Below, in pieces: positions 1 to 37,165 of a stretch of DNA of 37,165 bases. The notes under the pieces are model-generated. The model searched no databases. It was not told where the DNA came from and worked only from the letters and a program-made list of their open reading frames with translations. Origin of the DNA: a virus; the IMG/VR virus record IMGVR_UViG_3300047409_000294, positions 1-37,165 of that record; one strand, 5' to 3'. Both the position numbers and the translations under genes were made by a program. Every line of letters begins with the position of its first letter. Position 1 is the stretch's first letter.

Positions 1-618
1 CGGGAGGCTGGAACTGATCTAAACAATCAAGTCTATTCACTTCTTGAACAGTCAGGAAAGACTATAAATAGACCTATCGTTGGGGCTTACATCCAGGATG
101 TCTTGAAGAGGGTATCCAAGAATGAATTCTCTCAGGATGCCATCAAGGCTACCGAACGGGTATATGACCAGCTTCTAACTAATCCACTTCTGCCGAAGAA
201 TGTCCCTGCTTCTCAAGCGCAGGAGATAAAGCAGGCAATTTATTTCGATCTGAAGAAGAAATACGGTCAGTTGGGAACTGATACAGAAGAATCAATGAAA
301 GCTGTAGCAAGAGGATACAAGACGGAGATCGAAAAGGCTGTTCCAGAAGTAATACCACTTAATGCAAAAGCTTCCGACATATGGAATGCCATTAGCGTCT
401 CTGAGAGAAAAGCCTATATGGCGTTGACCAGTCATCCCAATGCAATTTCTTTCCTTGCTCACAGACCTGAATTGGCTGCGGCCTATCTGGCAAGCAAAAG
501 TGCGATGTTCAAATCTCTTGTAGCCAGAGCTATGAACGCATCCAAGACAGACGTTCCCGTAACCGCAGGAGCTTTAACAGGACTCGCAGCATCAGAGATA
601 CCAGTTAATAAACAATAA
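1..618 (+). CDS. C-terminal part of a probable virion protein (5' end outside window)
   Basis: The reading frame is open from base 1 and ends at TAA 616-618, so the window holds only the last ~205 residues. An internal TTG at 103 lies inside the frame and is unlikely to be the real start. The protein is hydrophilic, mostly helical in character and Lys/Glu/Ala-rich, with no signal peptide or membrane segment. I do not recognise the family. Its place just before the lysis-type genes fits the end of a large internal (ejection) or tail protein of a podovirus. That role is inferred from position only. Confidence 0.6.
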   Translation, partial: REAGTDLNNQVYSLLEQSGKTINRPIVGAYIQDVLKRVSKNEFSQDAIKATERVYDQLLTNPLLPKNVPASQAQEIKQAIYFDLKKKYGQLGTDTEESMKAVARGYKTEIEKAVPEVIPLNAKASDIWNAISVSERKAYMALTSHPNAISFLAHRPELAAAYLASKSAMFKSLVARAMNASKTDVPVTAGALTGLAASEIPVNKQ

Positions 619-636
619 AAGGAAGAGGATGAAAAC

Positions 637-930
637 TTGGAAGACCGCCGACGATTTGAGAAGTTCGTAGAGGATAGTTATGCAAACATCCTCACGCGGT
701 TGGAGAACTGCGAGCGACGCCAAGGCAATGACAATGGCATATGGAATGGACAGGAGCAAAGGTCCGCCCTCTTCAGCGACAGGCAGGTGGAATGGCTCGA
801 AAAGTTTCATGAGAAGCAGAACAAGATCATCGTGGGTGACGCGGCTCTACGGCTCATTGGCGTCGCTATTGGGGCGTTTTTTACTGGCGTTATTGCGTCC
901 GCGCTCGCGTTCTTCGGGATCAAGCACTAA
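637..930 (+). CDS. Small phage membrane protein, possible holin-like
   Basis: 97 residues. A charged N-terminal half (about 1-70, Glu/Arg/Lys-rich helix) is followed by one hydrophobic segment near residues 72-92 (ALRLIGVAIGAFFTGVIASA) and a short His-ending tail. The start is TTG 637, chosen because a GGAAGAGG Shine-Dalgarno lies 8 bases upstream; the nearby ATG at 629 is in another frame and stops at once. The layout (coiled helix plus C-terminal anchor) resembles small phage membrane proteins near lysis genes such as XhlA-type proteins. Holin function is not proven. Confidence 0.65.
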   Translation: MEDRRRFEKFVEDSYANILTRLENCERRQGNDNGIWNGQEQRSALFSDRQVEWLEKFHEKQNKIIVGDAALRLIGVAIGAFFTGVIASALAFFGIKH

Positions 931-935
931 GAAAC

Positions 936-1211
936 ATGATGGATGAAAACTGGCGTCTTGTCCTCATAGCTGCGATAACACACGCACCAGAGATTGTGGC
1001 AGCCATTGCTGCGCTTACAGCCGCTGTCTTCTCAGGTATTAATACATGGCACACCATCAAAGCACGTAAGGAAATGAACGGCATGAAGCACGAGCTTGTG
1101 CAGGCCGTTACCGGGCAGGCAAAGGCTGAAGGTATCCTGGAGGGCAAGGATATTGCACAGGCGCATCAGGATGAACTTCGCGGCACGGCTGAAGACAGGA
1201 AGGTTCCGTGA
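936..1211 (+). CDS. Small phage membrane protein, possible holin
   Basis: 91 residues with one clear membrane segment near residues 8-33 (Ala/Ile-rich), then a charged helical tail rich in Lys, Glu and Gln. ATG codons at 936 and 939 are both in frame; either could be the start. It follows the preceding membrane protein by 5 bases, in what looks like a lysis module. A single N-terminal membrane segment with a charged cytoplasmic tail fits a class III type holin or a spanin-like accessory, but there is no diagnostic motif. Confidence 0.6.
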   Translation: MMDENWRLVLIAAITHAPEIVAAIAALTAAVFSGINTWHTIKARKEMNGMKHELVQAVTGQAKAEGILEGKDIAQAHQDELRGTAEDRKVP

Positions 1212-1212
1212 A

Positions 1213-1425
1213 GTGCATCGCTTTCCAGACGATTTCGAGATTGGTGACAAGGTGAGACTGAGCGCAACAGGATTGGACAGGAAGGTTCATCAACCGTTCC
1301 GCCATAAGCCAGTTACCGGGCACAACGGGCATGGGTGTGTTCTGGTGAATGTTGCAAAGAGTGGGGCGAAGCGGCCCCGTATCCGGCCATTCGATCCGGA
1401 ATTTTTGGAAAAGGAGTTGCCATGA
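1213..1425 (+). CDS. Small unknown phage protein
   Basis: 70 residues, basic and rich in His, Arg and Pro, with no membrane segment. I place the start at GTG 1213, because an AGGAAGG ribosome site sits about 9 bases upstream and it avoids a long overlap with the gene before it; the frame is open further upstream, to about 1096, but that part reads like out-of-frame coding. Phrases such as IGDKVRLSATG suggest a small beta-barrel fold. Its stop (TGA 1423-1425) overlaps the next ATG at 1422, so the two are translationally coupled. Function unknown. Confidence 0.55.
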   Translation: MHRFPDDFEIGDKVRLSATGLDRKVHQPFRHKPVTGHNGHGCVLVNVAKSGAKRPRIRPFDPEFLEKELP

Positions 1426-1583
1426 TTATCTATCTGTCTTTGCTCGTAGCTCTCATAGGCGTTCTGATGTATGCGCTCTACACTAATGTAAAGCTCGCTG
1501 AGATCGGGCGCATAGCTTATTTCTCAGGACTCCTAGCTTTCCTTCTACAGGTCGCTCCGCATTTGGTAGGGCTGACAAAATGA
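1422..1583 (+). CDS. Two-segment small membrane protein, possible holin
   Basis: 53 residues, almost wholly hydrophobic: one membrane segment at about 3-20 and a second at about 30-48, with a short polar turn (NVKLAEIG) between. Starts at ATG 1422 with a 4-base ATGA overlap with the gene before it and the same kind of overlap with the gene after it (ATG 1580). Size, two membrane segments and location among lysis-type genes fit a class II holin. No sequence motif proves it. Confidence 0.6.
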   Translation: MIIYLSLLVALIGVLMYALYTNVKLAEIGRIAYFSGLLAFLLQVAPHLVGLTK

Positions 1584-1753
1584 CCTTCGAAATCTATAAA
1601 TCGCGTGGCAAATTCCGGTGGCGTCTGAAGGGCGACAACGGAGAGATCGTAGCCTCTGGCGAAGGCTATACCCGCAAGGCAAAGGTGCTTGAGGCGATCG
1701 ATCTTCTCAAGTCCACCAACGACGGCGTTCCTACCGAAGACCTGACCCTGTGA
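1580..1753 (+). CDS. DUF1508 (YegP-like) domain protein
   Basis: 57 residues. The N-terminal half matches the DUF1508/YegP repeat pattern: MTFEIYKSRGKFRWRLKGDN, then GEIVASGEGYTRKA, i.e. the usual F-x-Y-x3-G-x-[FY]-R-W-x-L-x3-N-G-x-I-[VI]-A-x-G-E-x-Y run. Bacterial YegP proteins usually carry two such repeats; this one has a single repeat plus a short acidic tail. ATG 1580 overlaps the previous stop by 4 bases, and GTG 1750 of the next gene overlaps this stop. The biochemical role of DUF1508 is not well defined. Confidence 0.75.
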   Translation: MTFEIYKSRGKFRWRLKGDNGEIVASGEGYTRKAKVLEAIDLLKSTNDGVPTEDLTL

Positions 1754-1845
1754 CGTTCCTGCAAGGACTCACCTACGGAATAGCGGTTGGCATCGTTATC
1801 GGTGCAGCAGCAGCCTCTATAGCCTATGCGTTTCTGGTGAAATGA
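1750..1845 (+). CDS. Tiny single-span membrane peptide
   Basis: 31 residues, nearly all one membrane helix (Gly/Ala/Ile-rich, about residues 6-28) ending in Leu-Val-Lys. It starts at GTG 1750, which overlaps the TGA of the gene before it (GTGA), and its own TGA overlaps ATG 1842 of the next gene (ATGA). This unbroken chain of 4-base overlaps is the main reason to believe such a short gene. It sits immediately before the DUF5675 gene, so a lysis-accessory role is plausible but unproven. Confidence 0.5.
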   Translation: MTFLQGLTYGIAVGIVIGAAAASIAYAFLVK

Positions 1846-2279
1846 ACCTCATCCTCAAGCGCAGACCGTCTTTAGTGGATTGCACCATCGGGGAGCTGTT
1901 CGAGGACGATACAAAACTGTGCTACACCCTAGAGGATGTTGTTAGGGAAGTCCCTGGAAAGCCAGTCCCTGAGTGGAAGATCGCTGGGGAGACTGCAATA
2001 CCTGAAGGACGGTATAAGATCACGGTAACTCACTCTCAACACTTCAACCGAGACTTGCCTCTCCTGAACGGTGTTCCAGGTTTCCTAGGGGTACGGATTC
2101 ATCCAGGTAATACAGACGAAGATACTGAGGGTTGTATTCTCGTCGGGACGGCTGTAGCAGGAGACTCTATCAACGAATCACGCAAGGCATTTGAGAGTCT
2201 CTTCCATGACATCAGGGACGCAATAGATGTAGGGGAGGAAGTCTGGATCACAATTTCAACCAACGGAGAACCGAAATGA
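1842..2279 (+). CDS. DUF5675 family protein, possible lysis enzyme
   Basis: 145 residues. It has the pattern I associate with DUF5675: an N-terminal strand (LILKRRP), the phrase CYTLEDVVRE near residue 27, AIPEGRYKI, and the core IHPGNTDEDTEGCILVG around residues 85-101. The His...Gly-Cys spacing in that core recalls the active site of L,D-transpeptidase-like proteins, with His86 and Cys98 as candidate active-site residues. The gene lies among putative holins and a lipoprotein, so a peptidoglycan-directed role is a fair inference. Catalysis is not demonstrated by sequence alone. Confidence 0.7.
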   Translation: MNLILKRRPSLVDCTIGELFEDDTKLCYTLEDVVREVPGKPVPEWKIAGETAIPEGRYKITVTHSQHFNRDLPLLNGVPGFLGVRIHPGNTDEDTEGCILVGTAVAGDSINESRKAFESLFHDIRDAIDVGEEVWITISTNGEPK

Positions 2280-2611
2280 TGAAACGAAAATATCATGCAT
2301 TTGTACTGCTGCTTCTCTTGCAAGGCTGTGCCGCTCTTGGCCTTCCGCAGCCCACCACGTTCAACGAGAAAGTTGCCGTGGCATATACGACCGTGACGCA
2401 GATTCGAAGCGTTGCGACCAGCCTCGTCAGCTCCGGGAAAATCTCGCCCGACGACGCGCAGAACGTCCAGAATCAGGCTAACCATGCCCGTGACGGTATC
2501 GACATTGCGAGGAAGGTCTACGCTACCGACCCGAAGGGCGGCGATACCAAACTCGCCTCCGCCACACTGATTCTGAACGCTCTGGACACCTACTTGAAAG
2601 GACGCCAATGA
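2276..2611 (+). CDS. Phage lipoprotein, possible o-spanin-like
   Basis: 111 residues with a type II signal peptide: MMKRKY basic start, hydrophobic run FVLLLL, then a lipobox L-Q-G-C with Cys18 as the lipidated residue. The mature part is helical and Ala/Asn/Gln-rich with no membrane segment. ATG codons at 2276 and 2279 are both in frame and overlap the previous stop. An outer-membrane lipoprotein beside putative holins fits an outer spanin, although the mature part is longer than in many o-spanins. Strong call as a lipoprotein; the lysis role is inferred. Confidence 0.7.
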   Translation: MMKRKYHAFVLLLLLQGCAALGLPQPTTFNEKVAVAYTTVTQIRSVATSLVSSGKISPDDAQNVQNQANHARDGIDIARKVYATDPKGGDTKLASATLILNALDTYLKGRQ

Positions 2612-2796
2612 CCGCCGCAGAAATCATCTCTCTTCTGGCATCGCTCGCCAACGCGCAATCTTCCCTCGCTGCGCTATTCGCAAAGGCTCATTCCGAGGGA
2701 CGCGAAGTTTCCGATGCTGAACTCGATTCGCTCGCGCACGACGATGACACCGCGCAGGCTATCCTCGATGCCGCTATCAAGAAGGCTCGCGGCTAA
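2608..2796 (+). CDS. Small helical phage protein
   Basis: 62 residues, Ala/Leu/Asp-rich and predicted helical (IISLLASLANAQSSLAALFA, then an acidic stretch with several Asp). ATG 2608 overlaps the previous gene's TGA by 4 bases. The N-terminal part is amphipathic rather than a real membrane span. The pattern is common among small proteins next to phage lysis genes. Function unknown. Confidence 0.6.
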   Translation: MTAAEIISLLASLANAQSSLAALFAKAHSEGREVSDAELDSLAHDDDTAQAILDAAIKKARG

Positions 2797-2797
2797 G

Positions 2798-2899
2798 GTG
2801 TTTCAGTGCAAGGCCCATTTGGGCAAGGAGGGTCCGAACTCATATTCACACTCACTGAGGGCCACGGGGAGTTGTGAGCTTCCCGTGGTAACACCGTGA
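2798..2899 (+). CDS. Doubtful 33-residue ORF between two small genes
   Basis: Reading frame from GTG 2798 to TGA 2897-2899, whose stop overlaps the GTG start of the next gene at 2896 (GTGA), the same coupling seen in the rest of this block. There is no good ribosome site and the peptide (MFQCKAHLGKEG...) has no recognisable feature. It may just be the leader of the next gene. Listed because the overlap architecture fits; it could well be non-coding. Confidence 0.25.
   Translation: MFQCKAHLGKEGPNSYSHSLRATGSCELPVVTP
2862..2888 (+). other. Hairpin just before a secreted-protein gene
   Basis: CCACGGG (2862-2868) pairs with CCCGTGG (2882-2888) around a 13-base loop, ending 7 bases before GTG 2896. 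There is no T-run after it, so it is not a classical terminator on this strand. It may affect translation of the gene at 2896, which has no obvious Shine-Dalgarno. Confidence 0.35.
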
Positions 2900-3219
2900 C
2901 TTTCATTGCAAGACTTCTTCTGTATGGATTTGCGATAGGGCTGGCGTTTGGGATCATGGCCTGCGCCTTGGCTGACGACTGGGAAAAGTACAACCAGCCT
3001 GGGCAGAAGCCTGGGGTGAGGGATGCGGACATGACCGACCCTCAACGAGCGGCGATCGACAAAGTGCTCATCAAAATGCAGCGGTGTCGCGACTCAGCTA
3101 TGGCCTACCAGCACATGAAGGCGAACATGGTGGATCTGGCTGTGGAGGCGCATACGAAGAAACCTCAACCGCTGGACTACTACCACGAGGCTTACAAGGA
3201 GTGCATGGCTAGGCCATGA
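2896..3219 (+). CDS. Secreted/periplasmic small phage protein
   Basis: 107 residues. An N-terminal signal sequence (hydrophobic LLLYGFAIGLAFGIMACALA) is followed by a plausible cleavage site before ADDWEKY. The mature part is charged, with two Cys (in QRCRDS and KECMARP) that could form a disulfide. Start GTG 2896. Its end overlaps by 11 bases the end of the first leftward gene (3209), so this is the convergent border of the two transcription units. Possible lysis accessory or periplasmic exclusion protein; no family recognised. Confidence 0.6.
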   Translation: MTFIARLLLYGFAIGLAFGIMACALADDWEKYNQPGQKPGVRDADMTDPQRAAIDKVLIKMQRCRDSAMAYQHMKANMVDLAVEAHTKKPQPLDYYHEAYKECMARP

Positions 3220-3460
3220 AGACGCACTGGCACTCTGGCGTTGTTTTCTCGCAATTGGAGCAGTATCCGGCATCCAGGCAGGCTCGGCGATAGGCTTGAA
3301 GTGCTGCCTCGTGCTCCATCCTGGCGGAGAACTCACGCTCACTGGCTTTATGATGGACGCGCTCAAGCCTATCGGCAATGATCCGCAGCTTGGTGAGCTT
3401 AGGATTAGTAGGTATCACTCTAGCCCCGCTTGCGCTTACTCTTGGAGGCTTGCCGTACAC
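3209..3460 (-). CDS. Small Cys-rich phage protein
   Basis: Up to 83 residues. The C-terminal end holds CSNCEKTTPECQC, a likely zinc-binding cluster; the centre is an Arg/Glu/Ala-rich helix. The start is uncertain: GTG 3460 gives the longest frame but has AAGGAG only 1 base away, while GTG 3418 sits 1 base after the TAG stop of the upstream gene (3420-3422) and would give 69 residues. Last gene of the leftward operon. Function unknown. Confidence 0.5.
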   Translation of the reverse strand: MYGKPPRVSASGARVIPTNPKLTKLRIIADRLERVHHKASEREFSARMEHEAALQAYRRACLDAGYCSNCEKTTPECQCVFMA

Positions 3461-3611
3461 GCTCCTTTACGGCATTGAGCAGTCGCTCGATGTCCTCGCA
3501 GGTATAAGGCGGGTTCCCGATGACAGCGGACGGCCCGGTGAGCAGCGGGTCAAGCCATGTGTGCGGCACTTCGTCCTCCACCGCTCTCTCTGCCTTCGCG
3601 GCCTTGGTCAT
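3420..3611 (-). CDS. Small unknown phage protein
   Basis: 63 residues from ATG 3611, which overlaps the previous stop by 4 bases (ATGA). The N-terminal half has KAERAVEDEVPHTWLDPLL, then TGPSAVIGNPPYTCEDIERL and a basic tail (SKSKRKRG). No membrane segment or known domain. The frame is open further upstream, but the overlap rule seen throughout this operon favours 3611. Function unknown. Confidence 0.55.
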   Translation of the reverse strand: MTKAAKAERAVEDEVPHTWLDPLLTGPSAVIGNPPYTCEDIERLLNAVKERVRQASKSKRKRG

Positions 3612-4066
3612 TCGATTTTGGTCTTTGCGCTGGCCTTCGCGGTGCGGACAAGCTCGGAGTGCGGGGCGGCGGTAGCCCACATAACTAGTGACTGATTGTC
3701 AGCAGAATACGCTCTAATTTTGCCATCAGAGACCGTTTCTCTTGATAGGGACGGGTGCGTGACTCGGGCAACTTTCTGCCCATCAATCTCCACGAAGTAG
3801 GCGGTGTAGAAAGGCATCTCTAGCGATAGCGTTTGCAGGTTGGAAATTAGTTTCCCAACGGTGGAGATAGGCCACTCCCATGAACGCTCGCCACCCATCC
3901 CCTCGGGCACCTTACCGGCTGGCCGGCGGAGGCAAGCGCGCATCACGTCACGCACCATCGTCGCGAATCGTGGGGTGAGGGTAATGTTCTTTCCGCACTC
4001 GCTCCCTTGGAATACCCGAGTTATTTCCTCTTCCGTTGTATTCACCAATGCACGAAGATTGGTCAT
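3608..4066 (-). CDS. Unknown phage protein, 152 residues
   Basis: Start at ATG 4066 (MTNLRALVNTTEEE), overlapping the upstream gene's TGA by 4 bases and preceded by AAAAGGG; an in-frame ATG at 4093 has no ribosome site. Mixed alpha/beta composition, no Cys cluster and no membrane segment. I do not recognise a family. It lies in the early leftward operon of small accessory proteins. Confidence 0.6.
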   Translation of the reverse strand: MTNLRALVNTTEEEITRVFQGSECGKNITLTPRFATMVRDVMRACLRRPAGKVPEGMGGERSWEWPISTVGKLISNLQTLSLEMPFYTAYFVEIDGQKVARVTHPSLSRETVSDGKIRAYSADNQSLVMWATAAPHSELVRTAKASAKTKIE

Positions 4067-4287
4067 GGCTTGGCCCTTTTCTGTAACTTCCATTGATGCT
4101 CAGAAATTGCACCATCGAAATTAGTCATGAATTCAGACCATATCCAGCGAGAGCACTTACCGCATAGCCATTGAATTTCTCGGCGTCTAAGTCTCGCATC
4201 AGCATCGGCACAAGCCTGTAGATACCCAAGGGAAGGCGAGCGCGGATGGTTACGGCAGAATTCATGAGCAAACATAGGCGCAATCAT
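4063..4287 (-). CDS. Small zinc-finger-like phage protein
   Basis: 74 residues. It contains a CGKCSRWIW motif after an upstream Cys/His stretch (HEFCRNH), so a Cys/His zinc site is likely, and the C-terminal part carries SEHQWKLQK. ATG 4287 overlaps the stop of the tiny upstream ORF (TGA 4284-4286). Many phage proteins of this type bind nucleic acid, but the exact role is unknown. Confidence 0.55.
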   Translation of the reverse strand: MIAPMFAHEFCRNHPRSPSLGYLQACADADARLRRREIQWLCGKCSRWIWSEFMTNFDGAISEHQWKLQKRAKP

Positions 4288-4349
4288 TCCCCCTCCCGTG
4301 CCGCGATCTGCTCCCCTGCGCTCTCGCCCTGTTCGCGTGGCTTAGTCAT
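4284..4349 (-). CDS. Doubtful 21-residue coupled ORF
   Basis: ATG 4349 follows the TAG of the upstream gene by 2 bases with AAAGGA as ribosome site, and its TGA overlaps the ATG of the next gene at 4287. The peptide (MTKPREQGESAGEQIAAREG) is hydrophilic. It could be a real micro-gene or a translational coupler; size alone makes it doubtful. Confidence 0.35.
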   Translation of the reverse strand: MTKPREQGESAGEQIAAREGE

Positions 4350-4351
4350 GG

Positions 4352-4825
4352 CTATCCTTTGAGTTCTTGATAGATACGCGCCGCTTTGTTTCTGGCAACT
4401 TCCAGCGTCATGTCCTTTGAGTAAGCTATGTCAGCCAGAGCCGATAAAGCTGCGGCTTTCAGTTCGTCCACGCATCCAGGCAAATCTCCCATTGCTTGAC
4501 AGTCGGGGAAGCGCTCGAACAGCAGTTTCAGCACCGTCCATTGAGCATCCCTCTCGCGTTCGGCGGCTTGGAGGGCGCGTTCGAGGTCGCGCGCAAACCA
4601 AGCCTGGACAACTTCATAGACACCACAGGCACCATTGACATTCATAACAACTTCATCCGTCCTCGGCGTCCCCGACTCAGCTACGGGAGGGCGGGTGGGG
4701 GTTGGTTCCTCAACTTTACGCAGCGGGCGATGGCAGGTCGAGTGTTCGTAGCCGGTTAAGCGGCTATGCACGACCGACATTTCGGACGCGAATGTTCGGC
4801 AGAAGTCGCAATACCATTTGCTCAC
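4352..4825 (-). CDS. Phage protein with N-terminal zinc motif and Ead/Ea22-like coil
   Basis: 157 residues. The N-terminus has CDFC and a following His/Cys pair (HSTCH), a probable zinc knuckle. The middle has TPRTDEVV and FARDLERALQAAERERDAQ, a coiled-coil phrase widespread in Ead/Ea22-type early phage proteins. The C-terminus is helical. It belongs to the leftward early operon. Proteins of this type are accessory; no enzymatic role is implied. Confidence 0.6.
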   Translation of the reverse strand: MSKWYCDFCRTFASEMSVVHSRLTGYEHSTCHRPLRKVEEPTPTRPPVAESGTPRTDEVVMNVNGACGVYEVVQAWFARDLERALQAAERERDAQWTVLKLLFERFPDCQAMGDLPGCVDELKAAALSALADIAYSKDMTLEVARNKAARIYQELKG

Positions 4826-4828
4826 GTC

Positions 4829-5050
4829 CTACTCCTCTCTGGCGGGTGCGGGGTCATCTGGTATTGGCTCCCAGTCCCATTCCAATTCGCTGAATGCTGA
4901 CGCCGCATCCCTGCAAGCATTCACGGCGACTAGGGCTTGCTGCACGGCGAGGGCGGCATCGTGTTCCTGCTCGATATTCAGCTTGCGTCCGAGTTCAGCG
5001 AGCACCTTGACCATTTCTAGCAGCTTTTCATCAACTGTTAGCGATTCCAT
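4829..5050 (-). CDS. Small helical phage protein
   Basis: 73 residues from ATG 5050 (MESLTVDEKLLEMVKVL), preceded by a GGAGGGG ribosome site; TGA of the upstream gene overlaps by one base (TGATG). Helical, acidic, with Ala/Leu repeats and a Trp/Pro-rich acidic end (EWDWEPIPDD). No recognised family. Confidence 0.6.
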   Translation of the reverse strand: MESLTVDEKLLEMVKVLAELGRKLNIEQEHDAALAVQQALVAVNACRDAASAFSELEWDWEPIPDDPAPAREE

Positions 5051-6123
5051 CACCCCTCCCCCTTGCCGCTCACCCGGAGCATGGCGGTGTCGGCAAGGGC
5101 AGCGCGGGCGTCTGCCATCCATGCGATGATTGGATTGTTGTGCTCGGGATTATGTTCAGCCACTCGATAACCCGCTAGCCCCATCATTTTGTAAGCGCGA
5201 TCTACAAGATTCTCTAAAGTGCCGTTTCGCGTCAGTATTGCGCCAACTTTTTGAGCAGATATTTCCACAGCTTCATCGCCGTTTTGAACTGCACACGGTC
5301 TGATTCCCGGAAAGTAAAGCGCATTGTAGTAGTGCTCATTCGTCTTGTGAGCGCGCTGAAATGCTTTCTCTGTAGTGTTCAGATCCTCACGCATCCTCCC
5401 CGCATCCGCCTCCAGCCTTTCGATGAGGCGAGCGGCGGCTTCGCGCAGGTGGTATCTGTCGGAAGCGGTGACGCCTTCGTTCTGATGATCTTGCAGCCTC
5501 TCCACCATCTCCTGTGCGGTAGGTGCGGCCCCTTCCGGGTACTGTACTGCCGGAACCGGTGCCATGCGGCTGGCGGTTGAAGCCGCCATAGCAGCAGGGA
5601 GTTCCGGAGGGGCCGCATTCGTTTGCTCGGCGGGCTTGGCGATACCCGCAGCGATTAGACCGGCTTCGATACCATCGGCGGGCTTGGCGTGTAAAGGATC
5701 ATCCCAAGCGCATACCGTGTCTTCACATAGCTCCGGTGAAGTGCATCTATCGCAGGGCTTGAACTCGGCGGGCTTGGCAGATATGGCGCGGATGCGTCTC
5801 GCTATGGCATTCTTAGCCACGCTTGTTACGTTGCCAGTCTGCTCACACACCCTCGCCGCTTCCTCCAGCGCCTCCTCCCGCCCATCTTTGTGGGTGGCGA
5901 GTCGAAGAAGCTCTCGTCCAGCGGCTTCAATCTTTGGTAAATCGTCCTGATCCCCGTGGACGGCCATGTAAAGGCGCTCGCTCCAGCCGAGTAATTGAAC
6001 TTCCGTCACCGCCACCGGACGCTGCTCGGGGGAGGCGTGTAGTGGATCATGGAAGGCGCATACGGTGTCCTCGCAAAGCTCTGGAGAAGTGCAGCTGTCG
6101 CATGGCTTGAACTTAGTGTTCAT
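5050..6123 (-). CDS. Modular early phage protein with duplicated Cys module
   Basis: 357 residues from ATG 6123 (AAAGGG upstream). Two near-identical modules lie at about residues 5-30 and 121-146, each reading FKPCD-x-CTSPELCEDTVCA, i.e. Cys-x2-Cys-x5-Cys-x4-Cys, suited to bind one zinc each. Between and after them are Ala/Glu-rich helices, including EEALEEAARVCEQ, a phrase common in early phage proteins, and a coiled coil near residues 215-260. It looks assembled by shuffling of small phage modules. Function unknown; perhaps nucleic-acid or protein binding. Confidence 0.6.
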   Translation of the reverse strand: MNTKFKPCDSCTSPELCEDTVCAFHDPLHASPEQRPVAVTEVQLLGWSERLYMAVHGDQDDLPKIEAAGRELLRLATHKDGREEALEEAARVCEQTGNVTSVAKNAIARRIRAISAKPAEFKPCDRCTSPELCEDTVCAWDDPLHAKPADGIEAGLIAAGIAKPAEQTNAAPPELPAAMAASTASRMAPVPAVQYPEGAAPTAQEMVERLQDHQNEGVTASDRYHLREAAARLIERLEADAGRMREDLNTTEKAFQRAHKTNEHYYNALYFPGIRPCAVQNGDEAVEISAQKVGAILTRNGTLENLVDRAYKMMGLAGYRVAEHNPEHNNPIIAWMADARAALADTAMLRVSGKGEG

Positions 6124-6159
6124 TTTATTTCCCTTTGTAGGACCGCTCCGCACGTTCCC

Positions 6160-6495
6160 TTACGAATAAGCTTTTAGAGGAACAATCGTAGGATCACTCC
6201 ATGTAACTTGGTGATTCGCTCCGAAGGCAAACATCAATTCCAGAAGATCGCTCATCTGAGACTTTGTCATGCGTGAGGTGTGTTCGCCAAGTACCACAAA
6301 CCCACCGTCAATTCCCGGTACGACGTCCTGTTTCTTGAGAGAAGCGGTAAATATATCTTTCCAAGCCCACGGCGAGAGTTTCCTACTGTACCAATCGACT
6401 TGCCGTGATACATCGCCAAGCATGGCCCAGAGCTTGGAATTCTGATCCAGTGTCCGCAGTACGAATTGATGTCCGCAGTTAGGGCAAGCATCCAT
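6160..6495 (-). CDS. ninB: NinB (Orf) family recombination protein with N-terminal zinc motif
   Basis: 111 residues. From TLDQNSKLWAMLGDVSRQV through WAWKDIFTASLKKQ and TSRMTKSQMSDLLELMFAF it follows the NinB/lambda Orf pattern. Orf is a recombination mediator that binds single-stranded DNA in the lambda Red pathway. The start MDACPNCGHQF carries a CPNC zinc motif in place of the longer N-terminal domain of lambda NinB (~146 residues), so this is a shortened or swapped variant. It pairs with the NinG-like gene at 12825 and the possible annealing protein at 6732. Confidence 0.8.
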   Translation of the reverse strand: MDACPNCGHQFVLRTLDQNSKLWAMLGDVSRQVDWYSRKLSPWAWKDIFTASLKKQDVVPGIDGGFVVLGEHTSRMTKSQMSDLLELMFAFGANHQVTWSDPTIVPLKAYS

Positions 6496-6502
6496 GGTTC
6501 TC

Positions 6503-6739
6503 TTAGCAAGGAACCCTGAGCAGGGGTGCGGGGACGGCCCTGAGTACCCGTTGTTGAGCTTTGCGAAGCTTTAGCGAAGAAAAGCTATACAGCTTCAAGT
6601 CTAAGCCCGTTTCTGATGGAAACCGCCAATAGACGGTCTTGTGTGTCTTCTTGGGACGAGGACCGGGAATAAATACCTCTTGACAACTACCTGTAGTGGT
6701 TGTCCTCCGCAAGACCACAATATGTAGGGTGCTAGGCAT
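6503..6739 (-). CDS. Doubtful small ORF between NinB and annealing-protein genes
   Basis: 78 residues from ATG 6739, overlapping the previous stop by 8 bases. Arg/Lys-rich, without a clear ribosome site or known motif. It fills an otherwise empty ~235-base gap between NinB and the gene at 6732. It may be real because the whole operon is densely coding, but the composition is not convincing. Confidence 0.3.
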   Translation of the reverse strand: MPSTLHIVVLRRTTTTGSCQEVFIPGPRPKKTHKTVYWRFPSETGLDLKLYSFSSLKLRKAQQRVLRAVPAPLLRVPC

Positions 6740-7376
6740 GTTTTGGCGCTACAGGTTGTGGAATATCGTCCTTCATGCCAATTAGCCCTTTCACACCTTT
6801 TTTGCTCTCGGCGTGCTTCTTCAGGGCTGATCTGAAATGAGAGGGAAGTAAACTCCAACAAGCGACCTTCGCATCAGCAGGAAGCATTGCAGCCTCCAGC
6901 CATACAAGGGCTTCGTCAGTCTTTCCCTCGGTCATCTTCAGATGGACTTCAGAAGCTACGTCCCTTACTACGGTCTGCCAGTCAGTATCCAAAGACTCCA
7001 TAGCTCCGTCTGAAGGTTTATGCGCACCAGCTCTCTGTTGGGTTATGGCGTTTGCTACCTCATCAGCACTGGCGAACTCCGTTCCAGCGTAACCTAGGGC
7101 CGCTAGAGCCCTTCCTATGGCACTTGTTTCAGCATTCTCCAAAGCTGAAGTCTTGTTTATTTGGCTGGAAGCCCGTTTTTCCTCGGCATGACCTGTCGCT
7201 TTTACGACACCCTTATCGTCTGATATGGATGCCTTCATGACCACGACCTCATCATCCCGATGGAGTATTTCTGTTGCAATGCACCAGTCATGGGCTATTT
7301 CCCTGAAACGGGCTACCCTCGAAGCCACGGTTTCATACTCACGACCGTGGATTTTGACCTTGCCGGTATCGCTCAC
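6732..7376 (-). CDS. Putative single-strand DNA annealing/binding protein (ERF/Rad52-like)
   Basis: 214 residues, GTG start 7376 with GAGGAGGGG as ribosome site, overlapping the upstream stop by 4 bases. The diagnostic stretch is TSALENAETSAIGRALAALG followed by TEFASADEVANAI (about residues 76-111), a phrase found in phage single-strand annealing and ssDNA-binding proteins of the ERF/Rad52-like group. An N-terminal beta-rich part (VKIHGREYETVASRVARFRE) precedes it. It sits with NinB in one operon, consistent with phage recombination. The exact subfamily cannot be fixed by eye. Confidence 0.6.
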   Translation of the reverse strand: MSDTGKVKIHGREYETVASRVARFREIAHDWCIATEILHRDDEVVVMKASISDDKGVVKATGHAEEKRASSQINKTSALENAETSAIGRALAALGYAGTEFASADEVANAITQQRAGAHKPSDGAMESLDTDWQTVVRDVASEVHLKMTEGKTDEALVWLEAAMLPADAKVACWSLLPSHFRSALKKHAESKKGVKGLIGMKDDIPQPVAPKHA

Positions 7377-7516
7377 AACCCCTCCTCGCGCAGCCTACGC
7401 AGCATGCTCAAATGAGCCATTTCATCCAGTTCTTCTTCGGTATACGGTATTTCAGGGAAAGCTTCTTCCCACTGTCCGAGCTGTTGGAAATACTGCATAT
7501 CATCATCTTCTATCAC
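7373..7516 (-). CDS. Small acidic phage protein
   Basis: 47 residues from GTG 7516 with AAGGAG 5 bases upstream; its stop overlaps the GTG of the next gene and its start overlaps the stop of the gene before. Acidic N-terminus (MIEDDDMQYFQQLGQWEEAF), then PEIPYTEEELDEMA and a basic end. It is too short for most ORF finders, but coding is well supported by the overlaps and ribosome site. Function unknown. Confidence 0.6.
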   Translation of the reverse strand: MIEDDDMQYFQQLGQWEEAFPEIPYTEEELDEMAHLSMLRRLREEGL

Positions 7517-7692
7517 AGTCTCTCCTTCGCCCGGTCATGAGCCGCATCTACCATGCTGGCGTACTTGTCTCTCATCCGTTCATAGGCTCCGTCAGCCGTG
7601 GCTTCGTATGCCTCGCTCCAGTCAGCCTCAGGATGATCTTCGAGGTAGAGTTCGATCAACTCTTCGTGCGCTTTCATGAATAGTTCTTTCAT
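7513..7692 (-). CDS. Small phage protein
   Basis: 59 residues from ATG 7692, overlapping the upstream TGA by 4 bases. Hydrophilic and helical, with HPEADWSEAYEATADGAYER in the centre and a basic end. Similar short acidic proteins are common in early regions of phages of proteobacteria. No function known. Confidence 0.6.
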   Translation of the reverse strand: MKELFMKAHEELIELYLEDHPEADWSEAYEATADGAYERMRDKYASMVDAAHDRAKERL

Positions 7693-7898
7693 TGGCTTTT
7701 CCCTATTGGTCTGACCTTGGATTTAACTTCAGCCTGATCCTCTTCCCTCTTCAGTTTCTCTGCTTTAAGTCTTTCTTGTTCGCGCTTGATCGTCTTTCTT
7801 ATGTCTGTTGTTGCAGCACTTTCATACTTGAATGGATACTTCCCTCCGCGCTTGGGGTCCAGAAGACGGCTCACTTGTATAAGCACTCCTGAAGCCAT
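7689..7898 (-). CDS. Small basic phage protein
   Basis: 69 residues from ATG 7898 (AAGGGG upstream). The core LDPKRGGKYPFKYESAATTD recalls a conserved phage early-protein phrase; the C-terminal half is a strongly charged Lys/Arg/Glu helix. Two other starts are possible: GTG 7925 (longer), and GTG 7874, which would give the 4-base overlap typical of this operon. Function unknown; the charged helix suggests nucleic-acid or protein binding. Confidence 0.6.
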   Translation of the reverse strand: MASGVLIQVSRLLDPKRGGKYPFKYESAATTDIRKTIKREQERLKAEKLKREEDQAEVKSKVRPIGKSQ

Positions 7899-8080
7899 GG
7901 CCCCTTGATACTTGGAGCCTGACACATGCTCGCGTAGAGCTGTCTCTCCTTTATCTCCGACTTACAGGTGCAGCGCTCAATCTCCTGCTCTTTGGCTATG
8001 TGATAGTCGTAGGTGGAGACTCCGAGAATCAGGACCGTGAGCCAGCCAACGATTGCGGAGATGAAGAGGGAGAGTTTCAT
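7871..8080 (-). CDS. Small inner-membrane protein
   Basis: 69 residues from ATG 8080, overlapping the previous stop by 4 bases. One N-terminal membrane segment (FISAIVGWLTVLILGV, about residues 5-21) is followed by a polar domain with three Cys (CTCKSE, MCQAP) that could form disulfides if exported. It could act in superinfection exclusion or lysis control, but position in the early operon is the only hint. Confidence 0.6.
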   Translation of the reverse strand: MKLSLFISAIVGWLTVLILGVSTYDYHIAKEQEIERCTCKSEIKERQLYASMCQAPSIKGPWLQECLYK

Positions 8081-8661
8081 ATACACTCGCCGAGGATTTC
8101 CCTCTCAAGAGCGCCGTATTTCTCGTCATCACCGATTACTTCACCTTTGAGGGCGACGATCCACCAGCGTTCGCCTTTCCATTTCGGAGGAATCAGCGTG
8201 GCATGAAGGGTTCCGGCTTGGCACAGATTGAGTGGCCCGGATACCTGTTGGATATCGCCAGCTTTCACTGGCTCGGCTCTTCCTCCATTTGCGGGGCATC
8301 CCGATGCATCAGACCGCCAATAAGCGATCTTCGCTTTGGCTTTGGCAAGCTCGCGCATCCGCGCTTGCTGCACAGGACTCCACTTCGCAGAGAAATACTT
8401 GATACAGGCTCGCCAATAAGAGCCGTAGCCGTCGCCGTAGCCGTAGCCGTAGCCGTAGCCGTCGCCGGAGCCGGAGCCGGAGCCGTCGCCGGAGCCGGAG
8501 CCGTAGCCGGAGCCGTCGCCGTCGCCGTAGCCGTAGCCGTCGCCGTAGCCGGAGCCGTCGCCGAAGCCGTAGCCGGAGCTGTAGCCGTAGCCGTCGCCGT
8601 AGCCGGAGCCGGAGCCGGAGCCGGAGCCGTTAGCCCATGCAGGCGCGGTTCCTTGAATCAT
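8077..8661 (-). CDS. Gly-rich dipeptide-repeat phage protein
   Basis: 194 residues from ATG 8661 (MIQGTAPAWANG), overlapping the TGA of the gene before it. Residues ~12-82 are an almost pure run of SG, YG and DG dipeptides; then comes a folded part with YWRACIKYFSAKW, IAYWRSDASGCPANGG and a C-terminal beta region (HATLIPPKWKGERWWIVAL). Proteins with this plan occur in phages and prophages of proteobacteria, always next to a DUF6948-type gene in my recollection. The repeat is probably flexible or self-associating. Function unknown. Confidence 0.7.
   Translation of the reverse strand: MIQGTAPAWANGSGSGSGSGYGDGYGYSSGYGFGDGSGYGDGYGYGDGDGSGYGSGSGDGSGSGSGDGYGYGYGYGDGYGSYWRACIKYFSAKWSPVQQARMRELAKAKAKIAYWRSDASGCPANGGRAEPVKAGDIQQVSGPLNLCQAGTLHATLIPPKWKGERWWIVALKGEVIGDDEKYGALEREILGECI
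8421..8630. repeat. Hexanucleotide repeat tract coding the XG dipeptides
   Basis: About 35 tandem six-base units of the types GTAGCC, GTCGCC and GGAGCC (plus strand), coding YG, DG and SG on the minus strand. The units keep frame, so slippage or recombination would lengthen or shorten the Gly-rich segment by whole dipeptides. Confidence 0.9.
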
Positions 8662-8936
8662 CGCCACGGCGATTTCTCCCAAGCCTCAACGGCGACTGGC
8701 GTGCATTCTGCGACCGATGTGATGTCGCGCAATTCCAAGTCAGCGGCAGGCCCGACTTTCGCTCCTGAGAGAGGGCCGGTATTCGCAAGCCCGAGAAAGC
8801 CCTTGTTCTCGACAGGCCAGTAGAGGCAACACCGCGCAGCGCGAAGCTTGATTGTCTTGCCCCCAGTCTCTTTCGCATATCCGAAGAAAACTCCCCGGTG
8901 AACGGTCGTAACCAGAACTGCTCTTTCTTTTGCCAC
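8658..8936 (-). CDS. DUF6948-like phage protein
   Basis: 92 residues from GTG 8936, with GGAGG 5 bases upstream. Matches the pattern I associate with DUF6948: ERAVLVTTVHRGVFFGYAKE at the N-terminus, then CCLYWPVENKGFLGLANTGP and a C-terminal VAVEAWEKSPW. The stop overlaps the ATG of the Gly-rich gene, a pairing seen in other phages. Role unknown; the two genes probably act together. Confidence 0.7.
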   Translation of the reverse strand: MAKERAVLVTTVHRGVFFGYAKETGGKTIKLRAARCCLYWPVENKGFLGLANTGPLSGAKVGPAADLELRDITSVAECTPVAVEAWEKSPWR

Positions 8937-8981
8937 AAATCCTCCGTGTTGATGACTATGAAATCAGTTCAAATGAGCAAT

Positions 8982-9230
8982 CTACAGCACCATCCCTTCC
9001 AGCAGGATTAAAGCTGCTAAAGCGATCAGGTCTTCGATAGCCTCAGCTTCAGTCCTTCCCCTGCCTATGGGTCCATCGGGCCATTTGTCATCTTCAAAAG
9101 CTACCCACTCTACAAAGCCTGACTGGTAACGTCTTTCCTGAGTATAGATACCATCCTTTACTCCACCAGGCATTGAGGAGGAGTGGTAAAGCTCTTTGGT
9201 CACTCGGTCGATCTCGGCGAAGAAGTCCAT
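8982..9230 (-). CDS. Small phage protein
   Basis: 82 residues. The ATG at 9230 is preferred to 9251 because GGAGG lies 4 bases before it. Sequence has MDFFAEIDRVTKELYHSSS, an aromatic middle (GFVEWVAFEDDKWPDG) and a helical C-terminus ending AALILLEGMVL. No known family. Second gene behind the leftward promoter. Confidence 0.6.
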   Translation of the reverse strand: MDFFAEIDRVTKELYHSSSMPGGVKDGIYTQERRYQSGFVEWVAFEDDKWPDGPIGRGRTEAEAIEDLIALAALILLEGMVL

Positions 9231-9269
9231 GATGCCTCCGTTATTTGCCATTGCAGAGTATAGGCATAT

Positions 9270-9446
9270 CTATTTGCGTAATGCACGCCTTTTCTTTGAT
9301 CCATTCTTTCCATTACGGAACAGCGCTCTGTAGAGAGTAGATGGGTTGATCCCTGCTCTGTCGGCTGCTTTGGCTATGGAACAGCCCTTCCTATATAGCT
9401 CCATCGCTCTGAGTGTATCTGGATGCTTCTTGGCCCCTGCTGTCAT
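9270..9446 (-). CDS. Small helix-turn-helix protein, first gene of leftward operon
   Basis: 58 residues from ATG 9446 (GGAGG 4 bases upstream), TAG at 9270-9272. AMELYRKGCSIAKAADRAGI then NPSTLYRALFRNGK forms a clean helix-turn-helix of the resolvase/Hin or HTH_7 kind, with a basic tail (SKKRRALRK). As the first gene after the leftward promoter and facing a divergent gene, it is a good candidate for a local transcription regulator that binds the 9446-9499 region. No catalytic domain is present. Confidence 0.7.
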   Translation of the reverse strand: MTAGAKKHPDTLRAMELYRKGCSIAKAADRAGINPSTLYRALFRNGKNGSKKRRALRK

Positions 9447-9467
9447 TAGTCCTCCGAAAGTTCTTGC

Positions 9468-9497
9468 ATTATGCGCAGGACTTCTTTACTCTGTCAA
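9468..9497 (-). promoter_or_regulatory. Leftward sigma70-like promoter
   Basis: On the minus strand: TTGACA (9492-9497, perfect -35), an 18-base spacer, then CATAAT (9468-9473, 5 of 6 to the -10 consensus). Transcription would start near 9460 and lead straight to the GGAGG and ATG of the HTH gene at 9446. It likely drives the leftward block down to 3209, since the genes are closely spaced or overlapping with no good internal terminator seen. Confidence 0.7.
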
Positions 9498-9498
9498 C

Positions 9499-9786
9499 AT
9501 GAGCAGAAGGAACGGAGGACCACAGGCTGCCGGGGCATATAAGGCCCTGCCGCTCGGTTCTATTTTGGCCAGAATGGCACAAAGGCTGCCAGCCGAGCCA
9601 AAAAAGCTTCCTAAGAAAGAAGACGGTCGAGTGAAAAACCCTCATAACCTGACTGCCGAGCAGATTGCCAGCTTACAAGTAGCAAGGAAATTAAAGTGGG
9701 GGGAGCTAAGAGCACTCGCCAAGTTGTATGGAATATCCTATTTCTATGCCTATAACGTTCGGCAGCATTGGAAAGTGCGAGCCTAG
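9499..9786 (+). CDS. Putative DNA-binding phage protein
   Basis: 95 residues from ATG 9499 (MSRRNGGPQAAGAYKALPLG). The C-terminal part LTAEQIASLQVARKLKWGEL...LAKLYGISYFYAYNVRQHW looks like a helix-turn-helix of the kind found in phage regulators. There is no Shine-Dalgarno before ATG 9499 and only ~50 bases separate it from the divergent gene, so it may be read from a short or leaderless transcript. With the opposite HTH gene at 9446 it could form a two-regulator switch; this is inference. Confidence 0.55.
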   Translation: MSRRNGGPQAAGAYKALPLGSILARMAQRLPAEPKKLPKKEDGRVKNPHNLTAEQIASLQVARKLKWGELRALAKLYGISYFYAYNVRQHWKVRA

Positions 9787-9807
9787 CCCCACCAGAAAGG
9801 AATGAAG

Positions 9808-9996
9808 ATGGTGAAGAGATACAAGATAGTGACCGCAAGTCTAGAAATCCCTGATGGAGGGTATGTCCTCTACTCTGACTATGAAGCACTGAGAGAAGCA
9901 CTGCGGAAGGCATTAGACGGTTGGGCAATAGCAGATCACATGGATATGGATACAGCATTCATAAAACCCCTGCGAAAGCAATTCTTGGACATTTGA
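9808..9996 (+). CDS. Small phage protein
   Basis: 62 residues. The ATG at 9808 is preferred because AAAGGA sits 6 bases upstream; ATG 9802 is in frame but touches that site. Sequence MVKRYKIVTASLEIPDGGYV then LYSDYEALREALRKALDG is a pattern common in small phage proteins (beta hairpin plus helix). Function unknown. Confidence 0.55.
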   Translation: MVKRYKIVTASLEIPDGGYVLYSDYEALREALRKALDGWAIADHMDMDTAFIKPLRKQFLDI

Positions 9997-10036
9997 TCTC
10001 GTTTAATAGTAATCACTAGATTGAAGGAGACAGAAT

Positions 10037-10135
10037 CAGTGGGTGGCGAAAGTGGTAGACGCACCGCACACCGGGCCATTTGGGTGCTAGCGCCGAAAAT
10101 GGCAATTGTAGGTTCGAGTCCTACCCCACTGACCA
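10037..10135 (+). tRNA. tRNA-Leu-like gene with irregular anticodon arm
   Basis: Acceptor stem CAGTGGG (10037-10043) pairs perfectly with CCCACTG (10125-10131), followed by A and an encoded CCA (10133-10135). The D arm (GCG ... TGGTAGACGC) is of tRNA-Leu type, and the T arm GTAGG-TTCGAGT-CCTAC is perfect. A long variable arm (GCC-GAAAAT-GGC) marks a class II tRNA. The anticodon arm does not fold into the normal 5-bp stem and 7-base loop: the best pairing is GCAC/GTGC with a loop of 12-14 bases, so I cannot assign an anticodon. Total 99 bases, about 12 more than E. coli tRNA-Leu. It may be an unusual, processed or decayed tRNA. Confidence 0.65.
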
Positions 10136-10686
10136 TCTTCCCCTGTAGCCCTTACTAGTTCGACCTTGGAGGATTTGTGGAAATAGTCATCCCGCCAAAA
10201 CAATGCCCGCATGTTCGGGCTGCTAGATGGACTGAAATCCTTTGGCTTGCGCTGATTGGCCAACTTGACCAACTTCAATACATCAGAAGGTGCAATCATT
10301 ACATTGATCACCTTGAATATGGCTATAGGCACGAAAGCCCAGACGGCACGAAATGGGACTCTTGACATTCCATCCCAAATCCATGCGATAATTAAAGGGC
10401 TGGATATGGCAACCAGCGTACTGTGGCGAAACCCCATACTTCGGGGCAGGGTTCGGAAGGCGCCCACAGTCGCTAACCAGATCGCTGCCAAGCCATCCGC
10501 AAGGGTGCCTGTCTCGAAGCTTGGGGTTTTTCATTTCCAGCCGCAAAATTCTGCGTGACAGATGAAATCGGGGTGGACCCAACGGGACACGACCCCGCAA
10601 GCGATGTGCGGAACAGCTTGCGATAAGCGCTAGAGGCGAAAGCCGGGCGATATACGATGACCGCCAAGGCAGCATCTAAGGAGTCC

Positions 10687-10695
10687 TGTGGATAA
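10687..10695 (-). other. Perfect DnaA-box-like sequence (copy 1)
   Basis: TTATCCACA on the minus strand, embedded in an inverted repeat CCTGTGGA-TAAC-TCCACGG. The longer 12-base string TGTGGATAACTC recurs at 15440 and 15951. Confidence 0.5.
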
Positions 10696-10725
10696 CTCCA
10701 CGGATTTTTAGGTGTTTGGTTCTTT

Positions 10726-10755
10726 TTGACATACTGCAAAGCGCTTTTAAGAAAA
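10726..10755 (+). promoter_or_regulatory. Candidate promoter with repeated operator-like motif
   Basis: TTGACA (10726-10731) is a perfect -35; at 16-17 bases there is only a weak -10 (TAAGAA). The spacer contains CTGCAAAGCGC (10734-10744), an 11-mer that recurs at 15452-15462 just before the small terminase gene. That placement suits a repressor or activator site. The next gene starts at 10766. Confidence 0.4.
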
Positions 10756-10765
10756 GGTCAAAGGA

Positions 10766-10993
10766 ATGAAGAAGCCAAAGAAAAAGGCAAGGTCAAAACC
10801 TAGAGCAGGGGTAGGTATTCCTCGTCATGTAGATAGGCTTTACAAAGCTGTGGACAATTACGTGCGAAAAACAGGGGGAAAATTGGCGGTGATTGGTGGT
10901 GTCCAGATCATTCAGTGGCCGACTGACTTGAAATACAACTTCACGGTCGGGATCAAATGCACAGGGACCAAGCCGAAGTATGCTCCCCTCTGA
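10766..10993 (+). CDS. Small basic phage protein
   Basis: 75 residues, very basic at the N-terminus (MKKPKKKARSKPRAG), then HVDRLYKAVDNYVRKTGGKL and a beta-rich end (VQIIQWPTDLKYNFTVGIKC). AAAGG elements lie just upstream of ATG 10766. It overlaps the next gene by 14 bases. Basic small proteins at this position often bind DNA or RNA; no family recognised. Confidence 0.6.
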   Translation: MKKPKKKARSKPRAGVGIPRHVDRLYKAVDNYVRKTGGKLAVIGGVQIIQWPTDLKYNFTVGIKCTGTKPKYAPL

Positions 10994-11555
10994 TCTACCC
11001 GAAGGACTGTGGGAAGTGACTTTACAGGAAGTGGGCAAAGCCGAACCTAGACTGCGCTTTCATATGAGCGAGCATTACTCAGCCCCCAAGGGCTTTGTAG
11101 GCAGGAGCATTTGCTACTTGGTGATGTCGGGTAGTAGATGGTATGGGTCTATCGTAGCCGGTTCATCGACCGCCTTCCTTCCCGGACGAAAGCAGTTTTT
11201 CAACGAGATAAACAGAAACAACATTGTCAATAATATCTTCTTTCACGTTGAGAAGGTTGATGGCAGATACCCTTTCGGGTCATTCACGGCGAAGGTTCTG
11301 CGCGAATTTAGAAGGAGGGTTGTTAAGGATTGGGAGGCGAAGTATGGGGATAAAGTCATAGGTTTTGAAAGCCTCGTGGAGCTTCCGAGAAGCGGAAATT
11401 GTTACAAGCGCGACGGCTGGAAACTCGTAGGGCAGACCAAAGGTTTTACCTGCAAGCGTACTGCCGGTAAAGGCACCGATTCATGGTCAGGCAAAAGAGT
11501 ATGGGATACGAAGAACCTTCGGCCAAAACTAGTTTTCATGCGCCATGCTTCCTGA
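10980..11555 (+). CDS. Mom/DUF4338-like protein, candidate DNA-modification enzyme
   Basis: 191 residues. After MLPSDLPEGLWE the protein has a hydrophobic strand (SICYLVMSGSRWYGSIVAGS), then NNIFFHVEKVDGRYPFGSFT, VLREFRRRVVKDWEAKYGDK, the phrase GFESLVELPRSGNCYKRDGW and a C-terminal TKGFTCKR...KLVFMRH. The alternation of strands and the 'fESLVE..R.G.CYK..GW..VG.T.G' signature recalls the GNAT-like Mom protein of phage Mu (adenine modification) and the DUF4338 group (DruA of Druantia). Mom-type modification shields phage DNA from restriction. Family assignment is from memory and moderate; no partner such as Com is seen. Confidence 0.5.
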   Translation: MLPSDLPEGLWEVTLQEVGKAEPRLRFHMSEHYSAPKGFVGRSICYLVMSGSRWYGSIVAGSSTAFLPGRKQFFNEINRNNIVNNIFFHVEKVDGRYPFGSFTAKVLREFRRRVVKDWEAKYGDKVIGFESLVELPRSGNCYKRDGWKLVGQTKGFTCKRTAGKGTDSWSGKRVWDTKNLRPKLVFMRHAS

Positions 11556-11892
11556 AGACTTACCCGCTGGTCTGTGGGAAGAATTTCGCAAGATGCGGAT
11601 AAAGATCAAACATCCCTTAACTCCCTACGCTGAGACTCTTATACTAGCCAAGCTAGAGAAGTGGAAAGGATTGGGAGCTGATCCTGTGGCCGTACTAAAT
11701 GAGTCAATCGAGAGGGGTTGGTCGGGAGTGTTTTTGAATGGACATGCTCGGGCCTCAGCTGCAACTGAACAAAGGCGCGGTGTCCAAAGTCCACCGTTAG
11801 CCCTGCCTGAGCATGTTTGCTGCATGTGCGGTTCAGTTCTTACAAGCGGGTTTGTATTCACCAGCAAAGGAAAACGCTGTCATGCGTGTTAA
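11545..11892 (+). CDS. Replication-associated phage protein with C-terminal zinc motif
   Basis: 115 residues. Residues ~7-57 (GLWEEFRKMRIKIKHPLTPY, then LILAKLEKWKGLGADPVAVL and SIERGWSGVF) match the conserved C-terminal domain of many phage replication initiators (O/DnaA-like), which here stands alone without the usual N-terminal winged helix. The end holds CCMCGS...GKRCHAC, a four-Cys zinc site. ATG 11545 overlaps the preceding gene by 11 bases. Probably part of replisome loading; the missing DNA-binding half may be another small gene. Confidence 0.6.
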   Translation: MLPEDLPAGLWEEFRKMRIKIKHPLTPYAETLILAKLEKWKGLGADPVAVLNESIERGWSGVFLNGHARASAATEQRRGVQSPPLALPEHVCCMCGSVLTSGFVFTSKGKRCHAC

Positions 11893-12076
11893 GGGATGGC
11901 ACTTTGATCCGGCATGTTTCTGTGCTAGGCGGGCGCATAAAGCAGGGGAACGTGAGATTATAAGAGCGAAGCTTGAACTCGCATTAAAGACATGGAATCT
12001 TGCGAAACAGGAATCTGAATTTGGCATAAATAAGTTCTGGCGTGTGGATGATTGGAAAAAGTCGCGGGAGAGATAA
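11882..12076 (+). CDS. Small phage protein
   Basis: 64 residues from ATG 11882 (AAAGGA about 10 bases upstream), overlapping the previous stop by 11 bases. A short CFC motif near the N-terminus (FDPACFCARRAHKAGE), then a charged helix and an aromatic end (NKFWRVDDWKKSRER). The frame is open further upstream but reads as shadow coding there. Function unknown. Confidence 0.5.
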   Translation: MRVKGWHFDPACFCARRAHKAGEREIIRAKLELALKTWNLAKQESEFGINKFWRVDDWKKSRER

Positions 12077-12418
12077 ATGGCCGATTATGGCGAGAGAGTA
12101 GATAAAACAAAGAAAGGTTCCGGATTCTTCGGGCCTTTGAAAACCCCAGACGGTCAGGTCATGACCGAGTTATCCTTTGGATTCAACATGGGGAACAAGG
12201 AATATCTTGCCCCCTTGCTGACGCCAAATCTCAGTCGTGCGGAGATAGATCATCTCGTGTCTGGTGGGAAACCGTCTGAGGCGATCTATGACAAGGCAAT
12301 CTCTCACGCTATGGAAAGACTGAGAGCTGGTAAAGACATGTTCGCTGGGCCAAATGAGCAAGTCCCCCTACCGTCCTATTCGCTGGGTGATCTTTTATAT
12401 GATCCCCTCAGAAAATGA
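12077..12418 (+). CDS. Conserved phage protein
   Basis: 113 residues, starting 0 bases after the previous stop. Opening GERVDKTKKGSGFFGPLKTP then DGQVMTELSFGF and EYLAPLLTPNLSRAEIDHLV follows a phrase I recognise from conserved phage hypotheticals ('KG.GFLGPL.RPDG.V.TELSIG...IPTLVPTLT..E'). Its role is not established. The gene is coupled to the next by a 4-base overlap. Confidence 0.6.
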   Translation: MADYGERVDKTKKGSGFFGPLKTPDGQVMTELSFGFNMGNKEYLAPLLTPNLSRAEIDHLVSGGKPSEAIYDKAISHAMERLRAGKDMFAGPNEQVPLPSYSLGDLLYDPLRK

Positions 12419-12678
12419 CTGCTCACTTCCCCACAGCCAGAAAGACTCAGACTGATATCATTTTGGACTGGCTTTTTGCCGGTAACAGTCTTACTCCCTT
12501 GGAAAGCCGCTATCCGCCCTTCAATTGTTTATCTTTGAGCCAGAGGGTCAGGACCGCAGCGCGCGGGGAATATGATGGGGTGAGATACCCAATTATCTCG
12601 GAACCCTTCCACACGGAGAGCGGGAAAGTCGTTGCAAAATACTCCATGCCAAGCAAGCCTTTTTTCCCCTATGGATAG
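12415..12678 (+). CDS. Helix-turn-helix domain phage protein
   Basis: 87 residues; ATG 12415 overlaps the previous TGA by 4 bases. TQTDIILDWLFAGNSLTPLE, then CLSLSQRVRTAARG...YPIISEP is the common phage winged-helix pattern ('Q...IL.wL..G..lTPleA...f.c.rLa.RI..LR..G..I'). Usually a small DNA-binding regulator or replication accessory. It lies in the early rightward operon. Confidence 0.65.
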   Translation: MTAHFPTARKTQTDIILDWLFAGNSLTPLESRYPPFNCLSLSQRVRTAARGEYDGVRYPIISEPFHTESGKVVAKYSMPSKPFFPYG

Positions 12679-12838
12679 CCTTCCCAAGTCTGTTTGCCGG
12701 GTTTGTGGGGTATTCAAGAGACAGTACGGTAAAGGTCTGTGCCGGGGCTGTTATAAGGCTGACGAGCGTTTCCTGCTGTCCGAGGCACGTAAAAGGGCTG
12801 CTAAAAGGCTCCAGGATCGCGCCAGTGCCACGATCTAA
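12671..12838 (+). CDS. Small zinc-finger protein
   Basis: 55 residues from ATG 12671, overlapping the previous stop by 8 bases. CRVCGVFKRQYGKGLCRGC gives a four-Cys zinc finger (C-x2-C-x11-C-x2-C), followed by a basic Arg/Ala-rich helix. It precedes NinG, as small zinc proteins often do in nin-type regions. DNA or RNA binding is likely; target unknown. Confidence 0.6.
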   Translation: MDSLPKSVCRVCGVFKRQYGKGLCRGCYKADERFLLSEARKRAAKRLQDRASATI

Positions 12839-13238
12839 GGGTAAGCGTAGGCAGACCTATGCCCAACTCAAGAAAGTCCTAGACAGCGTATTTTCAGAGT
12901 TTATTCGGAGGTCGTATGCTGATAGTGCCGGAATGGTGCATTGCATCACCTGCGGTCTTAACGATAACTGGAAGCGACTCCAATGTGGTCATTTCGTGTC
13001 TCGCGTCCATCTTGCCGCCCGTTGGGATGCACGTAACTGCGCCCCTCAGTGCTTTGCCTGTAATGTCTGGAAGCGCGGATCACCGGCAGAGTTTGCCTTA
13101 TGGTTGACCGGGAAGTATGGTCCTCAGATCCTTGAGGAGCTGGTGGATAAAAAGCGAAGTCAGGTCAAATGGACAAGAACAGACCTTGAGTCCCTCATAG
13201 CCGAGTACCGGGGGAAGCTTGAGGGGTTAGGTCCTTAG
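12825..13238 (+). CDS. ninG: NinG (Rap) family recombination endonuclease
   Basis: 137 residues from GTG 12825 (MPRSKGKRRQTYAQLKKVLD). The conserved core is present: VHCITCGL, then LQCGHFVSRVHLAARWDARN, CAPQCFACNVWKRGSP, a Cys4 zinc site with His and Asn typical of the HNH-like NinG/Rap fold. Rap resolves recombination intermediates in lambda. Shorter than lambda Rap (~204 residues) by loss of the N-terminal extension. It closes the rightward early block and complements NinB at 6160. Confidence 0.85.
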   Translation: MPRSKGKRRQTYAQLKKVLDSVFSEFIRRSYADSAGMVHCITCGLNDNWKRLQCGHFVSRVHLAARWDARNCAPQCFACNVWKRGSPAEFALWLTGKYGPQILEELVDKKRSQVKWTRTDLESLIAEYRGKLEGLGP

Positions 13239-13384
13239 AATGGCTGTCCGCGAATAATCGCTTCGCGGATTGTGAATCCTGGCCTATCAGGATGCCACAC
13301 GATCAGATTACGCGGCCCCCAATATCTGCTACGAATCGCATAGCCTTGAGTTTCAAGCCAATTGAGGCGTTCGGTATCAGTCAT
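13235..13384 (-). CDS. Small phage protein on the opposite strand
   Basis: 49 residues, ATG 13384 with GGAGA as ribosome site 5 bases upstream, TAA at 13235-13237 overlapping the end of the NinG gene. Sequence MTDTERLNWLETQGYAIRSR, then YWGPRNLIVWHPDRPGFTIRE, is a coherent small globular protein seen in phages (WLE-x-Q-G-Y phrase). It is isolated from other leftward genes and needs its own promoter. Confidence 0.6.
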   Translation of the reverse strand: MTDTERLNWLETQGYAIRSRYWGPRNLIVWHPDRPGFTIREAIIRGQPF

Positions 13385-13468
13385 TTTTTCTCCGTGATAG
13401 TCCTACGTTAGCAAGCTCAAATGAGCATTGAAGCCTTTTCTATGATCTATGAAACGTAGTCAAATATT

Positions 13469-13495
13469 CGACATGATATACTTAACAAACCCGTT
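13469..13495 (+). repeat. Left terminal inverted repeat
   Basis: Begins CGACATGATATACTTAACAA and pairs in inverse orientation with 15135-15161. Mismatches are at positions 7, 16 and 25 of 27. The repeat lies 24 bases before the HEPN start codon and contains TATACT, so it may also supply the promoter -10. Confidence 0.7.
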
Positions 13496-13519
13496 CCGAG
13501 CGGGTAAAGGCTAGCCCTA

Positions 13520-14341
13520 ATGCGGCTGGTCAATATCATGCAAGCTAGTGCGACCGGAACCCCGCTCGGGGCTTTCTTGGGAGCGCTTATGCGCCGTTTT
13601 GATCTTCCGAAACTTCTTCGCAATCTGTCCCGGTCGGATATGCAATCCAATTACGGCAAGTTTGGGAATTGGACAAAAAAAGTGAAAGCAGAGGTATTAG
13701 GACAACTTTTGAGAGTTGAGAAGATATGCAGGCAGTCTGGGTTGACTGCTGAAAGTAGCGTTAAGGAGCTTCGAGAACGAATAGGTAAGGATGAAAAACA
13801 CATCTTAAATACGTTGGGAACACAAATTGCCGGGATACGCAACGATATAGTGCGTCAAATGGAAAGGCTCATATATTTGGAGATTCCACAAAGCAATGTA
13901 GCGCTATTTGATCCGGAGGAACCGCTGTTCGGGCAGCTTGTCTATAACAACTTTAAATCTTCTCGTTACGACATCTCAGAAGCTGGGAAATGCTTGGCCC
14001 TTGATAGATCAACAGCCTGTGTCATGCATTCAATGCGCGCTTTGGAACCAGGTCTAATTGCAACGTCGAAAAAAGCTGGATTTATTCCAACGCGCGACGA
14101 TTGGGGAACGATCATTGATGGAATAGAAACGAGGCTCACCCCCACAAATGTGAACTATATTAAGGACAAAAAAACGCGCGAGTTTCTAAGACCTGCGGCA
14201 ACACAGTTCCGACACTTTAAGGATGCTTGGCGCAATCATGCTATGCATGCGAGAGAAAAATATACCTCTGAAGAGGCGGAAAGTATTTTCCGCTCTGTAA
14301 AATCCTTCATGATGCAAATAGCCAAGAGGCTTAAAGAATGA
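13520..14341 (+). CDS. HEPN-domain protein, possible RNase/abortive-infection toxin
   Basis: 273 residues. The C-terminal region has an Arg-x4-His motif (RNHAMH, R238/H243) in a helical context (FRHFKDAWRNHAMHAREKYT), the hallmark of HEPN RNases; the helix with LDRSTACVMHSMRALEPGL is typical of such helical-bundle proteins. The N-terminal ~110 residues form a helical/coiled part without known domain. HEPN proteins are common in toxin-antitoxin and abortive-infection systems. It overlaps the next gene by 4 bases and lies between transposon ends. The exact family is unassigned, and a non-toxic role is possible. Confidence 0.6.
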   Translation: MRLVNIMQASATGTPLGAFLGALMRRFDLPKLLRNLSRSDMQSNYGKFGNWTKKVKAEVLGQLLRVEKICRQSGLTAESSVKELRERIGKDEKHILNTLGTQIAGIRNDIVRQMERLIYLEIPQSNVALFDPEEPLFGQLVYNNFKSSRYDISEAGKCLALDRSTACVMHSMRALEPGLIATSKKAGFIPTRDDWGTIIDGIETRLTPTNVNYIKDKKTREFLRPAATQFRHFKDAWRNHAMHAREKYTSEEAESIFRSVKSFMMQIAKRLKE

Positions 14342-14457
14342 AAAAGGCCGAGAAAAAACCAGAACGTCAACCCATTCCGTTTGACGATGCGCTACGCAAG
14401 ATATTGAAAGCGCCACCGCAGCATAGAGCGGCCAAACAAAAAGCCAAGAAGAAATGA
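14338..14457 (+). CDS. Tiny basic partner of the HEPN gene
   Basis: 39 residues from ATG 14338, overlapping the HEPN stop (ATGA). Sequence MKKAEKKPERQPIPFDDALR, then KILKAPPQHR and a Lys-rich end. The 'PIPFDDALRKIL.APPQH' phrase occurs in small bacterial proteins next to toxin-like genes, in my recollection. The tight coupling suggests a functional pair (antitoxin or cofactor), but nothing in the sequence proves neutralisation. Its stop is 6 bases from the convergent transposase stop. Confidence 0.6.
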   Translation: MKKAEKKPERQPIPFDDALRKILKAPPQHRAAKQKAKKK

Positions 14458-14463
14458 AGAAGA

Positions 14464-15096
14464 CTAGCTCTTCTTATTCGGCATCCTACTTTGCCATTCC
14501 AGAAGACCCTGCACTGAGGCTATTGCCTTCTGTACGTCGCTTGCCACTCCGGCTAATACCTTACCGGGCATGGGCAGCAGGTAGCGATTACCTGATGAAT
14601 CATCAAAGGCCAAGCCGCAAACTTCATTCTGGGCATCAAGGTAAGTCCCAATTCCAGAAACCGGGATGACATAGGTTTCATCAGCCTCAACGATCTTGCC
14701 GCTTCCGCCCATGGGTTCAGGCTTGCGGGTTTCCATCGCCTTGCGGATACGATGCGTCATGAACCACGCCGTTTTATAGGTCACGCCCAAAGTTCGGTGC
14801 AGTTGGTGGCTACTCATGCCTTTCTTGGACGAGCAAAGGAAATGCACAGCTTGGAGCCAGACGTTAAGCGGAATCTTGGAGCGCTCGAATACCGTTCCGA
14901 CCGTAACCGTGAATTGCTCGCGGCAATCGTGGCACTTCCATACGCCCTTGCGGTGCGCCTTGCCGTTAAGGGCGTAATGACCGTCTATAACGCCGCAGTG
15001 AGGACATACCGGGCCATTGGGCCACTGGATGCGCTCAAGGTATTCGCGTGCTTTCTCGGGGGTTTGAAAGTGCGGCTGGTTCAGATGGGAAGCCAT
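14464..15096 (-). CDS. Truncated/chimeric IS1595 (ISXO2-like) transposase
   Basis: 210 residues; ATG 15096 has TAGGAGA upstream. Residues 1-120 are a standard ISXO2 N-terminus: FQTPEKAREYLERIQWPNG, zinc ribbon CPHCG...WKCHDC, GTVFERSKIPLNVWLQAVHF and the helix-turn-helix SSHQLHRTLGVTYKTAWFM. The first catalytic Asp is in EADETYV near residue 140. After that the sequence no longer follows the DDE domain (normal length ~300) and ends in an unrelated segment (GLAFDDSSGNRYLLPMPGKV). So DNA binding may remain but transposition activity should be lost. It is either a decayed gene or a fusion repurposed for DNA binding. Confidence 0.75.
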   Translation of the reverse strand: MASHLNQPHFQTPEKAREYLERIQWPNGPVCPHCGVIDGHYALNGKAHRKGVWKCHDCREQFTVTVGTVFERSKIPLNVWLQAVHFLCSSKKGMSSHQLHRTLGVTYKTAWFMTHRIRKAMETRKPEPMGGSGKIVEADETYVIPVSGIGTYLDAQNEVCGLAFDDSSGNRYLLPMPGKVLAGVASDVQKAIASVQGLLEWQSRMPNKKS

Positions 15097-15134
15097 GCGT
15101 TTCTCCTATGTATGGCTTCATGGTGCCCGAGGTT

Positions 15135-15161
15135 AATGGGTTTGTCAAGTATATAATGTCG
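15135..15161 (-). repeat. Right terminal inverted repeat
   Basis: On the minus strand begins CGACATTATATACTTGACAA; 24 of 27 bases match the left repeat. The next outward bases read GGGGA, typical of IS1595-family ends. It lies 38 bases upstream of the transposase start. Confidence 0.7.
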
Positions 15162-15205
15162 TCCCCTTTTCAGATTCGTTGATAGTAAGTGAAGGATAGT
15201 CTAGC

Positions 15206-15280
15206 TCAAGCATTAGGTCAAGCATCAAGACTTGATTTAGGTCAAGGAATGTGAAAATAGTCATTCAATGGCTCAAGCAT
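15206..15280 (+). repeat. Three TCAAGCAT repeats and an inverted repeat
   Basis: TCAAGCAT occurs at 15206-15213, 15218-15225 and 15273-15280, and ATCAAG-A-CTTGAT forms an inverted repeat at 15224-15236. They sit between the transposon end and the small gene at 15297. Regulator binding sites or iterons are possible. Confidence 0.45.
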
Positions 15281-15296
15281 CTGATAGTATGGAGAT

Positions 15297-15467
15297 ATGG
15301 AAACTCCGAAGCAGCGTCTGAAGAGGTTGCGAGCCCAAGGCAAGGCTGGCGGGTTGATCGGAGGACCAGCTCGTAAGCTAGTTCTGTCTGCTGAGCGTCG
15401 TTCCGAGATCGCAAGACTCGCGGCCAAGGTCAGATGGAATGTGGATAACTCCTGCAAAGCGCCTTAA
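15297..15467 (+). CDS. Small basic phage protein
   Basis: 56 residues from ATG 15297 (GGAG very close upstream). METPKQRLKRLRAQGKAGGL, then GGPARKLVLSAERRSEIARL AAKVRW is the common small phage protein with 'GGxARxxxLSxExRSEIAxxAAxxRW', probably DNA-binding. Its last codons include TGTGGATAACTCC and CTGCAAAGCGC, two strings that also occur near 10687-10744, so coding and regulatory signals seem to overlap here. Confidence 0.65.
   Translation: METPKQRLKRLRAQGKAGGLIGGPARKLVLSAERRSEIARLAAKVRWNVDNSCKAP
15440..15448 (-). other. Perfect DnaA-box-like sequence (copy 2)
   Basis: TTATCCACA on the minus strand, within the end of the gene at 15297. It is followed after 3 bases by CTGCAAAGCGC (15452-15462), the same motif as at 10734. 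Confidence 0.45.
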
Positions 15468-15489
15468 ACTCACATAAGCCTATGATTCC

Positions 15490-16008
15490 ATGAACGAACA
15501 CCATTACCAAAGAATAGACAAGGGAACAAAGAGAGACCACAAAGCATTAGCCCGCAGGCAACCTAGAACACAGCAAGGCACATTCCTGCCAATTGACCCA
15601 GAGAAACGCGCCAGGATCGTCGCTGAAGCGCCTGAATGCATCCGTCAAGGTGAGACCACTACTCAAATAGCCTGTCGCCATAATATCCCTGCACGTACTC
15701 TTAGATTCTGGTTACTCGGCGATAATCAGGTTGAGAATGCCAGAGGCGAATTCCTCTCCCATGAATTAGCTATGAGATTAGATGAGATTGATAACGCCAC
15801 TGAGCCGTTGCCCCTCGCTCGCGCTCGTGAAGCATTCAGAGCTTGGAGCTGGATCGCAGAGCGAAGGGAAGCAAGGTTATATGGTCAGAAACAAGAGGTT
15901 ACACACAAAGCTGAGACACCTATCCTCTCGATCACGATAGTCAATAATGCTGTGGATAACTCTGCTCTCATAGGAGAATCCACACTCATCCCTGATAAGT
16001 CCAAGTAG
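15490..16008 (+). CDS. Putative terminase small subunit
   Basis: 172 residues. N-terminal basic part, then a helix-turn-helix-like region (IRQGETTTQIACRHNIPART), a linker, and LARAREAFRAWSWIAERREA RLYGQKQEV, a phrase typical of small terminase subunits of podo-type phages ('AR..ar.r.WlaErR.p.rYG'). It would recognise the packaging site and pass DNA to the large subunit. The large subunit gene is not adjacent but ~9.4 kb downstream. The gene has no clear Shine-Dalgarno. Alternative: another HTH protein. Confidence 0.55.
   Translation: MNEHHYQRIDKGTKRDHKALARRQPRTQQGTFLPIDPEKRARIVAEAPECIRQGETTTQIACRHNIPARTLRFWLLGDNQVENARGEFLSHELAMRLDEIDNATEPLPLARAREAFRAWSWIAERREARLYGQKQEVTHKAETPILSITIVNNAVDNSALIGESTLIPDKSK
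15951..15959 (-). other. Perfect DnaA-box-like sequence (copy 3)
   Basis: TTATCCACA on the minus strand, inside the end of the small terminase gene. The surrounding 12-mer TGTGGATAACTC is shared with the copies at 10687 and 15440. Confidence 0.4.
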
Positions 16009-16032
16009 TATCAGTAGTTTAAGCATGCTTTG

Positions 16033-16054
16033 CCCCTGACGTTTTGACCAGGGG
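16033..16054. other. GC-rich hairpin after the small terminase gene
   Basis: CCCCTG (16033-16038) pairs with CAGGGG (16049-16054) around a 10-base loop containing TTTT. No T-run follows on either strand, so it is a weak terminator candidate at best. Confidence 0.35.
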
Positions 16055-16139
16055 GGCTTTCGATCCTGCCAGGCGGGCAAGGGCAATGTTCAGGTGAGGT
16101 ACCTCAGTATCACCCAAAGTAGCTCTGAAAAAGAATGTT

Positions 16140-16173
16140 GCTAACGGTTAGCGAAAGTGTTAGCGTATTAGCG
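16140..16173 (+). promoter_or_regulatory. TTAGCG operator-like repeats
   Basis: GCTAAC-G-GTTAGC forms a palindrome (16140-16152) and TTAGCG recurs at 16148, 16160 and 16168. The last copy ends 2 bases before ATG 16176, so binding here could block translation or transcription of that gene. Autoregulation by the product of 16176 is conceivable. Confidence 0.45.
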
Positions 16174-16175
16174 AA

Positions 16176-16439
16176 ATGCCGATCTGTAAGAATCCGAGAT
16201 GTGGGAAGGATCATCCGAGTCACATAAGGTGTGAGCAGTGGGCTCGCCAGAATGCTGCGACACAGGCTACGGTCGAACCGGACGATAGAGGTGTTGAGGC
16301 TCCCTTGGACACCCGGCCTGTTGTCGCGGCTCCTGTCAGGAAGGCGAAGGAGTTTTTGAGGAAGGTTGGGAGGCCCAAGGTCTACCCTGACCGCAAGACG
16401 CAGATGAGGGAGTTGATGAGAAGGAAGAGACAGAAATGA
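16176..16439 (+). CDS. Small zinc/AT-hook-like phage protein
   Basis: 87 residues. N-terminus MPICKNPRCGKDHPSHIRCE has a Cys/His zinc-like cluster (C4, C9, H13, H16, C19). The C-terminus has KVGRPKVY, an AT-hook-like Gly-Arg-Pro core, and a basic end (RELMRRKRQK). Together they suggest DNA binding. It follows the TTAGCG repeats and precedes the sugar cassette. Exact role unknown. Confidence 0.55.
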   Translation: MPICKNPRCGKDHPSHIRCEQWARQNAATQATVEPDDRGVEAPLDTRPVVAAPVRKAKEFLRKVGRPKVYPDRKTQMRELMRRKRQK

Positions 16440-16441
16440 AC

Positions 16442-16500
16442 AGCCACCCCCGGACGGGTTCCTCCCTTCCCGCCCCCCTGGGTTTATCCGTGGGGTGGCT
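16442..16500 (+). other. Long hairpin before the secreted-peptide gene
   Basis: AGCCACCCC-CGGA (16442-16454) pairs with TCCG-(T)-GGGGTGGCT (16487-16500): 13 pairs with a single bulged T and a 32-base loop. TCTT and the strong AAAGGAGG ribosome site follow directly. It could be an attenuator or a leaky terminator between the regulator gene and the sugar cassette. Confidence 0.5.
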
Positions 16501-16516
16501 TCTTAAAGGAGGTTTC

Positions 16517-16648
16517 ATGAGAAAGGTACTGATTTTGGTTCTGCTGGCAGTGAGTGGGTTGGCGTATGGAAGTTGTCCGCCTGACAGACCTTATGGGTGT
16601 GTGATGACTTTGAGTGGGAAGATGAGGTGTGGGTGCGGGATCTCGTAA
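16517..16648 (+). CDS. Small secreted Cys-rich peptide
   Basis: 43 residues from ATG 16517, with an excellent AAAGGAGG ribosome site. A signal peptide (MRKVLILVLLAVSGLAYG) should be cut before SCPPDRPYGCVMTLSGKMRC, leaving a mature peptide of ~25 residues with four Cys, two disulfides possible. Exported peptides of this kind can act at the periplasm or outer surface. The gene overlaps the cytidylyltransferase gene, so it is part of the same transcription unit. Confidence 0.6.
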   Translation: MRKVLILVLLAVSGLAYGSCPPDRPYGCVMTLSGKMRCGCGIS

Positions 16649-17031
16649 TCCAGGCGCACGGTCATTTCGACCTCCTTCACCCTGGACATATAAAACATCT
16701 GTTGGAAGCAAAGTCTTTGGGGGGGCATCTAGTGGTAACGATTACCTCCGGGGGGTTCATGTCGAAACACGGACACCCTATCTTTACAGATGAGGACCGG
16801 GCTCTACAGCTTGAACAACTACGATGTGTCGATGAAGTGAGGATCATCTACGACTCTGGACCTTACAAAGCGATTGATTTAGTCAAACCCGATATCTATG
16901 TCAAGGGCAAAGAGTACGAAGGTCGGCTTCCTGAAGAGCGGTATTGCTTGGACCGTGGGATAGAGGTGAAGTTTCTTGGTGAAAAAATCTTTGGTTCAAC
17001 GAGACTTAAAAGCTTACTTCCAGGCGCTTAG
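16633..17031 (+). CDS. Cytidylyltransferase-like nucleotidyltransferase (HldE-C/TagD type)
   Basis: 132 residues from GTG 16633 (GAGG upstream); GTG 16597 in frame would give a longer, less likely N-terminus. The core AHGHFDLLHPGHIKHLLEAK has the HxGH motif of class I nucleotidyltransferases; TDEDRALQLEQLRCVDEV and KPDIYVKGKEYEG follow the HldE C-terminal (heptose-1-phosphate adenylyltransferase) and glycerol-3-phosphate cytidylyltransferase pattern; the ending STRLKSLLPG replaces the usual STT. It activates a sugar- or polyol-phosphate as NDP derivative. With the next gene, a heptose-like substrate is the best guess. No kinase domain is present. Confidence 0.75.
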   Translation: MRDLVIQAHGHFDLLHPGHIKHLLEAKSLGGHLVVTITSGGFMSKHGHPIFTDEDRALQLEQLRCVDEVRIIYDSGPYKAIDLVKPDIYVKGKEYEGRLPEERYCLDRGIEVKFLGEKIFGSTRLKSLLPGA

Positions 17032-17533
17032 AGAAGCGATCCGGGAGACGATGGTTGAGGGAAGTCTTCACGATTCCTTACACAACATGAGGGGGGCATT
17101 TGACGAAGCTACAAAAAACGGGAAGAAGGTCATCTTCATCGGGAACGGGGGGAGTTCAGCAGTCGCCTCACACATGGCAGCCGACATCAGCAAGAATGGT
17201 GGAGTCAGGGCCATTGCATTTAACGATTTCCCTACCATCACGATGCTGGGGAATGACTTTGGGTACGAAAAAATCTTCTCAAAGCAACTGGAATTCTATG
17301 GGTTCTCCGGTGATGTGCTGGTGGCGATCAGTTCGTCGGGGGGTAGTAGAAATATCATTGGTGCAGCGGAGCGAGCGAAAGAAAAACAAATGAGACTCTT
17401 CACCTTCACAGGCATGGTAAAGACCGCCCAGAACAAACTTAAAACGATGGGGGAACTCAACTTCGTCGTTCCCTCTACAGACTATGGGATAGTAGAGATA
17501 GCCCATCTGTCACTCATTCATTCGGTGATCTGA
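16979..17533 (+). CDS. GmhA-like SIS-domain phosphosugar isomerase
   Basis: 184 residues from GTG 16979 (TTG 16976 also in frame), overlapping the nucleotidyltransferase gene by 53 bases. SIS signature: VIFIGNGGSSAVASHMAADI, DVLVAISSSGGSRNIIGAAE and a C-terminal VEIAHLSLIHSV. The helical N-terminus (AYFQALREAIRETMVEG) is as in sedoheptulose-7-phosphate isomerases (~190 residues), which make heptose-7-phosphate for ADP- or GDP-heptose. The final helix is a little short. Its neighbour activates a sugar phosphate, so the two genes likely work in sequence; the GmhB phosphatase and HldE kinase are not in the window. Confidence 0.75.
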   Translation: MKKSLVQRDLKAYFQALREAIRETMVEGSLHDSLHNMRGAFDEATKNGKKVIFIGNGGSSAVASHMAADISKNGGVRAIAFNDFPTITMLGNDFGYEKIFSKQLEFYGFSGDVLVAISSSGGSRNIIGAAERAKEKQMRLFTFTGMVKTAQNKLKTMGELNFVVPSTDYGIVEIAHLSLIHSVI

Positions 17534-17534
17534 C

Positions 17535-17840
17535 ATGTTAGTTAAATTGAGTCAAGGGAAAGACATAGTTTATGTAGAAGCAGCTGCCGTTACTGGGATT
17601 GGAATTCTTGACGGTAAGGTAAGAGTGGAAATTTTTGCAGGGAGAACTTCCGTACAGGGGGTGACAGATGACATCAATGAGGTTGCGAGGAGGATTAACA
17701 CCGCGAAAGAATTTTCTTCACCAATAAACGTCCCTGGATCATCTTCAAGTTCAATACTGACACAACAAATCCACGAGGAAACAAGTTCATTCATGCCTTT
17801 CGTTGTTGGGGCTGTCGTCGGAAGTATGATTTCATCGTGA
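17535..17840 (+). CDS. Small unknown phage protein in sugar cassette
   Basis: 101 residues. N-terminal beta-rich part (MLVKLSQGKDIVYVEAAAVT, GILDGKVRVEIFAG, then DDINEVARRINTA), a Ser-rich linker and a hydrophobic C-terminal end (FMPFVVGAVVGSMIS) that may be a membrane anchor or oligomerisation strand. Resembles small phage proteins rather than sugar enzymes. Overlaps the next gene by 4 bases. Confidence 0.5.
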   Translation: MLVKLSQGKDIVYVEAAAVTGIGILDGKVRVEIFAGRTSVQGVTDDINEVARRINTAKEFSSPINVPGSSSSSILTQQIHEETSSFMPFVVGAVVGSMISS

Positions 17841-18772
17841 AAATTCTCCTTACAGGTTCTCACGGTTATAAGGGTTCTGTTCTTCTTCCAAAACTCGTAG
17901 AGAAGCATGAAGTCATCACCTTGGATATAGGTTGGTTCGGTGGGCGTCCTGATTTAAAGATGGATATCAGGGATGTGATGGACCCACTGCTTCCAGATGC
18001 CCCGGCAGACGCAATCATCCACTTGGCTGGTATTGCAAACGACCCCTGTGGAGAACTCGATGCCAAGCTGACTTGGGAGGTAAATGTTTTAGGGACGATG
18101 AGACTCGCAGACTGGGCCGTGAGGTCAGGAGTGAAGCAGTTCATCTTCGCTTCTTCTGCAAGCGTCTATGGGGTTAAAGGTGCTGGGTCGATTACCGAAG
18201 ACCTACCGCTTGAACCTGTCTCCGACTACAACAAGACCAAGATGTGCGCCGAGAGAGTCCTTCTGTCCTACTCGGACAAGATGCTGGTCCAGATCATCCG
18301 CCCTGCGACTGTCTGCGGAGTCTCCCCCAGGATGAGACTTGATACGATGGTCAATATGCTTACCATGCAAGCCTTGGAGAAGGGTGAGATCACCGCCCAC
18401 TGTGGAGAACATGGGGGGGATCTTATGAGACCTAATATACATATAGACGACATCACAGACTTATACGTGTGGCTCCTCGAACATCCCGAAGTCAGAGGTA
18501 TCTACAACGCAGGCTGGGAGAATCTGTCGGTGATGGAAACCGCAGAGAAAATAGCAAAGAGAATCCCCTGCGAGATCAAGATTACCAAGGTGGCTGACAA
18601 GCGAAGCTACAGGATAGACTCTACAAAGCTCCTGAAAGCGGGTTTCAAACCAAAGAAGTCTGTCGGGGTAGCTATAGCCGAGATCACCGAAGCCTACAAG
18701 CAAGGCTTGAGACCTCAACCTAATATGATGAACTTGGCGCACATGAGAACATTGGGTATTGTTGCCAAATGA
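17837..18772 (+). CDS. NAD-dependent epimerase/dehydratase (extended SDR)
   Basis: 311 residues from GTG 17837. Rossmann start MKILLTGSHGYKGSVLLPKL (GxxGxxG variant TGSHGYKG), then IIHLAGIANDPCGELDAKLT, the catalytic FASSASVYG Ser, and the YNKTK Tyr-Lys pair (Y-x3-K). HIDDITDLYVWLL is the typical substrate-domain phrase. Length is normal for the family. It changes a nucleotide-sugar (epimerase or dehydratase); the exact substrate cannot be read. Part of the overlapping chain of genes. Confidence 0.85.
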   Translation: MKILLTGSHGYKGSVLLPKLVEKHEVITLDIGWFGGRPDLKMDIRDVMDPLLPDAPADAIIHLAGIANDPCGELDAKLTWEVNVLGTMRLADWAVRSGVKQFIFASSASVYGVKGAGSITEDLPLEPVSDYNKTKMCAERVLLSYSDKMLVQIIRPATVCGVSPRMRLDTMVNMLTMQALEKGEITAHCGEHGGDLMRPNIHIDDITDLYVWLLEHPEVRGIYNAGWENLSVMETAEKIAKRIPCEIKITKVADKRSYRIDSTKLLKAGFKPKKSVGVAIAEITEAYKQGLRPQPNMMNLAHMRTLGIVAK

Positions 18773-19311
18773 AGAAATGTAAAATTTGCGGAATTGAAAA
18801 ATCAGAGACGGCTTTTCCAGCTAAGAGATATTCTCTTCAGTGCCAACAATGTTATGCAAAGAAACAAGCATCGTACTACCAGAAAAACAAGGAAATTTAT
18901 AAAAAGAGAAATGCAGAGTGGGCAAAAAAACACCCCGATAGGATGTGTGCTTTTTCAAAGAAATGTAGGGATGCTAATAAAGAGAAATATCGGGAGCAAA
19001 ACAGGAAGTGGTTTAAGGAAAATGCCGGTTTAGCTAATGCCAAACAGGCGAAAAGGTTGTCAGCGAAGCTAAAGGCAACTCCAGAATGGGCAGATTTATC
19101 TGCGATTAAAGGCGTTTATATAGCTGCTTCTAGAAAGACCAGAGAGACAGGCATTCCCCATGAGGTAGATCATATCTATCCATTGCAAGGGAAAACTGTT
19201 TGCGGTCTTCACGTTGATAATAATCTTAGAGTTTTGACTGCCTCTGATAATCAGAGAAAGAAAAATAAAATGCCTGATGAATGGCAGCAAGAAATTTGTC
19301 CAATGTTATGA
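18769..19311 (+). CDS. Free-standing HNH homing-type endonuclease
   Basis: 180 residues, overlapping both neighbours by 4 bases. N-terminal Cys4 zinc finger (CKICGIEKSETAF, then CQQCYAKKQ), a Lys/Arg-rich middle, and HNH-type motif HEVDHIYPLQGKTVCGLHVD then NNLRVLTASDNQRKKNKM. The gene is visibly more A/T-rich than the epimerase genes on either side, a sign of recent arrival. Such endonucleases spread through phage genomes by cutting alleles without them; it does not belong to the sugar pathway. Confidence 0.8.
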   Translation: MKKCKICGIEKSETAFPAKRYSLQCQQCYAKKQASYYQKNKEIYKKRNAEWAKKHPDRMCAFSKKCRDANKEKYREQNRKWFKENAGLANAKQAKRLSAKLKATPEWADLSAIKGVYIAASRKTRETGIPHEVDHIYPLQGKTVCGLHVDNNLRVLTASDNQRKKNKMPDEWQQEICPML

Positions 19312-20177
19312 AGTATCTGGTTTTAGGCAGTTCGAGTTTCTATGGGAAATCGTTTCTCAAATTCCTCCATGAAAAAGGCGAAGACGCCCAAGGGCTTGCT
19401 CGGCCAGAGTTTGATCTCAGAAAAGACTTCAGACTTCCTCAAGCGGACGTTATCGTCAACTTCATTGCCGAGAGTCTTGTTGCCGAATCTTGGGAAGACC
19501 CAGAAAGATGGCTCCAAACCAACATCGTCCTCACGAACAGGCTATTTGAGGAGATACGCAAGAAAGAGGTAAGCCTCTATATACATATAGGCACTCCCGA
19601 GGTCTACGGTTCAAACACGAGCTGGATCAAGGAACGCAGAGACTACCTTCCGACCACCCCCTACGCCGTCTCCAGAGCTTCAGCGGATATGCTTCTGTAT
19701 ACATACTGGAAGGCGTACAGGTTTCCAATGATTATCACTCGGACGGCTAATATCTATGGCCCTGGACAGCAACCTTTCAGACTCATACCTAAAGCTTTCA
19801 GCTTACTTGGAGAAGGAGAAAAATTCCCGATCCACGGAACTGGAAAATCTCAGCGTTCTTTCATTCATGTTCTGGACGCTTGCAAGGCGCTTTGGATACT
19901 CAGTAGAGAAGGTCAAGTCGGGGAAACGTATCACATCTCAACCCAGAAAACGCACTCGATCCTCGAAGTCGTGAGGATGATAATCAGAATACTTGGTAAG
20001 GGTGAAGTCGAATTCAAGATGGACAGACTGGGTAAAGACCATGCCTACCTATTGAACAGCGACAAGATGAGAAAACTGGGCTGGTATGACCATATCGAAC
20101 TTGAACAAGGACTCAAAGACTATGCAAATAATGGCAATTTCGTTGAAGACAGCAGAAGAATTCCTCTCCAAGCATGA
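19308..20177 (+). CDS. NAD-dependent epimerase/dehydratase with atypical active site
   Basis: 289 residues from ATG 19308 (overlapping the HNH stop). Rossmann start MKYLVLGSSSFYGKSFLKFL, IHIGTPEVYGS, TTPYAVSRASADMLLYTYWK, TRTANIYGPGQQPFRLIPKA and RSFIHVLDACKALWIL follow the dTDP-glucose 4,6-dehydratase/GDP-sugar dehydratase line. Odd points: the glycine motif is loose (GSSSFYG) and the catalytic Tyr is followed by Arg instead of Lys (YAVSR), so activity may be altered. Cofactor binding still looks possible. Second of two such enzymes in the cassette. Confidence 0.8.
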   Translation: MKYLVLGSSSFYGKSFLKFLHEKGEDAQGLARPEFDLRKDFRLPQADVIVNFIAESLVAESWEDPERWLQTNIVLTNRLFEEIRKKEVSLYIHIGTPEVYGSNTSWIKERRDYLPTTPYAVSRASADMLLYTYWKAYRFPMIITRTANIYGPGQQPFRLIPKAFSLLGEGEKFPIHGTGKSQRSFIHVLDACKALWILSREGQVGETYHISTQKTHSILEVVRMIIRILGKGEVEFKMDRLGKDHAYLLNSDKMRKLGWYDHIELEQGLKDYANNGNFVEDSRRIPLQA

Positions 20178-20388
20178 AAGACACTATAAAGCTCCTGTGG
20201 AGCCTATTTGCGCTATTGGGGTTGGGGATGAGTCTGGCCTGCATGGTGCTGCTGTACTTGGTCGTAATTCAGATGATGCAGAACTAGCCCACATCTATGT
20301 TGACGGTGCATCTCAAGGGTATTCGCTCCTTTACGGGGCCTGCTGGCGCGCACTCAAAGCTCTAGGGTATGTCAGGACGGTTCTCTAA
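20131..20388 (+). CDS. XF1762-like phage protein, C-terminally short
   Basis: 85 residues from ATG 20131 (MAISLKTAEEFLSKHERHYK), overlapping the end of the epimerase. The phrases APVEPICAIGVGDESGLHGA A, then LLYGACWRALKALGY match XF1762-type phage proteins, which are usually ~150 residues and continue beyond this point. Here it ends in VRTVL where the E1 alpha gene begins (ATG 20369). It may be a truncated remnant bounded by the incoming cassette or a short functional version. Confidence 0.6.
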   Translation: MAISLKTAEEFLSKHERHYKAPVEPICAIGVGDESGLHGAAVLGRNSDDAELAHIYVDGASQGYSLLYGACWRALKALGYVRTVL

Positions 20389-21097
20389 AAGACTTCGTGC
20401 GTTCGAGCATCGAATTCTTCAGAATCTGGACAAGATTAGGTGTCCAGTTCACCTTAGTCTTGGTAGTGAAGACATATCAGAAGCTCTTCATGCTTGTGTT
20501 CGGAAAGACGATTGGGTGTTTTCCACGCACAGAAACCACTCGCACTATCTTGCTAAGGGTGGGAGCGAAGACCGCTTGTGGGATGAAATATGCGGACTTG
20601 AATCCGGCATCAATGGAGGACTGGCCGGATCGCAATGTTTTTCTGATCCCTCTATCAATTTTCACGCCAGCTCAATCGTGGGCGGGTCGATTGGTATTGC
20701 TGTTGGGACGGCTCTTGCGCTTAGAGGAAGTGGAAATATCGTCTTCTGCTGTTTCGGAGATGCTGCGACGGAACAGGGTGTATTTTGGGAATCACTGAAC
20801 TTCTCGGTACTGAAAAAACTCCCCATCACCTTCATCTGTGAAAATAACGGACTGTCTATAAATGTGCCGATTCAGGAGAGGCAGGCGGACTCGGAGGTAT
20901 CAACAGTCGGTGTTGGACAAGGGGTAAGGCATTTACGAGCTTCTGGACATCTTTGCAAGAGGGTGTCTTCTTTCGGTATATCTACGAGGCAGATTTCAGG
21001 TAACTCAGGTTTTGAGTTCGGGCGTCACAATGAACCATATTTCATAGAAGTCTGTTATGAGCGGGAGGGCGATCATTGCTATTTTCCGAAGCAATAA
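20369..21097 (+). CDS. Thiamine-diphosphate-dependent E1 alpha-like subunit (short)
   Basis: 242 residues. Shows the E1 alpha pattern: RAFEHRILQNLDKIRCPVHL, STHRNHSHYLAKGG, SIVGGSIGIAVGTALALRGS, the ThDP/Mg motif region CFGDAATEQGVFWESLNFSV followed by FICENNGLSINVP (GD...NN), and EPYFIEVCYEREGDH near the end. Usual E1 alpha chains are 320-370 residues, so about a quarter is missing after the cofactor motif. With the beta-like chain it should bind ThDP and perform 2-oxoacid or ketol two-carbon chemistry. The substrate is unknown. Confidence 0.8.
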   Translation: MSGRFSKRLRAFEHRILQNLDKIRCPVHLSLGSEDISEALHACVRKDDWVFSTHRNHSHYLAKGGSEDRLWDEICGLESGINGGLAGSQCFSDPSINFHASSIVGGSIGIAVGTALALRGSGNIVFCCFGDAATEQGVFWESLNFSVLKKLPITFICENNGLSINVPIQERQADSEVSTVGVGQGVRHLRASGHLCKRVSSFGISTRQISGNSGFEFGRHNEPYFIEVCYEREGDHCYFPKQ

Positions 21098-21582
21098 ACA
21101 AAGCTCTCGATGAAGCTCTTCAAACTCCTGATGTTTTGTTATGTGGTCAACTTGTTAGACATGATCATTCTTTGCTTACTCAAGGCTTGTGGGTTAAGTA
21201 TTCGGATAAAGTTATTACTTACCCGGTGGCTGAAAACCTGATGAACTCTTCAGCGATGGGACTTTCTCTGGCTGGTAAAAGACCTGTCATGATCCACGAG
21301 AGATTCGACTTCTGCATGGTGGGAATGGATGCACTGGTGAATCACATCCCTCTCTGGAGAAAGAAGTGCGGAGTGAAACTTCCACTGGTAATCATGCCAA
21401 TAGTGGGTCATGGAAAAGGACAGGGACCGCAGCAGAACAAGGATTTCACAAAATGGTTTCAGGAAATGAGTGGTTGGGAAGTCGTAGTCCCTAAAGACCC
21501 GGAATTTGCCTATCGTTCTTTGAAGAAAGCCATCTTCGGAGACTCACCAGTGATGTTTGTCGTTCATAGGGAGCTTTACTGA
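21076..21582 (+). CDS. E1 beta-like pyrimidine-binding domain protein (short)
   Basis: 168 residues from TTG 21076, with GGGAGGG as ribosome site ~7 bases upstream and a 22-base overlap with the alpha gene. Pattern of the transketolase-like pyrimidine-binding domain: MLFSEAINKALDEALQTPDV, KVITYPVAENLMNSSAMGLS LAGKRPVMIHE with the key Glu, and GVKLPLVIMPIVGHGKGQGP QQNKD. The C-terminal transketolase domain of normal E1 beta (~325 residues) is absent, like the compact two-subunit decarboxylases ComDE. It should complete the ThDP site with the alpha chain. Confidence 0.75.
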   Translation: MLFSEAINKALDEALQTPDVLLCGQLVRHDHSLLTQGLWVKYSDKVITYPVAENLMNSSAMGLSLAGKRPVMIHERFDFCMVGMDALVNHIPLWRKKCGVKLPLVIMPIVGHGKGQGPQQNKDFTKWFQEMSGWEVVVPKDPEFAYRSLKKAIFGDSPVMFVVHRELY

Positions 21583-22178
21583 TGTTCCCAGAAGGCTCGA
21601 TGGCTGGATATAGCTGGGATCAAGACCCCAAGAGATTCGCTTTCACCACCGCAAGATACAAGTTCGTCGCCAAGATGGTAGAAGGTAAGGATAAAGTCCT
21701 TGAGGTTGGATGTAACGATGGGTTCTTCTCAAGAATCGTAAGACAGCATGTCAATCATCTGGTGGGGATGGACAACAATCCTATTGCAATAGACCTTGCC
21801 AAGCAGATGAACTCAGAGAAGTGGAATATCTACTTCCAACAGTGGTCTATCATGGACTCTACAGTTTTGAGTCAACCAGGATTCGATGCAGTTTATTGTC
21901 TCGATGTTTTCGAGCATATAAAAGATGAGGATACCCTCCTACGGAACTTGGCGTTCTTTTCGGACATGTGCATCATCGGCACGCCTAGTCTTGAATCTCA
22001 GGCGTATGCTTCGCCGGTCTCCAAAGCGGCACACGTTAATTGCGTCACCAAGAGCCAACTACGGCAGAAAATGAAGAAATACTGGAAGCACGTAATCATG
22101 TTCGGAATGAATGACGAGACTCTAACAACTGGTTTTGATCCGATGTGTCAGTACCTTTTCGGGATAGGATTCAAATGA
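21582..22178 (+). CDS. Class I SAM-dependent methyltransferase
   Basis: 198 residues, ATG 21582 overlapping the previous TGA by one base. SAM site: KVLEVGCNDGFFSRIVRQHV (motif I), VGMDNNPIAIDLAK (motif II, acidic Asp), GFDAVYCLDVFEHIKDEDTL (motif IV) and a UbiG/Methyltransf_11-type C-terminus. No target-recognition domain for DNA. In this setting a sugar or glycan is the likely acceptor. Second methyltransferase domain of the window after the one in the 31715 gene. Confidence 0.8.
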   Translation: MFPEGSMAGYSWDQDPKRFAFTTARYKFVAKMVEGKDKVLEVGCNDGFFSRIVRQHVNHLVGMDNNPIAIDLAKQMNSEKWNIYFQQWSIMDSTVLSQPGFDAVYCLDVFEHIKDEDTLLRNLAFFSDMCIIGTPSLESQAYASPVSKAAHVNCVTKSQLRQKMKKYWKHVIMFGMNDETLTTGFDPMCQYLFGIGFK

Positions 22179-22351
22179 CAGAATCAGATGAGATTCTAGC
22201 TTTGAAAAAAGCGATTCGTTACGCAAATGAATGGTTGCTAATTGGAGAGGGCGTCGGATTGACCTACTATCATAGTGACTATTGGGGTAAAGACTGTTCT
22301 GATTCCGTGCAAACAATCAATAGAGTTCTCAATGAAACTCCCACGTCCTGA
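22175..22351 (+). CDS. Small phage protein in sugar cassette
   Basis: 58 residues from ATG 22175, overlapping the methyltransferase stop by 4 bases. MTESDEILALKKAIRYANEW, then LTYYHSDYWGKDCSDSVQTI is acidic and aromatic with no recognised domain. It overlaps the start of the radical SAM gene by 20 bases. Looks like ordinary small phage coding interleaved with the enzymes. Confidence 0.5.
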   Translation: MTESDEILALKKAIRYANEWLLIGEGVGLTYYHSDYWGKDCSDSVQTINRVLNETPTS

Positions 22352-23402
22352 GCCTGCCCTTGGAGTTCTCGCCTACGCCCAAGAGCGTGACTTGTGCGTG
22401 AATATGGACCGCAGGAAGTCCGATAACTACAGAAATTACATCCAGACCAAGAATCTTGGCTGGAGGGCGACAATAGAATATCTCCCTATAAAACTGGACA
22501 TTGAAAACTGCTCCCGGTGTAACTTCGCCTGCACCATGTGCGCAGTCTCCAAGTGGAAGCACGGTAAAAGAGCCGAAGACATGTCTTTGGAGGACTTCAA
22601 GAAGCTCATTGACGAGCAATACGGGTTGGTAGAGATCAAATTGAACGGTCTGGGCGAAGCCCTGATGCAGGGGGATGAGTATTTCGAGATGGTCAAGTAT
22701 GCAAGATCAAAGCATATCTGGGTGAGGATGACTACCAATGCCTCACTTCTTCACTTGAGGGACAACTACAAGAAATTGATCGACTCAGATGTGAACGAAA
22801 TCGACATCAGCATAGATGGGGCCGATCAGAAGACTTTTGAAGGCATCAGGATACAAAGCGACTTCGATCAGGTCATCAAAAACGCCAAGATGCTGAATGA
22901 CTACTGCGCCGGGACGAGAACTAAGATGTGGACACTGGTGCAGAAGGCCAATTATAGAAACTTAGCAGAGCATCTTCATCTGGCGGAGTACATGGGATTC
23001 AAGAATGTCGTTTTTAGTATGAATATGCACGGTTGGGCCGATCCTGAGCTAAAGAAGCGAAACGAAGAGGAAATGGTCAACCTGAGTGAGGACTATATTG
23101 GCCACTTGATGGAGACAGCCAGAAACAAGTTCATCAAGCTCTCCTTCTGGGATGTCAACGATAAATTCGACACCGATTTGATGCAACACCGCTGTCCGTG
23201 GCCTTTTGAGAGAGCTGTAGTGACCTCAGACTTAAGAACAGTACCTTGCTGTATGGTGGGTGATCCAAGTCGGTTTGAGTTTGGTGGTGGAAAATTGACG
23301 TTCATGCAGAACTGGAAGAGTAAGGAATACGTTGATTTCCGTCAGGCTCACATAGACGGCAAGATTCCTGATATTTGCAAATCATGCTACAAAAATGCCT
23401 AA
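22332..23402 (+). CDS. Radical SAM protein with SPASM-like C-terminus
   Basis: 356 residues from ATG 22332; the frame extends upstream but without need. The radical SAM motif CNFACTMC (C63-x3-C67-x2-C70) binds the [4Fe-4S] cluster, followed by GEALMQGDEYFEMVKYARSK and TTNASLL, EIDISIDGADQKTFEGIR, as in the TIM-barrel family. The C-terminus CPWPFERAVVTSDLRTVPCC...DICKSCYKN is a SPASM-type auxiliary cluster region. Such enzymes do difficult oxidations or epimerisations on sugars, peptides or glycans. In this cassette a sugar step is likely; a peptide substrate, e.g. the Cys-rich product of 16517, is an alternative. Confidence 0.85.
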   Translation: MKLPRPEPALGVLAYAQERDLCVNMDRRKSDNYRNYIQTKNLGWRATIEYLPIKLDIENCSRCNFACTMCAVSKWKHGKRAEDMSLEDFKKLIDEQYGLVEIKLNGLGEALMQGDEYFEMVKYARSKHIWVRMTTNASLLHLRDNYKKLIDSDVNEIDISIDGADQKTFEGIRIQSDFDQVIKNAKMLNDYCAGTRTKMWTLVQKANYRNLAEHLHLAEYMGFKNVVFSMNMHGWADPELKKRNEEEMVNLSEDYIGHLMETARNKFIKLSFWDVNDKFDTDLMQHRCPWPFERAVVTSDLRTVPCCMVGDPSRFEFGGGKLTFMQNWKSKEYVDFRQAHIDGKIPDICKSCYKNA

Positions 23403-24543
23403 AGCTCTCATTCTTGGAGGCGGGTTTGCAGGGACTACTACAGCTTACCTTCTACAGAAGGAGGGTTATGAAGTTACCCTCATCGAAAAGGAACCCCACC
23501 TAGGAGGAGGTTGCAGGACGTTCTTATATGGAGGTCATCCGTTTCAATACGGGCCAAGGGTCTATTATGGCTACTCGCAAAAAGTCTTCGACTGGGTCAA
23601 TTCGTTCACGCCGATCAGGCGGTTCCCGTTCGAACTACGAACATTTGTCGAAACGGAGGGGAGGTTTTTCCATTACCCAATACATCAAGATGACCTACCC
23701 CAAATGGGGAAGTATGAGCAGATCAGAAAAGAACTTGGCGAAAGAGATAATTCGACTGAGCCTAAAGATTTCGAGGAATACTGGATAAACCGTGTAGGGC
23801 GGACGCTGTATGACATGTTCGTCAACAACTACTCCAAAAAGATGTGGATGATCGAAGACAATAAGATTTTCGACATCTTCAAGTGGTCAGCCAAAGACAA
23901 GCCCATAGAGTCAGGGCCAAAGGGAACGTATAAGGACAGTATCATAGGTTATCCATACGCTCATGACGGGTACAACCAGTATTTTGAGAAGATGACTGAG
24001 AATGTTGAGGTAGCTTTTAGCGAAATCGTAGTGCCGACTCATCCTTGGCCGATGAACTATGACGTTGTAATAAATACCACTCCTATTGACGAATTTTGTG
24101 CATTTGAGTTCGGGGAACTTCCCTATGTCGGCAGAGACTTTCAGGTAATCATCCTTCCCTGCAAGCAAGTCTTTCCGGCTGATATAAGATTCTGCCACTA
24201 CGCAGGGTCTGAACCTCATACCAGGATAACCGAGTTCAAAAAACTGACCTATCATGAATCTGAAGACACCCTCTTGGTCATTGAGACCCCTTCGCATAAG
24301 AACAAGCTCTACCCTTATCTCACCAAAGCAAATATGGCTACCGTGGGGAAATATCTGGCTTCCCTACCGCCAAATGTATATTCCATCGGGCGTCTCGGGA
24401 CGTATAAATACAGCACGATTGAGCAAACTATCTGTCAAGCATTTGAAGTGGTATCGAAAATTACGGGTAAGCCAAATCAAATGTCCGACCAGTTTTTCGG
24501 CATCGGGGACACTTCAATGATGAAAGCCAGAAAAGATGCCTGA
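23395..24543 (+). CDS. UDP-galactopyranose mutase-like flavoprotein
   Basis: 382 residues, overlapping the radical SAM gene by 8 bases. FAD-binding start MPKALILGGGFAGTTTAYLL, LIEKEPHLGGGCRTF, then YGPRVYYGYSQKVFDWVNSF in the place of the UGM 'HxFH' segment, YSKKMWMIEDNKIFD and IGRLGTYKYSTIEQTICQAF near the end, as in the UGM C-terminal FAD motif. Length fits (360-390). UGM converts UDP-galactopyranose to the furanose form for O-antigens and galactans. Some active-site residues differ (FQYGPRVYYG), so the sugar may be another hexose. Confidence 0.8.
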   Translation: MPKALILGGGFAGTTTAYLLQKEGYEVTLIEKEPHLGGGCRTFLYGGHPFQYGPRVYYGYSQKVFDWVNSFTPIRRFPFELRTFVETEGRFFHYPIHQDDLPQMGKYEQIRKELGERDNSTEPKDFEEYWINRVGRTLYDMFVNNYSKKMWMIEDNKIFDIFKWSAKDKPIESGPKGTYKDSIIGYPYAHDGYNQYFEKMTENVEVAFSEIVVPTHPWPMNYDVVINTTPIDEFCAFEFGELPYVGRDFQVIILPCKQVFPADIRFCHYAGSEPHTRITEFKKLTYHESEDTLLVIETPSHKNKLYPYLTKANMATVGKYLASLPPNVYSIGRLGTYKYSTIEQTICQAFEVVSKITGKPNQMSDQFFGIGDTSMMKARKDA

Positions 24544-24667
24544 GTGGCTCATAGACAGGCTTTTCGCTCTAGGTCCAGATGCTGTGGAGTTTTTTGAACA
24601 TTGCCTTTCTCATCTTGGATATCCCATGGGAAAACACAGAGAAAGATGCGTCTGGTGTCGAAAATAG
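24536..24667 (+). CDS. Tiny Cys/His protein
   Basis: 43 residues from ATG 24536, overlapping the UGM stop. MPEWLIDRLFALGPDAVEFF, then EHCLSHLGYPMGKHRERCVW C has His/Cys pairs that could bind a metal. Overlaps the next gene's start by 22 bases. Unknown; could be a small adaptor or simply phage filler. Confidence 0.45.
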   Translation: MPEWLIDRLFALGPDAVEFFEHCLSHLGYPMGKHRERCVWCRK

Positions 24668-25458
24668 TCCTCTACGACCTCTCGGTAATGCCGACTACCT
24701 TTGATTTCGCCTGTACGGCGGTGATGGCGAAGACTTTAGGATATGAGGAAATCAGGTTCGTAATAGATAAACCCATGACGGAGTGGAAATACCCCGCAAA
24801 GATAGGCTGGAGGCGTTGGGCGAATATCCTAGTTCCTATATGCGATCTTGCTGACTTGAGTTTTTCCGTGGGTAGAGAGATTCAAGGAGATGTATTGGGT
24901 TACTCGACTGGTGAGGTAGAAAGACTCTACCAAAAGACCCAAAGGATCACGAAACTAAGATCCATAGTACCAATCGAGAAGTCTGGATACATAACCATCA
25001 CACTGAGACAGTCCTTCAGAAACGAATGGAGGAATTCAAGCCCTGACTGGCTCAAGGTAGCTGAGTGGCTCAAGTCAGAGGGTGAAGAAGTCTATCTACT
25101 CGAAGAGTCTGAAGAGCTTCCACTACCCATTGAAAGGCGGATGGCGATTTACTCACAGGCTAAGATGAATCTGTCTGTGGGAAACGGCCCGATGGTCTTA
25201 TGCTGGCTGTCTGAGGCTCCTTACCTGTCTTTCCAGCTACCTAAAGGCCCGGAGAAGGAATACAACGCTCTGATAGCCCAGTGGGACAGGATGGGCTTCC
25301 CTGTAGGCAGTCAGTTGAGCTTTAGAAATGAGAGGCAGGAAATCGTCTGGGATACTGATGATTATGAGGTCGTGAAGACCTATTGTAAAAAACACTTGTT
25401 TGACAAGAAGTTAAGGAAAGGCGCAGACTTCCGCACCAATGAACGGCATCAGGCTTGA
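24646..25458 (+). CDS. Putative GT-B-type glycosyltransferase
   Basis: 270 residues from ATG 24646; GTG 24655 is also in frame. KIVLYDLSVMPTTFDFACTA, YITITLRQSFRNEWRNSSPD, GEEVYLLEESEELPLP, YSQAKMNLSVGNGPMVLCWL and SEAPYLSFQLPKGP resemble the C-terminal half of GT-B enzymes, where a donor-binding loop follows 'nGPm.L...s'. I do not recognise a specific CAZy family with confidence. Its 3' end overlaps the terminase gene by 20 bases, tying the cassette to the packaging genes. Confidence 0.5.
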   Translation: MRLVSKIVLYDLSVMPTTFDFACTAVMAKTLGYEEIRFVIDKPMTEWKYPAKIGWRRWANILVPICDLADLSFSVGREIQGDVLGYSTGEVERLYQKTQRITKLRSIVPIEKSGYITITLRQSFRNEWRNSSPDWLKVAEWLKSEGEEVYLLEESEELPLPIERRMAIYSQAKMNLSVGNGPMVLCWLSEAPYLSFQLPKGPEKEYNALIAQWDRMGFPVGSQLSFRNERQEIVWDTDDYEVVKTYCKKHLFDKKLRKGADFRTNERHQA

Positions 25459-26890
25459 ACCCCGTCAGGGTTTAGCCTTTCAAACTTCTGCAACAGAGGT
25501 TCTATATGGCGGAGCAGCCGGAGGAGGGAAATCCTACCTTCTCAGAGTTTCGGCGATCAGATGGTGCATGGAAGTATCCGGTATTCAAGTGTATTTCTTC
25601 AGACGGACCCTCCCAGACTTACGAGACAACCATCTACGCGGACCGACATCCTTTTTTGTCATCCTTGCCGATCTCTTACAAAGCGGAGACGTTAAGTATA
25701 GAGCGCAAGAAAATGAATTTGAGTTTTGGAATGGAGCCATTCTCCATCTATGCTACTGCGACAGTGAAAACGATGTCGAAAAGTATAGAGGGGCGGAAAT
25801 ACATGTACTTTGTATTGACGAACTAACACATTTCTCCGAATACCAGTATAGATTTCTTCGTTCTCGCGTCCGCAGGGCAGGTCTTGAAGTGCCTGAGAAG
25901 TACAAAAGTATGCTCCCCCGGATAGAAACAGCCTCTAATCCTGGGTCAATAGGTCATGCTTGGGTCAAGAGGACTTTCGTAACCCCTAAACCTCATAATG
26001 AACTCTGGAGGGCTTCTTCAGACGAAGGGGGGATGTTGAGACAATTTATCCCTGCAAAGCTCTCAGATAACCCTCACCTTACCAAAGACGATCCCACTTA
26101 TGCAGACAGACTTAAAGGGCTTGGAACCGATAGTCTGGTACGGGCAATGCTCGAAGGGGACTGGAATCTCGTGGCAGGTCAAGCCTTCGAGAAGCTTCAC
26201 CGTTCTACACATAGTCTTGAGCCCTTCGACCCCCCTGAAGACTGGTTATGCTTTGGGAGTTTCGATTGGGGGAGTTCTAAACCTTTCTCATACGGTATGT
26301 GGACAATATCAGATGGTAGCTTGGCTATAGGAGATAAGACGCCACAACGCGGTTCAATGATAAGGTTTGATGAATGGTATGGGTGGACTGGAAAACCAGA
26401 TGAAGGCCAGCGCATGGATGTCAGGGAAGTTGCCTTGGGTATTTTGAAGCGTGAAGATGAAAGAAGAATGGCCTATAGAGTTGCTGACTCCAGCATTTGG
26501 AAGGTGGATGGAGGTCCATCTATTGCTGAAACATTTAATAGGTATGGGGTCGTTTTCAAGCCTTCTGCCAAGGGTCCTGGTTCTCGTCATAACGGATATA
26601 TAGAGACAAGAAATAGAATTGCAGGCAATGATGAAGGTCCAATGCTTTTTGCTACAGAAAATTGTCATGATGGTTTTTGGAGAACAATTCCAGACTTGGT
26701 GCTTGATGAGCATAGACTTTCCACTAAAGAAGATGCTGTGGATACAGACCAAGAAGACCATTGCGGTGACGATACAATGTATGCGTGCATGAGCCGCCCT
26801 TGGATGAGACACGTAGATAAAGATGCTGTAAAAGTAAAGGACTGGCTCTTTGCAGAAGAAGAGCACGCTGAAGAATGGAGAGTGGTATGA
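25439..26890 (+). CDS. terL: Terminase large subunit
   Basis: 483 residues. Walker A at residues 24-32 (GGAAGGGKS), Walker B at 121-129 (IHVLCIDEL, D127/E128), an ATPase coupling stretch (ETASNPGSIGHAWVKRTF) and the nuclease domain starting at FGSFDWGSSKPFSYGMW (first metal Asp) with later acidic residues (RVADSSIW, KEDAVDTDQEDHCGDDTMYA). It pumps DNA into proheads and cuts it. Length and pattern fit Terminase_6 type proteins of P22/Bcep22-like podoviruses. Its usual partner is at 15490. Confidence 0.9.
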   Translation: MNGIRLEPRQGLAFQTSATEVLYGGAAGGGKSYLLRVSAIRWCMEVSGIQVYFFRRTLPDLRDNHLRGPTSFFVILADLLQSGDVKYRAQENEFEFWNGAILHLCYCDSENDVEKYRGAEIHVLCIDELTHFSEYQYRFLRSRVRRAGLEVPEKYKSMLPRIETASNPGSIGHAWVKRTFVTPKPHNELWRASSDEGGMLRQFIPAKLSDNPHLTKDDPTYADRLKGLGTDSLVRAMLEGDWNLVAGQAFEKLHRSTHSLEPFDPPEDWLCFGSFDWGSSKPFSYGMWTISDGSLAIGDKTPQRGSMIRFDEWYGWTGKPDEGQRMDVREVALGILKREDERRMAYRVADSSIWKVDGGPSIAETFNRYGVVFKPSAKGPGSRHNGYIETRNRIAGNDEGPMLFATENCHDGFWRTIPDLVLDEHRLSTKEDAVDTDQEDHCGDDTMYACMSRPWMRHVDKDAVKVKDWLFAEEEHAEEWRVV

Positions 26891-29163
26891 GCGACGACCT
26901 TAAGATAGATCACGGAGTCTTGTGTGAGTGGGTTACTGAGTTCGAAGACGCGATGGAGGACTCAAGAGCACTTTCTGAGAAAAGTCGCGACTACTACGAC
27001 TCGAAACAATGGACCGAGGCCGAGGTCAGAAAACTCAAGGCTCAGAAACAGGCCCCTACAGTCTCAAATAGGATCAAGCCGAAAATCGACTCCCTGATGG
27101 GGATGGAGACTACAAACAGGACTACGGCTAAAGCCTTCCCAAGGACTCAAAAGCATGAAAAAGCTTCAGAGGCCGCTACTGAGTCAATCAGGTTCGTTCT
27201 AAAAGACAATTCTTTCGAGACTGTGAGGTCTTCTGCTTTTGAGAACATGTTGATCGAAATGTCCGGTGGATGTGAGGTCATAGTAAAACCTTCAAAGAAG
27301 GATGAAAAAGACTACAAGGTAATCATCAATCACATACCTTGCGATAGACAGTTCTACGACCCGCACTGCCGTACAAAGCACGTCACTGAAAAGACTTCCA
27401 GATATGCCGGTCAGATAGTGTGGATGGACCTTGACGAAGCCATTGACCAATACCCTGAAGGCAAGGACGTTCTCAATTCCATGCTGGATGGGTCGTCTGC
27501 TTTTGAAGACAAACCACGTTGGTTCGATTCAAAAAGAAAGAGGGCGAAAATAGTAGAAATCTACTATAACAAAGAGGGTGATATTTACTACTCTTGTTTT
27601 ACTAAAACTGGCTATCTTGAGAAGCCAAAAATCTCTCCCTACAAGAACGAAGAGGAAGAAACTGAATGGCCTTACGAATACGCATCTCTTTTTGTTGACC
27701 GTGATGGAGGGCGTTACGGTGCTGTGAGACAGCTTCTTGATATGCAGGACGAGATCAACAAGCGTAGGAGCAAGGCACTTCACTTGATGTCTGTCAGACA
27801 GGTAAGGGGAGAAAGGGGCGCTGTAGAAGACGTTGAAAAGGCCCGTAAGGAACTAGCCAAACCTGACGGGTATATCGAAACGACTCCTGGGATGGAGTTC
27901 GAAGTTTTAAAGACCGGAGATATGGCTGCGGCGCAGTTCAATCTATTGACCGAAGCCAAACAAGAGATAGACGCTGTAGGGGCGAATGCTGCTTTGATGG
28001 GCAAGACTACCAATCAGGATGCTTCAGGACGAGCCCTTCTGGCAAGAGAAGCCGCTGGCAAGACCGAGTTGGCTCCAGTATTCGATGTTCTCAAAGGTTG
28101 GGATTACAGGGTCTATAAGAAGGTCTGGAACAGAATCCATCAGTATTGGAAGGCAGAGAAGTGGATCAGAGTCACCGATGATGAGCAGAATTTGAGATGG
28201 GTGGGTCTTAACAAACCCATGACAAGGGGTGAGCTTGCTCTCCAGACCGCTCAGGAGCAAGGTGCCGATCCTCAAGCCCTTGCACAGCTTCAGCAGCAGA
28301 TAGCCATGGACCCCATGTCCAAAGAGGTAGTCCATACCCAGAACGACATAGTAGAGATGGACGTTGACTTAGTCCTAGACGATGTACCAGACGCTATTAC
28401 TTCGCAGATCGAGGACTTTCAGACCTTGGGTGAGATGGTGAAATCGGGGTTTCCAATACCTCCCATGGCAGTGATAGAGGCTTCTCCGCTTACGAACAAG
28501 TCTCGTATTTTGAAGATGATGAAGGAGCAACCACAAGTCCCTCCGCAGATCCAGGAGCAGATGAAGAAAATGCAGGAAGAACTGCAAAAGACAACGGAGG
28601 AGAACCAGCAATTGAAGGCTGGAGCACAGGTAGAAGGCGCGAAGATTCAGGCAGACCAACAGGCTTCAGCAGCGAAGATGGCAATGCAGAAAGCCGAGAA
28701 AGAGGCCGAACTACAGCTTCAGCGAGAGGCACAAGCGGCTGAACTACAGCTTGCCAGGGAAAAGGCTGCTGCCGAAATAGAAATCAAGCGGATGATGGCA
28801 GAGGCTGACTTGGAGATAGAGACGAAGAAATTGGAACTGAACGATAAACATGAAACCAATAAACTCGCCATGCAGCACAGGCATGAAACAGCGAAGATCG
28901 CCATGACTGACGACCACGAGAACAAGAAGCTCGATATTGAAAAGCAGAAGATGAAAAAAGAGGCCGATGCGAAGAAAGAAGTAGACGGAGAAGCGGTAGC
29001 TCCTGAACTACTTAAAACCATGAAAGGCATGGTCGATACATTCACAAAGGCTATGGAGTCAAGAGACAAGCATATGGAGTCTTTGGTTAAAGAGATTTCC
29101 AAACCCAAGACGATTACAGCCAAGAGTTCCTCTGGGGCTACTTTGACGGCTACAACTCATTAA
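26887..29163 (+). CDS. P22-type portal protein with long coiled-coil C-terminus
   Basis: 758 residues from ATG 26887, overlapping the terminase stop by 4 bases. Typical phrases: MGMETTNRTTAKAFPRTQKH, SGGCEVIVKPSKKDEKDYKV, YAGQIVWMDLDEAIDQYPEG, DEINKRRSKALHLMSVRQVR and VGANAALMGKTTNQDASGRA. It forms the dodecameric ring at the packaging vertex. Residues ~550-700 are a long Gln/Lys/Glu-rich coiled coil (QEQMKKMQEELQKTTEENQQ, then AEKEAELQLQREAQAAELQL), perhaps a barrel-like extension as in P22. Confidence 0.9.
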   Translation: MSDDLKIDHGVLCEWVTEFEDAMEDSRALSEKSRDYYDSKQWTEAEVRKLKAQKQAPTVSNRIKPKIDSLMGMETTNRTTAKAFPRTQKHEKASEAATESIRFVLKDNSFETVRSSAFENMLIEMSGGCEVIVKPSKKDEKDYKVIINHIPCDRQFYDPHCRTKHVTEKTSRYAGQIVWMDLDEAIDQYPEGKDVLNSMLDGSSAFEDKPRWFDSKRKRAKIVEIYYNKEGDIYYSCFTKTGYLEKPKISPYKNEEEETEWPYEYASLFVDRDGGRYGAVRQLLDMQDEINKRRSKALHLMSVRQVRGERGAVEDVEKARKELAKPDGYIETTPGMEFEVLKTGDMAAAQFNLLTEAKQEIDAVGANAALMGKTTNQDASGRALLAREAAGKTELAPVFDVLKGWDYRVYKKVWNRIHQYWKAEKWIRVTDDEQNLRWVGLNKPMTRGELALQTAQEQGADPQALAQLQQQIAMDPMSKEVVHTQNDIVEMDVDLVLDDVPDAITSQIEDFQTLGEMVKSGFPIPPMAVIEASPLTNKSRILKMMKEQPQVPPQIQEQMKKMQEELQKTTEENQQLKAGAQVEGAKIQADQQASAAKMAMQKAEKEAELQLQREAQAAELQLAREKAAAEIEIKRMMAEADLEIETKKLELNDKHETNKLAMQHRHETAKIAMTDDHENKKLDIEKQKMKKEADAKKEVDGEAVAPELLKTMKGMVDTFTKAMESRDKHMESLVKEISKPKTITAKSSSGATLTATTH

Positions 29164-29172
29164 GGATAAGTC

Positions 29173-29763
29173 ATGACAGTGCGATTTTGCCTAGTTCCTT
29201 CAGTTGGTTCAGGTTCTGGACCACAAGATGCAATCCGTCCGAAGTATTTTGCAGACTGGTCCCAGACTCATCCAGGGGATTCTATTCAAGCCGAGTGGAA
29301 GGATTTTGGCTGGGACGGTTCATTTCTTGTTGGGGCTAATGTAACAACTGCACAACAGGCTGAGATCGCTTCTCATCCTGATGTAGTAGTCATTCCAGCG
29401 AATCTGGATTCAAATGTTGGAGCTAACCTAACAACAGTACAAGCTACTCTGGAGGCTCTAAACATCCCCGCAGACTGGATCAACGCAGGACACAGTTATA
29501 GGGACATCATCAGGAACGTACTCAAGTTCTTTCAATATATTTCCCGCTTCGAGGCGCGTGAATTGACAGCTTTCTTCTTTGATATGTCATTGGAGACGTT
29601 GTTTTCAGATATTACTCAAGCACAACGTGATGCAATGCTGAGTGCTGCTGTATCACTTAATCTGAATACAGCGAATATCACGCTTTCAATGAAGCTTCGT
29701 CAGGTGTTGAGGATAATTCTGGTGCAACTACCACCTATCACCCTTATGGGCGAAGTGTTCTAA
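29173..29763 (+). CDS. Virion-region protein of unknown function
   Basis: 196 residues. Beta-rich start MTVRFCLVPSVGSGSGPQDA, then WSQTHPGDSIQAEWKDFGWD, and helices in the second half (LKFFQYISRFEARELTAFFF). Lies directly after the portal in the late operon; the C-terminal helices might bind a neck component. No family recognised. Head-tail connector or accessory virion protein by position. Confidence 0.55.
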   Translation: MTVRFCLVPSVGSGSGPQDAIRPKYFADWSQTHPGDSIQAEWKDFGWDGSFLVGANVTTAQQAEIASHPDVVVIPANLDSNVGANLTTVQATLEALNIPADWINAGHSYRDIIRNVLKFFQYISRFEARELTAFFFDMSLETLFSDITQAQRDAMLSAAVSLNLNTANITLSMKLRQVLRIILVQLPPITLMGEVF

Positions 29764-30345
29764 ATGCCTCAGTTAGACCAAGATAGCTTTACTTATAGTG
29801 ATGGTGCTCTTGCTGGAGCTTCAGGTGCCAAATGGACCAAGCTTTCAGGATTTACCGATGTCAGTGTCGCCAGCAATCAGGTAACGGGTAATGGTGGAAA
29901 CTGTGTCGCTGTCATCACGACTTGGTCAGGAAGTACTACAGACCAATACTCACAAATTACCACGGCGACATCTGCCGCACCCGCAGATAATGGCGGTCCA
30001 ACAGTGCGATCAAACGCTGTGGACACATTCTACCTGTGCTATGGAGGATTCAACGCAGGCTCGCAATATAGTGCTTACAAGTGTGTGGGTGGTGTCTATA
30101 CCTCGATTGGTACTGCTGGCGGGACTCCGAGTAGTGGCGATGTTGTCTATATTGAAATGCAAGGTTCGACGATTGTTTGCAAGGAAAACGGCGGAACAAT
30201 CATTACTGTTTCAAGCGAGTCATCCATAGCAAGCGGGAAACCAGGAATACAGACCAATGCTGCTGCTGCAAAATCTGATGACTGGGTAGCAGGAGACTTC
30301 GCCGTTGGCGATACTTCAACTCCTTTCCTTAATTTCATCTTCTAA
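29764..30345 (+). CDS. Beta-sandwich virion protein (LamG/concanavalin-like)
   Basis: 193 residues starting right after the previous stop. Gly/Ser/Thr-rich, beta-rich: QDSFTYSDGALAGASGAKWT, SVASNQVTGNGGN, YKCVGGVYTSIGTAGG, VVYIEMQGSTIVCKENGG and SGKPGIQTNAAAAKSDDWV. This follows the pattern of jelly-roll domains seen in phage tail or fibre-associated proteins, often carbohydrate-binding. Probably exposed on the virion. Its TAA overlaps the next ATG by one base. Confidence 0.65.
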   Translation: MPQLDQDSFTYSDGALAGASGAKWTKLSGFTDVSVASNQVTGNGGNCVAVITTWSGSTTDQYSQITTATSAAPADNGGPTVRSNAVDTFYLCYGGFNAGSQYSAYKCVGGVYTSIGTAGGTPSSGDVVYIEMQGSTIVCKENGGTIITVSSESSIASGKPGIQTNAAAAKSDDWVAGDFAVGDTSTPFLNFIF

Positions 30346-31718
30346 TGGCCTCAGTCAGACACGCTACTTCAGTACAAGGTCCGGACGATCCCGGTAAGTC
30401 TGTTCAGGCTGCCCAGTGGAATGAAAATCACACGCTTGTAAATGTAGCCGACCAGACCTCACTGGATGCGGTGAGTGCTGCGGTTTCAGTAGTAGCCGCA
30501 CAGCTTTCTGCTCTGAGCGTTACGGTTGCAGGCATAGGCGGTGGTGAAGTCCACCCAACTTCAGCAGAATTCATAAGCCTTCAGGCGGATTTTTCAACCC
30601 TGAGCATTCAGGTAACAAATGTCTCCGCTGCGGTATCTGTAGTAGCAGTCAATCTCTCAAATGAGATTTCCCTAAGAGCCTCACAGATCAACACTGCTTC
30701 AGGTGCTGTGAGCACTTTGAGCCTCGCAGTTTCCGTTGTCGCTGCCGCGCTTTCCAATGAGACATCAGCACGCATAGCTGGAGACAATGCTGCCTCAGGG
30801 GCGGTGAGCACCTTGTCACTGGCCGTATCAGTAGTAGCTGCTGCACTATCCAATGAGATTTCTCTAAGAGCGGCACAGATCAATACAGCGTCTGGTGCTG
30901 TCAGTACCTTGAGCCTTGCTCTGTCGGCAGAAACGGCAGCAAGGATTGCCGGTGATAATGCCGCCTCCGGCGCTGTCTCAACGCTGAGTCTTGCCGTTTC
31001 AGTAGTAGCGGCAGCACTTTCGAATGAGATTTCGCTTCGTGCCTCTCAGATAAACACAGCCTCTGGAGCGGTTAGCACTCTGTCACTGGCTGTTTCAGTC
31101 GTCGCGGCTCAACTATCGACTACTAGCGTGCAGGTCACGGCAGTGTCAGCCGCTGTATCTGTCGTAGCTGCTGGCTTGAGCGCATTGAGCGTTTCCAATT
31201 CTGCCATGCAAGCGCAGTTGAATACCTTGAGCGTTCAAGTCTCTACGATTTCCGCTCAAATGACATCCATTGCAGCTTCCAAGATCGTGATGCTTGGAGC
31301 ACAGACTATTTCAGTATCTGCCCTTACAAACGTCTCGGGGCAGGCTTTCTCGGTAGGGGCGAATAACACCTACGCCTTCAAATTCATGATTATCTACCAG
31401 ATGGCATCTACTACAAGCGGTTTGGGACTTTCCCTGACCTTCCCCGGAATGAAGACCTTCGCCGCTCAAGCTGAGATACCTTCTGCTGCTAATGGAGTAG
31501 CGCAACTCTTTACCGGTGCTATAGCGACCACTGGAACGAAGATTCAAGCTCTTTCATGTCAGACGGCGGCTACAGACTTCTACGCCAAGATAGAAGGTGT
31601 CTGTCAGGTATCTACTACTGGGACTCTGCAACTCCAAGCAAACGCTGGTATCGGTGGTACTTCTGCTCAAGCTATTATCAGACCTGGGACTTTCGGGATG
31701 ATATGGAGGGGAGCTTGA
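30345..31718 (+). CDS. Ser/Thr/Ala-rich repeat fibre protein
   Basis: 457 residues. Residues ~105-255 hold five copies of a 25-32-residue repeat (ISLRASQINTASGAVSTLSL AVSVV... alternating with TSARIAGDNAASGAVSTLSL), with heptad-like Ala/Val/Leu spacing fitting a trimeric coiled fibre. The C-terminal ~140 residues form a beta domain (YAFKFMIIYQMASTTSGLGL SLTFPG) typical of phage fibre ends. N-terminal part VQAAQWNENHTLVN is a common attachment phrase. Very rich in Ser/Thr, hence a good acceptor for O-glycosylation by the gene that follows. Confidence 0.7.
   Translation: MASVRHATSVQGPDDPGKSVQAAQWNENHTLVNVADQTSLDAVSAAVSVVAAQLSALSVTVAGIGGGEVHPTSAEFISLQADFSTLSIQVTNVSAAVSVVAVNLSNEISLRASQINTASGAVSTLSLAVSVVAAALSNETSARIAGDNAASGAVSTLSLAVSVVAAALSNEISLRAAQINTASGAVSTLSLALSAETAARIAGDNAASGAVSTLSLAVSVVAAALSNEISLRASQINTASGAVSTLSLAVSVVAAQLSTTSVQVTAVSAAVSVVAAGLSALSVSNSAMQAQLNTLSVQVSTISAQMTSIAASKIVMLGAQTISVSALTNVSGQAFSVGANNTYAFKFMIIYQMASTTSGLGLSLTFPGMKTFAAQAEIPSAANGVAQLFTGAIATTGTKIQALSCQTAATDFYAKIEGVCQVSTTGTLQLQANAGIGGTSAQAIIRPGTFGMIWRGA
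30660..31110 (+). repeat. In-frame repeats coding the fibre shaft
   Basis: Five degenerate repeats of ~75-96 bases code the alternating NTASGAVSTLSLA and GDNAASGAVSTLSLA units. The nucleotide copies have drifted at third positions, so the array is old but kept in protein. Confidence 0.75.
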
Positions 31719-33076
31719 AGCAGCTTGATGTCCTGAAAACCAAGGTAGAAACCTCATACTGCATCTCAGCGGAGAGACGAACAGAACAGATGCTGCTGGC
31801 GAATTCACGTATCTTGGGAAGGGTTCAACCTGCTGACAGGACTTATGACGAAGAAATAGCCATTGTCTGTTACGGCCCTTCTCTGAGAAAGACATGGAAG
31901 ACGATCAAGAGTTTCAAGAAGATCATGACCTGCTCTGGGGCGCATGATTTTCTTATTGAGAGAGGGATTATTCCTACTTGGCACGTTGATCTTGACCCAA
32001 GAGAACATAAGCATCTGCAATTAAAGCCTCATAGAGATGTTGAGTATCTAATGGCCTCATGCATACATTCAAAGGTTCTCGATAAGTTGGAAGGATTCAA
32101 TGTCAAGCTCTGGCATATATATGCCGGAGAAACTGATAAGACACTGCCAACTGTCTATCCAAGAGGAGACTGGGTTTTCACAGGTGGTAATAACGTAGGA
32201 ATGAGATGTATGGTAATAGCAAGAGTTTTGGGTTATAGGAATTTCAATATATTCGGAATGGATTGTTCCTTTCCAAAGGACTGCAAGAGTCATCATGCAG
32301 GAAAACATGCTAATGAAAACAAGATAATTTATGAGGCTCCTTTCGATGGAAAGATGTACTACTGCGAGCCAGTGATGCTTGACTATGCACGTAACTTCTT
32401 CCACGAAGTAGAACAACTCCCAGACGTGAAAATAAAGATGCATGGAGAGGGTCTTTTACAGCACATGGTTCACAAAAAGTCAGGTGAGAAGATCAAGACC
32501 AAGCCCAAAGCGGTGATAGCATTTTCAACCCCGGTAACCATCACCAAGGAATACACAGAACTCAACCGCAAGATGCACCTAAACCCTGTCTATGGGATAG
32601 GGGGTAGGGCTAGAAAAGAAGTAGTTCTGAAGCTCTCAGAAGCACTCAAAACGAGGTCAATTCTGGACTACGGTTGTGGTAAGGGGACTCTGGCTCAGTC
32701 TTTACCATTTCCTATTTGGGAGTACGACCCTGCAATACCTGGAAAGGACTCAGTCCCACGTACAGCTGATTTGGTCGTATGTCTTGATGTTTTAGAACAT
32801 GTAGAACCTGAGATGCTGGATAACGTCCTTGGGGATTTAGTAAGGTGTGCTGACAAGATGGTATTTGCGATCATAGACACAGGTCCGGCTGACAAAGAAC
32901 TGCCAGACGGAAGAAATGCTCACCTGATTCAGAAGGATAAAGACTGGTGGGAGGAAAAACTGGGGAAATACTTCAAGATCGGGACCGTCTTACAAACCGG
33001 TCCTGAACTGCACTGCGTTCTTGAACCCAGAAAGATGGAGCCTATTGAATCAGGGCCATCAGGTCGGCAGGACTGA
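31715..33076 (+). CDS. DUF115 (MAF-like) domain fused to a SAM methyltransferase
   Basis: 453 residues from TTG 31715, whose TTGA overlaps the fibre stop and has GGAGGGG just upstream; ATG 31703 is an alternative. Residues ~45-180 show the DUF115 pattern: IAIVCYGPSLRKTWKTIKSF, SGAHDFLIERGIIPTWHVDL, then GGNNVGMRCMVIARVLGYRN FNIFGMD. DUF115 occurs in MAF flagellin glycosyltransferases. Residues ~310-430 are a class I methyltransferase (SILDYGCGKGTLAQSLPFPI, VVCLDVLEHVEPEMLDNVLG). A fusion of glycan transfer and methylation next to a Ser/Thr-rich fibre suggests virion modification. Confidence 0.8.
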   Translation: MKQLDVLKTKVETSYCISAERRTEQMLLANSRILGRVQPADRTYDEEIAIVCYGPSLRKTWKTIKSFKKIMTCSGAHDFLIERGIIPTWHVDLDPREHKHLQLKPHRDVEYLMASCIHSKVLDKLEGFNVKLWHIYAGETDKTLPTVYPRGDWVFTGGNNVGMRCMVIARVLGYRNFNIFGMDCSFPKDCKSHHAGKHANENKIIYEAPFDGKMYYCEPVMLDYARNFFHEVEQLPDVKIKMHGEGLLQHMVHKKSGEKIKTKPKAVIAFSTPVTITKEYTELNRKMHLNPVYGIGGRARKEVVLKLSEALKTRSILDYGCGKGTLAQSLPFPIWEYDPAIPGKDSVPRTADLVVCLDVLEHVEPEMLDNVLGDLVRCADKMVFAIIDTGPADKELPDGRNAHLIQKDKDWWEEKLGKYFKIGTVLQTGPELHCVLEPRKMEPIESGPSGRQD

Positions 33077-33188
33077 CATGATTTCCGGCTGCCATAGAGT
33101 CTGCCAGAGCCTTGATGCGGGAGTTCAGGCTCTGCTTGGCTTGAGGTTTGGGTTTAACAAGCGTCTTCGCTTTGGGTTTGCTTTTCAT
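33042..33188 (-). CDS. Small basic phage protein, antisense to late genes
   Basis: 48 residues, ATG 33188 with a perfect AAGGAG 6 bases upstream, TAG at 33042-33044 inside the end of the DUF115 gene (35-base convergent overlap). Sequence MKSKPKAKTLVKPKPQAKQS, then LNSRIKALADSMAAGNHVSP ADLMALIQ is a known kind of small phage protein with a conserved 'AAGNHxSPADLMALI' end. It is the only leftward gene in the late region and needs its own promoter in 33189-33251. Confidence 0.65.
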   Translation of the reverse strand: MKSKPKAKTLVKPKPQAKQSLNSRIKALADSMAAGNHVSPADLMALIQ

Positions 33189-33251
33189 AAAGTTCTCCTT
33201 TGCAAGCACATTCTAGGTTTTCAAACGTGACTTGTATGTGCGCTGGGTAAC

Positions 33252-33638
33252 ATGAGCGGTATATTCAATAGCATCATCTTCAATAACACCATTTTCAACA
33301 CTGGCACGTCTGGTGGGACGGTAGTTGTAGATGTAACAAAGACTGGTGCTGGTGGAATAGAAGGTGGTGGGGTCTATAAACCTACCGGGTATGTAAAGCG
33401 GAAGAAGCTAAAACTCAAGAAACATGAAGAAAGAATCGAAGAATTCCAAGATGCGCAGATTGAAATTGCTGCGAGGCTTGCGCAAGAATTTACAACCGAT
33501 GTTCCCCGTGGAACATTTGAGCCAATTTCTCAGATGTCCATGCTTGATGTCGAAAGAGAGATTGGGCAGTTACTACGCAAGAAAATCGAAACTGAGGACG
33601 AAGAGCTGTTTATGCTTTTGATTGCCGCCGCCGGGTAA
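33252..33638 (+). CDS. Small virion-region protein
   Basis: 128 residues. Opening MSGIFNSIIFNNTIFNTG is a familiar phage phrase from genes near head or fibre genes; then a Gly/Val-rich patch (GGTVVVDVTKTGAGGIEGGG), a basic helix (RKKLKLKKHEERIEEFQDAQ) and a helical C-terminus. Possibly a small structural or assembly protein. First gene of the head block containing scaffold and capsid. Confidence 0.6.
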   Translation: MSGIFNSIIFNNTIFNTGTSGGTVVVDVTKTGAGGIEGGGVYKPTGYVKRKKLKLKKHEERIEEFQDAQIEIAARLAQEFTTDVPRGTFEPISQMSMLDVEREIGQLLRKKIETEDEELFMLLIAAAG

Positions 33639-33659
33639 CGGGCGATAAAGGAGACTTAA

Positions 33660-34484
33660 ATGGATCAGATGAGTTTGGATAATATCTTGGAGGAGAAACC
33701 CCCTGTAGAGGCTCCCAAGGAAGAGCCTGTAAAGGTCGAGAGTGACAATGCCAATATCAGGCATCAGGAGAAGGAAGAAGCCGCTCAAGGTCGAGTCAGG
33801 GACGGTACGGGTAAGTTCGTCAAGAAAGAAGAGGTCAAGGAAGAAAAGGTTGAAGAAAAGCCGAAAGAGACTCCAAAGGAAGCTCCAAAACAGGAGTTCT
33901 CCGACAAGGAAAAAGCCCTCTTGGCTGCACTTCAGGATGAAAGACGCAAGAGGCAGGATCTGGAAAGGAAGGCTCAGGAAGTTCCTGTCAAGAAGCCCGA
34001 TAAACCGTTCTGGGAAGCTCCGGAAGAGCACTTCAAATCCCAAGAAGAACTACACAAGGCTTGGGAGCAGAAGCAGACCGAGAGAGAAACCGTAATGACC
34101 CTTCGGGTGGCTGAAATGATGGCCCGCAAAGAACACCCTGACTTCGATGAGAAGGTCACTTATTTTGGTGAAATGGTCGCCAAGATTCCCGGTCTTTATC
34201 AACAGTGGCTTCAATCTCCAGACCCCGGAGAATTCGCCTATAAAACTGCCAAGGATCACAAGGAGTTGCAAGAAGTCGGTAGTAGAGATAAGCTAGTAGA
34301 GAAGCTTGAGAAGGAAATTCGTATCAAGCTTGAGTCAGAATTGAAGGAAAAGGAGAAGAAACTTCGTGAAGAGCGCGAAGCCATCCCCAGTACTTTATCT
34401 GACGTAAGAGGCAAGAATCAGCAAAAGACCGTCTGGGGCGGGCCGCCAGACTTGAACGATATCTTGAAAAGAGATGACGCATAA
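33660..34484 (+). CDS. Scaffolding protein
   Basis: 274 residues, very charged (Lys/Glu-rich, few aromatics): KEEVKEEKVEEKPKETPKEA, then DKEKALLAALQDERRKRQDL (coiled coil), DEKVTYFGEMVAKIPGLYQQ and a second coil LVEKLEKEIRIKLESELKEK, with an Asp/Lys-rich C-terminal tail. Composition and its place directly before the major capsid gene identify it as the internal scaffold that guides prohead assembly and then leaves. No protease domain seen. Confidence 0.8.
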   Translation: MDQMSLDNILEEKPPVEAPKEEPVKVESDNANIRHQEKEEAAQGRVRDGTGKFVKKEEVKEEKVEEKPKETPKEAPKQEFSDKEKALLAALQDERRKRQDLERKAQEVPVKKPDKPFWEAPEEHFKSQEELHKAWEQKQTERETVMTLRVAEMMARKEHPDFDEKVTYFGEMVAKIPGLYQQWLQSPDPGEFAYKTAKDHKELQEVGSRDKLVEKLEKEIRIKLESELKEKEKKLREEREAIPSTLSDVRGKNQQKTVWGGPPDLNDILKRDDA

Positions 34485-34632
34485 AAGTGATGCTGCCAGA
34501 AAGGCCGTAGTAAGGTGCCGTCCACCTAGAGGGACGTAGCAGTAGCAGCACCTGACGCCAAGGTTAATGGGCGCGTTTTGTGACGCCGACATATGGGCGA
34601 AACGCATTCCCTATTAACTTTGGAGAAATTTA
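34485..34632 (+). promoter_or_regulatory. Structured leader of the capsid gene
   Basis: The 148 bases between scaffold and capsid hold two hairpins. The first pairs GGTGC (34514-34518) with GCACC (34548-34552) enclosing GTCC/GGGAC. The second is long: CCAAGGTTAATGGG (34558-34571) with its near-complement ending ATTAACTTTGG (34613-34623), and inside it GCGTTTTG with CGAAACGC (34573-34580, 34598-34605). The GGAGA ribosome site at 34622-34626 overlaps the base of this stem, 7 bases from ATG 34633. Likely control or processing of capsid mRNA. Confidence 0.6.
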
Positions 34633-35727
34633 ATGGCTCAGACATATGCACAGCCTGGGTTAACTCCGCAAATTTGGGACTCGAATTTTTTTAGAGACTA
34701 TGTTCGAGCATCCAGATTTCGGAGATACATGGGCACAGACGAAGCCTCGATCATCCAACTGAAAGAGGAGTTGACCAAGAAGAGGGGCGATTCCGTTACC
34801 TTCGCTCTTGTAAATGAACTTGTAGGAACTGGTGTAACTGGTAACAACACCCTCCGTGGTAATGAAGAAAGACTGGGTTCCCGGTCTATGAAGCTGACGG
34901 TGGACGTTCTGAGACACGCCGTAGCAGTGGATGACTGGGATGACCAAAAGTCTGTAATCGACCTTCGGATGGCAGCTCAGACCCAACTTCGGGAATGGGC
35001 ACAAAAGAAGCTCCGGGATGCAATCATCAGTGGTCTGGGTGAGATCGACGGGACGGCTTTTGAAGCTGCGACTGGCGCTGCTAGAACCACATGGAATACC
35101 AACAACGCAGACCGAGTCCTGTTCGGGTCCACCACGGCTAACTACACAGCTAACTTCGCCTCGGCAGCCGCTTCAATCGGCTCTGGTGAGCAGCTTGGAC
35201 CGCTGACTTTGAGTTTGATGAAAAGACTTGCCCAAAAGGCTTCTCCGAAGATCAAGCCCATCTATGTCAAGGAAATGGACCAGGAGTGGTATGTAGCCTT
35301 CATAGGTTCTCGTAGTTGGAGAAACCTGACTGAGAACAACCCCACTACCAACGTCCTGACCCTTGCGAATCGGGATGCTCGTATCCGTGGGGAAGACAAT
35401 CCTCTCTTTACCGGAGATTCTCTGGTTTGGGACGGGATCATCCTTCGGGAAATCCCAGAGATCCAGCCTTTGCTTGCTGTTTCGGGGTCTGCTGGTACTG
35501 CACTTGAGCCGGTTTATCTGTGTGGTGCTCAGGCTATTGGTATTGGTTGGGCACAGAGAACCAAGTCCACCACTGACCTTACTGACTATGGATTCCTGCA
35601 TGGAGTCGGAGTTCAGGAGATTCGGGCTATCAAGAAGCTGCGGTTCGGGACTGATCCAACGGTTGATTTAACGACACCGAAGGATCACGGCATAGTGACG
35701 GCCTTCGTCGCAGCGGCTTCGGACTGA
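34633..35727 (+). CDS. Major capsid protein, N4 gp56 family
   Basis: 364 residues. N-terminus TPQIWDSNFFRDYVRASRFR RYMG, then EASIIQLKEELTKKRGDSVT FALVNELVG, RGNEERLGSRSMKLTVDVLR HAVAVDD and REWAQKKLRDAIISGLGEID are the N4 gp56-type coat pattern (HK97-like fold). Ends with a beta-rich domain typical of P22/N4 coat proteins. It forms the icosahedral head. Preceded by scaffold and followed by a small head protein, as in other podoviruses of this type. Confidence 0.9.
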   Translation: MAQTYAQPGLTPQIWDSNFFRDYVRASRFRRYMGTDEASIIQLKEELTKKRGDSVTFALVNELVGTGVTGNNTLRGNEERLGSRSMKLTVDVLRHAVAVDDWDDQKSVIDLRMAAQTQLREWAQKKLRDAIISGLGEIDGTAFEAATGAARTTWNTNNADRVLFGSTTANYTANFASAAASIGSGEQLGPLTLSLMKRLAQKASPKIKPIYVKEMDQEWYVAFIGSRSWRNLTENNPTTNVLTLANRDARIRGEDNPLFTGDSLVWDGIILREIPEIQPLLAVSGSAGTALEPVYLCGAQAIGIGWAQRTKSTTDLTDYGFLHGVGVQEIRAIKKLRFGTDPTVDLTTPKDHGIVTAFVAAASD

Positions 35728-35737
35728 GGAGAACACT

Positions 35738-36205
35738 ATGGCTACTTTCACAGCAAATGCAGCTCAAACTACGGCGATGCCCAAGGGCAGTCGTGTGGGT
35801 CTTGTAGCGGTGACTTCTTTCTGGTCGTGGGACCGAAGCCTTTCTATCGGCACTACGATTCAGATGGTCAAAATTCCCGCTGGCGGGACTCCGCTGTACG
35901 TCCAGGTCGGCTCCAACAACGCTGGTCAGGCTTCAGTGTCTGTTGGGGACGGTCTTAACAACTCCCGTTACATGAACAACATCTCGTTGTCCGCTGGAAT
36001 GGGAATGGTAATCGGTGGAGCTTCAGGAACTGTTCAGGCAGTTGGAGCACCCTATACCTACAGTACGGATGACACTATCGACATTTTTGTGTCTTTGGTT
36101 TCCATCTCTACTCTGGGCGGGGCTTTCTACCTGACTACCGTTATCTCGATGGATATTCAACCGACTGGTACTGTCGTTGGTCTTCTCGGCGGCGTAGCAG
36201 GCTAA
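35738..36205 (+). CDS. Small head/decoration protein
   Basis: 155 residues starting 10 bases after the capsid gene, with GGAG upstream. Beta-rich, Gly/Ser/Thr-rich (IGTTIQMVKIPAGGTPLYVQ VGSNNAGQASVSVGDG), hydrophobic end (TGTVVGLLGGVAG) and no charged clusters. The pattern fits decoration or head-fibre proteins that follow N4 gp56-type capsid genes. Surface location on the head is inferred. Confidence 0.65.
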   Translation: MATFTANAAQTTAMPKGSRVGLVAVTSFWSWDRSLSIGTTIQMVKIPAGGTPLYVQVGSNNAGQASVSVGDGLNNSRYMNNISLSAGMGMVIGGASGTVQAVGAPYTYSTDDTIDIFVSLVSISTLGGAFYLTTVISMDIQPTGTVVGLLGGVAG

Positions 36206-36212
36206 AAGGACT

Positions 36213-36235
36213 GGAGGGGCCTAACAAGCCCCTCC
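36213..36235 (+). terminator. Perfect hairpin after the head gene
   Basis: GGAGGGGC (36213-36220), loop CTAACAA, GCCCCTCC (36228-36235), followed by TCTACCTCTT. The stem is strong but the T-run is poor, so it may be a leaky terminator that lowers transcription beyond the capsid genes or an RNA-processing site. Confidence 0.55.
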
Positions 36236-36243
36236 TCTACCTC

Positions 36244-37165
36244 TTGGAACTATTCGAGGAAGCAACAGAACTACACAAGGCTGGAAAATTCAAGGAAGCA
36301 GAAGAGAAGTATGATCTGCTTTTCACTCAAAACCCCAATAACTCAGGTCTGATTGCGACCTACGCTACCCTGTGTCTTCAAACCGACAGAATCGGTCTTG
36401 CGATAAGCCTTTATCACAGGGCTCTGGAGAAACTTCCAAACCAGAGCGAAGTCCTTTCAAACCTTGGCCTTGCTTATAAAAAAGCAGGACAGAGAGAAAA
36501 AGCCTATCAATATCTTGAGAAGGCTTGCAAGTTCAATCCGACGGCAGAAGCACTTTCGAACTATGGTGGTCTTTACACTCAGACTGCTAATCCTGAAAAA
36601 GCCATAGACCTATGTTCCAGAGCTATTCAAAAGAATCCTGAACTCATCATCGCCCACTGGAATCTTTCACTAGCACTTCTGGAGTCTGGTCAATGGGAGA
36701 AAGGCTGGGATGAACACGAGTGGGGTCTTAAAAAAGGCCCGCCCAGTGCTTCAAAGATGAGGGTAGATAGAGAACTCGGTGGTAAACCTCAGTGGGACGG
36801 AACTCCAAACAAGACTGTAGTTGTTTACGGTGAGCAGGGTCTGGGAGATGAAATCATGTTCGCCTCCATGATCCCTGATCTCATGAAAACCAACAAGGTT
36901 ATTATCGAGAGCCATCCAAGACTTGAAAAACTCTTCTGGCAGTCGTTTGGATGTAAAGTCTTTGGGACAAGAGAGAAGGAAGATCCAGAGTGGGTCAAGA
37001 ACAATGAATTCGACTACAGGATATCTATAGGCTCTCTGGGGAAGTTCTTCAGAAGGACTAAAGAGTCATTTCCCGGTACACCCTATCTGAAGTCTGAAAA
37101 AGCTCCAGAGATTGGTAAATTCAGAGTGGGGATTTCATGGACCGGAGGGCATAAAGCCTCAAGAG
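36244..37165 (+). CDS. TPR protein with C-terminal glycosyltransferase-like domain (3' end outside window)
   Basis: The frame is open to the window end. I use TTG 36244 as start, but the frame is open upstream to CTG 36211 and no clear ribosome site is seen. Residues ~1-155 are tetratricopeptide repeats (EEATELHKAGKFKEAEEKYD, VLSNLGLAYKKAGQREKAYQ YLEKA, IAHWNLSLALLESGQWEKGW). Then GEQGLGDEIMFASMIPDLMK and FRVGISWTGGHKASR follow the heptosyltransferase (GT9)/TPR glycosyltransferase pattern. TPR often binds the protein acceptor; with DUF115 at 31715 it strengthens the case for virion glycosylation. Confidence 0.75.
   Translation, partial: MELFEEATELHKAGKFKEAEEKYDLLFTQNPNNSGLIATYATLCLQTDRIGLAISLYHRALEKLPNQSEVLSNLGLAYKKAGQREKAYQYLEKACKFNPTAEALSNYGGLYTQTANPEKAIDLCSRAIQKNPELIIAHWNLSLALLESGQWEKGWDEHEWGLKKGPPSASKMRVDRELGGKPQWDGTPNKTVVVYGEQGLGDEIMFASMIPDLMKTNKVIIESHPRLEKLFWQSFGCKVFGTREKEDPEWVKNNEFDYRISIGSLGKFFRRTKESFPGTPYLKSEKAPEIGKFRVGISWTGGHKASR

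Follow-up and report, generated by a model that had tools for sequence, protein, structure and literature searches.

A Maf-like DUF115-methyltransferase fusion paired with a predicted Ser/Thr-rich fibre in uncultured phages

In the 37,165-bp record of an uncultured virus analysed here as a whole (IMGVR_UViG_3300047409_000294, positions 1-37,165; hereafter the window), a gene for a fusion of a DUF115 domain with a methyltransferase directly follows, and overlaps, the gene for a predicted Ser/Thr/Ala-rich fibre. Sequence profiles support a relationship of the DUF115 part to the catalytic domain of Maf rather than to MptE, and the pairing with the fibre is recurrent and specific to fusions in which DUF115 precedes the methyltransferase (DUF-MT). 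The same pair in dozens of other uncultured phages suggests that these phages may place methylated sugars on their own fibres.

Gene layout and protein products

The right third of the window holds structural genes in a P22-like order (Table 1). As claimed in a preliminary description of this DNA, the fusion gene lies directly after the fibre gene: both open reading frames are present, they overlap by 16 nt, and the two domains of the fusion were recognized above their curated cut-offs (PF01973 at residues 49-192, E 3e-18; Methyltransf_23 at residues 306-384, E 6e-7). The genes starting at 29173, 29764, 30345, and 31703 abut or overlap between the portal gene (26875) and the scaffold and major capsid genes (33660 and 34633), and therefore look like one operon. 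The ribosome-binding site upstream of the ATG at 31703 looks weak, which fits translational coupling to the fibre gene; from this layout the fusion is probably coupled in that way. A scan of the window for sigma-70 promoters and terminators gave results at chance level. The ATG at 31703 was chosen over the mechanically called start of the open reading frame at 31556 because of a conserved N-terminus (MEG..LK.LDVLKTKV) that is common to locus L002. A tRNA call at 10037 looks spurious, and the 193-aa gene preceding the fibre gene had no PHROG match and no Pfam match over the cut-off.

Table 1. Coordinates of the features discussed in the text
Feature	Position	Strand	Remarks
Sugar-nucleotide type cassette, possible donor pathway	16597..24543	+	
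Terminase	25439 (start)		
Portal protein, left border of structural-gene slot	26875..29163	+	phrog_156, 5e-92
193-aa gene, fold unassigned	29764..30345	+	coupled to fibre gene via TAATG
Predicted fibre gene, 457 aa, proposed acceptor	30345..31718	+	N-terminal RHATSVQGPDDPGKSVQAAQWNENH motif, S/T/A-rich heptad stalk, C-terminal beta-sandwich head
DUF115 (PF01973, Maf-like)-methyltransferase fusion, 457 aa	31703..33076	+	16-nt overlap with fibre gene
PF01973 / Maf-like domain	31847..32278	+	motifs GPS, GIIPTWHVDLD, GGNNVG, FGMDC, HH
SAM methyltransferase domain	32519..33020	+	motif I DYGCGKG, signature PFPIWEYDPAIPGKD
128-aa gene	between fusion (31703-33076) and likely scaffold (33660)		
Likely scaffold	33660-34484		
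Major head protein, right border of slot	34633..35727	+	phrog_334, 1e-72
TPR protein, glycosyltransferase-like C-terminal part, cut by window end	36244..37164	+	TPR by Pfam; glycosyltransferase part by motif only

The product of the gene at 30345-31718 appears to be a fibre, as judged from its heptads and predicted beta-sandwich head rather than from a database annotation. Its body consists of 26% Ser and Thr and about 6% charged residues. The stalk is a heptad array with few charges, in which the Ser/Thr fraction reaches 0.56 and 0.59 at positions b and e (0.58 jointly) versus 0.26 in shuffled sequences; the control set for heptads, which is mixed and includes other fibres of the same loci, likewise has Ser/Thr at b and e. 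Phage fibres are frequently Ser/Thr-rich, and since the control set is also unclean, Ser/Thr-richness was dropped as proof of an acceptor. The head model, of moderate confidence (pLDDT 72), shows a long helix followed by a beta-sandwich, with the short tail fibre domain of cyanophage A-1(L) (8ke9, E 9e-6, TM 0.42) as the nearest PDB match and TNF-like folds also among the nearest. Leave-one-out profiles recovered the head domain in 24 of 25 cases. A single-sequence search of viral contigs returned two close relatives only.

For the fusion protein, 34 homologues of full length could be aligned from end to end; they are 42-83% identical to the window protein. S60, P91, H94, D98, G161, G162, F184, G185, D187, H198, and H202 are invariant in their DUF115 part, and most of FPIWEYDP is invariant in the methyltransferase part. 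Both sequence and model identify the C-terminal part as a class I SAM methyltransferase, with a DxGxGxG-type loop (D322, G324, and G326, all invariant), the Rossmann order of elements, and a matching fold. Relatives were found at 46 loci in a scan of viral contigs, and a profile scan added more; about 49 dereplicated phage lineages carry the fusion. The methyltransferase domain alone is present in Caulobacter and other phages. Its relatives in phrog_24759, a family of Caulobacter phage proteins that carry an FkbM family annotation, share 36-46% identity with it across some 150 aa; they stand alone without DUF115, whereas the window protein is fused.

Relationship of the DUF115 part to Maf and MptE

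For a profile built from the 34 homologues, the PDB contained a single clear relative, the Maf crystal sequence 5mu5 (E 4.4e-8); no archaeal HPPK/MptE chain was found among PDB sequences at E <= 1. Comparison of a predicted structure with Maf, the check proposed in the preliminary description, gave a concordant result: for the AlphaFold model of the fusion (pLDDT 90.7, pTM 0.86), the best PDB fold match was again 5mu5 (E 2e-7), followed by methyltransferases and by M. jannaschii HPPK 8sd5, which ranked third (TM 0.63 by target length), with the human sialyltransferase 5bo9 also among the matches. A genuine Maf from a Magnetospirillum genome (L243), carrying both PF20157 and PF01973, aligned with the phage DUF115 domain in BLASTP (E 1e-8) and hhalign (4e-10), and the two have in common the motifs GPS, GIIPxxHV[D/E]L, GxNV, the LG[Y/F] helix end, FGxDC, and HH. 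The best NCBIfam match of the fusion was the PseD flagellin-modification model, far below its cut-off.

In Maf, the central domain resembles the sialyltransferase Cst-II, and the enzyme acts on surface Ser/Thr of flagellin (PMC11339370). It works in the cytoplasm, before flagellin export (PMC4065374); a phage enzyme would likewise need to work there. The phage fusion resembles Maf/PseD (5mu5) in its homologous PF01973 catalytic domain (Maf_flag10, central in Maf) and in its partner, a filament protein rich in Ser/Thr that is synthesized in the cytoplasm. It differs in that the N-terminal Maf domain (PF20157, Maf_flag10_N), present in L243, is absent and that a methyltransferase stands in place of the helical C-terminal bundle. 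The partner is a fibre and not flagellin, and a Maf-type linkage to genes for CMP-nonulosonic acid was not seen (PF02348 in none of 29 records with the fusion, some of them possibly fragments). The identification of the DUF115 part with the MAF domain in the preliminary description thus holds for the catalytic domain, by profile and by the L243 alignment, and fails for the flanking domains, for which reason we call the fusion Maf-like and do not file it as Maf. The two absent domains are possible substrate recognizers of Maf, a point that speaks against the mechanism proposed below. From its sequence relationships, the DUF115 part probably works like the Maf catalytic domain.

The Pfam family itself is named for MptE, and it includes an ATP:pterin pyrophosphokinase, which, together with the close fold match of 8sd5, likewise counts against that mechanism. 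With archaeal MptE and MjHPPK (8sd5) the phage domain shares family and fold, the latter being the PF01973 fold of an MptE-like 6-hydroxymethylpterin diphosphokinase, so that DUF115 might be a small-molecule pyrophosphokinase or nucleotide-binding enzyme and the fusion might make a modified cofactor or nucleotide. We consider this quite improbable: the profile matches Maf and not MptE, the PseD model is the best NCBIfam match (even if far below cut-off), the gene context differs from that of the archaeal enzymes, no pterin genes were seen among the window genes searched, and the pairing with the fibre would be left without a reason.

Pairing with the fibre gene

Statistics on the upstream gene were obtained from 33 dereplicated loci, 30 of them with upstream sequence. 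The upstream gene has a mean Ser+Thr fraction of 0.233, versus 0.142 in 182 other ORFs of at least 150 aa (Mann-Whitney p 8e-12); the fusion overlaps the upstream fibre gene in 13 of the 30 loci and lies within 20 nt of it in 21. This excess and the end-to-end homologues show that the observation is not due to chance. In a larger set of DUF-MT fusions, the same-strand upstream gene had a Ser+Thr fraction of at least 0.20 in 36/40 cases and the common fibre head in 26, the latter count being partly circular as the head profile was built from such fibres. The corresponding numbers of Ser/Thr-rich upstream genes were 0/10 for phage fusions in the swapped order (MT-DUF; same threshold) and 0/26 and 0/34 for lone methyltransferase genes of phages and bacteria, respectively. 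In several loci of the group around L006-L014/L032/L040, a small ORF lies closest upstream, and a tryptophan-halogenase-like gene precedes the fusion in L010/L040; these loci, as well as the MT-DUF modules that follow capsid genes, count against fibre glycosylation as the mechanism.

Independent relatives, covering few lineages, were gathered with portal and capsid queries instead of DUF115. The slot between portal and scaffold contains both the fibre head and DUF115 in L003/L204 (one contig), L005/L231 (one contig), and L214, and neither of them in L211/L229, L217, L223, L230, L232, and L235-L237. The cultured phages Pan3 and CBW1004C, found by their capsid protein, have portal, scaffold, and capsid genes in this order and lack the pair. 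No discordant slot was seen among these few lineages. L214 has the fibre and DUF115 without the methyltransferase, indicating that the tie to the fibre lies with DUF115 rather than with the methyltransferase. The slot is variable in this phage group, as would be expected if the fibre and the enzyme were neutral cargo, moved together by chance, and the enzyme had no role in the virion. That is very improbable, however, given that the pairing, always with one common head domain, recurs in no fewer than 26 diverged loci, that the contigs concerned vary greatly in size, and that residues of catalytic type are invariant.

The two domains have also been shuffled: besides DUF-MT, the order MT-DUF occurs in 12 phage loci, a Rhodomicrobium genome, and an Armatimonadetes MAG, and in L159 the domains are encoded by separate genes. 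The existence of both orders and of the split form ties the DUF115 and methyltransferase activities to one pathway. GT8-like genes adjoin both orders, and other fusions carry extra FkbM or Methyltransf_24 domains. In MT-DUF phages, a module of a GT8-like gene and the fusion follows not a fibre but the major capsid gene and a small Ser/Thr-containing protein. Taken together, the shuffling suggests a single pathway whose virion acceptor can be exchanged.

The position of the MT-DUF module also suits a different reading, in which the fusion is a glycosyltransferase-methyltransferase acting on a host surface glycan or on another virion protein (capsid or decoration) and sits behind the fibre because late receptor-interaction genes travel together. 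Genes right behind fibres are often fibre-serving in a broad sense only, and the methyltransferase domain by itself is widespread among alpha- and betaproteobacteria; both points fit such a role. We find it unlikely, since the DUF-MT order is specific to fibre neighbours and is absent together with the fibre in close relatives, the fusion gene is part of the structural operon, and those PF01973 relatives whose glycosylation is known target a filament protein. The pairing being recurrent, architecture-specific, and concordant in presence and absence, the fibre as acceptor is the best inference, and this half of the fibre/donor scheme of the preliminary description is well supported by the comparisons.

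Sugar donor, mechanism, and implications

The other half of that scheme, in which the cassette at 16-25 kb provides the donor, is weak and was not supported as stated. The cassette has a nucleotidyltransferase, a GmhA-like SIS isomerase, an epimerase, and a dTDP-glucose-dehydratase-like gene, and further comprises E1 alpha/beta TPP enzyme, methyltransferase, radical SAM/SPASM, and UDP-galactopyranose-mutase-like genes. Among 29 records with the fusion, some of them possibly fragments, an NAD epimerase was present in 6, a CTP_transf_like nucleotidyltransferase in 3 (2 over cut-off), and a CMP-nonulosonate-type synthetase (PF02348) in none. The closest relative keeps the fusion and the later cassette genes (76-89% identity) and has no nucleotidyltransferase, GmhA, or first epimerase, that is, the heptose part.

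There is, moreover, a possible rival user of the donor. The TPR protein (36244 onward) could be a second candidate glycosyltransferase; its gene lies after the capsid genes, behind a decoration gene, in the window and follows a decoration gene in L229-L232 as well. A PDB search with its profile was swamped by TPR matches, and its C-terminal part alone found no PDB match, so that the glycosyltransferase reading of this protein relies on motif. The cassette may thus serve this protein, or DNA or head modification, independently of the fibre system, to which we assign a nearly even chance. Such a cassette is missing from the majority of phages with the fusion, and L211/L229 retains part of it without fibre or DUF115; against independence, homologues of the cassette directly follow the fusion gene in L005/L231, where the genes are a kinase, GmhA, nucleotidyltransferase, epimerase, and the E1 pair. 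The cassette as the source of the fibre donor is accordingly possible and not favoured.

The mechanism that we consider best, and by a modest balance probable, is O-glycosylation of the fibre with methyl capping. On this reading the phage encodes a cytosolic, Maf-like enzyme for protein O-glycosylation that includes its own methyltransferase and would be produced together with the fibre, their two genes overlapping. A nucleotide-activated sugar would bind to the DUF115 domain, which would pass it on to Ser/Thr residues of freshly synthesized fibre; the most plausible sites are positions b and e of the heptad stalk, where charges are few. Methylation of the transferred sugar by the methyltransferase domain would follow, as a cap or as a block to enzymes of the host, and in many relatives the adjoining GT8-like or further modifying gene may extend or decorate the glycan. 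The donor would come mostly from the host pool and, in this phage, possibly from its own cassette.

Phage glycosyltransferases have been described to modify phage structural proteins, capsid and tail tube, in mycobacteriophages (Freeman et al. 2023, as cited in PMC12691614 and PMC12619734). The likeness to the system predicted here is a phage glycosyltransferase acting on a phage structural protein, and the window indeed encodes a glycosyltransferase-type gene together with the structural gene it would serve; in comparison with the capsid and tail tube targets given in those citations, the enzyme here is Maf-like, fused to a methyltransferase, and probably coupled to a fibre. A literature search conducted mostly outside subscription journals found no publication linking DUF115/MptE-like proteins to the modification of phage fibres. 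Virion glycosylation in mycobacteriophages and Maf in flagella are known; their combination and the methyltransferase fusion appear to be new. The DUF115 part and the fibre were absent from 50,697 cultured phage records at tblastn sensitivity, which puts the system out of reach of model phages.

We tentatively propose, with somewhat less than even confidence, a widespread and so far unrecognized phage system: a Maf-like glycosyltransferase-methyltransferase that forms one heritable unit with its fibre would coat the regular Ser/Thr rows of the stalk with methylated sugars, so that the receptor-binding fibres of many uncultured phages would be glycoproteins. If this is true, Maf-type protein glycosylation extends beyond flagella to such fibres, with methyl capping built into the glycosylating enzyme itself. 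Fibre-host recognition, fibre stability, and host range would then have to be read differently from sequence, and small, soluble, self-paired sets of enzyme and acceptor would be at hand for studying the choice of Ser/Thr sites by Maf-like enzymes.

Relatives of the fusion and its domains

The methyltransferase domain bearing the FPIWEYDP signature is common as a stand-alone gene in alpha- and betaproteobacteria (bacterial genomes L050-L118). Within a group of large phages, a tryptophan-halogenase-like gene lies ahead of the DUF115-methyltransferase gene (contigs L010, at 4033-5649, and L040). Where the domain order is swapped, a GT8-like gene adjoins the fusion in most phage loci, and the major capsid gene precedes it in those loci whose context was read.

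Locations of the features in the window and in related loci (L-numbers)
Feature	Location	Context
285-aa gene	Window 24601-25458	Adjoins terminase
TPR protein, C-terminal part glycosyltransferase-like	Window 36244-37164, open at end	Follows capsid and decoration genes
Methyltransferase-DUF115 fusion, swapped domain order	L153, L154, L156-L158, L160, L162, L172, L173, L180, L192, L196; L048, L049	

Hexamer repeat

The hexamer AGCCGT is repeated in approximately 36 tandem copies at 8421-8635 of the window, within open frames of both strands.

TPR protein and 285-aa gene

In other phages (L164, L169, and L174), lone methyltransferase genes are directly preceded by homologues of the TPR protein. 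The 285-aa product, with no family match in Pfam or PHROGs, may be part of the TPR-glycosyltransferase system. Its gene is kept beside the terminase in relatives (61-84%), and in loci L230 and L231 the counterpart sits behind the TPR-glycosyltransferase gene.
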